Assembly: GCF_020177375.1 (NCBI RefSeq)
Contig: NZ_JAIWHV010000013.1
Location: 1 to 64,000 of the forward strand
Direction: 5' to 3'
Origin: Saliphagus infecundisoli
GTDB lineage: Archaea; Halobacteriota; Halobacteria; Halobacteriales; Natrialbaceae
DNA: 64,000 bases
The position numbers and the translations under genes were made by a program. This document shows positions 1 to 64,000 of the stretch, in pieces (position 1 is the stretch's first letter; each line of letters opens with the position of its first letter). The notes under the pieces were generated by a model. The model saw only the letters and a program-made list of their open reading frames with translations. It did not search any database and was not told the origin of the DNA.

Positions 1-804
1 AGCGGCGTAGCCGTGACGCGCCACCCCGTGTTCGTCGTAGCGACCTCGCTGGTAGACGCAGTCGATGAACACAGGGAACGTCACCCGCCCGGCGAGTTCG
101 TGCTCGATCACGCGGCTCCAGCCGCTGCTGAGTTCGCTTTTGATCGTCTCACCCCACTTGACGACCGGTATGATGAAGGCGTAGTTGTGCGCGTACAGCA
201 ATTCGAGGCAGCCGCTGTTGTAGAAGCCGCGATCGAGGTAGACGGCCTTGACGCGCAGGTCAAGGCCGTCGAGAAGCGTCAGGAACTCTGCGAGGACCTC
301 GCTGGTGGTCTCGCCAGCGACCAGCTGGCGGACCGCCAGCGTATATCGCTTGTTGCGTACCCGCGCGTAGAGCGTAACGTAGGCGTGGAACGCCGTGGTT
401 CCTCGTTTGGCCTGCGAGAAGTACAGCGCCTCCGTCTCGGCCTCGTCGCCGTAATAGGGATCGAGGTGGAGGTCGGCGACGACCTCCACCGGTCGATCGG
501 GAAGCGTCTCGAGGGCATCTCGTTGAAGGAGCGTGTTCCCGACCGCCTCAACAGAGTCCAGGTCGAACTGATCGGTGAGATGGCCACGGACGGTGTTAGC
601 GTGGGGCGACTCATCAGTCGTCTCGCAGACGTGGTTGATTGAGGTCCCGCCGGCGCTGGCGCCGGCGAGGACCTCGTACAACTCATCAGCGGAAATTTCT
701 ACGTCTTCTCCGAGATCAATCGGGAGCTCGTCTCCAAGGCTGTTGACGACAAAATTAAGCAGGTGCTCTTCCTCTACCTCGTTGTCTGCTTGGGTAGGCT
801 TCAC
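1..804 (-). CDS. ISH3-family transposase, cut by the left window edge
   Basis: An open minus-strand frame of 268 codons runs off the left edge without a stop, starting at a GTG at 804 just after an in-frame TAG. It encodes an N-terminal region ending near HLLNFVVNSLGDELP-like residues, then the DDE-like core VVADLHLDPYYGDEAETEA, followed by YFSQAKRGTTAFHAYVT and VKAVYLDRGFYNSGCLELL. This is the layout of haloarchaeal ISH3 (ISH27-like) transposases, which are about 390 residues long, so roughly the first two thirds is present. The family call rests on these motifs. The right end of the element should lie between 805 and about 870, but its terminal repeat cannot be fixed without the left end. 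It sits directly downstream of glpC. Confidence 0.8.
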   Translation of the reverse strand, partial: MKPTQADNEVEEEHLLNFVVNSLGDELPIDLGEDVEISADELYEVLAGASAGGTSINHVCETTDESPHANTVRGHLTDQFDLDSVEAVGNTLLQRDALETLPDRPVEVVADLHLDPYYGDEAETEALYFSQAKRGTTAFHAYVTLYARVRNKRYTLAVRQLVAGETTSEVLAEFLTLLDGLDLRVKAVYLDRGFYNSGCLELLYAHNYAFIIPVVKWGETIKSELSSGWSRVIEHELAGRVTFPVFIDCVYQRGRYDEHGVARHGYAA

Positions 805-893
805 ACCGCATCCAAGCAGACGCTTACTCTAACCCGATGTGATCGACTGAAGTTGACTCTCTGGACGACGGGTGTCGGTTCCCCCCCCTCCCG

Positions 894-2279
894 CTACGGC
901 TCGGACCGCGGGTTCTCGACCAGCGCCTCCTCGAGCAGTTCGAGGGGATGGCGGATCTCGTAGCCGGTGCCGTGTTCCATCTGCATCGCACAGGTTGGAC
1001 ACTCCGTCATCCCGACCTCGCCGTCGGCCGCGGCCATGTGGTCGAACATCTCCTCGCCGATGGCCATGGAGGTCTCGTACTTCTCTTCCTTCCAGCCGTA
1101 GGTGCCCGAGATCCCCGAACAGGAGTCGCCGACATCCTCGATGCCGGCGCCCTCCAAGTCGCCGAACAGCTCGACTGACTGGCGCTCCAGTCCCTGATTG
1201 CGGGCGTGACACGGCGCGTGGTAGGCGAACTCCCGGGCCAGGTCCCCGGAGACCCTCGCCTCCCGGACGTCTGCTTTGAGGTCCTCGTGGATGCGCAGGT
1301 ACTCGATGGACTCGAAGGTGTTTGCCGCGACGGTCTCGATGCCGTCGATGTCGAACAGTTCGGGGTACTCCTGGCGAAGCGCCATCGAACAGGAGGTACA
1401 CGATGCGATGGCGTCGTATCCCTGCTCGACGAGGTCCGCCATCGAGGAGACGTTGACCTCGGCGTGGCGTCGCGCGTCCGCGAGCATCCCGTTGGCGAAC
1501 ATCGGCGTGCCCGAGCACTTCTGTTCGGGAGCGACGACCTCGTAGCCGTAGCGTTCGTAGACGCGGACCATCGCCTTTCCGACCTCGGTGGTGTTGTAGT
1601 TCGAGTAACAGCCGTGGAAGTACGCGACCCGTTTGTCGGCGTCGCGGTCCAGTCCCCTGCGTTCACGATGCGCTCTGGCACGGCGACGGGACTCGTCGGC
1701 GCCGCCGCGCTCGGCCCACCACTCGCGGAACGTCGTCGAGGCGAACGCGGGGAACTCGCGCTCTGCGGTGACGCCCATCGTTTTCTCCATGAGCCAGCGC
1801 GCCGGCCCGAAGTTCATCGTGACGTTGGCGAGCCGTGGCACCTTGCTGGCGAGGAAAGCGGAGGTGCGGTAGTTCGAGAGGACGCGGTTGCGCCAGTATT
1901 CGACCGACGTCTTGCTCATCTGCTCCTCGACGTACTCCCCGCGGGCAGTGTTGTGCATCTGGGAGAGCGGGACGCCCGAGGGACAGGCGTCGTCACAGCG
2001 CATGCAGTTCGAACACGACATCACCGAGTCGTCGATCTCGTGGCCCTCTCGGCGTTTGAGCCGCCACTGTTCGGGCCCCTGGAACTTGGGTCCGGGGAAG
2101 TCGTCGTCGACCTCCGCCACCGGACAGCTCGTATCGCACGCCGAGCACTTGAAACAGGAGTCGGCGCCCGGGCGTAGGTCGAACTCCTCGGTCGCGGGAA
2201 AGACGTCGACAGGCTCGAACTCGCGGCCCGTGTTCGGTTCGATCGGATCGAAGTCGGTTTGGGGTTCTGTGTCGCTCAT
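894..2279 (-). CDS. glpC: Anaerobic glycerol-3-phosphate dehydrogenase subunit C (iron-sulfur subunit)
   Basis: A 461-residue iron-sulfur subunit that passes electrons from the GlpA/GlpB flavoproteins to the membrane quinone pool during glycerol-3-phosphate oxidation. Two ferredoxin-type clusters are visible: C42-x2-C45-x2-C48-x3-C52-P and C89-x2-C92-x2-C95-x3-C99-P. The C-terminal half has the two cysteine-rich CCG-type segments expected of GlpC and heterodisulfide-reductase-like proteins (for example CSGTPMFANG, and CHARNQG near residue 370). The ATG at 2279 was chosen because it gives a 4-base ATGA overlap with the glpB stop, whereas the longer open frame upstream is Arg-rich and lies inside glpB. 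It is the last gene of glpABC; an ISH3-type transposase follows. Confidence 0.93.
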   Translation of the reverse strand: MSDTEPQTDFDPIEPNTGREFEPVDVFPATEEFDLRPGADSCFKCSACDTSCPVAEVDDDFPGPKFQGPEQWRLKRREGHEIDDSVMSCSNCMRCDDACPSGVPLSQMHNTARGEYVEEQMSKTSVEYWRNRVLSNYRTSAFLASKVPRLANVTMNFGPARWLMEKTMGVTAEREFPAFASTTFREWWAERGGADESRRRARAHRERRGLDRDADKRVAYFHGCYSNYNTTEVGKAMVRVYERYGYEVVAPEQKCSGTPMFANGMLADARRHAEVNVSSMADLVEQGYDAIASCTSCSMALRQEYPELFDIDGIETVAANTFESIEYLRIHEDLKADVREARVSGDLAREFAYHAPCHARNQGLERQSVELFGDLEGAGIEDVGDSCSGISGTYGWKEEKYETSMAIGEEMFDHMAAADGEVGMTECPTCAMQMEHGTGYEIRHPLELLEEALVENPRSEP

Positions 2280-3550
2280 CGTACCTCCGTCGCAGCCGTG
2301 TTGCCCGCGACGTAGCCCGTCGCGATCGAGACGCCGCTGCCCGATTTCTCCGCGGCGAAGTCGTAGCCGCCAAGCACCGATCCCGCCGCCCGCAGGTTCT
2401 CGAACTCGACTCGCCCGTCGGCGGCGAGCGGGCGAAGCGTTTCGTCGGTTTCGACGCCGAACTGAGCGAAGGGGTGGTCGCCGAAGGCGTCGCCGTCGAA
2501 CCACTCGTAGCGGTCGTCGGCGTGGGCGACGTGACAGTCGAACACCGGCTCACGGACAGAGTCGCGGTCGGACTCGATGCCCTTGCCGACCAGCCCGCCC
2601 GTCGCGAGGACGTACTGGTCGGCGCGGTTGGGGATCAGCGCGCCGTTTTTCTCGATGTACACCGTCTCGATTTCCCCGCCCTCTGCATCGAAGTCGACGA
2701 CCGGGTTCCCGGTCTCGACGCTCGCGCCGCTTTCCTCTAGGGCCTCGAACAGGGCCTCTTCCAGCCGGAGGCCGGGTAACGACGGCGGTCCCATCGGAAC
2801 CTCGAAGACGTCGGTGCCGATCCGGTCCTCGAGCGCGCCGCGCACGGCGTCGGTACGTTGGTCGCCGAGGACGGCCGGGAAACCGACGCGCTGTTCGTTC
2901 CCGTGGACGGTGTTGACCCGTTCGGCGAGCGCGTCGCGGGCGCCCCGGGTTCGCCCCCGGACGGCGACCTCGCCGTTCGCGTCGAGCAGTTTCGCGTACC
3001 TGGTCACCTTCGCGTCGGCCCGGAGGTCCCCCGGGAACCGGATCGTCTCCCCGCGGACGTCGAAGGGGACGCCCGCGGCCTCGAGGTGGGCTGCGGCCTG
3101 GGGCGCATCGAAGTCGGTCATGGACTCGATGCCCACCAGCAACACGTTGCGGTCGTCGCTCGCCAGCCCGGCGGCCGCACCCGCCGGGTAGCGCGCGGTC
3201 GGCTTGATCGTCCCGCCGTGGGTCGGAACCAGCGCGTTCGCGTCGGTGTGGTCGCCGCGGTAGTCGGTCACGTTGTCGAACAGGGCCATCGCCTCCCGGA
3301 CCGTCTCGACGCCGACCGTCCGGTACGGATGGTCGTCGGGCAACCCGGGCATCGCGGCGTAGGGATCGACTATTGGCCCCTCGCCGTCTGACGTGTACCC
3401 CAGCAAGTCCACCAGCCCGGAGGCGTGGCGCAGCGAGCTCTGTTTGTAGGAGACCAGCCGGACGTCCGCTCCCTCGCGTGCGGCCGCGAGCGCGCTCGTC
3501 AGTCCCGCGAGCCCCCCGCCGACGACGAGCACCTCCGACTCAATCGCCAT
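2276..3550 (-). CDS. glpB: Anaerobic glycerol-3-phosphate dehydrogenase subunit B
   Basis: A 424-residue flavoprotein subunit. It opens with [17 protein letters not shown], a nucleotide-binding GxGxxG fold, followed by the GlpB-typical stretch [14 protein letters not shown]. Near the C terminus, [19 protein letters not shown] is the second FAD/FMN contact seen in this family. The ATG at 3550 is preferred over an upstream in-frame start because the extra N-terminal residues are low-complexity and lie inside glpA. It overlaps glpA by 11 bases and glpC by 4, so the three subunits are translationally coupled. In characterised bacterial and haloarchaeal systems GlpB links the GlpA catalytic subunit to GlpC. 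Confidence 0.92.
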
Positions 3551-5270
3551 CCCGGGGCCCTCCGTCGGTTGCGACGCCGGCCGTCCCCGAACCGCCGTCC
3601 GCCCCGACGCCGCCGTCGAAAGCACTGAAGTCGACCGGATCGCCGTCGGCCGGATCGCGGTCGCGGTTCTGGGTGGTCGCCTGGAGCGCGTAGTTCAGTG
3701 CGGCCTGGGAGAGCTGTTCGCCCCACAGGGCGTGGCGCTGGCCCTTCCAGCGCTCTTCGAGGAGTCCGTCCCACGCGGCGCGGGCGGTCGACTCGTCGTA
3801 CTCGCCGTGGAGCTCGCCGGCAAGGCGATGACAGCAGAATCCCCCCTGGCAGTTGCCCATCGAGGCGCGGGTCCGGATCCGGACCGCGTTCAGGTCCGAG
3901 CCCGACCCCGCGATCGCGTCCTGGATCTCCGCGCGGGTGACTCCCTCGCAGGTACAGACCGTGGGGTTGGGATCGCTGGTATTGAGGACCTCGTCGGCCC
4001 GAGAGCCCAGACGTTCGACGCTCCGGCGGCCGATGGGCGAGCGAAGGCCGAACTCGTCCATGTAGTCCCGGAGCACGGTGAAGTCCTCGCTGCCGGGCAG
4101 CGGGATTTCGGCGGTGTGACATTCGGCGTCGATGCCGAACTGCGAGCAGACGTGGTCGCTGATCTCTTCGCCCATCATCCGGTAGGTCGTGAACTTCCCG
4201 CCGACGATGCTCGTCATCCCCTCGAGGTCGTCGCGTTCGGCGTGGTCGAGCAGGAAGTAGTCGCGCGTGATGTCCGTCGGGTCCGTACTCCCGACCTCGG
4301 GCGGTTCGTACAGCGGGCGCACGCCCCAAAACGAGCGGATCGTTCGGGCGTCTTCGAGCATCGGCACCAGTTCCGACAGCGTCTCGATCATCATGTCGAC
4401 CTCCCAGCGCTCCTCGGGGTACTCCTCGGGGTCTTCGACCTCCTCGTCGGTCGTCCCGAGGATGGCCGTCGTTTCGTGGGGGACGACGATGTCGGCGTCG
4501 CCCTTCGGCCGACAGCGGTTGATGACGGTGTCGACCTGCCGGACGTTCATGATGGTCATGACTCCCTTCGAGGGCCGGACCTCGATGTCGACGCCCGCCA
4601 TCTCGCCGATCCGGCCGGCCCACGCGCCCGTCGCGTTGACGACGTAGTCGGCGCGGATCTCCTCGCGTCCTCCCTCCTTCCCGTGGACGCGCTCGCCCGC
4701 CCCGGAGGCGTGTTCGACCTCGAGGCCGATCACCTCGTCCTCTTCGATGAGGACGTCTCTGACCGTCGAGTGGGTCTCGATGCGCGCGCCGTGTTCGATC
4801 GCGCTCGCGGCGTTCGCAACCACGAGTCGGAAGGGATCGACCGCACCATCGGGGACCGAGATCGCCTTCTCGACGTCCTTCGCGAGGTGGGGCTCCATCG
4901 CGCGGGCCTCCGCTCCCGAGACCACCTCGGCGGGGATCCCACACGTTCGACAGCCCCGGAGCTTCTCCTGAAAGTACTCCTCGTCGTCCTCCGGGCGTTT
5001 GACGAACAGGCCGCCGGTCATCTCGACGCAGTGGGTCGCGATCTCCCTGAGTACCCGATTCTCCTCGATACACTCCCTCGCGCTCGCCCGGTCGGAGACC
5101 GCGTACCGCCCGCCGCTGTGGAGCAGCCCGTGCATCCGCCCGGTCGTGCCGTGGGTCAGGTTCCCCTGTTCGACGAGGGTCACGTCCAGGCCCCGCATCG
5201 AGAGGTCGCGGGCGATCCCGGCTCCGGTCGATCCGCCCCCGATGACTGCAATGTGTGGTGGCGATCCCAT
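3540..5270 (-). CDS. glpA: Anaerobic glycerol-3-phosphate dehydrogenase subunit A
   Basis: The 576-residue FAD-dependent catalytic subunit that converts sn-glycerol 3-phosphate to dihydroxyacetone phosphate. The N terminus [20 protein letters not shown] is the dinucleotide-binding motif, followed by the DAO-fold motif [11 protein letters not shown]. The C-terminal fifth carries a BFD-like [2Fe-2S] domain, [16 protein letters not shown] followed by [12 protein letters not shown], which separates GlpA from the shorter aerobic GlpD. The ATG at 5270 is chosen because it starts the conserved domain; an in-frame start 30 bases upstream adds only [10 protein letters not shown]. It is the first gene of glpABC, divergent from glpK across about 620 bp, and the likely driver is the TATA-like box at 5300-5308. 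Confidence 0.94.
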
Positions 5271-5299
5271 CTCCGTTCGTCCCGTTCGGCCCCGATCCA

Positions 5300-5308
5300 C
5301 TTTATTTC
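5300..5308 (-). promoter_or_regulatory. Candidate TATA box of glpABC
   Basis: On the minus strand this reads GAAATAAAG, centred about 34 bp upstream of the glpA ATG at 5270. That spacing gives a transcript starting within about 10 bases of the start codon, as is usual in haloarchaea. A second AT-rich box (AATAAATTTA) lies at 5331-5340. No experiment supports either; the choice is by position only. Confidence 0.4.
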
Positions 5309-5793
5309 ACCGGTGAGTCGGATCCGATGGTAAATTTATTCGCCTGGCGGCTACTCTTCGGTGAAGAACCTCCCTGCGGGTCGGGAACGCTTCGATCGGT
5401 GGCTCGTGTCGTAGCATCCAAATCGCCGTCGCTGCCGATCACTGACTGGATTGGCTTGCCGGGAGCGGAAGGAAGATCCGCAATCACAGTTCAACAACGT
5501 TTCGGCCGCGCTGCCGACTCAATTCTCGGTCGTAGAGGATCGTCGGGTGCCCTCGGACAGCGAGAGTTTCCATGCGGTCACTGCGGACGATCCATCGAAG
5601 AGACGGTTTCTGACAGCCGTGGGTGATTGGGGTATGCCTGTTCTCCGAACGCTATTGCGCTCCACGTCTACGCGCTCTCCGAACGCCATCACCGCCGCTT
5701 CCTACTTGTCGCTCACGCTCCTTCAATCGGATACCGCCTCCCGCGGATACAGTACGCGTCGAGCCAACTCGATTGATCAAGCGTTCCGCACTA
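5309..5793. other. Long divergent intergenic region between glpABC and glpK
   Basis: About 480 bp with no convincing gene. Several open frames cross it, but none shows a recognisable domain and their codon use is unlike the flanking genes. It separates the minus-strand glpABC promoter from the plus-strand glpK promoter and presumably holds shared control sites. The only strong symmetric element seen is at its right end, just before the glpK TATA box, and is listed separately. Confidence 0.5.
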
Positions 5794-5823
5794 CTCCCCA
5801 ATTATGGGGAGCGTTTAATACAT
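5794..5823 (+). promoter_or_regulatory. Palindromic operator candidate plus TATA box of glpK
   Basis: CTCCCCAATTATGGGGAG at 5794-5811 is an inverted repeat with perfect 6-base arms and a 6-base spacer. It abuts the TATA-like sequence TTTAATACAT at 5814-5823, so the palindrome covers the position where TFB contacts the BRE. A repressor bound here would block transcription of glpK. In Haloferax, glycerol genes are controlled by the DeoR-type regulator GlpR; assigning this site to GlpR is inference. No glpR gene is in the window. Confidence 0.5.
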
Positions 5824-5891
5824 ATCCCATTATTGTGTATCGTCAAGGCGGCTTATCGAGTAAACTGCCGCCCGAAGGAGCGTCCACGATC

Positions 5892-7424
5892 ATGGCAACT
5901 TCATACGTCGGCGCGATCGATCAGGGAACGACCGGGACCCGCTTCATGGTCTTCGACCACGGCGGACAGGTCGTCGCTAACTCGTACGAACGGCACGAGC
6001 AGTTCTACCCGGAACCGGGGTGGGTCGAACACGATCCCGTAGAGATCTGGGAGAACACCGAACAGGTCGTCGAGAGCGCGCTCGCCGATGCGGACCTCGA
6101 CGCCGAGCAGCTGGCGGCAGTAGGGATCACCAATCAGCGCGAGACGACGATGGTCTGGGACGCAGACAGCGGCCGGCCGATACACAACGCCCTGGTCTGG
6201 CAGGACCGGCGAACCACGGATCGCGTCGAGGAGCTCCAGGACGCCGGCACGGTCGAGGGGATCCGCGAGAAGACCGGCCTCGAGTGCGACGCCTACTTCT
6301 CGGCGACGAAAGTCGAGTGGATTCTCGACAACGCAGAGCCCCTCAAGCTCCAGAGCGGCCGATCGCGGGACCTTCGCGAGCGCGCCCGCGACGGCGAGCT
6401 GTTGATGGGAACGATCGACTCGTGGCTGGTCTACAACCTGACGGGCAACCACATCACGGACGTCACGAACGCCTCCCGGACGATGCTGTACGACATCCAC
6501 GAGATGGAGTGGGACGACGACCTGCTCGCGGAGTTCGACGTTCCGGAGGCGATGCTGCCGGAGGTCCGGCCGTCCTCCGACGAGAACCTGTACGGACACA
6601 CCGATCCCGACGGCTTCCTCGGCGCCGAGGTCCCGGTCGCCGGGGCCCTCGGCGACCAGCAGGCGGCGCTGTTCGGACAGACCTGTTTCGACACGGGCGA
6701 CGCGAAGAACACCTACGGAACGGGCTCGTTCTACCTGATGAACACCGGGGAGGAGGCGGTCGAGTCCGACCACGGCCTGCTGACGACCGTCGGCTTCCAG
6801 CTCTCGGGCGAGCCGGTCCGGTACGCCCTCGAGGGCTCAATCTTCATCACCGGCGCCGCCATCGAGTGGCTGGAGGACGTGGATCTGATCAACAACGCCG
6901 CACAGACCGCGGAGCTCGCGAGTTCGGTCGATTCGACCGACGGCGTCTACATGGTGCCCGCGTTTACCGGGCTGGGCGCGCCCCACTGGGACGGCCGGGC
7001 GCGGGGAACGATCGTGGGAATGACCCGCGGGACCGGAAAGGAACACATCGTCCGGGCGACCCTGGAGTCGATCGCCTACCAGACCAGGGACATCGCGGAG
7101 GCGATGGAGGCGGATTCGGGGATCGAGACGACGTCGCTGCGGGTCGACGGCGGGGCGGTCAAGAACGACTTCCTGTGTCAGCTCCAGGCCGACATCATCC
7201 AGACCGAGATCGCCCGCCCGGTCGTCGACGAGACGACGGCACTGGGATCGGCGTACGCGGCGGGACTGGCCGTCGGCTACTGGGACGACATCGACGAACT
7301 GCGGGACAACTGGCGGATCGACCGGGAGTTCGTCCCCGAGATGGACTCCGAGAAGGCCGACGCGATGTACGGTCGATGGGACGACGCCGTCGAGCGCTCG
7401 CTCGACTGGGCGCGGGAGGAGTGA
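5892..7424 (+). CDS. glpK: Glycerol kinase
   Basis: A 510-residue FGGY-family kinase that phosphorylates glycerol to sn-glycerol 3-phosphate, the substrate of the adjacent GlpABC. The start codon is the ATG at 5892, giving MATSYVGAIDQGTTGTRF, with the phosphate-1 loop DQGTTGTR. The second ATP-binding element GALGDQQAALFGQ and the family signature GTGSFYLMNTG are present, as is the conserved WDGRARG segment late in the protein. The longer open frame upstream crosses the promoter and is not plausible coding sequence. Length is normal for GlpK. A broken membrane-protein gene follows 3 bases after the stop. Confidence 0.96.
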   Translation: MATSYVGAIDQGTTGTRFMVFDHGGQVVANSYERHEQFYPEPGWVEHDPVEIWENTEQVVESALADADLDAEQLAAVGITNQRETTMVWDADSGRPIHNALVWQDRRTTDRVEELQDAGTVEGIREKTGLECDAYFSATKVEWILDNAEPLKLQSGRSRDLRERARDGELLMGTIDSWLVYNLTGNHITDVTNASRTMLYDIHEMEWDDDLLAEFDVPEAMLPEVRPSSDENLYGHTDPDGFLGAEVPVAGALGDQQAALFGQTCFDTGDAKNTYGTGSFYLMNTGEEAVESDHGLLTTVGFQLSGEPVRYALEGSIFITGAAIEWLEDVDLINNAAQTAELASSVDSTDGVYMVPAFTGLGAPHWDGRARGTIVGMTRGTGKEHIVRATLESIAYQTRDIAEAMEADSGIETTSLRVDGGAVKNDFLCQLQADIIQTEIARPVVDETTALGSAYAAGLAVGYWDDIDELRDNWRIDREFVPEMDSEKADAMYGRWDDAVERSLDWAREE

Positions 7425-7427
7425 CCG

Positions 7428-7654
7428 ATGGACGGCATCGTCCTTCAGGTTCCGGTCATCGGAATGGCCTGGGGGAGTTCGCGCTCCTGTTCATCACGGC
7501 GCTTGCGGGGGGCGCCTTCAGCGCACTCCCGGCGTTCGTCTTCACGGGGTTTATTGTCTTTCTCGGAGAGGGCGTCGCGATCCTTGAGCAGGAGATCGAC
7601 GCGGTCCCTCGAACGCGGGCTACCTCTGAGGGCGCCGATCGGAGTCATTTTTAG
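7428..7654 (+). pseudogene. Frameshifted, truncated remnant of a GlpX-like membrane protein
   Basis: The reading frame starts as MDGIVLQVPVIGMAW and then, after the GGGGG run at about 7471-7475, continues in another frame as GEFALLFITALAGGAFSALP followed by AFVFTGFIVFLGEGVAILEQ, a hydrophobic segment with two likely membrane spans. The frame then ends at TGA/TAG after about 75 residues in total. In Haloferax-type glycerol operons a membrane protein annotated GlpX, a putative glycerol facilitator, directly follows glpK; identification here is by position and membrane character only. Both a frameshift and loss of the C-terminal part are needed to explain it, so it is probably non-functional. 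Confidence 0.6.
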
Positions 7655-7693
7655 GATGGCTGAAACCGCTACTAACGGAAATCCGAGCTAAAC

Positions 7694-8863
7694 ATGGACA
7701 TCGGCACAAGAATCGAACGACGGCAACGTCGATACGAGAAACCCCGCCTGATCCGGAACTACGGCTCATTATTGCCGGTCGCACACGTCGACGAACCGTC
7801 AAATCGGGGACCCGTTCTCGAGCAGTTACTCGATCACCTCGACCCGGTGTTCGGCGGGGAGCTCCCCCCGAACGCGTACGTCCACGGCCCGTTCGGGTCC
7901 GGAAAATCCGCGATCGTGAGGGCGCTGTTCGCGCATTTGGGAGGGGTATCGAGGGATACGTATTCGATCGTCCACACGAGCACGCGGGCAGTACCGCCGA
8001 CGGTTCCGGAGTTCGTCTACATCGATATGCGGGAGGTGACGAGCGAGTTCGCCTTCTGTCACGGCGTCCTCAACGCGCTCGTCGACGAGCCGGTCCCCGA
8101 CCACGGGGTCAGTACGGCGGAGTTTCGTGAGCGCCTCTACACGCTGTTGGGATCTTCCCAGGCCGTCGTGGCGGTCGACCACGTCGACGATCCCGGGGGG
8201 ATCGACGCGGCGGATCTCGCCGACCTGTTCGCGGGCCTTCCAAGCACCGTGAGCTGGCTCGCCATCGGCAGAGACGATCCGGATGAGACGAGCCTGAGCA
8301 GGGACACGGCGACATCGATCCGGGTCGAGCGCTACCGGCGCCGGGTGCTCGTCGACGTCCTGATGGCGCGTGCCTCGGCGGGGCTCGCCCACCAGGCACT
8401 CGCGCACGACCTGGCGCGTCGGATCGCCGTCTGGGCCGAGGGCAACGCCCACGACGGGCTGACCGCGCTGTTCGTCGCCGCCGACCGGGCCGACCGGGAG
8501 GGACACACCCGTCTCGCCGAGGCAGACGTCACGGCGGCGATCGACGAGATCCCGCGGCCGTCGGTCTCCCTGGACCGGGTGCTTTCGCTGCCGGCCAACA
8601 AACTGCTCGTGTTGGGCCACCTCGTCGACGTCGATCCCGACGACCGCGTTTCGGTCACCGCGACGACCGAAGCGATCAGCGCCGAACCCGACGTCGATCT
8701 CTCCGCGGGAACGGTCAAACGGTTCCTCTACGAGATGGCCGAGACCGGGATCGTCGAACGCGTCCAGTCCCATCGCTCCACGGGCAAGGGGCGACCGCCG
8801 AGTCGCCTCGAGTTGCGATTTCCCCCGATCGCGTTCCGCCGCCTGTACGACTTCCAGCAGTAA
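7694..8863 (+). CDS. Orc1/Cdc6-type AAA+ replication initiator paralogue
   Basis: A 389-residue AAA+ protein. Walker A is GPFGSGKSA at residues 65-73, and the Walker B strand reads VVAVDHVDD near residue 155, where canonical Orc1/Cdc6 has DE; the Glu position is His here. The C-terminal third (from SLDRVLSLPANKLLVLGHLV) matches the lid and winged-helix region of archaeal Orc1/Cdc6 proteins, ending with a winged helix that contacts DNA. Haloarchaea carry many such paralogues, some tied to particular origins and others orphan. No long origin-recognition-box repeats were seen in the flanking spacers (7655-7693, 8864-9072), so this copy may not mark an active origin. Start chosen at the ATG at 7694. 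Confidence 0.85.
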   Translation: MDIGTRIERRQRRYEKPRLIRNYGSLLPVAHVDEPSNRGPVLEQLLDHLDPVFGGELPPNAYVHGPFGSGKSAIVRALFAHLGGVSRDTYSIVHTSTRAVPPTVPEFVYIDMREVTSEFAFCHGVLNALVDEPVPDHGVSTAEFRERLYTLLGSSQAVVAVDHVDDPGGIDAADLADLFAGLPSTVSWLAIGRDDPDETSLSRDTATSIRVERYRRRVLVDVLMARASAGLAHQALAHDLARRIAVWAEGNAHDGLTALFVAADRADREGHTRLAEADVTAAIDEIPRPSVSLDRVLSLPANKLLVLGHLVDVDPDDRVSVTATTEAISAEPDVDLSAGTVKRFLYEMAETGIVERVQSHRSTGKGRPPSRLELRFPPIAFRRLYDFQQ

Positions 8864-9216
8864 CGCTCACTCGGGGTCCTTCATCGGGGTGATTCCGATG
8901 ATTTCCCGATCGCTGTCTCTGGACCGGCACCGGGAGCATCGCCCATTACATGGAGTCGATCGATTGTCTCAAGGCAACGCCTTGGGTAGTTCGAAACCGA
9001 CCACCCGGCCATGACGTCGACAAGGCTCATCAAAAGAGCTATTCCTGCGGTCACACAGTACGACCTGTGAGTATGGAACCCGGCGATCGATACTGCTCGG
9101 GTACATCGGTCGGCTCGGGGAACCGTATTCGCGACGTCGGACCTGCCGGAAGCCAAGATTCGGGGACTGGAACCGACCGGTAAGGACGATGATTCGGATC
9201 CTCTGTTGTTTACCGT

Positions 9217-9927
9217 GGCAGTGTTAACTTAGCGACAAGGATGGGAAGGTTCGACTCCTAGTGGAGCTGATGCAACCAAACCTTCCCGACTTGACCGAGG
9301 TGCTGGACGAAATTGAGTTTTTCGAGCGCGAGCGGACGGATCGCCAGGTCGTGGAGCTGGCGATCCTCCTGTACAATCACGGGGTGAGTCTTCGAAAGGT
9401 CTCGCGGGTACTCGGCTGGCTCGGCGTTGAGCGGTCTCACGTGGCAGTCTGGCGGTGGATTCAGAAATTTGGTCAGCGATTGACAGAGGCTGGTCGGCGG
9501 CCGGCCGCCGACCTGCCGGCGGTCGTACTGATGGACGAGACGGCGGTCCGCCAGAGCGGCGAGGAGTTCACGCTGTTCGTGGCGGTCGATCCCGAAACGC
9601 GTCACCTGTTGCACGCGTCGGTCGCACCGTCGAGAAATACGTTGACAACTCGGCGGTTCCTGACGGAACTCGCCGAGTTGTATGGGCGATTCCCACCGAT
9701 CGTGGTGACAGACGGGGCCAGCTACGGCCCCGTCTTCACTCCGCTGGGTATCACGCACATCGTCCGTCGCCACAGCGTGAGAAATCGCGTCGAACGCTGG
9801 ATCCAAGAGTTGAAACGCCGGATCGACACCTTCTACGCCTCGTTCACTGGAGCCAACGTTTCGACGACGAATTACTGGCTCAAGCAGTTCGCGTGGGCCT
9901 GGAACATCTGCCTAAGTTAACGGTGCC
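9217..9927 (+). mobile_element. Complete IS6-family insertion sequence
   Basis: A 711-bp element bounded by imperfect terminal inverted repeats: GGCAGTGTTAACTTAG at 9217-9232 and, on the other strand, GGCACCGTTAACTTAG ending at 9927. It is flanked by an exact 8-bp target duplication TTTACCGT at 9209-9216 and 9928-9935, the size expected of IS6. It carries one intact transposase gene and is therefore a recent and possibly still mobile insertion. It lies inside an FKBP gene. Confidence 0.95.
9261..9920 (+). CDS. IS6-family transposase
   Basis: A 219-residue DDE transposase. After an N-terminal helix-turn-helix (SLRKVSRVLGWLGVERSHVA), the catalytic acidic residues sit in VVLMDETAV, IVVTDGASYG and the Glu of RVERWIQELKRR. 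Length and order match haloarchaeal IS6-family enzymes. The start is the GTG/ATG region at 9261. The stop TAA lies inside the right terminal repeat, which is usual for these small elements. Confidence 0.93.
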   Translation: MELMQPNLPDLTEVLDEIEFFERERTDRQVVELAILLYNHGVSLRKVSRVLGWLGVERSHVAVWRWIQKFGQRLTEAGRRPAADLPAVVLMDETAVRQSGEEFTLFVAVDPETRHLLHASVAPSRNTLTTRRFLTELAELYGRFPPIVVTDGASYGPVFTPLGITHIVRRHSVRNRVERWIQELKRRIDTFYASFTGANVSTTNYWLKQFAWAWNICLS

Positions 9928-10065
9928 TTTACCGTCGGCCGAAACGAGATCATCGATGGACTTGACGACGCGGCCGCTGGTATGTCGGTCGGCGAGGACA
10001 AGATCGTCACCGTCCCGCCCGAGGACGGCTACGGCGAATACGACGCTGAGCGGATCCGGGAGTAC

Positions 10066-10443
10066 AACGTCAAAGTTCTCGGGGATGTAGTCACGGACGA
10101 GTGGCAGTCTCCAGGCTGATGCGTCGATTCTTGCTTCCGACGGCGACGCTCGCGGCGTCACCGTCAGTTGGGCCCACTGGTCGTTAGTGTTGCGAGAAGG
10201 ACTCCCGTCACGAGAGAGGTGGCCGAGCGCGGAAGCGTCGCGCTCGGCGACGATGGCGGGCCAATCGCAAACAGTCTGTTCGTACCAGCCATATCTCTGT
10301 TGCATCTTAGCAAGTGAAAGGCCTGATTTGTATCAGAGCGTCACAATGAGGCGCTTGATCACTTTCGGATCACGCTCCGTGCGCAGTTGCTCATACAACT
10401 GCACCTCATTGACACCGCTCCACTTTTCAATATACTTCGCCAT
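10066..10443 (-). pseudogene. IS630-family transposase N-terminal remnant
   Basis: Minus-strand reading from the ATG at 10443 gives MAKYIEKWSGVNEVQLYEQL, then VIKRLIVTL, an in-frame TGA where a Leu codon would be expected, then YKSGLSLAKMQQRYGWYEQT, TNDQWAQLTVTPRASPSEAR and LVRDYIPENFDV. These are the helix-turn-helix and linker segments of IS630-family transposases. The catalytic DDE domain is absent, since the sequence changes at about 10066 into the FKBP remnant read on the other strand. It is a relic that removed the 3' end of the FKBP gene. Confidence 0.7.
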
Positions 10444-10930
10444 CTCAGTCTACATGCACCCTGAAGCTATGAATTAGGTTCCTGACTTCTATAGGTGGCA
10501 CGCAGATAATGGTGTTCGATGTGTTCGAACATTCGAAACTGTGAAGGTTATCAGCGAAAGTTCTCCCCGACCAACAATCTGCTCCTGAAGAGCGTCGGAC
10601 AGTTATTCCGCGTAAAACATTGGGTTACAATCGTATGGTTGTAATCTATATTCAGAACGTGTATTATGTTATACTATATATCAATAGGCAGAGCACTGTT
10701 AGATGGAGACGAACTGAACGGAGTTATTTGTGGACGCTGCTCAAAACGCTTGAACTGGAGGATTCACTCTATCAGTGCCCTGCCAGTGAAGTCCTGAGAG
10801 AATTGATCCTAATAGCGGTAAGGTCATTATCACTTACTCTGTTCTATCGTATCGAACGCTGATAGCGATTCAATTTATGTAGGGTGACAAGAATCCGATT
10901 CCGATGATAAACTCAGAGAGTGGCGCGAGG
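10444..10930. other. AT-rich spacer with a palindrome and one copy of a 28-bp repeat
   Basis: Nearly 490 bp without a convincing gene; a plus-strand open frame at 10620-10862 could encode 80 residues but has no recognisable domain and begins in very AT-rich DNA. The palindrome TGTTCGAACA lies at 10522-10531. The 28-bp segment at 10568-10595 recurs at 12004-12031 and is described separately. Confidence 0.5.
10568..10595 (+). repeat. 28-bp direct repeat, copy 1
   Basis: The segment beginning CGACCAACAATCTGCT matches 12004-12031 at 26 of 28 positions in the same orientation. Copy 1 lies downstream of the IclR gene and copy 2 lies just upstream of the HAD phosphatase ATG, so the pair brackets the regulator. 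It could be a regulator-binding site or the trace of a duplicated promoter. Confidence 0.6.
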
Positions 10931-11701
10931 CTACTGGAATTCCGGGTGTTGTACGGTGAGTTCGATGATGTTTTGGGATCTTGAGAGGAGATCGGCGTAG
11001 TCGTCGGTCATCTTCTCGACGGATAGGCGTTCCGAGGGCCCCGCAATGCTGATTCCACCCAGTATTGAGCCATCATTGTCAAGGATCGGGACAGCAATCC
11101 CATGAATTCCCTCGATCGATTCCTCTCGATTGATGGCGAACCCCTGAGTCCGAATTTGTTCTAGTTCATTGAATAGATCATCACGGTCGGTGATCGTCTG
11201 TGCGCTTGTCTCCGGGAGACCGTGTTCGTCTAGTATCGACTTGACTCGTTCTTCCTTGAGTTGAGATAAAATTGCCTTTCCGTACGCGCGGTTGTGGAGG
11301 TGAGCGAATCGACCGATCGGCGCATCAATATCGATTGCATTCTCGCCGGCTGCCTTATAGAGATAGACACCCATGCCTTGCTCCTCAACAGCTAGGATGG
11401 CAAGTTCGTTGGTCCTCCCCGCTAGTTTTTCTACCTCCTCAGTTGCCGTCTCGAAGATTGGGACTCTGCTTCGAGTGAGTTCACCGATCCGAAGAAATTG
11501 GAGGCTTAGGCGGTACTTCGAGTCATCTTTGACGACGTAACCCTCCTCATGGAGCGTATCCAGATGATAGTGGGCGGTGCTCTTAGCAATATTCAAGCGG
11601 TCAGATAGCTCTGTTACGCCAAGGGCCTCATCTTTGCGGAGAGCATTAATGATTCCAAGAATTTTTTTTCCTGTTTTCTGTTTTGAAGGGTTCGTTCCCA
11701 T
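10931..11701 (-). CDS. IclR-family transcriptional regulator
   Basis: 256 residues: an N-terminal winged helix at about 20-75 (LGVTELSDRLNIAKSTAHYH, then LDTLHEEGYVVKDD), followed by a GAF-like IclR effector domain (from about 85) containing GRFAHLHNRAYGKAILSQL and IEGIHGIAVPILDNDGSILG. IclR regulators commonly sense a sugar or organic acid and control an adjacent catabolic or transport operon. This one is divergent from the HAD/sulfatase/ABC cluster and has a perfect-armed palindrome 30-50 bp upstream of its own start, so autoregulation and control of the neighbouring genes is the natural inference. Confidence 0.9.
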   Translation of the reverse strand: MGTNPSKQKTGKKILGIINALRKDEALGVTELSDRLNIAKSTAHYHLDTLHEEGYVVKDDSKYRLSLQFLRIGELTRSRVPIFETATEEVEKLAGRTNELAILAVEEQGMGVYLYKAAGENAIDIDAPIGRFAHLHNRAYGKAILSQLKEERVKSILDEHGLPETSAQTITDRDDLFNELEQIRTQGFAINREESIEGIHGIAVPILDNDGSILGGISIAGPSERLSVEKMTDDYADLLSRSQNIIELTVQHPEFQ

Positions 11702-11732
11702 GCGCTATAGACTCACCTCCCGTTGAGTTAAT

Positions 11733-11753
11733 TCGTTCGGTTGAATCGAACGA
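11733..11753. promoter_or_regulatory. Inverted-repeat operator candidate upstream of the IclR gene
   Basis: TCGTTCG (11733-11739) and CGAACGA (11747-11753) are perfect 7-base inverted arms around a 7-base spacer. The 21-bp site lies 32-52 bp upstream of the IclR start codon, over the expected TATA/BRE position, which fits autorepression. The assignment to this regulator is inference from position and symmetry. Confidence 0.5.
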
Positions 11754-12003
11754 TTATCAGCCTCTGTAAGAAGCAGTTGAATGAATAACCATTCGGGAGT
11801 AGGGTGTGAGTTCCACAGTTATTTCAGCTGAGGCCCTCATTTGTAGCAGTGAATGCTTTTGTGAGCGGGGTTCGTAGTTGTCCCTAACGTGATCAGCAAA
11901 GAGAGTGTAGACGAAGTCCTTCTGCCTACCAAGGAGGAGCGCTCTTGTGAAGTACATTATTGGTAAGTGAAAGAATGGTTCGAATCACAGCGCTAGATTT
12001 GTT

Positions 12004-12031
12004 CGACCAACAATCTGCTTCCGAAGAGCGT
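12004..12031 (+). repeat. 28-bp direct repeat, copy 2
   Basis: Second copy of the segment at 10568-10595, differing at two positions. It ends 32 bp upstream of the HAD phosphatase start codon at 12064, so it occupies the promoter-proximal position of that gene. The rest of the spacer (11754-12003) holds no convincing gene. Confidence 0.6.
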
Positions 12032-12063
12032 TTAGTCTTTGAATTTGATAGTGGATACGGACA

Positions 12064-12717
12064 ATGAAGGCGCTCATCTTCGACATGGACGGCGTCGTAG
12101 TGAACTCAGTGGGCTACTGGAACGAGATCCGCGAAGAGATCATCCGGGACGAACTCGGCGTCGACAACGTGGACGTCGAGGAACTCGTAGGCATGAACGC
12201 CGATGACGAGTACGACTACCTCGCCGAGGACCACACGCTCCAGCGCTCCAAGGAGTCGTACGTCTCGCTGCTGGAGGACCGGGCCAACGAGATCTATCGC
12301 GAGCGCGTCTCGATTCTTGCTGACTACGAGGAACTGCTCGCCGCGGCGCGCGAGAGCGGCTTCAGGCTCGGTCTCGTCTCGGCCTCATATCGCACACGCG
12401 TAGAAATGGTTCTCAACCGGTTCGATCTTGATCAGTACTTCGACGCCGCCGTCGCCGGGGACGACATTACGGGCCCCAGTAAGCCCGAGCCAGCTATCTA
12501 CGAGCACGCAGTCTCGCTGCTCAAAGTCGAACCCGAGGAGGCTGTCACCGTCGAGGACTCCGAACATGGGGTCACGGCCGCGAAGGGGGCTGGCCTCTAC
12601 TGTATCGGGTACGCTCACCACCCTGGGCAACCACTCGAGCACGCCGACGAGACCGTCGAAACTGAGACGGAACTTCGCGAGCGCCTCCATGAGATCTGTC
12701 GGACGGGATCGGTCTGA
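12064..12717 (+). CDS. HAD-superfamily phosphatase (beta-phosphoglucomutase/phosphatase type)
   Basis: 217 residues with the HAD motif I DMDGVVVNS (nucleophile D7, acid/base D9), an alpha-helical cap at about 15-85, motif II in LVSASYRT, motif III Lys in GPSKPEPAIY and motif IV VEDSEHGVTAAKGAG. The cap type is that of subfamily IA enzymes such as beta-phosphoglucomutase and small sugar-phosphate phosphatases. It probably dephosphorylates or isomerises a small phosphorylated sugar produced by the neighbouring hydrolases; the substrate cannot be told from sequence. It is convergent with the sulfatase-type gene to its right. Confidence 0.85.
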   Translation: MKALIFDMDGVVVNSVGYWNEIREEIIRDELGVDNVDVEELVGMNADDEYDYLAEDHTLQRSKESYVSLLEDRANEIYRERVSILADYEELLAAARESGFRLGLVSASYRTRVEMVLNRFDLDQYFDAAVAGDDITGPSKPEPAIYEHAVSLLKVEPEEAVTVEDSEHGVTAAKGAGLYCIGYAHHPGQPLEHADETVETETELRERLHEICRTGSV

Positions 12718-12754
12718 GCGACGTCGGTCGAACGTCTAGGCGACGCGACCGCTG

Positions 12755-14281
12755 TCAATCGAGGTGCTTCTCTGCCAGTGCGTCGGCGTGCTCCTTGCGC
12801 CCAGTCTCGCGGAGCCGCTCAATGTACGGCTCAACGCTGTCGGTCCGCATCGCGTGGTACGGTCCGCCCTCGGCGATTACTCGCCACAACGGATCGACGA
12901 GGCAGTCGTCGTCCGTCGGCGAACAGCGCGACTGTCCCATCGCGGCGTCTCGCATCTGCTCGGCGTACCACCGCTCCAGCTTCCGCACTCCCTCGGCTGC
13001 CACATCCGGCTCTTCCTCGGATAGATCGTTTTGCTCGTGAGGGTCTGAAGCCAGGTCGAACAGCATGACGTCGTCGAGATCCTTCATCCCTTTGTGGTAC
13101 GTCCGGATCATGAGCCAGTCGTCCCAGCGGACCGCCCGCTGGCAGGACCACGCGCCCTGTCCTAAGACAAGGTACTCCCGCCCCCCGTCTTTGCCGTCGG
13201 TGATCGCGGCGGCGAATGATCGCCCGCCCCACTGGGGGGATGGGTTCACGCCGGCGAGGTCCGCGACGGTCGGTCCGAAGTCAACATTGTACCACAGACC
13301 GGTCCGCTCGCCGGGGTCGACGCCTGGTCCGCTGACGATCAGTGGCACGCGACACGTCTTGTCGTCGGCAGTCTGGTGGTCGCCATAGACGTTCAGTTCG
13401 CCCTGGTTCTCGCCGTGGTCGGCCGAGAGAACCACGAACGTTCCCTCGTAGACCCCCTCTTCCCGGAGGACGTCGAACAGGTCGCCGATGTAGTCGTCCA
13501 TGTACCGGACACCCACATCGTAGCCGTCGATCCACTCCTTGAAATCCTCGCGCGACCCAATCTCGCTTGGGGTTCGCGGGAGGTCGTCCTCGCCCCAGTC
13601 GCCGCCCTCAACGTACGGACTACCCCAGCCGTGGATGTCGCGTGCGCTGCGCGGGCCGTAGCTGTCGCGCTGCGCCTCAATGACGTCTTCCGACGGGAAC
13701 CCCGGCGCCTGCTCGTTCTCAAAGGGATTGCCGTACTCCTGTGGCGTATCGTAGGGGATATGCGGGTCCCAGAAGTTCACCGAGAGGAACCAGTCGTCCT
13801 CGGCTGCGTTTTCGCGCAGCCACGACTCCGCTATCGGTGCCACGTACTCGGCCCGTTCGGTTCCGCCTCGCCCGTCGAACTCGCGGCTCGGATCGTCCCA
13901 GTCCTGAACCCCATCAAGGACGTGCCAGGCGGCGTGGCGCGTCGGGAACGAGCTAATCATCGCCGTCCGGTAGCCGGCCTCCTTCAGCGCCATCGGGAAA
14001 GTGCGCTGCTCGCCACGGTTGGCAAACTCACGGTCTGGTCCCTGGGACCGGACGTCGGCCGCCCGGCCACCGTGATTCACCACACCCGTGTGGATGCCGA
14101 ACTGACCCGTGTACAACGACGTCCGCGAGGGGAGACACGGAGCGTCCGAGGCGTAGTAGTTCGTGAACACCGCGCCGCCTTCGGCCAACGCGTCGACGTT
14201 GGGCGAGGTGTCACGGTGGTAGCCGTAGCAACCGAGGTGATCCGGTCGGAGTGAATCACAGTCGATGTAGAGTATCCGCAT
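12755..14281 (-). CDS. Sulfatase-superfamily hydrolase (formylglycine type, CLPSR)
   Basis: 508 residues of the alkaline-phosphatase/sulfatase superfamily. The N-terminal metal site is YIDCDSLRPDHLGCYG, and the catalytic C49 sits in the maturation motif C-L-P-S-R, oxidised to formylglycine in family members. FVVLSADHGE is the second metal-site motif and the C-terminal part has the usual sulfatase subdomain. The start is the ATG at 14281, which begins the core fold. The family hydrolyses sulfate esters but also includes phosphonate and phosphodiester hydrolases; with phosphatases and an ABC importer next door either ester type is possible. No formylglycine-generating enzyme is visible in the window. 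No signal peptide, so it probably acts in the cytoplasm. Confidence 0.87.
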   Translation of the reverse strand: MRILYIDCDSLRPDHLGCYGYHRDTSPNVDALAEGGAVFTNYYASDAPCLPSRTSLYTGQFGIHTGVVNHGGRAADVRSQGPDREFANRGEQRTFPMALKEAGYRTAMISSFPTRHAAWHVLDGVQDWDDPSREFDGRGGTERAEYVAPIAESWLRENAAEDDWFLSVNFWDPHIPYDTPQEYGNPFENEQAPGFPSEDVIEAQRDSYGPRSARDIHGWGSPYVEGGDWGEDDLPRTPSEIGSREDFKEWIDGYDVGVRYMDDYIGDLFDVLREEGVYEGTFVVLSADHGENQGELNVYGDHQTADDKTCRVPLIVSGPGVDPGERTGLWYNVDFGPTVADLAGVNPSPQWGGRSFAAAITDGKDGGREYLVLGQGAWSCQRAVRWDDWLMIRTYHKGMKDLDDVMLFDLASDPHEQNDLSEEEPDVAAEGVRKLERWYAEQMRDAAMGQSRCSPTDDDCLVDPLWRVIAEGGPYHAMRTDSVEPYIERLRETGRKEHADALAEKHLD

Positions 14282-14382
14282 ATGAAAACCGTCCTCGTCG
14301 ATATTCATAATCGTTTGGGGGTCGGCTCCGGCGTACTCCCTGCTGCGCCTGGCCGCCGCCTACAGCCCAGAGTCGCAATAGC

Positions 14383-14390
14383 TTTTTATA
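14383..14390 (+). promoter_or_regulatory. Candidate TATA box for the small Cys protein and the second sulfatase
   Basis: TTTTTATA lies about 30 bp upstream of an ATG at 14417, the spacing of a leaderless haloarchaeal promoter. The palindrome ATGATCAT follows at 14393-14400, between the box and the expected start site, and could be an operator. Confidence 0.4.
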
Positions 14391-14416
14391 GAATGATCAT
14401 TATTGTGAGCCTGTCA

Positions 14417-14635
14417 ATGGCATTCTTAGAGTGTTGCCTCAACAACGTCTCCTCAGACGCACGGGTTGCATTGGGCGAGTCCGATCATGACGTCAGAGAA
14501 ACATTCTGTCTCGATCGATGTGGCGACTGCTACGATCGGTCGTTCCTGGTCGTCGACGGCGAACTCCGGACCGGTAACTCTCACATGGATCTACTCGAAT
14601 CAGTGGATGACCAACCGAAGGGGTACGAGGAATGA
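14417..14635 (+). CDS. Small Cys-rich acidic protein preceding the second sulfatase
   Basis: A 72-residue frame starting at the ATG at 14417 and ending in a TGA that overlaps the next ATG as ATGA (14632-14635). It reads MAFLECCLNN..., then FCLDRCGDCYDRSFLVVDGE and ends DDQPKGYEE. Third codon positions are mostly G or C over most of its length and the product is acidic, both in keeping with real haloarchaeal genes. The five cysteines (CC and C-x3-C-x2-C) could bind zinc. No known family was recognised. The promoter-like TATA box, the coupling to the sulfatase gene and the codon use support a genuine gene; the absence of homologues known to me keeps confidence moderate. Confidence 0.5.
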   Translation: MAFLECCLNNVSSDARVALGESDHDVRETFCLDRCGDCYDRSFLVVDGELRTGNSHMDLLESVDDQPKGYEE

Positions 14636-16188
14636 ATGTCCTGCTGGTCTCTATCGACAGCCTCCGGCGCGACTTTCTTGGCGCCTATCGGGACACGCCG
14701 GATGTCGTCGACTATGAAGTGAAGACGGAAAACCTGGACCGGTTCGCTGAGCGGGCAACGGTCTTCGACGCGAACTACGCCGGGAGCCTCCCCTGTATGC
14801 CGGCCCGGCGCGAGTGGCTCGCCGGCGTGCGGGAGTTTCTTTGGCGGTCCTGGGGCCCCATTGAGCCGTTCGACCGGACGATCCCGCAACTCGCCCGCGA
14901 GGAAGACATCGTCACGCAGTTGGTCACGGACCACTATCACTACTTCCAGCACGGCGCCCGGGGTTACTTCGAGGACTTCAACGGCTTTGACTTCGTCCGC
15001 GGACACGAGTACGACGCCTGGAAGACCGCGCCCCGAGAGCCTGACTCGGAATTGATCGACCAGATCAATGCCAACAGCCCGGAGAGCCAGCGCTTCCTGA
15101 ACCGGGCCGCATACGCCCGAAACGTAGAGGAATTCGACGACTACTCCGACTTCTTTGCACCGAAAGTATTCTCGAAGGCCGTTGAGCGCATTGAGGGTAA
15201 TAGCAAGTGGGACCAGTGGTTCACCTACGTGGACAGCTTCGACGTCCACGAGCCGTTCCACTGCCCGGAGCCCTACGCGTCGATGTACACTGACGAGGAC
15301 CCCGAGGACGTCGACCTCCCGGTCTGGCCATACTACGGTCGCGTCAAGGAGGGCCAGAGTGAACTCTCGAAGCGGGAGCTAGACTTTGTTCGCTCGCAGT
15401 TCGCCGGGAAGGTCACGATGGTTGACGAGCAGTTCGGGAGGCTCCTTGACAAACTTGACGAGGAGGGCCTGTGGAACGAAACGATGGTCGTAGTCACGTC
15501 CGACCACGGCTACTTTCTGGGCGACCACGGCTGGATCGGCAAGAACGACCCGCCGGTCTACGACGTGCTCGCGCGGACGCCCCTCATGGTCTGGCATCCC
15601 GACTCCGACCGAGAGGGTGAACACGTCGACGCGCTCACCTCAGCGGTCGACCTCTACCCGACCATCCTGGAGGGGCTCGGTATCAATGCGCCGGAGTGGA
15701 CGCACGGGCACAGCCACCTTCCGGTGACGCTTGGCGAGCACGACGATCACCGCGACTGGGCGCTGTACGGCTACTGGGGGGCGACAATGAACGTGACCGA
15801 CGGGCAGTACACCTACCACCACCCGAACCGCGGAGCCGAGCCGCCGCTGAACCACTCGACATCGATGGTGAACCCGTACGGCTGGTTCGTTCCCCCGGAA
15901 GTACAGCAGGAAGCGACTGCAGGAGAGTTCCTGCCGTACACCGACGCGCCGGTCTGGCGCTACGCACCATCGAACCAGGACGGTCCCGAAGAACACCTGA
16001 AAGTCTCGGTTCAACACGACGAGCCGCTGCTGTACGACACCGAGATGGATCGGCGACAGGAAACGAACATTGCTGACACGGACGCCGAGAAGCAGTCAGA
16101 GATGCTCAATCTCCTTGTCGACGCCATGGAATCGCTTGAGGCACCGCAGACGGAGTTTGACCGACTCGAGCTTGGCCGTTCGGCCTGA
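14632..16188 (+). CDS. Sulfatase-superfamily hydrolase (formylglycine type, CMPAR)
   Basis: 518 residues. Metal-binding D9 lies in LLVSIDSLRRDFLG and the predicted formylglycine C55 in C-M-P-A-R-R. TMVVVTSDHGYFLGDHGW is the second metal-site motif. The C-terminal region holds a sulfatase-typical substrate lid (HYDEPLLYDTEMDRRQETNI-like). It is diverged from the 12755-14281 enzyme: the same fold, but a different active-site pentapeptide and lid, so the two may act on different esters. It is coupled to the small Cys protein upstream and followed after a 170-bp gap by the solute-binding protein of an ABC importer. A phosphonate-monoester or phosphodiester hydrolase activity cannot be excluded. 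Confidence 0.87.
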   Translation: MNVLLVSIDSLRRDFLGAYRDTPDVVDYEVKTENLDRFAERATVFDANYAGSLPCMPARREWLAGVREFLWRSWGPIEPFDRTIPQLAREEDIVTQLVTDHYHYFQHGARGYFEDFNGFDFVRGHEYDAWKTAPREPDSELIDQINANSPESQRFLNRAAYARNVEEFDDYSDFFAPKVFSKAVERIEGNSKWDQWFTYVDSFDVHEPFHCPEPYASMYTDEDPEDVDLPVWPYYGRVKEGQSELSKRELDFVRSQFAGKVTMVDEQFGRLLDKLDEEGLWNETMVVVTSDHGYFLGDHGWIGKNDPPVYDVLARTPLMVWHPDSDREGEHVDALTSAVDLYPTILEGLGINAPEWTHGHSHLPVTLGEHDDHRDWALYGYWGATMNVTDGQYTYHHPNRGAEPPLNHSTSMVNPYGWFVPPEVQQEATAGEFLPYTDAPVWRYAPSNQDGPEEHLKVSVQHDEPLLYDTEMDRRQETNIADTDAEKQSEMLNLLVDAMESLEAPQTEFDRLELGRSA

Positions 16189-16330
16189 CCGGTCCACACG
16201 TCACTCGCTTGCAGGCCGGTTCCGAGTCCGCCGCGTGGACTAGCGGTGTTCGATGCCTGCGATGGTCCTCTGTAGAGACAAGCCGGGTCAACGAGTGCAA
16301 TTTACAGTGCCAATGATCGATAGGGGAAGA

Positions 16331-16340
16331 TTTATACACT
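16331..16340 (+). promoter_or_regulatory. TATA box of the ABC importer operon
   Basis: TTTATACACT lies 22-31 bp upstream of the ATG at 16362 in an otherwise GC-rich setting, which predicts a leaderless transcript for the solute-binding protein and the permease and ATPase genes behind it. Confidence 0.5.
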
Positions 16341-16361
16341 TTCGCCTGAATCAACAGGCAG

Positions 16362-17885
16362 ATGTCCAGAGATAGAGATTACCACGGTATCTCGCGACGG
16401 AGAGCAATCAAAATAACAAGCGGAGCGGCGCTCGGAGTGTCGTTCGCGGGTTGTATAGGGGGTGGCGACGACGCGCAGGCTGGTCCCGCGGCCGACGGTG
16501 GGAACGGTGAGTCCTCGAACGAGACGGACGCTTCGGGGAATGAAACCGATGGAACCGGGACTAATGAGAGCGAGGATCCTTCGGACGAGACGAGCGATAG
16601 CAATGGGACAGAGGACAACCAGACGGAGCAACAGGACAGCCCATCGAGTTCTGACAAGACGGAGATCAGGTTCTGGGCCGGTCTCGGCGGCGACAAGCTA
16701 GAACTGCTCCAGAGTATGGCGTCGGACTTCAACGATCAGTCCAACACGGCCTTCGTCAACGTGTCCTCTAAGGGGAATTACAGCGAGACACTCAATGCTG
16801 CCATCTCTGCCATCCGGTCCGGCGATCCGCCAGCCGTCGTCCAGGTCAACGGGGCGAACGCTGCGGTGGCGGCTGATAGCGGGGCGTTCGCAACGGTTGA
16901 GGACATGCTCCCTGACATCAATTGGGACGAGTTCATCCCAGCGGCGGTCAATACCTACAGCAAGGACGGGAAGGTCCAGTCAATGCCGTTCAACGCGTCG
17001 ACACCCGTCATGTACTATAACGTCGACAAGTTCGAGGAGGCCGGGGTCGACCCAATCTACGAGCCGTCCTACCAGGACGTCGTCGACATGGGGAACCAGC
17101 TACTTGACGCCGACATCGAACTGGAATACGCCTGTACCTGGCCGAACCACTCCTGGTTCGTCGAAGAGTGGTTTGCGATGCAGGATCAAGTGCTCGTCGA
17201 TAACTCCAACGGGCGCGATGGGCCACCTACCGAGATTTACCTGGCGAGTCAGGCTGGAAAGGACATCTTCAGCTGGCAGAACCAGCTGTACCAGGGCGGA
17301 CTGTATTTCAATCCCGGCATCGAGGCCTGGGGTGCTGCGAAGCAATCCTTCCTCACGGAGAAGTCGGCCATGATGATCATCTCGTCGGCCGGTATCAACG
17401 AAATCACCGAAGGAGCGAAAGAGGAAGCCGGCTTCAACGTCGAGACGTCCTGGCTCCCGGCACCGAATGGCGAGCGGACGGGCGTGTTCATCGGCGGCGG
17501 GAGCCTCTGGACGCCCGAGAACATCGACGAGTCGATGACGGAGGCGGCGACCGAGTTCATCCAGTGGATGATCGAGCCAGAGCAGCAGGTCGAGTGGCAC
17601 AAGGGGACCGGGTATTTCCCCGTCCGGACCAGCGCCGTCGAAACGCTGCGCGACGAGGGCTGGTTCGAGGAGAACCCCAACTACGAGCGGGCGTTCACCC
17701 AGCTTCAGGAGGCCGAGGCAACGGAGGCGACGGCCAAGCCCGTCGTCGGTCCGAATTCCTATATGCGCGAGCAGATCGAGAAGGCGTTTGTCGACCTCAT
17801 GGACGGCGGCGAACTCGAGCCCGTCCTCACTAACCGGAAGGAAAACATCGAGCAGGAATTCGACAGCTACCAGGATAAGGTGTAA
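16362..17885 (+). CDS. ABC importer substrate-binding lipoprotein (family 1, UgpB/MalE type)
   Basis: 507 residues. A twin-arginine signal (SRRRAIK, residues 11-17) and a lipobox ending in C31 (FAGC) show Tat export and lipid anchoring. Residues about 36-95 form an Asn/Glu/Asp/Thr/Ser-rich linker, a common tether in haloarchaeal lipoproteins. The globular part resembles family-1 solute-binding proteins for sugars and glycerol 3-phosphate (IRFWAGLGGDKLELLQSMAS, VMYYNVDKFEEAGVDP, FIQWMIEPEQQVEWHKGTGY). Followed by two permeases and an ATPase on the same strand, forming a full importer. Substrate is unknown: sn-glycerol 3-phosphate or its diesters, or a sugar (ester), all fit the family. Confidence 0.9.
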   Translation: MSRDRDYHGISRRRAIKITSGAALGVSFAGCIGGGDDAQAGPAADGGNGESSNETDASGNETDGTGTNESEDPSDETSDSNGTEDNQTEQQDSPSSSDKTEIRFWAGLGGDKLELLQSMASDFNDQSNTAFVNVSSKGNYSETLNAAISAIRSGDPPAVVQVNGANAAVAADSGAFATVEDMLPDINWDEFIPAAVNTYSKDGKVQSMPFNASTPVMYYNVDKFEEAGVDPIYEPSYQDVVDMGNQLLDADIELEYACTWPNHSWFVEEWFAMQDQVLVDNSNGRDGPPTEIYLASQAGKDIFSWQNQLYQGGLYFNPGIEAWGAAKQSFLTEKSAMMIISSAGINEITEGAKEEAGFNVETSWLPAPNGERTGVFIGGGSLWTPENIDESMTEAATEFIQWMIEPEQQVEWHKGTGYFPVRTSAVETLRDEGWFEENPNYERAFTQLQEAEATEATAKPVVGPNSYMREQIEKAFVDLMDGGELEPVLTNRKENIEQEFDSYQDKV

Positions 17886-17959
17886 TATGGCCCTCACTGA
17901 GCACCGAGTCGCCTCGATTATTCACTTGTAGTACACAGATCGAAAATAGCAATTAAATA

Positions 17960-18847
17960 ATGTCAGGAAAGGAAATATACGACAGTAATTGGCAGGCAGC
18001 ACTGTTCCTGCTGCCCACGATGAGTGTAGTCGTGCTGTTCCTCTACTACCCCGGGCTCGAGACGTTCCGGTACAGCGTATACAGCACACTCTTCTTCGGA
18101 ATGGACAAGACGTTCGTGGGACTGGACAACTTTGAGGCGCTCCTGACGTCGGAGGAGTACCACCAGAGCCTCCTTGTGACGACACTCTGGAGCGCGGTAG
18201 TGATGTTCGGCCGGTTAGCAGTGGCGCTCGTGGTCTCGTACATGATATACGAGGTCGCACGCGGATCGTCATTCTACCTGATTGCAGCGATCTGGCCCTA
18301 CGCGATGCCAGCAGTTGTCACTGGCGCGATCCTGAGCTTCGTCGCGCACCCCGAACTCGGTATTTTCTCGTATTACCTAGAAGTATTCACCGGAATCCAG
18401 TTCGACTGGTTCTCGAATCCGGTGTACGCATTCATTCTCCTCTCGGGTGCGGCGATCTGGAAGGGGATCGGCTTCAACGTCATCTTTATGCTCGCTGCGT
18501 TCAGCAACGTCCCGGGAGCACTCTCTGAAGCCGCCGAGCTTGACGGCGTCAGTCGCTGGAAAATGCTGACGCGTGTTTACGTGCCGCTGATCTCACCAAC
18601 GTTATTCTACCTCCTGGTGATCAACCTCATGAAGTCGTTCTTCGGCGGATTCGCTCTCGTTGACATGATGACGAACGGCGAACCGGGCGGCTGGACGAAC
18701 ATCCTCATCTACAAGCTCTATGTCGACGCATTCCAGCAGAATAACCTTGGAATCGGCGCTGCTGAGTCGGTCATCCTTTTTACTATCGTGGCCGCGCTCA
18801 CCATCGTCCAGTTCCGCTACACCGAGAAATTCGTTCACTACGGGTGA
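17960..18847 (+). CDS. ABC importer permease (MalF/UgpA type)
   Basis: A 295-residue integral membrane protein with about six predicted spans. The cytoplasmic EAA loop, SEAAELDGVSRWKMLTRVYV, contacts the ATPase. It is the first of two permeases of the importer and ends three bases before the second permease starts. An AT-rich 74-bp gap separates it from the binding-protein gene. Sugars, polyols or glycerol phosphate are typical cargo for this family. Confidence 0.92.
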   Translation: MSGKEIYDSNWQAALFLLPTMSVVVLFLYYPGLETFRYSVYSTLFFGMDKTFVGLDNFEALLTSEEYHQSLLVTTLWSAVVMFGRLAVALVVSYMIYEVARGSSFYLIAAIWPYAMPAVVTGAILSFVAHPELGIFSYYLEVFTGIQFDWFSNPVYAFILLSGAAIWKGIGFNVIFMLAAFSNVPGALSEAAELDGVSRWKMLTRVYVPLISPTLFYLLVINLMKSFFGGFALVDMMTNGEPGGWTNILIYKLYVDAFQQNNLGIGAAESVILFTIVAALTIVQFRYTEKFVHYG

Positions 18848-18850
18848 ATT

Positions 18851-19723
18851 ATGGCAACAAAAACAGACCAAACTAGTCACGTTGATCTCTACGACTCATT
18901 CAGCAACGCAGTTCCCAAGAATGCTGGGCTCCACGCCCTATTACTATTTACGGTCGGGATCATCGCGACGCCACTGATACTGGCGCTCATCTTCAGCACC
19001 CAGTCGCTCTACGAGATTTACACGATCACGGACCTTATGCCGGGAAGCGAGGGCTTCAGCAACTACGTCGAGTTGTTCACCGAGTGGAATTTCCTGACCT
19101 ACATGATAAACTCGTTTATCATGGCGTCAATCATCGTCACCGGGAAGATCATTTTCTCGATCTGCGCGGCGACGGCAATTGTCTACTACGACTTCCCCTA
19201 CAAGGACGCTGTCTTCTTCCTCATCTTGATGACACTTATGTTTCCGCTCAAGATCAGGATTGTTCCACTATTCGAACTGATGGCGGTGCTCAACTGGAGC
19301 AACTCTATCTGGGCGATTACAATTCCTTACATCTCGAGCGCGACGACTGTGTTTCTCCTCCGGCAGTACTTCCTGTCGATTCCAGACTCCTACGTCGAGA
19401 CCGCACGACTTGACGGCGTCGGTCCACTCAAATTCCTCGTCTACGTCGTCCTTCCAATGGCGAAGGGATTCCTAGTCGGCGTCGGCGTCATTCGGTTCAT
19501 AGGCGCCTGGAACCAGTATCTCTGGCCGCTGGTGGTTATCAACGACCAGAGCGAGCAGGTCGTCCAGGTCGGTGTTAGGAACCTGCAACAAGCGGCCCAG
19601 TCAGGATTCACAGACTGGTCACTCATCATGGCTGGATCTATCGTCGCGCTGCTCCCACCGCTGATCATCCTGATCATCTTCCACCGGCCGCTGTTGGACA
19701 CAATGACGATGCAGCAGAAATAA
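18851..19723 (+). CDS. ABC importer permease (MalG/UgpE type)
   Basis: 290 residues, about six membrane spans and the EAA motif VETARLDGVGPLKFLVYVVL. It pairs with the permease gene just upstream; the 3-base spacing indicates co-translation. MalG-type permeases determine part of the substrate path together with their MalF-type partner, so nothing more specific can be said about cargo. Confidence 0.92.
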   Translation: MATKTDQTSHVDLYDSFSNAVPKNAGLHALLLFTVGIIATPLILALIFSTQSLYEIYTITDLMPGSEGFSNYVELFTEWNFLTYMINSFIMASIIVTGKIIFSICAATAIVYYDFPYKDAVFFLILMTLMFPLKIRIVPLFELMAVLNWSNSIWAITIPYISSATTVFLLRQYFLSIPDSYVETARLDGVGPLKFLVYVVLPMAKGFLVGVGVIRFIGAWNQYLWPLVVINDQSEQVVQVGVRNLQQAAQSGFTDWSLIMAGSIVALLPPLIILIIFHRPLLDTMTMQQK

Positions 19724-19763
19724 TATAGTCAACCATTAAACCCCTCGATTACGATAACCAAAC

Positions 19764-20900
19764 ATGGCAAGACTCACGTTAGAAAACATCACGAAGCGGT
19801 TCGGAGAAGTAGTGGCTGTAAACGAATTGTCCCTGGAGGTAGATGACGGTGAATTCGTCGTCTTCGTCGGTCCCAGCGGATGTGGGAAGAGTACTACCCT
19901 CCGGATGATCGCCGGGCTAGAAGAGATCACCGACGGGAAGCTGTCTATCGACGAAACCGTAGTCAACGACCTGGAGCCTCCGGAGCGAAACGTCGCAATG
20001 GTGTTCCAGAACTACGCGCTATACCCCCACATGACCGCGCGGCGGAATATGACCTTCGGGATGAACTCTTCGGGGTCATACACGGACGAAGAAATTGACG
20101 AGCGGGTCAGCAACGCCGCGGAGATGCTTGACATCGTTGACCTTCTCGAACGCAAGCCCGCGAACCTCTCCGGAGGCGAGCGCCAGCGCGTCGCCATCGG
20201 CCGCGCGCTCGTCCGGCAGCCGGACGTGTTCCTGCTCGACGAGCCCCTCTCGAACCTGGACGCTAAGCTCCGCGTCCAGATGCGCTCCGAGCTCTCGGAA
20301 CTACATAGCCGACTTCAGACAACGACAGTGTACGTCACCCACGACCAGGTCGAGGCCCTGACACTTGGGGACCGCGTCGCCGTGATGAATGAGGGGCAAT
20401 TGGAACAGGTCGCGGCGCCCCAAGAGTTGTATGACTTCCCCAAGACGCAGTTCGTGGCGGGGTTCATCGGCAGTCCAGCGATGAACATGATTCAGGTCAA
20501 CGTCGTTCACGCCGGCGGGCGGGTCTACGCAGAGTCGAACTCCTTCCGGATTCCGCTGTCCCGGGCCGATCCGAGCGGCGTACCCGAACAGCGCGCCATA
20601 CTCGGCGTCCGGCCCGAGGACATCCATCTCGCCGATGAGTTGGACAACGAGGCGGACCGCATCCCGACGGACATCCGCATTACCGAACCTCTCGGGGAGA
20701 CCCTGCTCGCCTACAGTGATATCGATGGCACGGAGATCAAGTTCAAGACGGAGCCCCACCAGCCAATGGACAACCAGAGTCAGGTCGAACTCACGTTCAA
20801 TCCGGACAGGCTCCACCTTTTCGACGCCGAGTCGGGCGAGGCGATCCATCACACTCAGCCCCCGAAAGCGGAGAACGAACTGACGATCAATCAATCCTGA
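19764..20900 (+). CDS. ABC importer ATPase (MalK/UgpC type)
   Basis: 378 residues. Walker A GPSGCGKST at 36-44, signature LSGGERQR near 137, Walker B FLLDEPLSNLD and the switch His in VYVTHDQVEAL. The C-terminal TOBE-type domain (from about 235) is typical of the MalK/UgpC/MsmX group and explains possible sharing with other CUT1 importers. Last of the four importer genes; a phosphoesterase starts 7 bases after its stop. Confidence 0.94.
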   Translation: MARLTLENITKRFGEVVAVNELSLEVDDGEFVVFVGPSGCGKSTTLRMIAGLEEITDGKLSIDETVVNDLEPPERNVAMVFQNYALYPHMTARRNMTFGMNSSGSYTDEEIDERVSNAAEMLDIVDLLERKPANLSGGERQRVAIGRALVRQPDVFLLDEPLSNLDAKLRVQMRSELSELHSRLQTTTVYVTHDQVEALTLGDRVAVMNEGQLEQVAAPQELYDFPKTQFVAGFIGSPAMNMIQVNVVHAGGRVYAESNSFRIPLSRADPSGVPEQRAILGVRPEDIHLADELDNEADRIPTDIRITEPLGETLLAYSDIDGTEIKFKTEPHQPMDNQSQVELTFNPDRLHLFDAESGEAIHHTQPPKAENELTINQS

Positions 20901-20907
20901 CTCATTC

Positions 20908-21858
20908 ATGACTTCCAACGGACGCCCTTCGATTGTGATGGGACGGTTAGCGCAACCGACAGCAGAGGAATTGACGACGATCGCGGTCATCGGTGATCCA
21001 CACATCCCGCGAGAGTCAGAGGACACGCTCAAGCTATATCAGGCGGACATCTTTCTAGAACGGGTCGTCGAGGACGTAAACGCCCGAGACGTCGACACCG
21101 CGCTGTTCGTCGGCGACATCACAATGGACGGTTTCAACGAGGAGTACAAGCGGTTCGACCGAATCGTTGAACCTCTCGATGTCCCCTGGGCAGCGATCCC
21201 GGGGAACCACGACGTATGGAAGACGTACGACGAACACGACAGCCCGTCTATCGAGGTTTTCGAGGACCGATACACGTCCGACGGCCTCCCGTTTGTAATC
21301 GACCACGGAGACGTACAACTGATCGCGCTGGACAGCTCCTCACACGACGACGTGAATGATACCCACGCCGGGACCGTCGACGACGACCAATTGGAGTGGC
21401 TTGACGAGCAGTTGGCCGCGGCGATGAACCCCGTCGTCGCCCTTCACCACGTGCTCCCGGCGATGATTGAGCAGTTCGAGGCGTACAGCCGGGACGTCGA
21501 TCCGGACCTCTCGCCGCCGCCGGTCCTGGAGAACACTCAGCCTCTGATCGACGTGCTGCAGAAACACGAAGTGTCGTTGGTACTCACGGGTCACCTCCAC
21601 ATACCCTCAATCGCCCAAACCGACAGGGTGCGGGAGGTGAACGCACCGGCGACGAGTACGTTCCCTCCGGCGTACCTCGTCCTCGAAATCGGGCCCGACG
21701 GCACGATCGTCCGATACATCCCCCTCGGCGATTCGACAGAGGCCCGGACGGCTTTTACCCGGCGAAGCGGACTCCGACCGAAAGCCGAAGCGCTCTCTGT
21801 GATGGCAGCATCCCGGATCGCCAGCTTCCCTCTCGTCGACGAGATCGACCGAGATTGA
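20908..21858 (+). CDS. Calcineurin-type metallophosphoesterase (CpdA/GpdQ-like)
   Basis: 316 residues with all five metallophosphoesterase motifs in order: D30-x-H32 (GDPHIP), FVGDITMDG, IPGNHDVW, ALHHVLP and TGHLHIPS. The class includes cyclic-nucleotide and glycerophosphodiester phosphodiesterases (GpdQ) as well as phosphatases. It begins 7 bases after the ABC ATPase and is therefore likely part of the importer operon, which suggests that the imported compound is a phosphodiester or monoester processed in the cytoplasm. No signal peptide is seen. The substrate is inference from context. Confidence 0.85.
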   Translation: MTSNGRPSIVMGRLAQPTAEELTTIAVIGDPHIPRESEDTLKLYQADIFLERVVEDVNARDVDTALFVGDITMDGFNEEYKRFDRIVEPLDVPWAAIPGNHDVWKTYDEHDSPSIEVFEDRYTSDGLPFVIDHGDVQLIALDSSSHDDVNDTHAGTVDDDQLEWLDEQLAAAMNPVVALHHVLPAMIEQFEAYSRDVDPDLSPPPVLENTQPLIDVLQKHEVSLVLTGHLHIPSIAQTDRVREVNAPATSTFPPAYLVLEIGPDGTIVRYIPLGDSTEARTAFTRRSGLRPKAEALSVMAASRIASFPLVDEIDRD

Positions 21859-22151
21859 TCTGTCCCTCGCCAGGTTAACATCGTTCTCACAGCCACTCTA
21901 CAGCGGTGGAGAGACGCCAATGGGACCCTGAAGGCATGCGCGACGGGGCAGCGCGACGATTGGGTACCCGCGGCGGAGCGAAAGGCCCTCCTGACGATCG
22001 CAAATAAAGCCGTAGTAATCTCCAGTGGAACTGTCTCAAGCGGATATCACCCTGTGTTACGGAGTTCGTGCTCAAGCGGAGGTCGGCCCAGTGTTGTACG
22101 GCGTCTACGCCCTCGCGTAGCATATCGCGCAATTTCTCATTAGACGCCACC
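21859..22151. other. Spacer between convergent phosphoesterase genes
   Basis: About 290 bp. A minus-strand open frame (21887-22150, 87 codons, starting MASNEKLRDMLREGVDAVQH) abuts the end of phoD but resembles nothing known to me and has a Pro/Arg-rich tail. I see no confident gene or terminator. Confidence 0.4.
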
Positions 22152-23603
22152 TCAGACGGCCTTCATCCGGCGCGAAAAGGCGATCTTGCCGTTCTCGTGG
22201 CGGATCTCGATCCAGATGAAGTCACCGGCCTCGTCAACCTGGATTACGCCGAAATTGTTGAAGTTCCCCCGGTCGTAGAAGACGTTCGGGTTGAATGGCT
22301 CGTAGTACTGGTTTGGATTACCGCTGGGCGCGCCGAGCGGACCAGCGCTCGCCTCGTAGAACTCGTTGACCACGTCGTCGTTCGTATCGAACGCGGCGAC
22401 CTGGGCCTTGTGGATGTCGCCGGACAGCACGAGGACGTTGTCAAGGTCTTCAACAACGTTAAGTATCTCACCGAGCTCACGTCCGTAGCCCTGTCCCGAC
22501 TGCGTCCAGCCATCGCCGGACATGATCCCCATCGTCGTCGAACTGGCGATGACCTTGAACGTCGCGTCGGAGGCCTGGAGTGACCCAAGCAGCCAATTTA
22601 GTTGTTGCTTGCCGAGCATCGCCTTCTCCTCGGGCGGAATGTCGCTCGGATCCCGGTACTGACGAGTGTCCAGGACGAACAGCTCGAGATGCTTCCCCCA
22701 CCGGAACGACCGATACATTCGGGTATCGCTGCTGCCGGTGACCGACTCGTGCGTGTCGAGCGGCCAGTAGTTGAGGAACGATTCCAACCCAGACGGTAAC
22801 AGCGGATTCGTCCGATTGAAGTTGTTGATTACCTCGTGGTCATCCCATATCGCGTACACCGACGTCGCTTCGAGCATCGTCTGTAGGTTTGTCCGGTCAG
22901 CGACGCTGCTGTCCGGGTTCCGCATCTCCCGGTACTTCGCGTTGTAAATCTCCAGAGCTTCGTCTGGATCGGTGCTCGAGGAGACCTGGCCGGCGGGCGT
23001 GTTGGCGTCCGCGTAGATGGTGTCGCCCAGGTAGAGGAAGAAGTCCGGTTGGAGTTTGCCGATTGCCTCCAGGCCGGCGTACGGTGGCTCCACCGGGGCC
23101 CCTCCATAGCCATACGTGTCCCCACTCCAGGCGAACGTCACCGGAGCGTCAGCGTCCGGGGTCGGTGCCGTACGGAACGAACCTCGTTTGACCGCCGGCT
23201 CGTCTTCGGGTGGATTGGCGTCGAGGTCGCCCCCCTCGGCGACGCCCCAAGCCCGATAGGAATACTCGCTTCTGGGCTCGAGACCCGTTAGTCGCGTTCT
23301 CGCCGTGTCGTCGGCGTCGGCATCGGCCTCGAGCTGGACCCGGTCGGCATCGTCAAACGAGTCGCTGCTCGTAAACTCGAGGTTGACGGTTCCGGGTTCG
23401 GCGAGTCGCGTCCAGAACACTGCCGTCTCGCTCGTAGTGTCTCCGACGGCGACGCCGTGGGGGAGGGCGAGCAACTGGTCCGGGTCCAAGGAGTCGTCAA
23501 AGGCATTAGCGTTACATCCTGCCAGCCCGAGCATCGAGGCGGCCCCTGTCACCTGAAGCATCCTTCGGCGGGCTACGTCCGGTTCTAACGAGTCTCCGGT
23601 CAT
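22152..23603 (-). CDS. phoD: Secreted PhoD-family alkaline phosphatase/phosphodiesterase lipoprotein
   Basis: 483 residues. Twin-arginine signal ARRRMLQVTG and a lipobox ending in C30 (GLAGC) indicate Tat export with lipid anchoring. The N-terminal PhoD domain (LPHGVAVGDTTSETAVFWTR) precedes the catalytic part with FFLYLGDTIYADAN, YAIWDDHEVINNFNR and VLVLSGDIHKAQ, the Ca/Fe-binding motifs of PhoD. PhoD enzymes release phosphate from mono- and diesters outside the cell. It ends convergently with the metallophosphoesterase and is divergent from a broken phosphate transporter. A TATA-like ACTTTTATTA on the minus strand at 23631-23640 gives a leaderless promoter. Confidence 0.93.
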   Translation of the reverse strand: MTGDSLEPDVARRRMLQVTGAASMLGLAGCNANAFDDSLDPDQLLALPHGVAVGDTTSETAVFWTRLAEPGTVNLEFTSSDSFDDADRVQLEADADADDTARTRLTGLEPRSEYSYRAWGVAEGGDLDANPPEDEPAVKRGSFRTAPTPDADAPVTFAWSGDTYGYGGAPVEPPYAGLEAIGKLQPDFFLYLGDTIYADANTPAGQVSSSTDPDEALEIYNAKYREMRNPDSSVADRTNLQTMLEATSVYAIWDDHEVINNFNRTNPLLPSGLESFLNYWPLDTHESVTGSSDTRMYRSFRWGKHLELFVLDTRQYRDPSDIPPEEKAMLGKQQLNWLLGSLQASDATFKVIASSTTMGIMSGDGWTQSGQGYGRELGEILNVVEDLDNVLVLSGDIHKAQVAAFDTNDDVVNEFYEASAGPLGAPSGNPNQYYEPFNPNVFYDRGNFNNFGVIQVDEAGDFIWIEIRHENGKIAFSRRMKAV

Positions 23604-23770
23604 ACCGGCCTACAAATATATCTTCATCTGTAATAAAAGTGCCCATGATATTTGTTATATTATGGTGCGTAGCCGGTTCGAACGGCCCGTATTGGCAGTT
23701 CGATCCCGCCTGCGAACAGCGGCCCCTGAATCTATGCTGTTATGTCGGATCATAGGGACGCGACGATAGC

Positions 23771-24956
23771 ATGGTGGAAGTCTCTAGCTTAGTGGTCGGC
23801 GCAGCAGCGACGCGAAGAAGCCTCTTCATGGCCTGGACCATCAGGGCGGGGCCAAGTGGTTCGACACCGTTCACGCCGGCGGTCGGTGCGAACATCATCT
23901 CGGTTATGCGTGCGGGGTTCGTCGTTGGCGTGCTCGGCTTCGCCGGCGCCGTCCTCCAGGGGGCGACCGTTTCCGAGACCGTCGGGAGTGGCCTGATTCG
24001 CGGCGTTGTTCTTTCACCAGTTGCCGTCACCGTCGGCCTATTCACGGCGAAGTTGCGCGTCGGCATCGACATCTTCACCGGCTACCTCATCGCGACGGCG
24101 TTTACAGTGGCGGGCACGATGACAGGCATCGGCTTCGCGCTGGGCGGGGCTCCCGTGTGGGCGAGCTATCTGCGGATCATCGTCCTGTGGATTGCGATCC
24201 CCTTCGTCGGCGGTGGCACCGCCTACGCCACCACCCGGTGTCTTAGGTCCAGGCAGATATCCGGGATCGCCGCGGTCGGTGTTTTCACCGGACTGACGGT
24301 GCTCAGCGTCACCAACATGCAGTTCACCACATTGGGAGCGACGGTCGAACGGGAGTTGCTGGCCTCCCTCACCGCCGCTTAGGCCGCGTCGGTGACGGGA
24401 AGCCACGTTTCCGGCAGTGTTGGCGCGTCTCTGTTCGTCATCGCGGCGGTCAGCACCGCCATCGCGCGCCTGTGGCGGCGCGCGAGGCCTGGACCGAACG
24501 CCGATTCTTCCTGGGACGGGGCAGTCCCGTCGCGTTCTCCGTCGGCAGGACGCAAGTCGGCCTGGCCATCTGGCCACTCTTTCCGCTCCTCAAGGGTCGG
24601 GCGATCCCGACCTTCGGCGTCCTGTTGTTCGGCCGCGTCGGCCTGCTCGTCGGATCGTGGACCGGCGCGCCGCGGATGATCAAGGTCGTCTCCCAGGACT
24701 ACTCCGCGCTAGGTCCGCAGTGATCGGTCGTGGCGCTCGTCCCCTCCTTTTCATCGTCCAGACCACGGTATTCCCCGACGTCCCGGTCTCATTCAACGAG
24801 ATCATCGTCAGCGCAATTGTTGGCGCCGGCGTCGTGGCCGAGGGGGACGCGACGAGCGCAATCAAGATACGAACCATCGTTGCCGCGTGGATCGGCTCGC
24901 TCGTCCTGTCCGGACTCTGTGCCTACGCTCTCGTCACGTTAACGCCGTCGGCGTGA
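23771..24956 (+). pseudogene. PiT-family inorganic phosphate transporter, broken
   Basis: Pieces of a PiT permease are readable across two frames. From 23771: MVEVSSLVVGAAATRRSLFM, GSTPFTPAVGANIISVMRAG, LGFAGAVLQGATVSETVGSG and FTGYLIATAFTVAGTMTGIG. A TAG stops this frame at 24380-24382, after which GSVGASLFVIAAVSTAIARL continues in the same frame. The frame then shifts near 24480 to LAIWPLFPLLKGRAIPTFGV and VVSQDYSALGP, and shifts back near 24715 to FIVQTTVFPDVPVSFNEIIV and AWIGSLVLSGLCAYALVTLT. The order and motifs (GANDAIS-like, SFNEIIVSAI) match PiT. One nonsense and two frameshifts make it non-functional as read. It stands divergent from phoD. Confidence 0.85.
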
Positions 24957-25019
24957 TCGATGACCGCCGCTTCGGGATTGAAACCTAGCCGGGGTAGTAA
25001 GGTACCCCATCCAGAACAC

Positions 25020-25027
25020 TTATATTG
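25020..25027 (+). promoter_or_regulatory. TATA box of the NagD-like HAD gene
   Basis: TTATATTG lies 26-33 bp upstream of the ATG at 25053, giving a leaderless start and supporting that ATG over an in-frame start at 24960 that would lie upstream of the promoter. Confidence 0.5.
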
Positions 25028-25052
25028 GAACCGATATAGCCATGTGACAAGT

Positions 25053-25841
25053 ATGAGAGGAGCCGTGGTCGACTTAGACGGTACTGTGTACCGCTCGACG
25101 GTCCCGGTGAACGGCGCCGTCGACGGTATCTCAGAGCTCCGATCGAGCGGCGTAGACGTCCTCTTCGTCTCGAACACCTCAAGCAAGTCCCGGAAGACCT
25201 GTGTGGACCGCCTCGACGACATGGGCATCGAGGCGTCGCCGGACGATATCGTAACCGGAGCCTCGGTGACTGCTGCCTACGTTTCCGAATCATCCCCTGA
25301 TGCGACCGCATTCCTCGTCGGAGAAGAACCACTGCGCGAGGAGTTCAAGCGAGCGGACGTTACGTTGACTGACGATCCCGGGACCGCGACTGTCCTGGTC
25401 GTCGGGAAGGATCAATCGTTCGATTTCGACACGCTCACCGCAGCTGCGCGGGTGCTGGACGAGGGGGCAGCGTTCGTCGCTACGAACCTCGACAGACGAA
25501 GCCCGACGGCGAGCGGCGTGGTCCCCGGGACCGGAGCTATCGTCGCCGCCGTCGCCGCCACTTCGGGACGCGAGCCCGACATTGTCGCCGGAAAACCCCA
25601 CGATCCGGTGATCGAGACGACGCTCTGGCTGCTCGACCTCCCGCCGTCAGCGTGTCTCATGATCGGAGACAACCCCGAGACCGACGTCGCAATGGGCAAG
25701 CGCGCCGGGATGACGACGGTGCTGATCGAGAGTGGCCTCGAGAGCAGTGACGTCTCCGCGACGGACGGGGACGGCCCCGACTACGTTCTCGAGACCATGG
25801 CGTCCATAGGCGACGTGCTCGATGTGGAAGCGTGTGGATGA
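25053..25841 (+). CDS. HAD-IIA family phosphatase (NagD/p-nitrophenylphosphatase type)
   Basis: 262 residues. Motif I VVDLDGTVYRS (D7, D9), motif II FVSNTSSKSR, motif III GKPHDPVIETTL and motif IV MIGDNPETDVAMGKRAGM, with the type IIA cap in between. Members dephosphorylate nucleotides, p-nitrophenyl phosphate, phosphoglycolate or glycerol phosphate. The presence beside phoD, a PiT remnant and another phosphoesterase suggests phosphate recovery from small esters, which is inference. The start follows the TATA box at 25020-25027. Confidence 0.87.
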   Translation: MRGAVVDLDGTVYRSTVPVNGAVDGISELRSSGVDVLFVSNTSSKSRKTCVDRLDDMGIEASPDDIVTGASVTAAYVSESSPDATAFLVGEEPLREEFKRADVTLTDDPGTATVLVVGKDQSFDFDTLTAAARVLDEGAAFVATNLDRRSPTASGVVPGTGAIVAAVAATSGREPDIVAGKPHDPVIETTLWLLDLPPSACLMIGDNPETDVAMGKRAGMTTVLIESGLESSDVSATDGDGPDYVLETMASIGDVLDVEACG

Positions 25842-26018
25842 CCCGTCGTGGGCGACGTTCCGATCCCGCTGGAAGTTTAATACGCATCCAAAGACAACTC
25901 CCGAAAGTTAGCGTGATGAGGGTTGGTGGAGTCTCGACGGAACAGTCGTTTAGCCGACGCTGTGCAATCCCTGCCGGACCGACGAATCGCGCTCTGATTT
26001 CCGGACGGTGGTACGGCT

Positions 26019-27320
26019 ATGTTTGGTGAGATTGCTAGCACGATCGCCGCGCTGTTCCAGGGCATTGGGATCGAGGATGGCGTCATCTTCGAGCAGGTCA
26101 GCAAAGAGGTCGTCCAGTTGGCGCTGGCGGTGCTGCTGGGGATGTTCCTCGGCCTGGAGCGAGAGTGGTCGCAGCGCAGCGCTGGAATCCGGACGTTCGC
26201 GCTACTCAGTCTCCTTGGCGCGATAATGCGCATCATCGACGAGCCGCTTCTGCTTGGTGCCGGCGCACTGCTGGTCATCACCATGAGCGTGCTACTCGCT
26301 GTCCGGGGCCTGCTTGACGACGAACACGGGTCCAACCTCTCCCTGACGACGTCAGCATCGATGTTCGTCGCCTTCGGCGTAGGGGTGCTAGTCGCGAGCG
26401 GGTACATGCTGGAGAGCGTGACGGTGGCCGTGCTCTCATCGCTGCTCCTCGTGTTGAAGCGCGAACTACACGAATTCGCCTGGGCACTCTCGAAGGAGGA
26501 GATGCGTAGCGCGACGGAGTTCGCAATTCTGGCGTTTGTTATCTACCCGCTGCTCCCTGACGAGGCGTTCGGCCCGTGGAACGCCATCGACGCGCGGACC
26601 ATCTGGCTGCTGGTCATCGCTGTAAGCGGTGTCGGGTTCGTCAACTACATCCTCGTCAAGAAGTACGAGGGAAGGGGCATCGCCGTCACCGGCTTCTTCG
26701 GCGGCCTGGTCAACTCAACGGCGGTCATCGCGGAGATGGCCCAGAGGGCGAAGACGGAGCCGCCGTTGCGGGACCTGGCCGTCGGCGCCATCCTGATCGC
26801 GAACGCCGCGATGGCGTTCCGCAACGCCATTGTCGTCATCCCCTTCATCCCGGAGGCGGCGGCCATCGTCGGCGTCCCGCTCGGAGCGATCACCGTCACT
26901 GGCATCGTTCTCTCGCTGTATGTCAGCGACTGGAGCCAAGAGATAGAGACCGACCTCACCTCCCCGTTCAGCCTGCGGAACGCGCTGGTATTCGGCGCGC
27001 TGTTCCTCGCTATTCTGGTCCTCTCTGCTGGGGCAGAGGCCCTGTTCAGCGCCCGCGGCTTCCTGACCACGACGTTCCTGGCGGGCCTGATTTCGAGCGG
27101 TACGGCCACTGCCACGGCGGTCACACTCGTTGCGACGGATCAGATCACCAACGACCTCGCGGTCGCCGGCATCCTCGCCGGAACGCTTGCGAGCATCCTG
27201 GTAAAGGTGTTCTTCGCCGCGACCATCGATCGTGATCTCGTCAGACCGGTGTTGCTGTGGAACGCTATCCTCATTGTGGTCGGCATCGTGTTCGGTTCGC
27301 TGGTTATCGGCGCACCATAG
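26019..27320 (+). CDS. MgtC/SapB-DUF4010 family membrane protein
   Basis: 433 residues, about 12 hydrophobic spans. The N-terminal third has the MgtC signature LLGMFLGLEREWSQRSAGIR followed by TFALLSLLGA; the remaining two thirds are the DUF4010 region (VTGFFGGLVNSTAVIAEMAQ, LISSGTATATAVTLVATDQI). MgtC proteins help bacteria cope with low magnesium; the function of the long DUF4010 form is not established. It stands alone on the plus strand, 177 bp after the HAD gene. Near it I see no partner gene. Confidence 0.85.
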   Translation: MFGEIASTIAALFQGIGIEDGVIFEQVSKEVVQLALAVLLGMFLGLEREWSQRSAGIRTFALLSLLGAIMRIIDEPLLLGAGALLVITMSVLLAVRGLLDDEHGSNLSLTTSASMFVAFGVGVLVASGYMLESVTVAVLSSLLLVLKRELHEFAWALSKEEMRSATEFAILAFVIYPLLPDEAFGPWNAIDARTIWLLVIAVSGVGFVNYILVKKYEGRGIAVTGFFGGLVNSTAVIAEMAQRAKTEPPLRDLAVGAILIANAAMAFRNAIVVIPFIPEAAAIVGVPLGAITVTGIVLSLYVSDWSQEIETDLTSPFSLRNALVFGALFLAILVLSAGAEALFSARGFLTTTFLAGLISSGTATATAVTLVATDQITNDLAVAGILAGTLASILVKVFFAATIDRDLVRPVLLWNAILIVVGIVFGSLVIGAP

Positions 27321-27672
27321 CCTACGCACTGGTCGGTTCGCTAATGTCATCTTCTCCCTGCAAAGCGGAACGCGGCCGTCAACACGATTTACGCGCTTAT
27401 TTGTGAATACTCTCCACTGATGGGAAAAATCTCTTTGGCGATCGTTCCGCCGAGTTGATTCGGTGACGAACACCGAATTTATCTTCTTAGCTCCGAATCA
27501 GTGCCTTCATATCGGTAAGGCGACCCGTGAGCTCTTAGGCAGTGTGATCGCTATCTCCGAGGCGAATTGCCTCATGCATTGTCTGGTGACGGTAATCCAG
27601 GTAGTAGGTGGCATGAGTACCGCTCTCGTCACGATGAAGAATTCTATCGTCGACAAGTTGTTCGAACGCTCA
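27321..27672. other. Intergenic spacer before the IS630-bounded island
   Basis: About 350 bp with no convincing gene; a 74-codon frame at 27463-27687 runs into the IS630 terminal repeat and has no recognisable domain. Confidence 0.4.
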
Positions 27673-28732
27673 TATAGTATCCGGTAGAATTTTTCACTCA
27701 GAGCATGTTACAGCTATTAGTGGATCATCTCGACGAGATCCCCGTCGAGGAACTGCAAAATACCCTCGACAACGTGGACGGAAAGAAACCGACACAACGG
27801 CTCTTAGCGGCAATTGCGTACAAAAACGGTGTTTCATAGACTGAACTCGCCGAGTGGTACGACGTTCAACGACGGACGATCTACAGCTGGCTCACGCGAC
27901 TCGACACCGACGAGTCGCTTAAGCAAGCCGTCTCTGATACTCATCAATCCGGAAGAAACAGAAAGATATCAGAATCTCAGCAAAAAAGTTCGAACAAACC
28001 GTCAACGAGTCTCCTGAAAAGGTCGGGATCAACGCGCCGGCGTGGACGCTGGCGCTCGCCCAAGAACTTCTCGAAGAAACGTACAGCGTCGAATACTCGA
28101 TTCCGAGTTGTCGGCGGTTGCTCAAAGAAGCTGGACTCAGTTATCAATAACCACGTCGAACAGTCGCCGAAGCCGAGGAATCTGACCAAGAGGAGTTCCA
28201 CGACGAGATCAAAAAAAGCGGCGGGAAATGGACACCACAGTAGTTTGTATCGACCAAACCAAGAAATCTGTACAGGTCGAGTCGCGTGCCATGTGGTTTC
28301 CGCGTGGCACGCGGCCGTGCGTCGAACTGTCCGGTCAACGCGACTGGGCGTGTCTACTTGGCGCGATTACGGAAGACGGTGACTGCTTTTTCTCACGGTT
28401 CACTGAATACGTCACCGCCGATCACGCGAAACATATCATTCTCGAATTATGCGAAGAATTCGAAGAAGACTTGATCATCGTGCTGGATGGTGCGCCGTAC
28501 TTCCAGGCGTCGGCCGTCACGGACCTAGCGGCTCGTGACGACCTCGCCTTCGTCACGTTGCCGGCGTATTCGCCAGAACTCAATCCGGTCGAAGAGTGCT
28601 GGCGACAACTCCAAAAACGCCCTCAACAACCGATTCTTCGACTCGCTCAACGAGCTCACGGCGGCGATCGACACCGCTCTTAATCGAATATCGATCCCAA
28701 ACGTGAGCAATTATTTCTAACTTCTACTATAG
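27673..28732 (+). mobile_element. IS630-family element, full length but degenerate (copy A)
   Basis: Left terminus TATAGTATCCGGTAGAA at about 27673-27689 and right terminus TTCTACTATAG ending at 28732 are imperfect inverted repeats, flanked by TA as expected of IS630. The transposase inside is broken. The same left terminus and N-terminal gene segment occur inverted at 36211-36456, so these two copies bracket the accessory island. Confidence 0.8.
27705..28720 (+). pseudogene. IS630-family transposase, multiple stops and frameshifts
   Basis: Reads MLQLLVDHLDEIPVEELQNT and KPTQRLLAAIAYKNGVS, then TAG replaces a Gln codon near 27838, then TELAEWYDVQRRTIYSWLTR and further frame changes up to about 28230. 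The catalytic part is a long clean stretch (TTVVCIDQTKKSVQVESRAM, LIIVLDGAPYFQASAV, TLPAYSPELNPVEECWRQLQ) with a last frameshift before NRFFDSLNELTAAIDTALNR. All DDE motifs are recognisable, but the gene cannot make a full-length enzyme. Confidence 0.85.
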
Positions 28733-28939
28733 GACGCTCGTGTTCGCGATCGACTGGATAACGTGAGGTGGATGTTCGTCGCAAGCGTTCTGGATGTTCT
28801 CTTCACTCTCGACGAGGTGGGTGAGCGCCGCGTCGATCACGTCGGCCATCGGTGGACCGTCGGCAATGATCTCGCTGGCTTCCTCGAGGAGCTGCTGGCG
28901 CTCGTCGCTGAGTCTGAGGGTCGTCCGTTTCGTCGGCAT
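28727..28939 (-). pseudogene. Ribbon-helix-helix (CopG-like) protein gene, 3' end cut by IS630
   Basis: 70 residues starting MPTKRTTLRLSDERQQLLEE and ending QSIANTSVL, with the TAG stop supplied by the IS630 terminal sequence CTATAG. The N-terminal strand (TTLRLSD) and two helices are those of a ribbon-helix-helix DNA-binding protein of a haloarchaeal family whose members I remember as about 90 residues, so roughly 20 residues were lost. The DNA-binding part is intact, and a shortened protein could still be made. It begins beside a cluster of TGCATA motifs. Confidence 0.6.
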
Positions 28940-29310
28940 ATAAACGAATGTGCATACAGGGGGTACGAACCCGTCGATTTCGACTATCTGAAATGGGTAT
29001 ATGGGATAAAGGGGGCTCTGCCCGGCGCCGTAATCGGGCCGAAAACGGTCGCGATCGGCGCCGATCTATGCACACCGAGAGGTTGTTGACGGCGTCGATC
29101 GTGCATATATTCGGCCGACTGCATACATCGACGTCTGACCCCGGGGTTCTACACTAGAAGACCCAACTCCCCATTATCCTCAATTGCCCCACACGAGAAG
29201 GGAGAGACAGATTCTTTGGGATAGTACATCAACTCATTCGAACACATTTGAAATTAGACATTCGTTTCATAGAATCTATTGTCTATGCCACTATACGCTG
29301 AAGAAGGAGT
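28940..29310. promoter_or_regulatory. Spacer with four GTGCATA-type half sites
   Basis: About 370 bp without a gene. GTGCATACA at 28950-28958, TATGCAC at 29067-29073 (the reverse complement), GTGCATATA at 29101-29109 and CTGCATACA at 29119-29127 share one core. The first lies just upstream of the ribbon-helix-helix start codon. Such proteins bind short repeated half sites, so these are operator candidates; the link is inference. Confidence 0.35.
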
Positions 29311-30225
29311 ATGCCCCACATCCAAGAAAACTTCCCAGAGCCCGATGAGGACAACCCAGAGTTATGGAGATATATGAGCCTAGCGAAGTTCTTATCAATT
29401 CTCCATGAAGACGCACTCTATTTCCCTAGATTGGCCGATTTGCCAGATAAATTTGAAGGCACACTGAGTGAGCCGACAGCAGAAGCCCTACGCAATGAGG
29501 TCCGGAGATGTTCTGGTAATGATTTTCCGGATGCCCTGATCACGCTTCCTGAAGCCGTCCGACAAACATCGTACGTCAATTGCTGGCACAGGAATTCGGG
29601 AGAGTCCATGGCTATGTGGAATCAATATTCTAAGCATCCAATAGCTATTAAATCAACCTATACGCGGCTTTCTGAGTCTCTTGGTAGCGTAATTGAGGAA
29701 AAGAGAGAAGCAAGATATCCAATTCTAAATGACCCTTCAGAGACCCCTATTAGAATTAGCCCTGTGAATTATGCTGATTATTCCACAGATCCAATGGAGA
29801 GAATTGAAGATGTCTCTCAGGTAACTCTATATAAAAGACAACCCTTCAGATACGAAAACGAGATTCGTGCTGTAATTTTAGGAGAATCACTTGAACTTAT
29901 TGATGTAGATAAATCTCCTTCCCCAACGCTACATATTGGATTCGAAGATGACCCGGACGACTTAGACAATGGAGAAAACTCTCAGGTACGCACTCCATTA
30001 ACAAAATCTGCTATTGAAGATCTAAATCTCAGGGTTGAGAAGGGTCTTTACGTTGCTATTGACGTTGAAACCCTTATTGAGAGTGTAGTATTAAAACCAG
30101 ACACACCTATGTTCGTTTTTGAGGCAGTCCAAGCAGTTGTTCGAGAGATGGGGTTCTCAGAAGACATGGTAAGAAGGAGTAGTATCGAAAGAGATCCTGT
30201 TACTACAGATTATCCAGAAACCTGA
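29311..30225 (+). CDS. DUF2971-domain protein, AT-rich and probably acquired
   Basis: 304 residues. The N-terminal core LWRYMSLAKFLSILHEDALY followed by FPRLADLPDKFEGTLSEP, the central SYVNCWHRNSGESMAMWNQY and the later YKRQPFRYENEIRAVI match the DUF2971 pattern (tyr-rich start, CW....E...MW..Y). The family's biochemical role is unknown; members often occur in defence or mobile islands. Base composition is clearly AT-richer than the flanking chromosome, many codons end in A or T, and there is an AAGAAGGAG stretch immediately before the ATG. No partner gene is coupled to it. The nearest is a convergent membrane-protein gene of the same composition. Confidence 0.75.
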   Translation: MPHIQENFPEPDEDNPELWRYMSLAKFLSILHEDALYFPRLADLPDKFEGTLSEPTAEALRNEVRRCSGNDFPDALITLPEAVRQTSYVNCWHRNSGESMAMWNQYSKHPIAIKSTYTRLSESLGSVIEEKREARYPILNDPSETPIRISPVNYADYSTDPMERIEDVSQVTLYKRQPFRYENEIRAVILGESLELIDVDKSPSPTLHIGFEDDPDDLDNGENSQVRTPLTKSAIEDLNLRVEKGLYVAIDVETLIESVVLKPDTPMFVFEAVQAVVREMGFSEDMVRRSSIERDPVTTDYPET

Positions 30226-30401
30226 TTGTATTAGAAACCGGATCTCGAGTCAGGAAATCAATAAGCAACTGAGAGGTTGAGTTCTCTTTTGATATACCAT
30301 ATCCCTGTACTTCTGCGGTTAAATCACCAGTCAGGCAACCCTTCACCGTAATCAGGTCTACAGTTATCTAATTCTTCGTTACGGCTGCTGATTCTCTCGA
30401 A

Positions 30402-31259
30402 TTATTTCTCCCCAAAAGACAGTTTAATCTCAGTTTCTTTGTCCTCGCCTATATCGGTAATACTCTCTTTGTCGTACTCAATACTTCCAGCACTATCTAG
30501 CCATATTAGTGTTTGAAGCAGGTCTGTATAATGTAGCCCTAAATTTTGAACTAATTCCTCAATAGTAAGTGCTCCGTTCTCTTTCAAACAATCGGTTACA
30601 CGCTTGGAATTCTCCATTTTAACTAGCGAATCTATCTCTTTCACATGGATATTGTCAAAAAGTGAATCAATGGATGAAGATACCCCCTTAATTTCTTGAC
30701 CCAACTCTTCGATTTCACTCCTGACAACTTGCTCTTCATTCCCAGTTATATTTTCAACCTTTGCTTCGTTATTCACCTCAACTTCATTCCCAAAAATATC
30801 TTCACAAGTTCCCTTTATTGACACAGTCTTGTATCGTTCTGGAATATGATTAGCAGTGATATGTGTAGCTGAGTCTAAGCAGATGTCCCCTGGACGTACG
30901 TTTTTCCGCTCAAGTTTTGCATCTATATTATCGGGTTCAGTTGTCATAGTAATATCAACATTTTGAGCGGGGCCGTTTCCAATATTTTCAACCGCTAACT
31001 GGTAGGAATTTGAATAAATTGAACCGGTTGTGATTGTAAAAACAGGCTTGTTTTCCCTCTCTCTTGCGGTTTTGTTCTCCTTCACCAAAAGTAATGTCAA
31101 AAATACAGAAACCGCAGTTACTAAGACTAGCATGGAAGTGACAACTGCAGACCCGAACTCAGGCTCGAACAATCCCTCATGAACGAAGTAGAGAAAGCTG
31201 CAGATTACTATTGTAAGAAGTACTATCCCACCACCGAACATTTGCATTATCCGACGCAT
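30402..31259 (-). CDS. Two-span membrane protein with C-terminal winged-helix-like region, AT-rich
   Basis: 285 residues. Two hydrophobic segments at about 8-27 and 38-59, then a long extracytoplasmic or cytoplasmic domain with beta-strand character (NPVFTITTGSIYSNSYQLAV-like), a coiled-coil stretch around 175-205 (EEQVVRSEIEELGQEIKGVS) and a C-terminal segment resembling a winged helix (SKRVTDCLKENGALTIEELV, then LHYTDLLQTLIWLDSAGSIE). I do not recognise the family. Low GC matches the DUF2971 gene 180 bp away, and both stand out from the rest of the window, so they probably arrived together. The minus-strand ATG at 31259 is the only sensible start. Confidence 0.7.
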   Translation of the reverse strand: MRRIMQMFGGGIVLLTIVICSFLYFVHEGLFEPEFGSAVVTSMLVLVTAVSVFLTLLLVKENKTARERENKPVFTITTGSIYSNSYQLAVENIGNGPAQNVDITMTTEPDNIDAKLERKNVRPGDICLDSATHITANHIPERYKTVSIKGTCEDIFGNEVEVNNEAKVENITGNEEQVVRSEIEELGQEIKGVSSSIDSLFDNIHVKEIDSLVKMENSKRVTDCLKENGALTIEELVQNLGLHYTDLLQTLIWLDSAGSIEYDKESITDIGEDKETEIKLSFGEK

Positions 31260-31624
31260 AGTGAATTGATGATAGACTGTCCAGAAAAAACTAGCTGCGA
31301 GTGCCGTTAGCCTCTCACTCGACTATCCACACCATCGGGAAACTTGTGAACAGTGCGATCGGCACAGAACTCGAATTCAATGATCTGGCTGCCGAGATCT
31401 GGCCGGCGACCGTTCGGATTAGCACTTCAGACACGGGTCTCGAAAGGGGAGCAAGGTATCCGTTGCGCGGCGCGGTCACCCCTCTTTCGCCGGCGAAGTC
31501 TCGGCTGAATACGATGCCGGAAGACACTGTAGCCGCCGTTCTCTAGGCATCTGGGGAATTCATTGCGCTCACCTCGTGAACCTCCTTGAGACGATCGACG
31601 CGGCTTCTACTGCTGAAGAATCAA
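31260..31624. other. Spacer with no supported gene
   Basis: About 365 bp at the boundary between the AT-rich pair and the methylase fragment. Short frames exist on both strands (for example 31301-31546 plus and 31315-31527 minus) but none looks like a known protein and they overlap each other. Confidence 0.4.
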
Positions 31625-33996
31625 TCAGGTAGCCAACTCATCGTACTTTTCGAGCACTAAATCGAGGTACTCGTCGGTCATTCGGCGGGGGTTGTTCACC
31701 TGATAGAAATCATCGAGGACGAACTTTGTCTGTTCTCGATCGAGGCCGTAGGCGTGGAATGATGCCGCATCGAGTTCGGCTTGCACTTCCTCGCGTTCAT
31801 CAGGCTCGGTTCCCGGTTCGATCCCGCCGAGACGGTCGCGCATCTCCGCGAACTCCTCGCCGTAGCAGTTGAGACGGGCCGCCCGTCGCCAAATGTACTC
31901 GAACCACTCGTCGCCCTCCGTGAGACGGGGGACCTGCGACTCCTCAAATTTGTACATCACGATATGAGTGTCCACTTTTGTGCGCATCAGATAGTCGAAC
32001 GGAATACTGTTGAGTAAACCAAGGGTGACGAAAAGCGACTTGTCGGTAAAGACTCGTTTGTAGACGGGATGTAACGGTGAGCTATCGAGATCATCCGCGT
32101 CAGGATCTATCTCGTAGGGCCGAACCGTATGTAGGGTGTTTGTGCATACGATTCCGGTAGGAATGACCGACGCGATGATGGTCCGCTCGTCGGATGCTCG
32201 TGCAACATCCCGAAACACGATTCGATACTCGGTACAATCGAGCAATACGTCGCTTTCGGACAGTCCTTCACCCCGATGTTCTTCCAGTAGTTCGTTTACG
32301 AATCCAATCTGGGAGCCAGAACCGTCGAAAGCGTAGTAGAGTGCTCGCTTGAGCTTTCGATAGTTCTTCTCACGTATTCGCCGTTTCGCGCTCGTATCGG
32401 GATCGATATCTTCCTCGACGCTCCAGAACTCTGGCGGTTCGATGTCTACGAACGTCGGGTCGTGATCGAACTGATAAATGTTGCTGCCGCCAAGAACCGG
32501 ATAATCCCCTTCTAAGGGGTCCTCTACGAACCGATCCGTGTCGCTCGTTCGGTGTAACTCGGCGTACGGCTGTGCGTGCCACCCATCCTCCGAGTCGTCA
32601 CTGATCGGTGGATGTTCGAGAATTGTATGCAAGACGTCAACTTCTCGCTGTAATTGAAGATAGGGGAAGATTCGAGCCTTGGGTGAGTAGTCCCGCAGCA
32701 CCCGGCGAGGAATCGTCAAGGCAACATCGTCGAAGTTCTGGAGCGAATCCATTCCGACCTGGTGAAAGATACCACGCAGATTCTCAGTCCTTCCTTCGTT
32801 CTTGAACGCGATGACGCCGAAGTTGTAGCGGGTATCAATCTCGGGAAAAATCCCTCGATTCTCGAACGTGACTAACTTCTGGATCGTTGTTTCGTCAAGT
32901 AGGTGTGTCCGTAGGTCCTTGGTGGATGCCCCGTTGAATATCGCGCCCGGCAGGACTTGGGCGACGTATCCGCTCTCTTTCGTCAGTTGGAACACTCGTT
33001 CGAGAAACAGGGCCGACAAGTCGTTTTCCGTTCCCTGGGTGGTTCCCCCGATAGTGGGAGTTTGCATCTCGTACTTCTCGTGGAAGTACTCGCTAACGAT
33101 CTCGATCTCGCGTTGGTACTCCTCCCATCCGTCCGCGATCTCGTCGTTCTCGATTAACTTCGCTTGCCGTCGGTCTTTCTCTTTGGGTAGCAACGATGGA
33201 AACGTCTCGTCGTACCTCACGAAGAAGTCGTCCCGAGTCGGACGGAGTCGATCCCACGGAGGATTCCCAACGATGACGTCGAACCCGCCGTCGGCATACA
33301 CTTCTGCGAACTCCAGTACGAAATGAAAGGGGGTGTACTCATCGAGATCATCTTCGGAGACGCCCTCGACTGCCTCACGAAACTCCTCTAAAACGTCCTC
33401 ATCCAGTTCCTCTCGGTACTCTTCAAGTAGTTCGTTGGCTCGCTGACGGTGTTGTTCGGCCCGCTCGGGAAAGGCACTGTACTCCTCGTACAACTCGACC
33501 TGCTCGATGACGTCCTCGTACCGAGAGCGAACGCTGTCCTCGGACCACCGTTCGAAGGTCGCGAGACCGTCCTCGGTTTCCTCGGGGAAGCTGACGTACC
33601 CGATCAGGCTGTTGCCCTGGCGAACGTTGAACGTGATGTTGGGGAGTGCGATTTCCTCGACGTCGAGATCATCGAGGTCCTCCTCGCGGAGTTCGGAGAT
33701 GATCGACAGCCAGAGCCGGAGCTTTCCAATTTCGACCGCTGGTTCCATGATATCCACACCGTAGATGTTGTTCTGGACGGTCGTCTTCTTGAGCCGATGA
33801 CGACTCGGGTGACTGTCTCGGCGAGCGTACAGCGCCTGCCGAACGTTGACGATTTCCTCGATGACGGAGGTCAGGAAGTGGCCGCTTCCCATCCCTACGT
33901 CAACCACGTAGAAGTCGTCCAATTCCGCGAGCAGCGTCGTAATCAGGTCGCCTGAACTGGGGAGGCCATCGATGAGTTCGTACAGAGTGTCGTACT
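31625..33996 (-). pseudogene. Type IIG-like restriction-modification/N6-adenine methylase, N-terminal part missing
   Basis: About 790 residues survive. Motif I is degenerate, VVDVGMGSGHFLTS (usual DPACGSGHFL), and motif IV is VIVGNPPWDRLRPTRDDFF, the NPPW of gamma-class N6-adenine methylases such as Eco57I. The C-terminal 450 residues correspond to the target-recognition and helical region of these large proteins. Normal members exceed 1000 residues with an N-terminal nuclease, which is absent: the frame is open from 33996 (YDTLYELIDGLPSSG) but is interrupted there by an ISH3-like element, and beyond it an IS630 fragment is joined. Unlikely to be active. Confidence 0.75.
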
Positions 33997-35510
33997 GTCG
34001 CTAGTTGTCCACTCGATCGATAGCGGCGGAAGGAGAAGTCCGGTCTCAGATTGGAAGGACGGCGAAAAAGGACCGAAGAGCGACAAATACCTTGCGAGGA
34101 TGTGAGGACATATCGGATTAGACACCTATTCTGGCTTTGTCCGTCGCTGAGGCCGCCTCAGAAGAGCGCTGTCGCTGTTCGCCAGCCTCGCTTCACGCGA
34201 AGCGAGGCGGCTCAGCCGAGACCGTGGTCGCATCCAGCCGGCAATCCAACCCCGTTCGTTCGATGCTTCTCCTTCCATCCCAGCTCATCGTCGAGCACTC
34301 CTTCGATCCCGTGGAGAAACGCGTCTCCGAACGTGAACTCTACGGGGAGTGCTCGCCCGCCACGACGTGGCGCGGCGAGCACGGCCCACTGGATCACGAT
34401 CCACAGCTGCTCTAACAGGAACCCAACGCCGACGTAGAACAGTCGAATTGTCGGTGACGGCGTTGTCGTTAGGGCCCGTGCCTCACGAAACTTCTCGTAG
34501 CTCTTCTCGATTCGCGATCGATCAGTGTAGATACGTGCGACTTGTGGCGGCGTGCGGTCTTCCAGACCGTACGCCGCGTATCCTGTCGCTTTCACGCCGG
34601 ACTTCCCACGATCCCCGTTCTGATACGTGATGTGCACGGCCATCGGAAACGTCTGTTCGTGCTCTTTGCCTTCACAGATCGTTTCTTCGGCCATATATGA
34701 CGCGTTCACCGAGAGTTTCTCCCGAAGCGTCGCCTTCCCGGTCTTGACCGGGAAGACTGGCGGTGCAACAGCCCGAAGAACGCCGATCACCTCTCCGACG
34801 TAGGCTGCTCGATCCATGAGAATTCGATTGATCTCGAACGGATACAGCTCGACGCGGGCGAGCACTCGCTCGACCGCGTCGGCGGCACTGTCATCGCCAT
34901 CCACCGGTTCAACTGCCAGTGTCAGCGGCTTTCCCTGGGCGATCACGAACGCCGTGCAGTACCTGTGGCACTTCGTCGTGCCGTCACGGACTTGCATTCG
35001 CCTGAACTCGGTTTCGTCGTCGGGATAGCCGTGAAACGGGTTGTCCATGAAGTCGAGACAGACGGTTCTCGACCGCGATCGGTCGAGAACCGACATCGTC
35101 AGCGTCGCGAGAATATCGTTGACAGCGTCCAGCATCGGCTCTTTGTTGAGCGTATGGAGCCAGTCCATGACGGGTTCTCTGTTGGGCGTGTCCTCTGTAT
35201 TGGTCGTGACGCCGTTGACCGAAGTTGTTCCAACGGCTGCTCGGAGGACGACTTCCAGGATATCGACGGAATCGAGGGGCGAGCCCTCGATTCCTGGCAA
35301 TGGCACCAGCTCAAGCACTTCCAGAGCAAGAGTCTTGAGTTGGCTGTTCGTAATGAACTCGTCCGGGTCTGTAAGCACCTGTTTGAGTTGTGGAATGTTC
35401 ATCAGGTGCGTATCCGGACAGCGGATGAATCAGTCACCTGATTCACCCGCTTCCTTCACGACGACGTGTCAGTTAGGAGGCTTCTGAGCCAGAGTGGACA
35501 ACTAGCGACT
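33997..35510 (-). mobile_element. ISH3-like insertion sequence with terminal inverted repeats
   Basis: Ends carry an 18-bp repeat: GTCGCTAGTTGTCCACTC at 33997-34014 and its inverse at 35492-35509. The element is flanked by GTACT at 33992-33996 and 35511-35515, a 5-bp duplication as known for ISH3-type elements; the last base of the right end is ambiguous by one. It carries one intact gene and is probably a recent insertion. When it and one GTACT copy are removed, the IS630 fragment and the methylase fragment are joined in one reading frame. Confidence 0.8.
34212..35402 (-). CDS. ISH3-like DDE transposase
   Basis: 396 residues. The first catalytic Asp lies in VCLDFMDNPFHGYPDDETEF and the second in ILMDRAAYVGEV; the Glu is in the RIYTDRSRIEKSYEKFREAR region, followed by the hydrophobic helix FYVGVGFLLEQLWIVIQW. 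The order and spacing fit ISH3-type elements, although it is distant from the ISH3-type gene at the left edge. The exact family needs a database comparison. The frame is uninterrupted. Confidence 0.8.
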   Translation of the reverse strand: MNIPQLKQVLTDPDEFITNSQLKTLALEVLELVPLPGIEGSPLDSVDILEVVLRAAVGTTSVNGVTTNTEDTPNREPVMDWLHTLNKEPMLDAVNDILATLTMSVLDRSRSRTVCLDFMDNPFHGYPDDETEFRRMQVRDGTTKCHRYCTAFVIAQGKPLTLAVEPVDGDDSAADAVERVLARVELYPFEINRILMDRAAYVGEVIGVLRAVAPPVFPVKTGKATLREKLSVNASYMAEETICEGKEHEQTFPMAVHITYQNGDRGKSGVKATGYAAYGLEDRTPPQVARIYTDRSRIEKSYEKFREARALTTTPSPTIRLFYVGVGFLLEQLWIVIQWAVLAAPRRGGRALPVEFTFGDAFLHGIEGVLDDELGWKEKHRTNGVGLPAGCDHGLG

Positions 35511-35876
35511 GTACTCGACGCCGAACTCTTCGGTGAGAAGATGCTGAATCTCCTGTGATTTCCAGGGCTGGCCGTCACGGAGTATCTCGACCAGCTCTTC
35601 TTGTTCGTCTTCGTCGAGTTTCGGGGGCCGGCCGCCCCCGAAACTCGGCATGAGTTCTTCCAGCCCACCTTCATTCCAGGCTTCTGCCCAGCGATCACCG
35701 GTGGCCGCCGACCTGCCTTCCCGGTCGGCGGCCTCCGGAATCGAATCACCCTGATAGAGGTTTTTCAGAAAGCCAAGACGCCGCAGTCGGTGATCGTCTT
35801 CAGCCTCACGCAGCAATTCGTCAATCTCCTCTTCAGACAGGTGATGCTTGATCTCCTTCCGACGTGAGCGTTCCAT
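35511..35876 (-). pseudogene. IS630-family transposase, N-terminal half only
   Basis: 122 codons from the ATG at 35876: MERSRRKEIKHHLSEEEIDE, DSIPEAADREGRSAATGDRW, LEELMPSFGGGRPPKLDEDE and EIQHLLTEEFGVEY. This is the helix-turn-helix and linker of a haloarchaeal IS630 transposase different from copies A and A'. The reading ends where the ISH3-like element is inserted, and beyond that element the methylase fragment continues in frame, so the catalytic half was lost before the ISH3-like insertion. Confidence 0.7.
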
Positions 35877-35920
35877 GAACGACAGTCTGCATTAACTCAC
35901 AAAAGTTTTCGTACTCATTA

Positions 35921-36214
35921 GGCCGGATTCTGCTCATCGCTGACAACGATGGCGGTCACCATGCCCATCTCACCCAACAACGGGCCTACGAACTCGGCAT
36001 CGAGTTCGTCTTCCTTCCCCCATACTCGCCGAACTTCAATGCAATTGAACCCCTCTGGAAGACTCTCAAACGAAAGATTTCGCCAGAAATCTTCGAGGAC
36101 AAAGATCACTTCAACCAGTTCGTTACTAACACCTTCCTATACCTATCGAACCGTCTTGGGTTCGCAAACAAACGGATCGACACGTTCCTCTCCGATGTGC
36201 AAAAGTTACGCTAA
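35921..36214 (+). pseudogene. IS630-family transposase, C-terminal catalytic fragment
   Basis: About 97 codons ending at a TAA at 36212-36214: RILLIADNDGGHHAHLTQQR, then IEFVFLPPYSPNFNAIEPLW and KTLKRKISPEIF, ending FLSDVQKLR. These are the last two DDE motifs of an IS630 enzyme. It points opposite to the N-terminal fragment at 35511-35876. It could be the other half of the same element after an inversion or belong to a separate one. Confidence 0.7.
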
Positions 36215-36456
36215 CCACTCGTGTCGAGTCGCTTGAGCCAGCTGTAGATCGTCCGTCGTTGAACGTCGTACCACTCGGCTAGTTCAGTCTGTGAAACACC
36301 GTTTTTGTACGCAATTGCCGCTAAGAGCCGTTGTGTCGGTTTCTTTCCGTCCACGTTGTCGGGGGTGTCTTGCAGTTCCTCGACGGAGATCTCGTCGAGA
36401 TGATCCACTAGTAGCTGCAACGAACTCTGAGTAAAAAATTCTACCGGATACTATAG
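36211..36456 (-). mobile_element. IS630-family element, 5' fragment (copy A')
   Basis: The terminus TATAGTATCCGGTAGAA (minus strand, 36456 downward) and the N-terminal coding segment (LQLLVDHLDEISVEELQDTP, KPTQRLLAAIAYKNGVSQTE and YSWLKRLDT) are nearly identical to copy A at 27673-27910 but inverted. Here the Gln codon that is TAG in copy A is intact (GVSQTEL). The start codon is lost (TCG TTG in place of AGC ATG TTA). The fragment ends at about 36213, where DNA of another IS630 relic begins. Confidence 0.8.
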
Positions 36457-36480
36457 GAGTCATCTCCGAGTTCACCAATT

Positions 36481-36670
36481 CTACTCGAGCAGTCCGAGAT
36501 CATCTAATCGAGCGTGAATTATGGTAATCGCGTCTTCGGCATCGCTTGGCTGAGTTCCGCCGGTGATGACGAGCTCCCCGCTGCCGAACACCAAGACGAC
36601 GACCTCCAGTTCGTCGGGATGATAGACCAACCCAGGAAACTGTTCGGGTTCCTACTCGACGACTTCTAAG
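36481..36670 (-). pseudogene. TATA-box-binding protein, C-terminal fragment
   Basis: Minus-strand reading gives LEVVE, TAG where Tyr is expected, EPEQFPGLVYHPDELEVVVL, VFGSGELVITGGTQPSDAED and ITIIHARLDDLGLLE followed by the stop. This is the final repeat of archaeal TBP (EYEPEQFPGLVYR..., VFGSGK.VITG, L..LGLL). About the first two thirds of the gene is missing, so it is a relic. It is directly preceded by a fragment of an oxidoreductase gene, and both are on the same strand. Confidence 0.75.
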
Positions 36671-36916
36671 CAGTACCATCGCGACGTCGATCTCCTCGAC
36701 CATCGCGCCCGGACGGTCGTAGCGGGCGGAGCCGTACTCTTCGCGGAACGCCGAGACATACGACTCCTCGCGGACGTCCCCGCCGTCCCAGACGCCGGCG
36801 ACGGTCGCGTCGGGCCGGTCGTCGATCACCGCGGCGAACTTCTCGGCGTGGCTCGTGTCGAGCCCGAGGATCCCAACGTTGATCAACCGCTCACCTCCCG
36901 ACGAACTAGCGTACAT
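36671..36916 (-). pseudogene. Gfo/Idh/MocA-type oxidoreductase, N-terminal fragment
   Basis: Reads LINVGILGLDTSHAEKFAAV, IDDRPDATVAGVWDGGDVRE, EYGSARYDRPGAMVEEIDVA up to MVLL. This is the NAD-binding Rossmann start of a Gfo/Idh/MocA family dehydrogenase; about 80 residues remain and the rest is replaced by a TBP fragment. High GC and third-position GC show that the intact gene was normal host-type sequence. Confidence 0.65.
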
Positions 36917-38169
36917 CTATCCGTTCGTCCGTACCAACCGGCTTAGTATTGAATGTTGTCATCCCAGAATCTGTTTTGTCAGACTAAACAGATCTGAGCC
37001 AGACCGCGTCGAGACGCCGGTATAATCGCCGAAAAACCTGTTTGACTTGTATGATAACTCTGGGCACGGTCTATACCGTTTCCTTTTTCAAAACGATTTC
37101 CCTGTATCGCTCTCTACCGGGATCTATGGACAATCGTCCGATCCTGACTGGGCCGCTAGGCCAATTGCTACGGCTGGCCGGGAGAACCTTGCTTCGTCCC
37201 GGGTATGTACATTCTCCCCGGATCGACTGCACGAACAATATTTCGATATTATCGCCTTCGAGGACCAGCCGATCTTCTTGATTACGATCGTATGTTTGTA
37301 ATCCCATCTCGAGAGATCGTTTTATCCACCAAAACGATCGACCCACTAAAGCAATTAGTACGTTGTTTGCCGCGCACTCTTAGACCAGAGGCTGACACCA
37401 GAGCTCCGACATTACCTGGTCACGGACCTCATGGATCTGGTCCGTACTAGCAGTCATCCCGACGACAGTTGTCGAGATCCATCTTGACCAGATCGAAGCT
37501 AAAAATGATTGTCTGGTGGCCTTCATTCGCGTGAACGACATCACACTCAGAGCGGGCTTGCAAAATCGAGTCCTCCCTTGAGGCCAGCGGGTCAGTCAGC
37601 CCACTAGCAGGCGTTCCGATTGCGCTCAAGGGCCTCACCGTTTCGTGGATCAGACACACCTGTAGCTGCCGAAGCGTTCTCGGACAACGTCGCGAACCAT
37701 GCTGCGAGGTTCATTGAGGGTCTTTAGGACACACGGGCCCGATCGTCGTGGGGAGATCACCATCCTAGAGTTCAGCCACAAGCTGGCAACGGATACCCTT
37801 CTAATCGGACCTTCGTTGAATCTGTTTAATCCCGGGCGAAACGCGGACGAGACTGCAATAGGAATCGCCAACTGGATAAATTCCGATCGCCCGCTGACGC
37901 GAGAGACACACATACGAATCCACAATACCAGTTCGAGAAGCCTTGCTATACCGATACGACGGTCTTCCCGCAGACAAGCGACGTATACCTTGACCGTCTC
38001 GATTAACTCGTTGAGATTGCCAACCGTGAAGGCCGCGGTGTGCTTGATCAGACCTAAATTACTGGTTACTGTATAATCTGTTCTCGTCAGAACTGATGTC
38101 GAGAATTTCCCACTCCCAGTAGGTAGTTCGGGATGGTGTCGAGACTCGATCGGATCGTCGGCGAACTCG
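36917..38169. other. 1.25-kb region with no supported gene
   Basis: Composition shifts several times and open frames on both strands (for example 37042-37301 plus, 37071-37346 minus, 37650-38201 minus, 37699-38076 plus) overlap one another without a recognisable domain. A stretch starting MGLQTYDRNQEDRLVLEGDN on the minus strand has coding-like character but I could not place it. I read the region as decayed sequence; a few degenerate gene pieces may be hidden in it. Confidence 0.4.
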
Positions 38170-39171
38170 TTACCACTTGATGACAACGCCCATCGCCTCA
38201 CTTCGGTCGGCCAGCAGTTTGTCGTACATGGCTGGCACGTCAGCCACCTCGATACGGTGGCTCACGAGGTCGGCAACCGAGATGGTTCCGTCTGCGACCG
38301 CGGAGAAGAACAGCTCGCAGTGGCGGTGGTTCGTCCATGGGTTCGCCGACGTCGCGACCGATGGATGGGAGCTGTTGTGGGCGCCGATAATGGTGTGACT
38401 CGGCGCGTTGCAGTCGTCGTGGAAGTTGAACTCAGTCGTTCCACGAGGGCTCGAAAGCAACACCAGGCGGCCCTGCTCTCGGAGTACGTCGAACTCTTCA
38501 GGGATCACATCCGGATTCCCCGTCACCTCGAAGGCGACATCGGCCATCCGGTTGTCTGTCAGGCGGGCGACCGAATCCTCAGCCGTCTCTGCCGTCGGAT
38601 CGACCGCTGCAACGGTCGGCGAATCGGGCAACCGGTCGAGCCGCGGGGCGCTCGGTTCGACCCCGACGACCGGTTGCGCACCCGCCAGCTGACACACCCG
38701 AACCGCTAGTTGACCTAGTAGTCCGAGGCCGAAGACTACCGCCGATTCTCCCCAGGTGACCTCGCCACGACGGACGCCGTTCATCACGATCTCGGCGATC
38801 GTGAAAAAGACTGCCGCGTCGTCGGAGACGTCGTCCGGAATCGGTCGGCACCCTTCTGGCGACGCAGTGACGTACTGGGCGTGCGAGCCGAGCGTCGCGA
38901 CCCGCTGACCCGTCTCGATATCCACGACGTCGTTGCCGGTCTCGACAACGACACCGACGTTGTTGTAGCCGGGTACGAACGGGTACTCGTAGTGATCCCA
39001 TCTGGAGCCCTCGGGAAAGTCCCCTGAGAGGATCGTGAGCTCGGTCCCCGTACTGACGAGAGTTCGTCGGCTCTCGACAAGCACTTCATTTGGATCCGGC
39101 ACCGGGACGTTGCGTTGCTCGACAATCACCGCCTCAGGTGATTCGAAGACCACAGTCTCATTACCACACAT
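38170..39171 (-). CDS. Zinc-type medium-chain dehydrogenase without structural zinc
   Basis: 333 residues. N-terminal catalytic domain with VSTGTELTILSGDFPEG and PFVPGYNNVGVVVETGNDV, and a Rossmann domain with VFGLGLLGQLAVRVCQLAGA. The four-Cys structural zinc loop is absent, as in the sugar-related members. The family oxidises or reduces alcohols, polyols or sugar derivatives; substrate unknown. The minus-strand TATA-like box GGATTTATAC at 39201-39210 lies 30-40 bp before the ATG. It is divergent from the RidA/glucose-dehydrogenase pair, so a role in the same sugar pathway is possible. Confidence 0.8.
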   Translation of the reverse strand: MCGNETVVFESPEAVIVEQRNVPVPDPNEVLVESRRTLVSTGTELTILSGDFPEGSRWDHYEYPFVPGYNNVGVVVETGNDVVDIETGQRVATLGSHAQYVTASPEGCRPIPDDVSDDAAVFFTIAEIVMNGVRRGEVTWGESAVVFGLGLLGQLAVRVCQLAGAQPVVGVEPSAPRLDRLPDSPTVAAVDPTAETAEDSVARLTDNRMADVAFEVTGNPDVIPEEFDVLREQGRLVLLSSPRGTTEFNFHDDCNAPSHTIIGAHNSSHPSVATSANPWTNHRHCELFFSAVADGTISVADLVSHRIEVADVPAMYDKLLADRSEAMGVVIKW

Positions 39172-39496
39172 TTCTCAACGGATGGGTTTCTAGTCGACCG
39201 GTATAAATCCCTATCCCGCTCCGATGGAGTCGAAGCGATAGGACTCGGTCTCTGACTGACCCGATACGGTTTGAACGCGACCTGAAGAGATAATCTATGC
39301 AGGTACTGTTAATCCATGCACGACTCCTCATCCACCCAAGTTCGGCGATACTCTCCCGCAAGCGCAGCGAGCGTTTTATGTAATGGTAACTCGACTATTG
39401 GATCGATGTCAGTTTGCTTGTCGAGAGACGGATTGTTACCAAATAGCGTCTACGTTGTGGGAACTTCACCGCCTCGTTCCCTGTCGGAGGTGAAAC
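39172..39496. other. Divergent spacer between dehydrogenase and RidA
   Basis: 325 bp, no gene. It holds the TATA-like box for the minus-strand dehydrogenase; the AT-rich GCGTTTTATGTAATGG at about 39371 may be a promoter element for the plus-strand pair. Confidence 0.4.
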
Positions 39497-39760
39497 ATGG
39501 CGGAGATTAGTACTAACGATAAACCGCTGAGTATAGGCCCGTTCTCGCAGGGAATTCGCCACGGCGATCGAATCAACGCCTTCGTGCAGGGTCCAGTCAA
39601 TCCTAACTCCATCAAAATTGCCAGTAACAGGGACGACTACGATGTGATAACGGTGGTGTGCGCCGAATTCATGAGTAATCTCTATCCGCCGCGGAGTGCT
39701 ATCGAGACGGTGCCCCTCCAAACCGATATCGAAGTCGTCAACAGCGTAGCGGAGGCGTGA
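39497..39760 (+). pseudogene. RidA/YER057c-family protein with an internal deletion
   Basis: 87 residues: ISTNDKPLSIGPFSQGIRHG, VQGPVNPNSIKIASN, then YDVITVVCAEFMSNLYPPRS and IEVVNSV. Normal RidA proteins are about 125 residues; the segment between the -GPV-P- strand and the -YD-VN-Y--F- segment, which should contain the QTRR/NVLEAG helix, is missing without a frameshift. The active-site Arg (PPRSA) is kept. RidA removes reactive imines formed by PLP enzymes. This version probably cannot fold as the normal trimer, hence the pseudogene call; a shortened functional form cannot be excluded. Confidence 0.6.
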
Positions 39761-40830
39761 CTGAAATGCACGTGATCGCTGCCGTGCGCGACGAGGAGGG
39801 CCCCCAATTCCTCGACATCCCGAAACCTGACCCTGGCCCGGATGAGGCGCTGGTCAGGACGCTCCGGGTTGGCATCGACGGTACCGACCATGAGGTGCTC
39901 GACGGAAACCACGGTGACTTTCCCGAAGGGGAGGACTACCAGATACTCGGCCATGAAGCAGTTGGCATCGTCGAGGACCCCAATAGAACGAGGTTCGAGG
40001 TGGGCGACCTCGTCGTTCCGACTGTGCGACGGCCTCCAGACGAGACCAATGAATATTTCGAGCGGAACGAGCCGGACATGGCTGCCGACGGCGACTATCT
40101 CGAACGAGGCATTGTTGGCGCGCACGGGTTCATGGCCACGTACTTCACCAGCCCGGAGCGCTTTTTGGTCGGCATCCCTGACGAGTTTGCCGACTACGGC
40201 TTCCTCATTGAACCGATAAGCAACTCCGAGAAGGCGTTCGAACACGCTCAGGCGACCCGGTCGGCATTCGAGTGGAATCCCAAGTCGGCACTCGTCCTCG
40301 GCAACGGTCCACTGGGGCTCCTGACGCTCGCTATGCTTGACCGGAAGGGGTTCGATAGGATGTACTGTCTCGGCCGGAGAGACCGCCCGGATCTGACGAT
40401 CGATGTCATCGAATGCCTCGGCGCGACGTACGTCGACTCCCGCGAAACGCCGGTCTCAGAGATCGCGGCCGCCCACGAGGCGATGGACTTCGTCTATGAA
40501 GCGACAGGGTACGCGCCCCACGCCTTCGATACTGTGCGGGCACTCGCGCCAAACGGTGTGGGCGCGTTGCTCGGTATTCCGGACGATTGGACGTTCCAGA
40601 TCAACGGCGGACAGCTTCACCGGGAGATCGTTCTCGAGAACAAGGCATTGTTCGGTAGCGTCAATTCCAATGTCCGGCACTTCAAGGCCGCCAAGGAGTC
40701 GCTCGCAGCGTTTCCTGACTGGTTTACTGATGAACTCATCACCGGCATCTACTCACCGGAGGAGGTTGAGAAAGCCTTCGAGAGGGATGATGACGTCATC
40801 AAGACCGTCGTTGAGTTCGATACGCCATAA
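39757..40830 (+). CDS. gdh: Glucose 1-dehydrogenase (haloarchaeal Gdh)
   Basis: 357 residues of the MDR superfamily, closest to haloarchaeal glucose dehydrogenases, which start the semi-phosphorylative Entner-Doudoroff pathway by oxidising glucose with NADP. Motifs: VRTLRVGIDGTDHEVLDG, ILGHEAVGIVED (zinc His/Glu), DLVVPTVRRPPDETNEYF, FLIEPISNSEKAFEHA, ALVLGNGPLGLLTLAMLD and NGVGALLGIPDDW. The GTG at 39757 overlaps the RidA stop as GTGA; an ATG nine bases downstream is an equally good start. The gene sits with other carbohydrate genes. Confidence 0.88.
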   Translation: MTEMHVIAAVRDEEGPQFLDIPKPDPGPDEALVRTLRVGIDGTDHEVLDGNHGDFPEGEDYQILGHEAVGIVEDPNRTRFEVGDLVVPTVRRPPDETNEYFERNEPDMAADGDYLERGIVGAHGFMATYFTSPERFLVGIPDEFADYGFLIEPISNSEKAFEHAQATRSAFEWNPKSALVLGNGPLGLLTLAMLDRKGFDRMYCLGRRDRPDLTIDVIECLGATYVDSRETPVSEIAAAHEAMDFVYEATGYAPHAFDTVRALAPNGVGALLGIPDDWTFQINGGQLHREIVLENKALFGSVNSNVRHFKAAKESLAAFPDWFTDELITGIYSPEEVEKAFERDDDVIKTVVEFDTP

Positions 40831-41237
40831 TCAGTCATACCTCGAACTGCGAACGGATCCAGCAGACGACGTGGTCGGTCTCCTCGTGGGAAGATATATC
40901 TCTGACCATGAAATCTACTGGAAGGGAACTGTTCGCGTTGACGAACATTCATGCTTCCTCCCGGCGCAGGTTCCTGACCATATTCTCCGCTGAGATCGCG
41001 GCGTTGTCAAGGTCCACCACCATGCCGACCTGTACTAGAAACAATATTTTCTCACCGGCCTGAGCGACGTCCCGACTAGCGAAGGCGTCAAGGTCTCGAT
41101 GAGGAGGGGACGACTGGCACGGAGTAGATCGTTGCCGAGCACGACACCAGCGAGGACCCGCCAGCGACCGTCGACTGGTTTGCCGAACGGCTCGTCTAGT
41201 CGCAAGGTTTTCGGCCGGGTCGTCCGACTTCCCGGAC
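40831..41237. other. Spacer with possible vestige of a coding segment
   Basis: About 400 bp. A short plus-strand stretch reading EIVAEHDTSEDPPATVDWFA before an in-frame stop at about 41200 looks like the C terminus of a lost gene but I cannot name it. The rest is uninformative. Confidence 0.3.
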
Positions 41238-42032
41238 ATGGAGAGAACGGTACTCGTTATCGGAGCCCATCCCGACGACGCTGACATCCGCGCGGGCGGC
41301 TTCGCCTGCCGCTTGGCGCAGGCGGGCCACGAAGTCATCTTCGTCTCGATGACCGACGGGCGCGCAGGTCACCACGAACAGGGCGGGATCGAACTCGTCG
41401 AACGGAGGCGGGCCGAAGCCGCGGCCGCGGCCGACATCGCCGGCATCGATTACTGTATCCTCAAGGCCCCCGACGGCCGGCTCAGACCCACCCTAGAGCG
41501 TCGCGAGCGGTTGATCCGGCTGATCCGCCGGCTGTCGCCCGACCTCGTCCTGACTCACCGGCCCAACGACTACCACCCCGACCACCGCTACACCTCGCAG
41601 CTGGTCCGGGACGCAGCCTACATGGTCACCGGCCCAAACGTCTGTCCTGGGACGCCCGCCCTTGATTCGAACCCCGTCTTCGCGTACTTGCTTGATACCT
41701 TCGACCGACCCCACTCGTTCGACCCGGACGTCGTCATTCCAATCCCGCCTGACCTCGTGGATCGGAAGTATAAGATGCTCGACTGTCACGAGTCCCAGGT
41801 CTACGAGTGGCTGCCGTACAACGCGGGAATCATTGAGGAGGTCCCTGACGACCCCGACCGCCGCCGGGAGTGGCTCGAGACTGATCCTCTCGCCTCGTTC
41901 GCGGAGATGCAGGGGGCCGCCGATCGCCTCCGGGACAGATTGGAGGGAGACGTTGAGTACGCTGAGGCCTTCGAAATCTCGGAATACGGCGCCGAACTTG
42001 ACGACGAACTCACGGCTAATCTGTTCGAGTAG
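41238..42032 (+). CDS. PIG-L/LmbE-type N-acyl deacetylase
   Basis: 264 residues. Zinc motif A-H11-P-D13-D14, RRRAEAAAAADIAGI and the third zinc ligand region NDYHPDHRYTSQLVRDAAYM (H-x-D-H) are in place. The family hydrolyses N-acetyl groups from GlcNAc derivatives (GlcNAc-PI, bacillithiol or mycothiol precursors, diacetylchitobiose). The wider setting has GH20 and GH3 N-acetylhexosaminidases, so deacetylation of GlcNAc or its oligomers is the attractive inference. No signal peptide. The start codon ATG at 41238 directly precedes the conserved strand. Confidence 0.88.
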   Translation: MERTVLVIGAHPDDADIRAGGFACRLAQAGHEVIFVSMTDGRAGHHEQGGIELVERRRAEAAAAADIAGIDYCILKAPDGRLRPTLERRERLIRLIRRLSPDLVLTHRPNDYHPDHRYTSQLVRDAAYMVTGPNVCPGTPALDSNPVFAYLLDTFDRPHSFDPDVVIPIPPDLVDRKYKMLDCHESQVYEWLPYNAGIIEEVPDDPDRRREWLETDPLASFAEMQGAADRLRDRLEGDVEYAEAFEISEYGAELDDELTANLFE

Positions 42033-42495
42033 CGTTCGCTGGCAGGAGTCCGGAGTAAATCGTGCCCCGAAGGCGGCAACAAACTCCGAGAGATATGCTA
42101 CTATTATCCAGCCATGCGTAGGGTGACCCGTCCCTAGACACGTTTGCGGCTGGGGAGCCGTGTGCTGGGGACTGAATCGAGCGTCAACCACCTGCCTGAC
42201 CAGGTACCTATCAGCCATACCGTCGCGGGGGAGCCCCTGGTGGCTCTGTCACGTGGACTGGAGATGCCAGCAACAATCCCCCACTCTTATACTCTGTTTA
42301 GGTCGATCGATGTCCACTACACCATGTCTGCTATGAACAATTATACAATATATACAATCATACAATATTTCCATATATCCAAGGACTAAATATAGTCAAT
42401 TATTTTATCTGTTTCGAACCGTTGTAGTTCTTTGTCACGCAACCGAGACGGCAGGACTGATCCCCGCGGGCCAATCCACTCGATCCGACCATAGT
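42033..42495. other. AT-rich spacer
   Basis: About 460 bp with a very AT-rich stretch at 42320-42410 (repeated ATACAAT/CATAC). No gene supported. Confidence 0.4.
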
Positions 42496-42699
42496 TCACG
42501 AGGTGGGCGTAATCTGGTCAACGACCTCGAGCTCGCCGGCGTGGCGGATCGCTCGCGGGTTCGTAAACCAGATCCAGCGGGCGTCGGTCCCATAGTTGCC
42601 GTGGTTTCCCTCCGGCGATCGGTTCCGAACGATGCCGTCCGGAGAGACGTGCTTCCAGTAGCCGAGTAATCCTCGTGAGGGGTCAGGGCCGTCGGTCAT
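42496..42699 (-). CDS. Small protein with LamG-like sequence, probably a fragment
   Basis: 67 codons, ATG at 42699 overlapping the previous stop as ATGA. It reads GLLGYWKHVSPDGIVRNRSP and GNHGNYGTDARWIWFT, which recalls the opening of LamG/concanavalin-like carbohydrate-binding domains (GYWPFD....DSSGNGNDG), then ends after 67 residues. Too short for a full domain, so it may be a truncated gene or two halves of one product with the upstream frame. Confidence 0.45.
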   Translation of the reverse strand: MTDGPDPSRGLLGYWKHVSPDGIVRNRSPEGNHGNYGTDARWIWFTNPRAIRHAGELEVVDQITPTS

Positions 42700-43088
42700 C
42701 GCGGGGCCTCCGGAGCGAGTGCAGCGTCGACCAGGCCGTCCTCGAGGGCCTCCTTGAATTCCCAGGGATAGTAGGAGCGCCAGTCCTCGAGGTAGTCGAC
42801 GTCGCGGTCGCAGACTGCGACGTGATCGGCATGGGGGAACAGCGCCAAAAGGAGCCGCAGGCGCTGGTGGCGTGCGGGGGGCCGGCCCTCCCGTGCGTAG
42901 GCCGCGAGCGCGGTCACGACGTCGGGATTGGGGGCACTCGCCGGGCGGTCGGCCCACTCCTCGCCGACGAGCCAGTCCTCGGTGTGGTCGGTGGGGTCGC
43001 CCCACCGCACCCGGTAGCGGTCGAGGGCCTCGTCGTCGCCGGGAATCGCCGTCTCTCGGGTGAGCGACTGGTCGCCCGCTGCCCACAC
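42696..43088 (-). CDS. Hypothetical protein fragment (130 residues)
   Basis: A compact acidic frame: MWAAGDQSLTRETAIPGDDE, YRVRWGDPTDHTEDWLVGEE and HADHVAVCDRDVDYLEDWRS. Codon use is normal for the host and it is coupled to the LamG-like frame by ATGA. In-frame coding character continues upstream of the start (LERLARETDHEV) to a stop at about 43122, so the 5' end may have been lost. No family recognised. Confidence 0.5.
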   Translation of the reverse strand: MWAAGDQSLTRETAIPGDDEALDRYRVRWGDPTDHTEDWLVGEEWADRPASAPNPDVVTALAAYAREGRPPARHQRLRLLLALFPHADHVAVCDRDVDYLEDWRSYYPWEFKEALEDGLVDAALAPEAPR

Positions 43089-43304
43089 CTCGTGGTCGGT
43101 CTCGCGGGCCAGCCGTTCGAGTCACTCAAGGGGGACTGCCCCGCTGACAGCAGTATCACGGCGAACACGAACATGGACCGCTCTTGGCCGCGAGCGGTTT
43201 ATAGTTCCCGACTTCCCCTTTCACTGATTGGTTCGGCGGCGTCTCGCGAGGGCTGCTCGTACCGGAACCATAATGATTCCCCCTTGCGAACGGTTGGCTC
43301 AGAG

Positions 43305-44240
43305 ATGGGATACGAGACGCTTCGAGACGACTTACATGGGGTCGCGTTTACGACGGCGACGCCCTTTGGTGAGGGGGGTGACCGGGTCGACCGTGAGGCG
43401 ATCGGCGAGAACATCCGAACGCTGGCGGAGGCGGGCGCCGATCTGTTCATCCCCTGTGGGAACACCGGCGAGTACTACTCGCTTACCGACGACGAGCGGA
43501 TCGGGGTTGTCGAGGCGACCGTCGACGCGGTCCCCGCGGACGCGACCGTCGTCGCCGGCGCGGGCGGGGCCACCGCGGAAGCGATTGAGATGATCAATGC
43601 CTACGAGGACGCGGGCGCTGACGCCGCGATGGTGATGTACCCCCGCCACACCTACGTCCACGAGGAGGGGCTGATCGACTACTACCGGTCGATCGCAGCG
43701 TCGACCGACCTCGGGGTCGTCGTCTACAAGCGCGGGTCGCTACTGAGCGAACGAGTCATAGAGGCCGTCGCTGGGATCGAGAACGTCGTCGCCGTTAAGT
43801 ACGCGGTCAACGACGTAACGGAGTTCTCCCGGCTGGCCGCGACGATCACCGATGTGGTCTGGCTCAACGGCGTCGCCGAGCGCTACGGCCCGTCGTACGC
43901 CTTAGAGGGCGCAGAGGGGCTGACGACGGGGATCGGGAACTTCATTCCCGAACCGGTCCTCGCGCTGTACGACGCCATCAAGGACGGTGACTGGGAGCGG
44001 GCCCGGGAGATCCGGGACCTGCTGCGTCCCTTCGAGGACCTCCGGGCGGAGGCGGTCGGCGGCCCCGCCTTCGGTGCCGCGAAGAACGTCCCCGTCGTCA
44101 AGTACGGGATGGACCTCCGGGGCCTCACGGGAGGGCCTGTTAGGGAGCCGCTGGTCGAACTTGCCGAGGAAGACCGCGAGCGCGTCGAGAAGTACCTCGA
44201 ACGAGTCGAACGGGAGGACGAACTGCTCGCGCCCGCGTAA
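43305..44240 (+). CDS. DapA-superfamily class I aldolase/lyase
   Basis: 311 residues. TIM-barrel aldolase with the carbonyl-binding loop GNTGEYYSLTDDERI (near residue 50) and the substrate Tyr in DAAMVMYPRHTYV; the Schiff-base Lys lies in ENVVAVKYAVND (about 167). Members include dihydrodipicolinate synthase, N-acetylneuraminate lyase, KDG aldolase and 5-dehydro-4-deoxyglucarate dehydratase. With glucose dehydrogenase, a lyase-type polysaccharide enzyme and amino-sugar hydrolases near, cleavage or dehydration of a sugar-derived 2-keto acid is more likely than lysine synthesis, but this is inference. ATG at 43305 is chosen because it starts the family core. Confidence 0.85.
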   Translation: MGYETLRDDLHGVAFTTATPFGEGGDRVDREAIGENIRTLAEAGADLFIPCGNTGEYYSLTDDERIGVVEATVDAVPADATVVAGAGGATAEAIEMINAYEDAGADAAMVMYPRHTYVHEEGLIDYYRSIAASTDLGVVVYKRGSLLSERVIEAVAGIENVVAVKYAVNDVTEFSRLAATITDVVWLNGVAERYGPSYALEGAEGLTTGIGNFIPEPVLALYDAIKDGDWERAREIRDLLRPFEDLRAEAVGGPAFGAAKNVPVVKYGMDLRGLTGGPVREPLVELAEEDRERVEKYLERVEREDELLAPA

Positions 44241-44399
44241 TCCGGTCGCCTGCGCCGGATCCCCGTTCCTCACTACCTGCCGGGCCCCCACTTTGGGTAT
44301 GGAGCCGACTCGCTCGCGCTCCCGGGAGGTACCGTCTACACACTCGCAAGCTCGCCTTCGGGAACGATACGATACCCTTCGGTCCCCTCTAAGGAATCT

Positions 44400-44657
44400 A
44401 CCACACGGTGAACGCGTCCCACGACTCCCAACGCCTGTCAGTTGGGGAGGCGCTGCAGGCGTACACCTCAGGTGGCGCGTACGCTAGGTTCGCTGAGGAT
44501 CGGTGAGGGTCCCTCAATCTCCCGGGAAATTCGTGGATGTGACGAACGTAAAGCAAGACCCTTCGAGCACCCCGAAAGGAGTGAGGACAGAGCTGTCGTC
44601 GGCGGTGAGGTCGTCTACGGGGCCGCCACCGCCGGAGCCATGACGACGAAATAGCCA
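44400..44657 (+). pseudogene. Amidohydrolase family 3 (YtcJ-like), C-terminal remnant
   Basis: Short pieces in changing frames: VNASHDSQRLSVGEALQAYT and GGAYARFAEDR, stop, then FVDVTNVKQDPFEHPERSED and AVVGGEVVYGA. This follows the typical C terminus of YtcJ-like amidohydrolases (S..EAL.AYT...A......D.KGSL..GK.AD...L..DP......V......GG..V). At least one stop and one frameshift plus a missing 5' part make it a relic. The GC-rich codons indicate host-type DNA. Confidence 0.55.
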
Positions 44658-44658
44658 C

Positions 44659-45818
44659 TCAGCCGAATGTGGATTCGAGCCAGCTGAGATGTGTCTCGGT
44701 CGCGAGCGTGTCATGGTAGATCGAGAGCTGGTCGGCCTCCTCTTGAACGGCCCCCACGAGCCCCTTGAAGGTAATTTCACTCCCGAAAACCGCAGGATCA
44801 AGCGTGATTCCGGCATCGGTCGGCAAGCCCGTCTCTCGGTCTATCGCCCGGATCCGTTCGCGGGCGGTTTCGGGATCCGAGACATAGCAGATCGCGAGCA
44901 ATCGATCGACGTGATCGTCGAGAGCATCAAGGCGGACTCCGGTCCCAAGGAGGTCCTCAGGGTCGGCGCCCGCGGCCTCCATCACGTAGTAGGTGAGCGG
45001 GACCGATCCCGCGGCGTCGTCAAGTGCTGCCAGCAGGTTCTTGATCACGGTCGCCCGGAAGTCGAAGAGGTCGGCAATGAGAGGGTTGTGTTCGACCAGA
45101 TCGGCAAGCGGCGGCGGCGAGATTGCTGGATCCACGAGGGGCTCGGCGAGAAGGTCGTGGACCTGCTCGCGAGCTCTTTCGATGTCGACTAGGTGGTCTT
45201 CCGCCGCCGCCCGACAGCCGTCACAGAAACACTGCGAGCAGAGGATCTCTCCGGCAGTTGAGGTGATCGTCTGGCGCTTAGGGTGGCCGAACTCCCGACC
45301 GTGCCCATGAAAAGCCGTCGGGAAGTCGATCGACTCGAGGTGAATCCCGTTGACGCCGCGCTCACGGACCGCATGAACGACGTTCCCGAAGTAGCGCCGA
45401 ACCTCGGGGTAGGAGGGGCACAGAGAGTGGTCGTGGGCGTCGCCGAAGGCGCTCTCAATTCGGTAGTCGGGATTCCTCGAAGCGAGGCGGGTGTTGTGGA
45501 GACAGACCGTCCAGGCGTTCGTCACGATCCCGTGATCACCGAGGCCATCGACGATTGTCGTGAGCGGCTCGGTCCACTCGCCGATCGCGTTGACAGGGGG
45601 ATCGATCTCAGTTCCCTCGAACTCTTCTTCGGGATCGAAGTAACAGCCTCCAGATGCGGAGTGAAAGAGGTCGTCGGGCGTCCGGGGGCTCATCGCCCGG
45701 ACGGAGTGGTAGTGGAAAGCAACGTTGACTGCATCTATCCCGCAGGTCGTGGGCGGTTGGCGGCCGCGTCAGCTCCTTCTCGCTCAATCGTCCAGGGGTA
45801 GGTCCAGAGCGCCGGCAT
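44659..45818 (-). pseudogene. TIM-barrel glycosidase-like protein with a 5' frameshift
   Basis: Starts MPALWTYPWTIEREGADAAA at 45818, shifts frame near 45750 (GATAGATGC region) and goes on as IDAVNVAFHYHSVRAMSPRT, then a 344-residue clean frame with VNGIHLESIDFPTAFHGHGR, the cysteine-rich SQCFCDGCRAAA and LPTDAGITLDPAVFGSE. The sequence looks like a putative glycoside hydrolase-like family with a C-x2-C-x3 region, but I do not recognise a numbered family. Without the frameshift it would be about 385 residues. It could still express from the ATG at 45693, which lacks the first beta strand. Confidence 0.6.
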
Positions 45819-45953
45819 ACACAGAAATCATGGATCGAGACCAAAAGAATTCCGACGCCGGGATTTATGATCCCACGTCGAGAGCCTCCGGAAGATGGTG
45901 ACAGACAGCGACCAACGAGAGGTACGCGACCGATCGACGAGAGGTAAACGGCG

Positions 45954-47129
45954 ATGACCGAGATCGAGGGACCACGGCTCGTGACTCGCGAAGAGTTCCC
46001 TGAGATGATGGCGCTGCTCGATCGCTACTTCGCTTACGAGCGCGGCGGCATGCAAGCCCGACTCCCGTTTGTCTATGACCCCGACCGGTCCGACCGCCAT
46101 GCAGTGATACTCGCTGACGGGGAGATCGTGAGCCACGTCGCGGCGGTCCCACAGATGCTCTCGACCGGCACCAGTGAAACCGTCGAGTGCTGGGGCATCA
46201 GCGGCGTCGCGACGGATCGGCGCTACCGGGGTGAGGAGTACATGACCGACCTCCTCGAGTTCTGGTTCGACAGGATGGACAACGCGGGGGCTCCCCTCTC
46301 TGACCTGAGCGGCAACCGACAGCGGTACGGTCACTTCGGCTACGAACTGGCCGGCAGCGAGTACGAGTACACAATCACCGCCCGATCGTTCGACGGCGAG
46401 CCCGAAGCCTCTCCCGCCGTCGAGGTCTACCGTGGTGAGGAGATGACCCTCAAGGATCTCGATCGAATCCACGGCGAGGAACCGTATCGCGCCGTCCGGG
46501 ACCGCGAGGGCGGCCGCGTAGTGTTCGGTCAACGGGGACTGGAGACGTTCGTGGTAGCCACCAGCGACGGGCCCGATGACGTCGTTCTCGACCCTGCCTA
46601 CCTATCGCTTTCACGTGAGAGCCGCTCCCGGACGGTTGAGGAGTTCGGCGGGAGCGCGGTCGGCCTCGAGACCCTCCTTGCCCATGTTCTCGCTATCCTC
46701 GATTTGAACGAGCTGTCGGTCCGGATGCCGCCCTGGCATAACCTTGAGCGGGTTCTGGCCCGCCACAGCCGCTTTTGGACTGCACGCCCTCACCGCAAGC
46801 TCCGGATCAACGATCTCCAGGCGCTGCTCTCTGATTTTGAGAAGCAACTCGAACAGCGATGGCTCGAGAGCGGACGAGCGGAGAAGGGATCGGTCACCCT
46901 CAAGCTTCCCGAGGGGGATTCCGTCCGGATCGCCTACAGTCCTGAGAAAATCTCCGTCGGTCCCGGCGAGCGTGAGAGCGAGAGAAAGGAAATCGAACGT
47001 GGCCGCCGGGAACTCGTGTCGTTGCTGTTCGGCCTTCCCGACCGCACCGCGTCGCTTCGCTCGGGAGATCCGTTCCTCGAGACGGCGCTCCCGCTACGAT
47101 ACTTCATCTGGCCGACCGAACACGTCTGA
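45954..47129 (+). CDS. GNAT-family N-acetyltransferase (Eis-like, two-domain)
   Basis: 391 residues. N-terminal GNAT fold (SHVAAVPQMLSTGTSETVEC, then the acetyl-CoA loop ISGVATDRRYRGEEYMTDLL) and a second half typical of Eis-type multi-domain acetyltransferases ending in a sterol-carrier-like domain (EKGSVTLKLPEGDSVRIAYS). Substrates of Eis-type enzymes are amines, including aminoglycosides and lysines; here it could act on an amino sugar. It stands on its own strand between decayed genes. Confidence 0.75.
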   Translation: MTEIEGPRLVTREEFPEMMALLDRYFAYERGGMQARLPFVYDPDRSDRHAVILADGEIVSHVAAVPQMLSTGTSETVECWGISGVATDRRYRGEEYMTDLLEFWFDRMDNAGAPLSDLSGNRQRYGHFGYELAGSEYEYTITARSFDGEPEASPAVEVYRGEEMTLKDLDRIHGEEPYRAVRDREGGRVVFGQRGLETFVVATSDGPDDVVLDPAYLSLSRESRSRTVEEFGGSAVGLETLLAHVLAILDLNELSVRMPPWHNLERVLARHSRFWTARPHRKLRINDLQALLSDFEKQLEQRWLESGRAEKGSVTLKLPEGDSVRIAYSPEKISVGPGERESERKEIERGRRELVSLLFGLPDRTASLRSGDPFLETALPLRYFIWPTEHV

Positions 47130-47279
47130 TTCTGTGACGCCATCATACGGTCGGAGAAACGTCAAGGCACGATCCATGGTTGTATCCGATCGAATAGTAC
47201 ATCGGTTTCCCTGGCCGTATCAGCGGTCGTCGGACCGGATCAGTATCTCCTCGTTGCCGAAGGTTTAGCGTTGGAAGCT

Positions 47280-48192
47280 TCAGTCGAGGCCGGCGGTGAG
47301 CCCGCCGTTGACGACCTTCTCGGGCCTGCCGAAGTATCCTTGGGGGTACTGGTCGATCTACTGGTCACGCTAGGTCCACTCTCCGTCGTGTTTGGTACTG
47401 TGGCGGCTCTCGCCGACTTGATCCATGTTTTCGGAGCGCCGGTCGGTCTCGATCGTACCCGGACAGAGCACGTTCAAACTGATCCTGTGGTGGCCGTACT
47501 GGGTCGCTAACAGCCGCGAAAGCCCGATAATGCCGCTTCTGGCCAACGAGTAGGCGATCTGGCCGATACCGTCCAGACCGTTGACCGACGACAGTGTGAA
47601 CGATCGACCACCCGCCGCCCTCAACCATCACCGGGAGGCCGGAAAGAGCAACTTCAGATTGAGGTCGACAGTCCGAACCGCTTCGAGGTTAGTCCGTTCG
47701 AGATAGGACAGAGTGATCTGGGCTGAAGTAGGTGGAGTGTGAGAAGACATGAGTTCACGCTTGTCACCAGTGATCGGCCGATGACTTTTAGAATAGAACA
47801 GTGACGCATCTACGAGGCCTCTTTCCCTGAGTCGATACCACCTGTTCGGGGGAGTGTCTCTTTCTGATAGTCATCGGCCGATAAAAGGGGTGGAATGAAT
47901 AAGAACTCCTGAGGTGGGTTCGAATTAACTGGCAGGTCCACTAAACCGTGGCGTCTACAAGGGCCGCGACCTCGGCCGGTTCGGAGACGTCACAGGCGAC
48001 TTTCGCCGTCTCGATTCCGTGTTCCGTCTCGAGTTCCCGGTCACCGTTCGACGTCCGCCCCGTCCCGCGCGGAGAAGACGACGGCAGTACCCTCCTCGAC
48101 GAACCGGTCGACGATTGCTCGTCCGACCCGCGGATTCCTCCGTTTACGGTCGAGACATCGCCCGCGAGCACTCCAGTAATTTCGTTGGTCAT
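47280..48192 (-). pseudogene. Short-chain dehydrogenase/reductase, heavily decayed
   Basis: Pieces in order on the minus strand: GIRG region and RELETEHGIETAKVACDVSE, EVAALVDATV (from 48192), then after a roughly 210-bp interruption YLERTNLEAVRTVDLNLKLL, then SSVNGLDGIGQIAYSLARSG, IIGLSRLLATQYGHHRISLN and VLCPGTIETDR (the YxxxK region is broken), and finally GYFGRPE joined to VVNGGLTAGLD with most of the C-terminal helix missing. Several frameshifts are required. The interruption contains the inverted-repeat element listed separately. Confidence 0.75.
47773..47882. repeat. 110-bp inverted-repeat element (MITE-like) within the SDR pseudogene
   Basis: ATCGGCCGATGACT at 47773-47786 and its exact inverse at 47869-47882, extended with mismatches to about 21 bp (AGAA at both inner ends). 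No coding sequence lies between. It sits in the segment that separates two parts of a decayed dehydrogenase, so it may be a small non-autonomous element that inserted there. No clear target duplication was found. Confidence 0.5.
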
Positions 48193-48269
48193 CGCCGGCG
48201 ATTTCCCCCCACTAACTTACCGGATCGGGTCCCCCAAGAGCCTTGATCTCCCGCTCGAAACGAGAGGAT

Positions 48270-49913
48270 ATGATCGATGAACACGCCGTTGACGAGCTCT
48301 CGATCGAGACAAAGATCGGACAACTCCTTCACATCGGGATCGGACTCGGACACTTTGAAACCGATACCGGGTGGCCTGCCGAGGAGATGGCGGACGTAGT
48401 CGACGAACTCCGGCCGGGCGCGGTCCGGATCTACGGGACTCATCGGGCCGGCCCCTACGCCATGGCGGAGTACACGAACTGCCTCCAGGAGTTGGCAGAC
48501 GGGACCGACCACGCCATCCCCCTGCTGCTCTCGGCGGATTGCGAGTACGGCACCGTCGATATCGTCGGCCACGGAACCCAAGCGTATCCCTCGCTGATGG
48601 GCCGGACGGCAACGGGCGATCCCGATCTCGCCCGCGAGGTCTCGGCGGCGATCGCCCGCGACGCATGCTCAATGGGTCTCTCGCTGACCCATCGGCCGGT
48701 CGCCGACGTCCATACTAACCCTGACAATCCCGTGATCGGCGTCCGCTCTCCCGGAACTGACCCCGCGACCGTCTCGCAGTACGCGACCGCCGCTCTCGAG
48801 GGGATCCACGACGTCGGAGGGATCGGAGTCGCGAAACACTTCCCCGGCCACGGCGATACCGAACTCGACTCCCACCACGAACTCCCCCATGTCACTGACG
48901 ACCGGGAGACGATAGAGAGAGTCCACCTCCCACCCTTCGAGGTACTGATCGAGGAGGGCATCGACTGTATCATGACCTCCCACGTCGTCGTGGATGCCAT
49001 CGACCCCGATCGGCCGGCGACGCTCTCCAAACCCGTGTTAACCGGGTTGCTTCGCGAGGACCTCGGCTTCGAGGGCGTCGTCGTCACCGACGCGATGATG
49101 ATGGACGCGGTCGCCGAGAACTACGGCGTCGGCGAGGCCGCCGTCCGCGCGGTCGCCGCGGGCGCAGACCTCGTCCTCACGGGCTACGTCCCCCACGAGG
49201 ACCTCCGGGAAACGCGCGACGCGCTCCTCGCCGCAGTGGAGGGCGGCGACCTCCCCGAATCGCGGATCGACCGCTCGGTCGAGCGGATCCTCGCGCTTAA
49301 GGAGCGTGCGGGCGCGACCGACCGGCGACGGGTCGATCCTGTCGAGGCCCTCGAGGTGACGGGAAGGGAGACCCACCGGTCGCTCGCCCGAGAGGCCTAC
49401 GAGCGCTCCGTGACCCTCCTCGCCGACGACGGCCTCCCGATCGGCGGGAACGACGCCGTCTTGCTGACCGGGGTCCGGGGGGTGGGCGCGCTCGAACCCC
49501 ACTTTGACCGGGCGTTCGGACCCGTCGTGACCTGCTCGCTGGCCCCCGACGGGACCCGAACATCCGCGAACTCGAAACCCGCCACGGAGCCCACAACTGA
49601 CGCGCTCCAGACGGTCCGGACGCTCGCCGCCGACGTCGACCGCGCCGTCGTGACGACCTACAGTCGGGAGGCATTCCCCGAGAGCCAGCGGCGGTTGGTC
49701 GAGAACGTCGCCGAGGAGGCGTCGACAACCGTCGTCTCGCTCGGCCTGCCGAACGAGTTTTCGGAGCTTTCGGGGGTCGGCTACCTCGGGACCTACCTTC
49801 AGGATCGCCTTGGATTGCCCGATCCCGTCCCCGACGCCGCCAGTCAGGCGATCGTCGGGACTCTCCGGGAGCCGCCGGCGGTTCGGGAGTCGTTGCCGAT
49901 CGGCGACCGGTAG
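48270..49913 (+). CDS. Glycoside hydrolase family 3, NagZ-like beta-N-acetylglucosaminidase
   Basis: 547 residues. The catalytic His/Asp loop of NagZ is present as KHFPGHGDTELDSH (residues 189-202), and the nucleophile is D274 in VVVTDAMMMDA. The NagZ-type loop with His acting as acid/base distinguishes it from beta-glucosidases. A C-terminal domain (from about 370) resembles the longer two-domain NagZ forms. No signal peptide, so probably cytoplasmic, acting on GlcNAc-containing oligosaccharides that have been imported. I choose the ATG at 48270 over an in-frame TTG 27 bases upstream. It ends two bases before the convergent peptidase gene. Confidence 0.9.
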   Translation: MIDEHAVDELSIETKIGQLLHIGIGLGHFETDTGWPAEEMADVVDELRPGAVRIYGTHRAGPYAMAEYTNCLQELADGTDHAIPLLLSADCEYGTVDIVGHGTQAYPSLMGRTATGDPDLAREVSAAIARDACSMGLSLTHRPVADVHTNPDNPVIGVRSPGTDPATVSQYATAALEGIHDVGGIGVAKHFPGHGDTELDSHHELPHVTDDRETIERVHLPPFEVLIEEGIDCIMTSHVVVDAIDPDRPATLSKPVLTGLLREDLGFEGVVVTDAMMMDAVAENYGVGEAAVRAVAAGADLVLTGYVPHEDLRETRDALLAAVEGGDLPESRIDRSVERILALKERAGATDRRRVDPVEALEVTGRETHRSLAREAYERSVTLLADDGLPIGGNDAVLLTGVRGVGALEPHFDRAFGPVVTCSLAPDGTRTSANSKPATEPTTDALQTVRTLAADVDRAVVTTYSREAFPESQRRLVENVAEEASTTVVSLGLPNEFSELSGVGYLGTYLQDRLGLPDPVPDAASQAIVGTLREPPAVRESLPIGDR

Positions 49914-49915
49914 TA

Positions 49916-51010
49916 TCAGGCCGTCCCGCCCTCTGTGCCGTCGAGAGCGTGCCGGAGAACGGCCTCGTAGAGCGCGAACTGGGCCTCGAGAATCCCCTCG
50001 TGGTCGATCTCCCCCGAATATCCGTCGGCGAGCCCGTGGGCGGACTCGTGGAGCAGGGGGAGGGTGCCACTCGTGTGGTGGGCGGCGCTCAGCAGGTTGA
50101 AGTACGGCGGCGGAGACCCGCTCTCGGCTGCGACCTCGATCGGATCGTACGCCGAGAGATCCTGTTCGTAGAGGGCTTCGTTGTACGACCGGTGGATCGC
50201 CCGGGCGTCGGCCTGGGCCTCGAGGGGGACGTAGGAGGTCCGGACGAACCCGGGCGGGTAGGCGTGGCTGTGAAGCGAGAGGGTGACGTCGGGGGCCTCG
50301 CGGCGGACGGCGTCGAGGATGGCGGGCGCCTCCGGCCCCATCGGGTCGAAGAACTCATCGTGCATCGGGTTAATCCCGTCGTCGTCGAAGTAACACCCGA
50401 GAAAGTCGACCTCGTCGCCGGTCATCGGATGGTGCCCCTTCGCGTCGGGGTAGCCGGTGAGCCGGTTGTCGCTCCGGGTGCCCTGGCCCCAGAACTCGAG
50501 GTCGGTGAGGGTCATTCCCGCAAGCGAGCGGGGCTCGAACCGTGCGAGTCCGTCGGGGTTGCCACAGGGGATGACGACGAGTCGACAGCGATCTGCGAGG
50601 ATCCGCAGTGTCGGCCGCTCGTTGTCTGCAAGATCCCGGCCCGTTTCGAGGACCGACAGCAGGTTACAGAGACCGGTCAGCCCCTCGACCTCGTGGCCGT
50701 GGACTGGCCCCAGAAGGAAGACGACTGGCCGGTCGCGCTCCCCTCGGTCGACGTAGCGGGTCGGGTCGCGGGCGGCGACCGCGGAGTTGTAGTTCGCCCG
50801 CCGGTCGCGGTCGGTCGACTCGCCGTAGGTGACGGCGTGGATCGGTCGGTCGCCGGGCGACCGGGCGAGTTCCTCGATTCGCCCGCGGTCGATGGCTGCC
50901 AGCTGATCGGTGACCCCCTTGCGGTCGCCGACCCAGAACTCGGGGAGGTCGCGGTCGGGAATCCGCTCGACGGCCTCCGCATGGGTCATGGTGTCCGTCT
51001 CCTCGCTCAT
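49916..51010 (-). CDS. M14-family zinc carboxypeptidase/amidase
   Basis: 364 residues. Zinc ligands H104-x2-E107 (VHGHEVEGL) and a third His in LSLHSHAYPPGFV; the catalytic Glu is in LLHESAHG. The family includes carboxypeptidase A-like enzymes, gamma-D-Glu-mDAP amidases (MpaA) and succinylglutamate desuccinylases. No signal peptide seen. It is convergent with NagZ-like GH3 and divergent from gamma-glutamyltransferase, which suggests processing of gamma-glutamyl-containing peptides, although that is inference. Confidence 0.8.
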   Translation of the reverse strand: MSEETDTMTHAEAVERIPDRDLPEFWVGDRKGVTDQLAAIDRGRIEELARSPGDRPIHAVTYGESTDRDRRANYNSAVAARDPTRYVDRGERDRPVVFLLGPVHGHEVEGLTGLCNLLSVLETGRDLADNERPTLRILADRCRLVVIPCGNPDGLARFEPRSLAGMTLTDLEFWGQGTRSDNRLTGYPDAKGHHPMTGDEVDFLGCYFDDDGINPMHDEFFDPMGPEAPAILDAVRREAPDVTLSLHSHAYPPGFVRTSYVPLEAQADARAIHRSYNEALYEQDLSAYDPIEVAAESGSPPPYFNLLSAAHHTSGTLPLLHESAHGLADGYSGEIDHEGILEAQFALYEAVLRHALDGTEGGTA

Positions 51011-51135
51011 GGGATCGATCGACGGAGCCGTTCGGGTTAAAGCTTCTCCAGCGGCCGGGAGGGCCGGTCGCCGACGACGTTCCGAACGAAATAACCAATA
51101 GTTTTAATGAGAGTCAGGGAGAGCTAGACGTTGCC

Positions 51136-53190
51136 ATGTCAGATACTGCCAGAGAAGAGAGCGGCGGGGACGAGTCTGAGAAGAGCGTCTCACGGGAGCC
51201 TGATCGGCGGCGGTTCATGCGGGGAACGGCCGTCGCGCTCGGGCTCTCGGGGGCCGGCGTCTCCGGGAGCGCGGCGGCCGAGGGAGACGAGAAGGACGAC
51301 GGCGAGGACGGCAGCGAGGGTTGGGAGGTCGAGTCCGTCTCCGACCCCGAGGGCGTGGTCTCGGCGTCCCACCCGATCGCCGCCGAGGTCGGCGCCGAAG
51401 TACTGGAATCGGGCGGCAACGCCTTCGACGCCGCGGCGGCGGTCCAGCTCGCGCTGACGGTCGTCGACCCCTACGGCTCCGGGCTCGGCGGCAGCGGGAT
51501 GCTTGTGGGGTACTCCGCGAGCGAGGACGGTCCGGTCACGCTGAACTGCCAGGCCCGCGCGCCGATCGACGCCTCCGTCGGGATGCGCTACGACGACGAG
51601 GGGAACCTGAAGCCGCCCGCCCAGCGTTCCTACGGCGGGATCTCGATCGGGACGCCCGGGACGCTGCGCGGGCTCGACGTCATGCTCAAGCGGTGGGGCA
51701 CCCGCTCGCTGGGCGACCTCGCGACCCGACCCAGAGAGATCGCCGCCGAGGGGTTCGAGCTCGACGAACGGGTCGCGAGCGTCCTCTCGGCGGTTGTCTG
51801 GCGGATGAACGACGCCGCCCTCGAGATCTGGGCGCCCGACGGCGAGCCCCTCGAGGCCGGCGACCTCGTCGTCCAGGAGGACCTCGCGGGGACGCTGTCG
51901 CTGATCGAGGAGGGAGGGATCGACCCCTTCTACCGGGGCGAGATCGGCGAGGCGATCGTCGACCTCGTCCAGGACGCGGGCGGGGTCATGGAGATGGCCG
52001 ACCTTCGGAGCTACCGTCCGACGATCGACCCGCCGACCCGGGTGACCTACGAGGATTCCCATCCGACGATCGGGAAGGCAGTCGACGTGCTCTCGACTCC
52101 CCCGCCGGTCGAAGGGGGTCTCGTCGTTCCTGGGATGCTGAAGATCATAGAGGGGATGGAGCTTCCGGACGATCCACTGTCGGCGACGCGCTACCACCGG
52201 ACGTGGGCCGCCCGTGCGACGATCGAGAACCCCATGATCTCGACGACGGGCGACCCTGAGTTCGTCGACGTCCCGGTTCGAGGAATCCTCTCGGACGACC
52301 TGATCGCGAGCCGCCGTGACCTGATCGACCCCGACGAGCGAAACCCCGACCTCCTGGGTGCCGAGAGCGACCCGTGGGCCCGCCAGCCTGGCGAGCCCTG
52401 GACGACGGACCCGCCCGTCGGCGTCGACGACGGGGACGTCCCCGGGGAGTTCGAGCCGCCGACGACCGAGGACACGACCCACTTCTCGGTCGCCGACGGC
52501 GAGGGCAACGTCGTCTCCTTCACCGGCACGCTCTCCTCGGGCTTCGGCACCGGTGCCGTGGTCCCCGGCTACGGCTTCTTCCTCAACAACTCGATCGCCC
52601 AGCTCGGCGAGACCGGCCCCGACCGCCTGGGCCCGCTCCGGCGGTACAACACCACCGCCGCGCCGACGCTCGTCCTCCGGGACGGGGAACCGTTCCTCAC
52701 GTGTGGCTCGCCCGGCGGCATCGTCATCTCCCAGGTCGTCGCCGACGTCCTCGTCAACGTCCTCGAGTACGGGATGAGCCTGGAGGAGGCCGTCGCCCAC
52801 CCGCGGATGTACGTCTTCACCGGCGAGTACGAGGCGGCGGTCCCCGAGGACACGATCGACGGGCTCGAGTCGATGGGGTACACGATGGCCGACGAGCCCA
52901 CGGGGCCGCTGGGCGACACGCAGATGGTCGCCGTCGACCGCGACGGCCCGATGGGCGTCTACGATCCCCGCCGGGGCGGCGGCGTCGTCGGCGCCAGCGG
53001 CGAGGACGTCGGCCGCCCGCCGCGTGGGCCCCCGGCGGACGTCCCCGGTAGGGGCCCGCCAGGGCTCGGCGAGGAGGACGACCATCCCGGCGGCCCGCCG
53101 GGCGAGGGCGGCGACCACCCCGGAAACGGGAACGATCCGCCGGGCCACGGCGGCGACCGTCCGGGCCGGGGAAACGGCGGCCCGCCCTGA
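51136..53190 (+). CDS. ggt: Secreted gamma-glutamyltransferase with Gly/Pro-rich tail
   Basis: 684 residues. Twin-arginine signal (DRRRFMRGTAVALGLSGAGV, residues about 23-42). The large subunit carries GGNAFDAAAAVQLALTVVDP and the small-subunit start is the Thr447 nucleophile in DTTHFSVADGEGNVVSF, with the oxyanion-loop region PGGIVISQVVADVLVNVLEY. Autocleavage before T447 would give the mature heterodimer. GGT hydrolyses or transfers gamma-glutamyl groups. The last about 57 residues are nearly all Gly, Pro, Asp, Arg and His (GPPGEGGDHPGNGNDPPGHG pattern), absent from normal GGT (about 580 residues). A TATA-like AGTTTTAATG lies at 51101-51110. Confidence 0.92.
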   Translation: MSDTAREESGGDESEKSVSREPDRRRFMRGTAVALGLSGAGVSGSAAAEGDEKDDGEDGSEGWEVESVSDPEGVVSASHPIAAEVGAEVLESGGNAFDAAAAVQLALTVVDPYGSGLGGSGMLVGYSASEDGPVTLNCQARAPIDASVGMRYDDEGNLKPPAQRSYGGISIGTPGTLRGLDVMLKRWGTRSLGDLATRPREIAAEGFELDERVASVLSAVVWRMNDAALEIWAPDGEPLEAGDLVVQEDLAGTLSLIEEGGIDPFYRGEIGEAIVDLVQDAGGVMEMADLRSYRPTIDPPTRVTYEDSHPTIGKAVDVLSTPPPVEGGLVVPGMLKIIEGMELPDDPLSATRYHRTWAARATIENPMISTTGDPEFVDVPVRGILSDDLIASRRDLIDPDERNPDLLGAESDPWARQPGEPWTTDPPVGVDDGDVPGEFEPPTTEDTTHFSVADGEGNVVSFTGTLSSGFGTGAVVPGYGFFLNNSIAQLGETGPDRLGPLRRYNTTAAPTLVLRDGEPFLTCGSPGGIVISQVVADVLVNVLEYGMSLEEAVAHPRMYVFTGEYEAAVPEDTIDGLESMGYTMADEPTGPLGDTQMVAVDRDGPMGVYDPRRGGGVVGASGEDVGRPPRGPPADVPGRGPPGLGEEDDHPGGPPGEGGDHPGNGNDPPGHGGDRPGRGNGGPP

Positions 53191-54615
53191 TCACGACGAG
53201 CCGGTCGGGTTCCAGGCTTCCCCGGCCTCCACCGGGAGCAGCCGATCGCCGTCGGTGAACCCTTCCGGCCGGCCCGCGAGCCGATCGACGAGCCGGTCGC
53301 GCCACGTCGGGAGTTCCTCGGAGCGCTCGCCGGCGAGGTTGCGGGTCTCGAGGGGGTCGTCCGCGAGGTCGAAGAGGAGTTCGTCGCCCGTCGTGGGGTG
53401 CCAGACGTACTTCGCGTCCTCGCTCACGAGGAACTGCGTCCCCGTCTTCGGGTCGTAGGTCGGCCCGTGTTCGCCGTGATAGTGAGAGCGCCACTCCGCG
53501 TCCCCCTCCATCAGCGGCCACAGCGACCGGCCGTCGACCGATCCGGGGACCTCGACGCCCGCCGCCTCGAGGATCGTCGGGAGGAGGTCCTCGAGCCCGA
53601 CCGGTCGGGGGACCTCCCGGCCCCTCGGACGCTCCACCCGGTCCGGGGGACGGACGATCAGGGGGACCCGGGCGGAGCCCTCGTAGGCGAAGGTCTTCCG
53701 CCAGAGGCCGTGGTCGCCGAGCATATCGCCGTGATCCGAGGCGAAGATCACGAGGGTATTCTCCAGATCGGCGGCCCGGAGCAGCCGCCCGATCTGGCGG
53801 TCGACGTGGGTCACCGAGCCGTAGTAGCCCACCCGGGCCCGGTGGACGACCTCGCGGGGGAGGTCCGCGAGCCAGGCGTTCGTCGACGGGTACGCCGGAA
53901 CCCGATCGCCGTATATTCCCCTCGCCCAGTCGCCGACCGGCGGGTCGGGGATCTCCCGCCCGTCGTAGTGCTCCCAGGCGGCCCGCGGCGGGTCGTAGGG
54001 CTGGTGGGGCCGGACGTAGGAGACGTAGTGGAAGAACGGCCGCGTCGGGTCCCGGTCGTCGAGGAACTCGATCGCCCGATCGGTGGTCCAGACCGTCGGG
54101 TGGGCCTGCTCGTCTAAGTGCCAGGGCCGGGCGTCCCAGGAGTTTCGCCCGACGCCGTGGCCGATCTCGTCGGCGCCTTCGCGTTCGCGGGCGAGCCACC
54201 GGGAGTAGTCGTCCTCGCGTCCCGAGAGGCCGGCGTGGAGGACCGTCTCCTCGAACCCGATCCGGTTGCCGGCCGGAATCGCGTGGGTCTTCCCGGTCAG
54301 TCGCGTCCGGTAGCCCGCCTCCCGGAGGAGGCCGGCCAGCGTCGGCTCGAACGTCCAGGGTCGCCCGTGGTAGGTCGTCGCGTCGACGTTCGCGGGGCGT
54401 CGCCCGGTCCAGAGACACCGCCTGGCGGGGATCGACGACGGTGCCGGGGTGTACGCCCGGGTGAACATCGCCCCCTCGCCGACGAGCGAGTCGAGCGTCG
54501 GCGTGTGGACCAGCGGGTCGCCGTGGGCGTCCCGGGGACTCGCCGGATCGGCCCCGATCGCGCTCCCCCGGTGCTGGTCGGTCGTGATCAACAGCACGTT
54601 CGGTCGATCGGCCAT
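53191..54615 (-). CDS. Sulfatase, Ser-type (SIPAR)
   Basis: 474 residues. Metal site NVLLITTDQHRGSAIG (D13, Q14), and the modification motif is S61-I-P-A-R with Ser where cysteine-type sulfatases have Cys. Ser-type motifs are converted to formylglycine by radical-SAM maturases (anSME), not by FGE. FASDHGDMLGDHGLWRKTFA and the C-terminal YDPKTGTQFLVSEDAKYVWH complete the fold. It lies downstream of the heparinase-like lyase gene on the same strand, 68 bp apart, and probably removes sulfate from the glycan substrate. No maturase is seen in the window. No signal peptide; likely intracellular. Confidence 0.87.
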   Translation of the reverse strand: MADRPNVLLITTDQHRGSAIGADPASPRDAHGDPLVHTPTLDSLVGEGAMFTRAYTPAPSSIPARRCLWTGRRPANVDATTYHGRPWTFEPTLAGLLREAGYRTRLTGKTHAIPAGNRIGFEETVLHAGLSGREDDYSRWLAREREGADEIGHGVGRNSWDARPWHLDEQAHPTVWTTDRAIEFLDDRDPTRPFFHYVSYVRPHQPYDPPRAAWEHYDGREIPDPPVGDWARGIYGDRVPAYPSTNAWLADLPREVVHRARVGYYGSVTHVDRQIGRLLRAADLENTLVIFASDHGDMLGDHGLWRKTFAYEGSARVPLIVRPPDRVERPRGREVPRPVGLEDLLPTILEAAGVEVPGSVDGRSLWPLMEGDAEWRSHYHGEHGPTYDPKTGTQFLVSEDAKYVWHPTTGDELLFDLADDPLETRNLAGERSEELPTWRDRLVDRLAGRPEGFTDGDRLLPVEAGEAWNPTGSS

Positions 54616-54683
54616 ACGCCGGCTACGACGGATTCCGCCTTACGTCTGGTGCCCGTTCGAAGGCCCCGGAGGGGGGCGCCGAT

Positions 54684-57600
54684 CTACTCGACCTCGACGG
54701 TATCGGCGTAGACGTACTCCTCCCCGCCGATCGTCGCGAGGAGGGTGAACTCGTACGTTCCAGCCTCCCCGTAGGTGTGCCGGAGGTAGTGTCCGGAGGC
54801 CTCGTAGCCATCGCCGAACTCCCACTCGGCGTCCCAGACGTCATCGCCGACGATCTCGAAGACGTACTCCCGATCGGCGAGCCAGTCCTCCCGGCGGACG
54901 TCGTACACCTCCTCGGCGGGCGGCCCGTCGCCGCCGTCGCTCGGTCCTCCCTCGACCTCGATCGTCTCGGTGTAGGTGTACTCCTCGCCGTCGATCGTCG
55001 CGGTGAGGGTAACCTCGTACGTGCCGTCCTCCTCGTAGGTATGCCGGACGTAATGGCCCGACGCACGGGTGTCGTCGCCGAACTCCCAGTCGGCCGCCCA
55101 GACGTCGTTGCCGACGATCTCGAGGATGTACTCTCGCTCGTCGAGCCAGTGTTCCTGGCGAACGTCGAGCACCTCCGAAACCGGCGGCCGCTCGCCGCCG
55201 GGCGACCACGAGGTCGCGAGCGGAACCCGGACGTCGTCGCCCTCGCCGATGACGTAGTGGTAGCCCCCGTCCTCGAGTTCGTCGGGATCGACGAAGTCCC
55301 GGGTGAAGGTCTTCTTCCCGACGTCGAACGCGAGGGTGTTCCCGCTCGACTCGACTCCCTCGATCGGGTAGGCGCCGTTGCCCCGGCCGCGCTGGTCGCG
55401 CTCGTCGATGCGTTCTTTCGGGTCCGGATCTCCCTGGTGGGGATTCGTATCGTCGTTGTCGACGTAGACGAAGCCGGCGTGGCGGTCGACGTGACGGCGG
55501 TCTCCATCGGCCTGGACCTCGAGTTCGTTGTCTAGGGTCATCCCCTTCGTGAAGGCGTCGACGGTCCCGCGGACCTCGTTCGCGTTCTCCTGGATCAACT
55601 GGCCGTCGGTGGTGGGCTGGAGTCGGGTCCCGTCGTGGACGTACGCGTACTCGGGCTCCCCGTCCTCGACCGAATAGAGCCCGAAGAACCCCCTGAACTG
55701 GAAGGTGTCGTCGACGGTGAGCGTCGCGTCGCTATCGAGCGAACGGACCACGTAGTCCGTGCGTCCGTTCGAGAGGGTCACCTTCAGCGCGTGGCCCTCG
55801 CCGCCCGTGACGTCGGCCTCCTCGATCGACTCGACGGCGCGGTCGCCCTCGTAGTGCTCGATCACGGACGTGAACGTGGTCTCCATCTCCGACCCGCTCC
55901 GGTCGAGGAAGGCGTATCTCAGATCGTCCTCCGGCGCGGACCCGCCGCTGCTGTCGGGCGGATGGGCGTCGGCGAGGGCGACCTCGTCGAAGTCGCCGAT
56001 GCTGGTCAGCCGAAGGTGGACCTCCTCGGCGTCGTCGTCCCGGAAGTTGTAGTGGTCCTCGACGTCCCAGTCGACGGTGACCTTCTCCGACGGATCGTCG
56101 TCGCGCTCGACGTTATCGAAGTAGTTCATCCCCGAGCCCGCAGAGCGGGGATCCCGAGTGCTATCGTAGTCGTCGTCGCCGTAGGGAACGTCCGGACCGG
56201 CGAGCGTTCCGCCCTCCTGGGCCTCGAGATCGAGTCCCTCGGTGGTAACTCCGGCTTTCGTCGCGTGGAAGCCGTATCGGTGGTGGTCGCCGCCGGCGAC
56301 GTCGAAGAAGTCGACGGCGTAGGAGCGTTCCTGGCCGACGGTGATCAGGGCGGTCGTCCGACGGTACTCCTCCGTGGCGTCGTAGCAGTGTGGCGCCTCG
56401 ACGTCGATCAGGTCGACCCGCTCGTCGTCCCCCTCGAAGTGGCGAGGATTGCCGACCCAGTGGTGTTTCTGGCCGCGTTCGTCGACCATCACCGTGTTGT
56501 GACTGATCGTGTTGTCGGTGTACATCCGGCTCGGGGGATGGTCGCCGGTTTCGGCCGGATACCCGACGTCCCGGGCGAGGTCCATTTCGTTGGCCGCGAC
56601 GCCGATCTGGAGCGTGTCCCGGTGGGCGTGGGAGGTGCCACCGCCCTCGACGCCGTTGCGGCCGTAATACATCCACACCGCGCGCTTGACGTTCCCGAGG
56701 GTGACCTTCTCCTTTCGCTCGCGCTCCCGTTCGTCGAGCAGCGTCAGGTAGTACAGCGCCATGCTGTAGCCGCCCGCGTCGTCGTTCTGTCCGACACAGT
56801 CCCAGCGCATCGTGGAGGTCCCCTCGGGGAGGTCTCGGACGTACGTCAGGACCTCCCGACCGCTGCCGTCGGCCATGAAGTCGACCGTGTCGACGTACTC
56901 GTCGTCGATGTAAAGTTCGTAGATGCCGTACGTGCCGACGAACAGCGCCTCGATCTCGAGTTCGTACTCGCCTGCCTCCTCGACGTCGAACTCGAAGCTC
57001 CACCACTCGCCCGCCTCGTCGGCCTCGAACTGGATGGCCTCGTCGAAGCTGTCGTCGACCGCCGCGGAGGCGTCGGCGAACAGGTCGGAGGTGTCGTAGG
57101 TCACGCCGAACGAGCCGGCGGTGTAGTTCTCCCCGTCGCGAAGCGCCGCGAAGCCGAAGCCCGCGAGGTTCGTACTCGGGACGTCGAGGGGGCCCTCGGC
57201 GTCGATGACCGACTGGATCTCGTCGGCGAGGCCCTCGGGTTCGGCGTCGTAGATCGATCCCCGCATCCCCGCCGTCGAGTAGCCGTTCGAGTAGTGCCAC
57301 AACTGGGCGAACTCCGGGTCGCCCGTCACCTCGTAGCCGGCTTCGATCGCGCTCGTGCTCCACTCGGTTCCCGACGGATAGTGGGTGTCGCCCAGCGCGG
57401 GCGAAAACGAGTCCAATAGGAGCAGGTCAGCGTTGATCTTCAGGGCGTTCTGGAACTTCGGATGCTGGTAGAGGTTCGCCCCGTCGAACCCGTCGTACCC
57501 CTGGAGGTTCTCGGCGACCTGGCGGATTGAGGACATCCGGATCCGGTTGTAGCCGAGCGATCCCTCGTGCCAGTAGCCGTCCCGATCCGCCTCGTCTACG

Positions 57601-58943
57601 ATCGGCGCCAGCACGTTCCCGCCGGTCGTGTACCAGTTCTCGGGCTCCTCGTTCCAGACGTCGCCGTCGAAGACCTCCTCGCCCGGCTGGAACACCCACT
57701 CGAGGGCCTCGCGGGTGTAGCCGGCCTCGCGCGTGTCGTCCTGGACGCGCGCCGAGATCGCGACCGCCGAGAGCTGTCCCCGTCCGGGGGCCATCTGTGA
57801 ATCCTTGGCCGCGGGAAGCATCTCCTGAACGTAGTTCTCCTCGATGTTCTCGTGGACCGCCACGGCCGAGTCCTTTCCCTCCAGTCCGGGATACTCCTCG
57901 GTCTTTCCGTCGAGGAACTCGACGACCGCGTCCGCGACGTCCTGGTCGTCCAGGGCGGGGAAGAAGGCGTCGTAGGCGACGAGCAGGTTGCGGGCCAGAT
58001 TCCCCTCCCAGTGGGAGCCAATGATCCGTCCGGTCTGTCGGCCGCCGTGGTTGTTCCAGAAGCCGTCGGCGTTTCGCTGGTAGTCCGCGATGGTCATCTC
58101 GGGGTAGACGTCGGCGATACGGTCCAGCATCACCAGCCCGGCGATCGCGTACTCGGGGTCCTCGGCGAGCAGGTAGCCGTCGGACAACGAGGCCAGAATC
58201 CGTCTGATGCCGCCGGGTCGCCAGACGAACCAGTGGTTGTAGTAGGCGACGAGGTTCCAGCGGTTGCCCTCGCCCAGACCGAGGTCGTCCTCGCCGTCGA
58301 TCCACCCCCAGCCGTCGTCTACGCCCCAGCCCTCGCCCATCTCGGGGTGTTCCTCGTTGACCAGCAGCGAGTCGTCCGCGAGGTCGGGGTCGAACATCCC
58401 GCGGTCGTCCAGCCCGCTCTCGCGATAGGCCCCGAAGTCGTTCGTCGGGAGGACCAGGTTCCCCTCGCCGTGGGGGTCGGAGACCGTCGTCTCGATCTTC
58501 CAGGGACGGTCGGTTCCCGGGCTACTGATCCCTCCCAGGACGTTCCGCTCGGCCGCGATGCCGCCAGCACGGGGAACCTTTTGAGACGTCACCAGACTCC
58601 AGAGCCGGTCTAAGTCTCGGTCGTATGCGTCGAGGCGGCCCTCGGCCCCGCTGACCGCGCCGTCGCGTTCGTTCTCCGCCCAGTCGTAGCGGTCGATGTT
58701 CTGCTGGGCGTTCTCGCGGTCCGCTTCGGTCCACATCGTCGGCCGCGTCTTGCGGTGGTACTGCCCGTCACCTTCCTGGGTGGCCGTTCCGGTTGGCGAG
58801 AGCAGTCCGCCGATCACACCGACACCGGTCGTCGCGAGCATCGACCGCCGCGACACGTCGAACCGCCCCGTCCGATCGAGGACCGAACTCAGCCCCTCCC
58901 GGGACCAGTCGTTGCCGTTTCCGTCGGTATCGTTGGGTGCCAT
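54684..58943 (-). CDS. Secreted heparinase II/III-like polysaccharide lyase with CBM-like and two PKD-like domains
   Basis: 1419 residues. Twin-arginine signal SRRSMLATTGVGVIGGLLSP at about 30-50. The N-terminal 600 residues form an alpha/alpha toroid (WNLVAYYNHWFVWRPGGIRR, GRQTGRIIGSHWEGNLARNL). A beta-sandwich like CBM6/35 (WWSFEFDVEEAGEYELEIEA) lies at about 630-730. The heparinase II/III C-terminal beta part follows, with GGTSHAHRDTLQIGVAANEM and DNTISHNTVMVDERGQKHHW. The C terminus holds two tandem PKD-like repeats of about 75 residues (WEFGDD...GHYVRHTYEEDGTYEVTL; WEFGDG...GHYLRHTYGEAGTYEFTL). Lyases of this type cleave uronic-acid glycans by beta-elimination. Tyr/His catalytic residues are plausible but not proven. 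A TATA box at 58966-58976 precedes it. Confidence 0.8.
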   Translation of the reverse strand: MAPNDTDGNGNDWSREGLSSVLDRTGRFDVSRRSMLATTGVGVIGGLLSPTGTATQEGDGQYHRKTRPTMWTEADRENAQQNIDRYDWAENERDGAVSGAEGRLDAYDRDLDRLWSLVTSQKVPRAGGIAAERNVLGGISSPGTDRPWKIETTVSDPHGEGNLVLPTNDFGAYRESGLDDRGMFDPDLADDSLLVNEEHPEMGEGWGVDDGWGWIDGEDDLGLGEGNRWNLVAYYNHWFVWRPGGIRRILASLSDGYLLAEDPEYAIAGLVMLDRIADVYPEMTIADYQRNADGFWNNHGGRQTGRIIGSHWEGNLARNLLVAYDAFFPALDDQDVADAVVEFLDGKTEEYPGLEGKDSAVAVHENIEENYVQEMLPAAKDSQMAPGRGQLSAVAISARVQDDTREAGYTREALEWVFQPGEEVFDGDVWNEEPENWYTTGGNVLAPIVDEADRDGYWHEGSLGYNRIRMSSIRQVAENLQGYDGFDGANLYQHPKFQNALKINADLLLLDSFSPALGDTHYPSGTEWSTSAIEAGYEVTGDPEFAQLWHYSNGYSTAGMRGSIYDAEPEGLADEIQSVIDAEGPLDVPSTNLAGFGFAALRDGENYTAGSFGVTYDTSDLFADASAAVDDSFDEAIQFEADEAGEWWSFEFDVEEAGEYELEIEALFVGTYGIYELYIDDEYVDTVDFMADGSGREVLTYVRDLPEGTSTMRWDCVGQNDDAGGYSMALYYLTLLDERERERKEKVTLGNVKRAVWMYYGRNGVEGGGTSHAHRDTLQIGVAANEMDLARDVGYPAETGDHPPSRMYTDNTISHNTVMVDERGQKHHWVGNPRHFEGDDERVDLIDVEAPHCYDATEEYRRTTALITVGQERSYAVDFFDVAGGDHHRYGFHATKAGVTTEGLDLEAQEGGTLAGPDVPYGDDDYDSTRDPRSAGSGMNYFDNVERDDDPSEKVTVDWDVEDHYNFRDDDAEEVHLRLTSIGDFDEVALADAHPPDSSGGSAPEDDLRYAFLDRSGSEMETTFTSVIEHYEGDRAVESIEEADVTGGEGHALKVTLSNGRTDYVVRSLDSDATLTVDDTFQFRGFFGLYSVEDGEPEYAYVHDGTRLQPTTDGQLIQENANEVRGTVDAFTKGMTLDNELEVQADGDRRHVDRHAGFVYVDNDDTNPHQGDPDPKERIDERDQRGRGNGAYPIEGVESSGNTLAFDVGKKTFTRDFVDPDELEDGGYHYVIGEGDDVRVPLATSWSPGGERPPVSEVLDVRQEHWLDEREYILEIVGNDVWAADWEFGDDTRASGHYVRHTYEEDGTYEVTLTATIDGEEYTYTETIEVEGGPSDGGDGPPAEEVYDVRREDWLADREYVFEIVGDDVWDAEWEFGDGYEASGHYLRHTYGEAGTYEFTLLATIGGEEYVYADTVEVE

Positions 58944-58965
58944 CCGTTCACACGATACACCCGGG

Positions 58966-58976
58966 AATAATATATC
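58966..58976 (-). promoter_or_regulatory. TATA box of the heparinase-like gene
   Basis: On the minus strand GATATATTATT is centred about 28 bp upstream of the ATG at 58943, which predicts a leaderless transcript. This separates it from the GH20 gene 160 bp upstream; the two may still be co-transcribed but a promoter of its own is present. Confidence 0.5.
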
Positions 58977-59104
58977 TTTTGGAAATTACTACTAACACCG
59001 AGCGATGAACGTCGTCGGAGCGAGCGGAAACGGCGATCACGGAGGGTCCCGACTGGCGTCTCCGCTACGAACATCCGACGGACGCCGCGACCTCCGACCC
59101 GCTT

Positions 59105-60832
59105 TCAGGGCCGGTCGAGCACGCCACGCCCGTCGCGCTCGGCGACCTCGAGAAGCCACTCGAGGGCATCGACGTACGCCGACGCGGTCTCGGGGTACAC
59201 CACCCGCCCCGAATCGCGAAGCCCGGTCAACGTCTCGATCGTTTCCTCGTACTCCGAGCGGGCCTCCGTTGGCGAGAGATCGGGAAGCGAGCGATCCGGA
59301 TGGGCCGGCGGGTCGGGATCCGAGCGCTTCCAGTTCGTCGGGAGGATCAGCCCACCGAGCTCCCGGTAGACGTCTCCCCCGTCGGGGACGAACGGGCCGA
59401 GCGCGTGACGGGTCACCGTGGACGAGATCGCGGATCCACCCTCGACGGGGTCGGGGTTCCAGAGCCGGTCGGCGAACAGGGGAATCGCCGACGGGAGCGC
59501 CCGCTCGAAATACTGCCGTCGCTCCTCGCTCGAGGGCTCCCAGGCGGCGAGTTCGCCGCCGCCGACCATCGACTCCCGTCCCTCGGGGACGCTCGGGCGG
59601 CGCCGGGGCGCCCAGCCGCGCATGTACTCCTCCCCGATCCACCCCCGGACGTAGGCCGCGTGGACGTAGGAGTTGACCACCTCGAACCCCTCCTCGACGA
59701 ACCGCGCCATGCTACAGCCATCGACGGGTCCGCGGCCCGGGGCGGCGACGCGCCAGAACTGGATCAGAATATTTCTGGGGAGGTCCGGCGACTCCGAGAC
59801 GTCGATCTGGTCGTTCCAGAGCATGGTCCGCCGGTCGTGGCTCTCGAGGAAGCCGTGGAGCCGGCGGACGAACGAATAGAAGTGGTCGGTCGGCGTCTCG
59901 AAGCCCTCGGCGGCCATCCGCTCCCGGCAGTCCGCACACTCCTCCCAGGAGTGGCCGTGCATCTCCCACTCGTCGCCTCCGAGGTGGACGACCTCGAAGG
60001 GAAACACCTCGATCACCTCCTCCAAGAGGGTCTCGAGGAACTCGTAGCTCTCCTCGCTCCCGATACAGATCGTCCGGTCGGAGGGCTCGCCGTCCGGAAC
60101 GGTACACCGGAGTTCGGGATGGCGCTCGAGAACGTGTTCTGCGTGGGCCGGGACGTCGATCTCGGGGACGATCTCGATCCCGCGTCGGCCGGCGTACGCG
60201 ACCAGCTCCTCGACGTCGTCCGGCGAGTACGCCGGGCGCTCGCTCCCGTCGAGATCGCGGTTCAGCTCCGGGTAGGCCGTAGACTCGAGGGCGTACCCCT
60301 CGTCGTCGAGCAGGTGGAGGTGGAGTCGGTTCAGCTTCGCCCGGGCGGCCTGGTCGATCCGCCGTTTGACCCGTTCGACGGAGAGAAAGCCCCGAGCGGG
60401 GTCGAGCATGAGCCCGCGCCAGTTGGTCTCCGGCCAGTCGTGGATTTTCCCTGCCGGAAGCGTCCACCTCTCTCCGTCCCGGACGAGGGCCGTCACGAGC
60501 GACTGGCAACCGTGGCGGAGCCCGGCAGTTGTCGCGGACCGGATCTCGACGGCGTCGGCATCCGGATCCGCACGGAGGACGTATCCCTCCGGGTCGTCGA
60601 ACCGCTCGCTTGGCTTCTTAATGATCTCCAGTTGGACGTCGGCCCCCTCGACTCCCGCTTCGATTCGGCGGGAAGGTTCGGTCGTCTCCCGCTTGAGGAG
60701 ATCCCCGAGAAGCGATGCGGCCGGATCGACGTCGCCACCGCTCGAGGAAATACGGAACGGCGGTTCGATCCGGACGACGTCCGACCCCCTCCGAACGTGG
60801 CGCGGCCTCGGCAGGACGGGCGGCTCGGTCAT
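59105..60832 (-). CDS. Glycoside hydrolase family 20 beta-N-acetylhexosaminidase
   Basis: 575 residues. The catalytic D287-E288 pair in VVHLGGDEWEMHGHSW is diagnostic of GH20, which uses substrate-assisted catalysis on terminal GlcNAc/GalNAc. An N-terminal GH20b domain (residues 1-130), the barrel entry NWRGLMLDPARGFLSVERVK and IEIVPEIDVPAHAEHVLERH are present. No signal peptide, so probably intracellular. The ATG at 60832 is chosen as the first that starts the known domain; an in-frame upstream ATG at 60958 adds 42 residues of unrelated, AT-rich-coded sequence. It precedes the lyase and sulfatase genes on the same strand. Confidence 0.92.
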   Translation of the reverse strand: MTEPPVLPRPRHVRRGSDVVRIEPPFRISSSGGDVDPAASLLGDLLKRETTEPSRRIEAGVEGADVQLEIIKKPSERFDDPEGYVLRADPDADAVEIRSATTAGLRHGCQSLVTALVRDGERWTLPAGKIHDWPETNWRGLMLDPARGFLSVERVKRRIDQAARAKLNRLHLHLLDDEGYALESTAYPELNRDLDGSERPAYSPDDVEELVAYAGRRGIEIVPEIDVPAHAEHVLERHPELRCTVPDGEPSDRTICIGSEESYEFLETLLEEVIEVFPFEVVHLGGDEWEMHGHSWEECADCRERMAAEGFETPTDHFYSFVRRLHGFLESHDRRTMLWNDQIDVSESPDLPRNILIQFWRVAAPGRGPVDGCSMARFVEEGFEVVNSYVHAAYVRGWIGEEYMRGWAPRRRPSVPEGRESMVGGGELAAWEPSSEERRQYFERALPSAIPLFADRLWNPDPVEGGSAISSTVTRHALGPFVPDGGDVYRELGGLILPTNWKRSDPDPPAHPDRSLPDLSPTEARSEYEETIETLTGLRDSGRVVYPETASAYVDALEWLLEVAERDGRGVLDRP

Positions 60833-61180
60833 GGTTCCGACGAGGGAACCGACCAGCTTAACCGTTTTCCCGCCAGGAGAAAAAGTACCAATCTTAGCGC
60901 GAAGGAAGCCGCCGAGTAAGGATATATTGTTTTCATGATAACATAGAATAATTTTCATGTCTTTCTACGATCAGTTGAGAGGTCCCCTACCACGGGTTCT
61001 GCAAAACGGCGAAAATACCGATTTCAAAGGTGACCGCTTCACGGACTGTTATCGGGGTGTATGAAGGATTCTATAACACCCTCTGGTGACTCAATGATGC
61101 TCAACCGCATGGTTCAGAAGGCGCGCCAGCGAGACGTATTTTCCTGCGAAGGTATGGCAGGGCATATACATCTTCGCGGT
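60833..61180. other. Spacer upstream of GH20
   Basis: About 350 bp, AT-richer near 60900-60960. It contains the promoter side of GH20 and the start of the decayed transposase. No other gene is supported. Confidence 0.4.
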
Positions 61181-61189
61181 ATTTTTGCA

Positions 61190-61715
61190 TCATGTAGGCC
61201 TCTCGTATTGGCCTTTCGAGCTCGTGGACAGCTCGTATGAGATCAAACAGACGTTCCACCGGTTAGAGAATCTGTTCGATCCGGACTGCCGGGCTCGCCA
61301 CGAGGTAGCCACCGACGAGACGACAATCGAAACCGACGGTACCGAGCATTACGTCTAAGTGGCAGTCGGGTGTGAGGGACCCGAAATACTTGCCGTCGAG
61401 GCCTCTCTCGGCCGGCAAAGTCTTGCTTCGCTGCCAATTTGAAGGACGTGCTTGACTAATGCCGCGGTTTCGCACTGGTGGGGGACGACCGCGATCCCTG
61501 TTACGATCGGCTGTCCACGCTCTCAGATTGCAAGTACGAACATGAAACGGAGGGAAATCACTCGCTCATCGAAGCCTAGTTCGGTATCCTCAACTATCGA
61601 ACTATACACCTCTACCATCGATTTTTCTTCCGTAGCACCACCAGCTTAACCCAATCGTGGTTGATAGCCTTTACCGCTCTGACAATGCCACACTCAAACC
61701 TTGACATCCTTGGAA
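61190..61715 (+). pseudogene. Decayed haloarchaeal IS6-like/DDE transposase
   Basis: Pieces across frames: LVDSSYEIKQTFHRLENLFD, EVATDETTIETDGTEHYV, stop, VAVGCEGPEILAVEASLGRQ, then DDRDPCYDRLSTLSD, EGNHSLIEA, stop, FGILNYRTIHLYHRFFF and SWLIAFTALTMPH. The pattern (DET.....WAA.D......E.S.GR, W.........E..FG.L..R....YHRFP...S......W..AF.A) belongs to a common haloarchaeal DDE transposase. Several stops and frameshifts; clearly dead. Confidence 0.7.
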
Positions 61716-61722
61716 ACACTAT

Positions 61723-62845
61723 GCCTTGTTTTGCCGCTGATTAACGGCAGCTTCAGAGGCTCTCACAGCAAGATTCCGTCAGGCTCACCAGGATTTGGAC
61801 GCCGTCTGGCGATATGGTATCGCTCAGACGGCTGGCGCGGATGTGTCGAGACCTTGCCAAACAGCACGTTGACGATCCGGACGTACCCGCCGCGCCCGAG
61901 GGCGCGGACGGGTACGCCGAGTGGGCACAGATCGCGTTGATTCTGTTCCGTATCGAACTCGAGAAGAGCCTTCGCGAGACTGAGGATTACCTTGACGAGA
62001 TGCCCGGCGTCCTCGCCGAGTTTGACCTCGATGAGGCACCGCACTACAGTTCGCTCTGCCGGTGGGAACAAGAGTATCGGATGCGCGAACTCCGCCGCCT
62101 GCTCCGCGCTTCGGCGGAGCAGGCAGGCTGGAGCGGAGAAGCGGCCATTGACGCGAGTGGCTTCCAGCGCGATCAAACCAGTCACCACTATCGCGACCGC
62201 GCGAACTACTCGTTCCAGTCGATGAAGACAACGATCTTGATCGACGTGCACTCGCTGGCGATCAAGGACGTTCATTACACGACGAAGAAGGCCTGGGACG
62301 GTCATATTGGGATGCAGGTCTTCCGCCGGAACGCGGAAGACCTGTGCGTGATGTCTGCTGACGCGAACTACTCGTGGAGCGACCTCCGTGAGGAGTGTCG
62401 CTCCGAATCAACGCGACCGTTGATCAAGCACAGAGAACAGACACCGTTACAGAAGGCCCACAACGCCCGGATGAACGAGGACTACAACCAGCGCTGGATG
62501 AGTGAAACAGGCTTCTCGCAGTTGAAAGAGGACGACGGCGAGAAGTTACGCTCCCGGAGTTGGCACGGCCAATTCCGGGAGCTCACACGGAAGTGTATCG
62601 TGCATAACCTCACGCAGGCGGCGAGTTAGGGCTCGCCGCCTGCTCTCTTTCTCCGGGCGTATCCGGGAGAGACATCGCCGCCGTCACCGAACCAAGAGAC
62701 CAAGATACCATAGTTCTGACTCTTCAGCACGCATCAGTAGCGACCGCTACTACATCTTCTGATCCCGAAATCCCGTCTCTAACGCCGTGAACGTATGAAT
62801 GACCGGCCTTACCTCGACGCAGTCATGCGATTCAACAAGGCAAAA
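61723..62845 (+). mobile_element. Probable IS5-family element with uncertain ends
   Basis: The transposase gene below must lie in an element of about 1.1 kb. Candidate ends are TGCCTTGTT at 61723-61731 and AACAAGGCA at 62834-62842, which are inverted, and CACTA occurs just outside both (61718-61722, 62846-62850). The outer bases do not align perfectly, so the boundaries are tentative. It appears to have inserted into the 3' end of the decayed transposase. Confidence 0.4.
61814..62629 (+). CDS. IS5-family transposase (haloarchaeal)
   Basis: 271 residues. DDE motifs: AAIDASGFQRDQTSHHYRDR (first Asp), VMSADANYSWSDLRE (second) and the Glu of WMSETGFSQLKEDDGEKLRS, with the Y-(x2)-R-(x3)-E-like arrangement modified. 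The order and length fit the IS5 family in haloarchaea. The frame is intact. It ends at a TAG in an arginine/glycine-coding stretch near the right end of the element. Confidence 0.88.
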   Translation: MVSLRRLARMCRDLAKQHVDDPDVPAAPEGADGYAEWAQIALILFRIELEKSLRETEDYLDEMPGVLAEFDLDEAPHYSSLCRWEQEYRMRELRRLLRASAEQAGWSGEAAIDASGFQRDQTSHHYRDRANYSFQSMKTTILIDVHSLAIKDVHYTTKKAWDGHIGMQVFRRNAEDLCVMSADANYSWSDLREECRSESTRPLIKHREQTPLQKAHNARMNEDYNQRWMSETGFSQLKEDDGEKLRSRSWHGQFRELTRKCIVHNLTQAAS

Positions 62846-62924
62846 CACTAGGAAAATCAAGCTTGAACACTCCATCACACGGGAAGCCTTGATCGAATCG
62901 AACCGATTGACTCGGAGCCGGGGG
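62630..62924. other. Spacer with the IS right end
   Basis: About 295 bp between the transposase and the binding-protein gene; it contains the putative inverted terminal repeat at 62834-62842. No gene is seen. Confidence 0.4.
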
Positions 62925-64000
62925 TTACTGGGGTGAGATGAGCCCGCGCTTTACGGCACGGTAGGCGCCTCGGTAGGCCTCCCAGTCCTGGTTGACCTCG
63001 AACTCCCACTCGTCGGTCTTTCCCCACGAGCCGTTGATTTGCTCGTACATGTCGATCCCAGGGAGATAGAAATTCCAGACCCAACTGAACGTCTCGGCGA
63101 ACTGTAGGTTCTCTTCATCGGACTGGGCAGTACTCCACTCTTGGTAGCGATTGTAGAGATTAATCTCCTGAGTAGACCCCGAAAGATCTTCTTGGCCGAC
63201 CTCTTCTGGAATCTCGACGACGAGCTCCTTCCCGTTGTACGGCGACCGCTCCTCGCCGTTCTCGATCGCGTCAACGATGACAGCTTGTTCGCCCAGGTCG
63301 TTGCCGGCCTTGTGGGTCGGCCGGAAGAACGAAGACGGGTGTGCGGCCAGCGACCCGTGGCTAAATATTGACAGGTCAAAGTCGATGCTGTCCTCGGTCC
63401 GGTCATTGTATGCGGCACCCTCGAGGGAACTCAGGTTCACTTCGAACCCAAACTGCGAGAGTTGGTCGGTGATCGTCCGAGCAGGGTTCGACTCCCGCTG
63501 GGGGATCACGAACTCCAGGGAAACCTGCTCCCCGTCGGGCCCGAGCCAGGCGTCGCCATCCTGTTCATAGCCCTCCTCCTGAAGCAGTTCCGCCGCGCCA
63601 CTCTCATCGCCTTGGACGGGATACTCGATAAAGTCGCTCACGTAATCGCCGAGCCACTCGTTGGTCACATTTTCGGTGAGACCGGTCTGGAGCGTCCGGG
63701 GCGTCGTTTCGCTCGATTCGTTCCCGGAGATGTTCTCGAGGCTGAGGGCGTGGATGACTGCGCGTCGGAAGTTCAGGTTCCGGGTGTGTTTCGATCCAGG
63801 GCCCTGCATCTGGAACTCGAGCTTTCGCATGAACGTGTCCTGGTACTCGGCTATCGTCTCGGCGTTGTCCGGAGTGCTATCTCCAAGCCAGTTTGCCAGC
63901 GTCGAATAGCCGAAGTCGTACTCGCCGCCCATGATATTCTGGGCGACGGCCTCGTCGGCCGCAAGCTCATAGTCGAGCCGGTCGATGTTGATCTGGTCGG
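62925..64000 (-). CDS. Family-5 (oligopeptide/oligosaccharide) ABC solute-binding protein, cut by the right edge
   Basis: The C-terminal 358 residues, running off the right edge. It reads DFGYSTLANWLGDSTPDNAE and NLNFRRAVIHALSLENISGN, the SBP-bac-5 pattern of a ligand-domain helix (R.A...A.d...i), then GAAELLQEEGYEQDGDAWLG and FGFEVNLSSLEGAAYNDRTE, with a C-terminal half typical of DppA/OppA-type proteins. The family binds oligopeptides and, in haloarchaea and others, oligosaccharides. The position beside the GH20 and lyase cluster suggests glycan oligomers or muropeptide-like ligands; this is inference. The signal peptide and permease genes lie beyond the window. Confidence 0.85.
   Translation of the reverse strand, partial: DQINIDRLDYELAADEAVAQNIMGGEYDFGYSTLANWLGDSTPDNAETIAEYQDTFMRKLEFQMQGPGSKHTRNLNFRRAVIHALSLENISGNESSETTPRTLQTGLTENVTNEWLGDYVSDFIEYPVQGDESGAAELLQEEGYEQDGDAWLGPDGEQVSLEFVIPQRESNPARTITDQLSQFGFEVNLSSLEGAAYNDRTEDSIDFDLSIFSHGSLAAHPSSFFRPTHKAGNDLGEQAVIVDAIENGEERSPYNGKELVVEIPEEVGQEDLSGSTQEINLYNRYQEWSTAQSDEENLQFAETFSWVWNFYLPGIDMYEQINGSWGKTDEWEFEVNQDWEAYRGAYRAVKRGLISPQ

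Follow-up and report, generated by a model that had tools for sequence, protein, structure and literature searches.

The window, the whole 64,000-nucleotide stretch that was analysed, lies on contig C4 of Saliphagus infecundisoli and carries three core genes in the same orientation on the minus strand. These encode a GH20 beta-N-acetylhexosaminidase of 575 aa (59105..60832; Pfam PF00728, 4.6e-62, 210.8 bits against a cut-off of 22.3; GH20b, 6e-14), a heparinase II/III-like lyase of 1419 aa (54684..58943; Pfam PF07940) and a Ser-type S1 sulfatase-family protein of 474 aa (53191..54615; Pfam PF00884, 1e-46; SGSH_C, 4e-15). Their Pfam matches are all far beyond chance, and the intergenic gaps are 161 and 68 bp, which confirms the positions and arrangement described in an earlier note on this DNA. 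The active-site Asp-Glu pair of the GH20 protein reads GGDE in the translation, and the nearest solved structure is GH20 4pys (E 1.1e-47). The protein starts with MTEPPVLP, identically to its copy on contig C33 (see below), and a signal peptide is not evident.

Further genes flank this core. Downstream of the sulfatase lie a gamma-glutamyltranspeptidase (GGT; 51136..53190, plus strand; Pfam PF01019, 8e-107), a homologue of M14-type zinc carboxypeptidases (49916..51010, minus; PF00246, 5e-8) and a GH3 protein (48243..49913, plus; PF00933, 3.9e-73). The latter carries the motif KHFPGHGDTELDSHHELP and is NagZ-like, although it scores 137 bits against the NCBIfam NagZ model, under the cut-off of 207; its family (F18) is present in seven loci. 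They are followed by a GNAT acetyltransferase (45954..47129, plus; PF13527, 6e-19), whose family F6 occurs in all Natrialbaceae loci examined, and by a TIM-barrel, glycosidase-like protein (44659..45693, minus). A DHDPS-family aldolase/dehydratase (43305..44240, plus; PF00701) is nearest to 5-dehydro-4-deoxyglucarate dehydratase, yet falls under every curated NCBIfam cut-off. A PIG-L deacetylase (41238..42032, plus; PF02585, 2.6e-31; family F22) belongs to the conserved locus in other genomes. The GH3, PIG-L and DapA-type (DHDPS) neighbours named previously are thus real by Pfam. The pair of zinc sugar dehydrogenase genes at 38-41 kb, which had been counted as part of the locus core, is also real; it was nevertheless rejected as part of the locus, since neither gene has an equivalent where the locus is conserved in other genomes. 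On the other side of GH20, an IS5-family transposase (61814..62629, plus; NF033579, 8e-66) precedes an Opp/Dpp-type substrate-binding protein (62925..64000, minus) that extends beyond the window end; as truncated by the window, it matches Pfam PF00496 with 32.0 bits, slightly below the cut-off of 32.4. The permeases and ATPase of this importer lie beyond the window on the same contig, to about 70.0 kb.

Comparison of gene neighbourhoods among haloarchaea, suggested in the earlier note as a check, bears out the locus. Each of the 11 Natrialbaceae genomes with examined loci has the lyase, GH20 and Opp/Dpp genes together, and in 10 of them a sulfatase-superfamily gene is present too. Of 392 genomes of the class, 16 contain relatives of the lyase, with Haladaptatus and further families represented; the Haladaptatus loci contain mannonate dehydratase, a uronate-catabolism gene. 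A literature search found no paper on this locus.

The lyase matches Hepar_II_III_C (PF07940) with 1.8e-7 and 31.4 bits against a curated cut-off of 24, and all 24 aligned homologues match the same family. Judging from the twin-arginine motif SRRSMLATTG close to its N-terminus, it is a predicted Tat-type secreted protein. Its AF2 model (pLDDT 78.6) was ranked by Foldseek nearest to the PL40 structure 9vtk, with PL17 alginate lyases next and heparinases later, and a sequence-profile match to PL17 alginate lyases covers the catalytic beta domain (E 6e-12). A CBM35-like beta-sandwich, at about aa 630-745 (56709..57056, minus), is located between the toroid and the beta domain and resembles MiXBM 7ehg (profile E 1e-11; Foldseek TMt 0.79); Pfam CBM_35 is matched in 5 of the 24 members. 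The C-terminus carries two PKD domains (54687..55196, minus; PF18911, 1.6e-16, two stretches), a tail missing in most relatives, which mostly end near aa 1250.

The catalytic set of the PL40 ulvan lyase Uly1040 (PDB 9vtk, PMC12915356) is kept in the 24-member alignment, the residues being assigned by motif and spacing rather than by superposed coordinates. Tyr465 (57549..57551) corresponds to the catalytic acid Tyr305 and is Tyr in 23 of 24 homologues; Asp519 (57387..57389) corresponds to Asp358 (19 Asp, 4 Asn); and His772-x-His774 (56622..56630) corresponds to the base His485 and the metal ligand His487 (23 of 24 each), all on the minus strand. One paralogue (G115:2483125) has R/Y in place of His-x-His. 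The main lyase clade does not conserve the carboxylate-neutralising pair of Uly1040, Asn245-Trp246, its alignment columns 387-390 mostly reading G/D/E, R/S, G and Q/G; this counts against the interpretation favoured below. The earlier note had regarded missing catalytic residues as fatal to its reading: the residues serving as acid, as base and as base activator are there, but the neutralising pair is not conserved. Uly1040 shares with this lyase the (alpha/alpha) toroid and beta-sheet domain, but here the identity is 13% (Foldseek alignment), a CBM35-like insert and a PKD tail are added, and the ulvan gene set is lacking. Similarly, the PL17 alginate lyases (9irq, 4nei) differ by the extra domain and the hexosaminidase context found here. 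With 11-14% overall identity to PL40 and PL17 structures, where family-level membership of PL40 takes sequence identity >30% (PMC12915356), and with the Asn-Trp pair not conserved, the lyase was not placed in either family. Utilisation of an algal polyuronate, ulvan or alginate, would agree with these closest solved relatives, with the sulfatase in the locus and with BNR_4 proteins in some lyase loci. It is nevertheless very unlikely, since neither polymer would call for two exo-hexosaminidases and the amino-sugar catabolic genes, the loci showed no recognisable gene of a rhamnose pathway, and the identity to PL40/PL17 is so low.

The same structural ranking bears on a true glycosaminoglycan (GAG) locus, in which the lyase would cut chondroitin, hyaluronan or heparan, the sulfatase would remove O-sulfates, and GH20 and GH3 would remove GalNAc/GlcNAc. 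The lyase superfamily does contain the GAG lyases PL12, PL21 and PL33, hexosaminidases and a sulfatase are co-located, and a sister of the sulfatase adjoins a PL8 lyase in Haloarcula marina. In addition, growth on GAG has been proven for other haloarchaea (PMC13260240, 2026); an archaeal counterpart can therefore no longer be called little explored, as was claimed before. However, that proven haloarchaeal set consists of PL8, GH88 and GH154, the nearest structures here are PL40 and PL17, and GH88, the unsaturated-uronyl hydrolase, is absent from every locus seen; 8 of 12 carrier genomes have none above cut-off. The single GH88 of S. infecundisoli lies on contig C75 amid unrelated genes. Structural ranking and missing GH88 together weaken a plain GAG locus, which we regard as unlikely, and the label "glycosaminoglycan-type" is not supported. 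A PL8 search gave no match in 125 genomes, but its controls likewise gave none, and this absence was dropped as evidence.

The sulfatase, as previously described, is literally of the Ser type: its active site reads PAPS-S61-IPARR, so that S61-I-P-A-R satisfies the C/S-x-P-x-R signature. Ser61 (54433..54435, minus; PSSIPARRC) occupies the formylglycine position, where all sampled sister sequences have Cys. The other active-site motifs, PAR, SDHGDMLGDH and GKTH, are retained, and inspection of the sequence reveals no evident signal peptide. Within lyase loci the Ser clade comprises S. infecundisoli, Halovivax, Halomontanus and Haladaptatus; relatives carry Cys. On a sulfatase tree calculated with the motif columns left out, a single Cys-to-Ser change is found (support 97/95), which rules out chance or lineage noise, and the Ser-type motif is invariant across two families. 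A type I sulfatase requires a maturase for its signature residue, and no Ser-capable one was found: anSME (TIGR03942), the known Ser maturase, has no match in this genome and none above cut-off in 125 family genomes, and the FGE that is present is Cys-specific (PMC3920027). The Ser-type sulfatase may thus not be matured, a further point against the interpretation favoured below.

Two readings of this gene appear comparably possible, and neither reaches the level of the probable. According to the first, the Ser-type protein, though conserved, is not a sulfatase or is an inactive homologue; this concerns the sulfatase gene alone and fits any substrate reading, and the glycan then need not be sulfated. 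It would account for the Cys-to-Ser change on one branch, the undetected anSME and the Cys-only FGE, but is at odds with purifying selection on the gene (dN/dS 0.23), the kept active-site motifs and the motif unchanged across two families. Just as tentatively, haloarchaea of at least two families may possess an active Ser-type sulfatase without anSME, derived from a Cys-type ancestor, through an unknown aerobic maturase or by use of the unmodified serine, which would serve an acidic archaeal glycan locus opened by an undescribed lyase family.

The locus is duplicated in this genome: the window holds the derived copy and contig C33 the fuller one, in which a second lyase stands in tandem and an Opp-type importer is included. 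Between the copies, GH20 is 86% identical (dN/dS 0.22) and the sulfatase 93%; dN/dS is 0.17 for the lyase and 0.04-0.11 for the importer. The core genes are under purifying selection, and with no internal stops and dN/dS well under 1 they are not those of a decaying pseudogene copy. By alignment, the TIM-barrel protein has a shorter N-terminus than its C33 counterpart, whose AF2 model (pLDDT 71) resembles generic glycosidase-like barrels (GH42/PgaB-like by Foldseek); the shortened gene is likely a decaying pseudogene copy. The IS5 transposase is an insertion, seen as a gap relative to C33. The C33 super-locus also holds OngB-like, FAH and DgaE-like genes, which are found in other loci as well.

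A pure polysaccharide substrate does not explain GGT and the M14 peptidase, which counts against the favoured interpretation. GGT family F23 occurs in the lyase loci of four carrier genomes (this one, G090, G095 and G100), and M14 relatives occur on C33 and upstream in G113. These genes could indicate scavenging or remodelling of haloarchaeal envelope or extracellular glycans, for example the Natronococcus wall, made of glycosylated poly-gamma-glutamine, or a sulfated, uronate-rich EPS, GGT and M14 cutting the gamma-glutamyl part. GGT adjoins the lyase locus here, in two Natronococcus-group genomes and in Natrononativus, and the importer is of the peptide type. Yet most loci lack GGT and nearly all lack M14, Opp-type importers also carry oligosaccharides, and the Natronococcus wall polymer, in the part of the source consulted (PMC4243693), is described as glycosylated poly-gamma-glutamine and not as sulfated; this reading is rather unlikely.

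Collectively, it is moderately probable that the window holds the second, somewhat eroded copy of a locus with which haloarchaea use a glycan that is acidic, contains hexosamine and is probably sulfated. The analysis shows which genes are present, their synteny, the conservation of catalytic residues, purifying selection and the duplication; every reaction and the substrate are inferred. The Tat-exported lyase would be held on its substrate by the CBM35-like and PKD domains and would break uronate linkages by beta-elimination, with His772 as base and Tyr465 as acid. Oligosaccharides would be taken up via the Opp/Dpp-type ABC importer and trimmed in the cytoplasm by the sulfatase-family enzyme and the exo-hexosaminidases GH20 and NagZ-like GH3. 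In the full locus, oxidoreductases, the PIG-L deacetylase, a D-aminoacylase/OngB-type deacetylase, a DgaE-type ammonia lyase and an FAH-family hydrolase could direct amino sugars into keto-deoxy-acid catabolism. Because GH88 is missing from every locus seen and, above cut-off, from most carriers, this interpretation does not explain the fate of the lyase product, which counts against it. Of the utilisation locus for sulfated, uronate- and hexosamine-containing glycans proposed earlier, the conserved locus, the secreted multidomain lyase, two exo-hexosaminidases and a sulfatase-family enzyme are supported; for the serine-type sulfatase no maturase was identified here.

Related systems share parts of this set. 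Haloarchaeal GAG loci of Natronoarchaeum and Haloarcula H-hyl strains (PMC13260240) likewise combine a secreted lyase, a sulfatase and an ABC importer and are often plasmid-borne, but use PL8, GH88 and GH154, whereas a heparinase II/III-like lyase, GH20 and NagZ-like GH3 are found here. The chitin-oxidation ong pathway (PMC9537276) similarly pairs GH20 with an OngB-type deacetylase and a PLP enzyme yielding a keto-deoxy acid; here the PLP enzyme is DgaE/SelA-like, D-aminoacylases are nearer than OngB by sequence, and lyase and sulfatase are added. Natrarchaeobius chitin gene clusters (PMC12343721) also contain haloarchaeal GH20/GH3, a CE14 (PIG-L) deacetylase and a DgaE-like enzyme, with chitinases in place of lyase and sulfatase. 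With FGE present and anSME undetected in this genome, the change from Cys to Ser allows a direct test of whether and how an aerobic archaeon matures a serine-type sulfatase. The locus itself indicates that, besides the PL8 route published in 2026, haloarchaea of several families may feed on acidic hexosamine glycans by a second, distinct route that relies on a lyase.

The window belongs to contig C4 of a 4.53 Mb Natrialbaceae genome (Saliphagus infecundisoli; completeness 99.8%), and its minus strand carries, in transcription order, genes for GH20 (59105-60832), a heparinase II/III-like lyase (54684-58943) and a sulfatase (53191-54615), with spacers of 161 and 68 bp. All three Pfam assignments exceed the cut-off, and the gene coordinates confirm the positions assigned in the earlier note. 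GH20 retains the GGDE pair, the lyase combines a twin-arginine motif, a Hepar_II_III_C domain and two PKD domains, and the sulfatase has serine at its formylglycine position. Inspection by eye reveals no evident signal peptide in GH20 or the sulfatase. Between GH3 and the sulfatase sit GGT and an M14 peptidase homologue (window 49916-53190); such gamma-glutamyl chemistry is puzzling inside a glycan locus.

The AlphaFold2 model of lyase residues 57-1252, obtained from a 24-sequence alignment, has a mean pLDDT of 78.6. Its best PDB match in Foldseek is the PL40 ulvan lyase Uly1040 (TM 0.68 on target), followed by PL17, PL39 and PL15 alginate lyases and then by heparinases II and III; the sequence profile concurs (PL17 AlgL17, 6e-12; PL40, 3e-10). 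A CBM35-like domain lies between the toroid and the beta domain. Judging from motif and spacing, His485, His487, Tyr305 and Asp358 of Uly1040 would correspond to H772, H774, Y465 and D519, which are kept in 19-23 of the 24 aligned homologues. The main clade of the lyase, in contrast, does not preserve the carboxylate-neutralising Asn245-Trp246 pair of Uly1040, although distant members retain G-N-F-G-x-H-Q at this position. The protein is most likely a lyase, and is not a demonstrated member of any PL family. In one paralogue (L075:3128-6895; G115:C1:2483125-2486895) both HxH catalytic histidines are replaced, by R and Y, and this protein is probably no longer a lyase.

A second copy of the locus occurs on contig C33 of the same genome, where 15.4-48.4 kb corresponds to C4 42.5-70.1 kb in inverse order. 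This copy holds an Opp/Dpp importer, GGT, M14 peptidase, GH3, GNAT, a TIM-barrel protein and a DHDPS-family protein, together with an extra tandem lyase, 61% identical and missing from C4. The C4 importer is also present, past the window end; an IS5-type transposase separates its binding protein from GH20, and the C4 TIM-barrel gene is N-terminally truncated. Pairwise comparison of the two copies gives dN/dS values of 0.17 for the lyase, 0.22 for GH20, 0.23 for the sulfatase and 0.04-0.11 for the importer, and the core genes compared contain no internal stops, so these genes look functional in both copies.

Lyase homologues spanning most of the protein are found in 12 of 125 Natrialbaceae genomes and in 16 of 392 sampled across the class. 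Plasmid-borne homologues, mostly annotated 'heparinase II/III family protein', occur in Natronococcus, Natrinema, Halomontanus, Natrononativus and Haladaptatus, and more remote ones in an Opitutia MAG and Krasilnikoviella flava. All 11 Natrialbaceae genomes compared for gene context carry the lyase with GH20, GNAT and Opp/Dpp-type genes; a sulfatase-superfamily gene and a DgaE-like PLP enzyme each accompany them in ten, GH3 is found in six and GGT in four, and most also have Gfo/Idh/MocA oxidoreductases and TIM barrels resembling sugar isomerases. A further DgaE-like enzyme lies on C33 of S. infecundisoli at 83.5 kb. In Halomontanus, importer, lyase, GH20 and arylsulfatase share one orientation. 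The Haladaptatus loci carry mannonate dehydratase, and GH20 is absent from the stretch seen.

At the formylglycine site, 13 sulfatase relatives within Natrialbaceae (54-59% identical) all have Cys, within PSCIPARRSLLTG or close variants; in both S. infecundisoli copies and that of Halovivax the site reads PSSIPARRCLWTG. The Ser motif is shared by the Halomontanus and Haladaptatus plasmid copies, likewise in lyase loci. A tree computed with the motif columns removed groups the Ser sequences in one clade (support 97/95), whose sister group comprises Cys-type sequences from Haloarcula, Halocatena and genome G019; a single change of state is enough to account for this. FGE, which acts on Cys, is found in the S. 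infecundisoli genome; anSME, which acts on Ser or Cys (both specificities from PMC3920027), was not detected there or in Halovivax, nor over cut-off among 125 genomes. The conserved Ser thus poses a genuine problem and is no misreading of the sequence. S. infecundisoli has more than 25 sulfatase-family genes; the best 20 comprise ten Cys-type genes, the two Ser copies and eight lacking the signature arginine, mostly with Thr at the formylglycine position.

Several sulfatase-superfamily proteins in loci L088 and L094-L099 of genome G000 lack the signature Arg (mostly with Thr at the formylglycine position, PWTLPSH type) and are presumably hydrolases of another type, such as phosphohydrolases. 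Only 0.004 changes per site separate the Ser-type sulfatase of Halovivax sp. KZCA124 (L109) from that of Halomontanus rarus (L146); this near-identity reflects either one lineage with two names or recent transfer. In Haloarcula marina (L150:1365-7452) a Cys-type sister of the sulfatase adjoins a PL8 protein named as an uncertain hyaluronate lyase (PMC13260240). Elsewhere in the window, a second sulfoester-related cluster places two further Cys-type sulfatase-superfamily genes (12755-14308 and 14632-16188) beside a sugar ABC transporter (16362-20900); an Eco57I-type restriction-modification methylase lies at 31625-33922, and an FGGY kinase with three FAD/Fe-S dehydrogenase-type subunits (894-7424) resembles GlpABC and GlpK in arrangement.

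A 2026 study (PMC13260240) reported that haloarchaea grow on hyaluronan and chondroitin, with PL8, GH88 and GH154 encoded on plasmids; our literature search turned up no publication about the heparinase II/III-like locus. Unlike that published route, none of the heparinase II/III-like loci seen contains GH88, and 8 of the 12 carrier genomes have none over cut-off. Speculatively, the role of GH88 might be filled by the glycosidase-like TIM barrel or an oxidoreductase. The OngB-like, DgaE-like and FAH genes suggest conversion of amino sugars to keto-deoxy acids, as shown in chitin-oxidising bacteria (PMC9537276) and proposed for Natrarchaeobius (PMC12343721); the OngB-like step is only suggestive, because D-aminoacylases match the deacylase of the locus better than OngB does. 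An acidic, hexosamine-bearing glycan as substrate fits the locus: the secreted lyase would act on it, the oligosaccharides would be imported, and exo-hexosaminidases would act in the cytoplasm.
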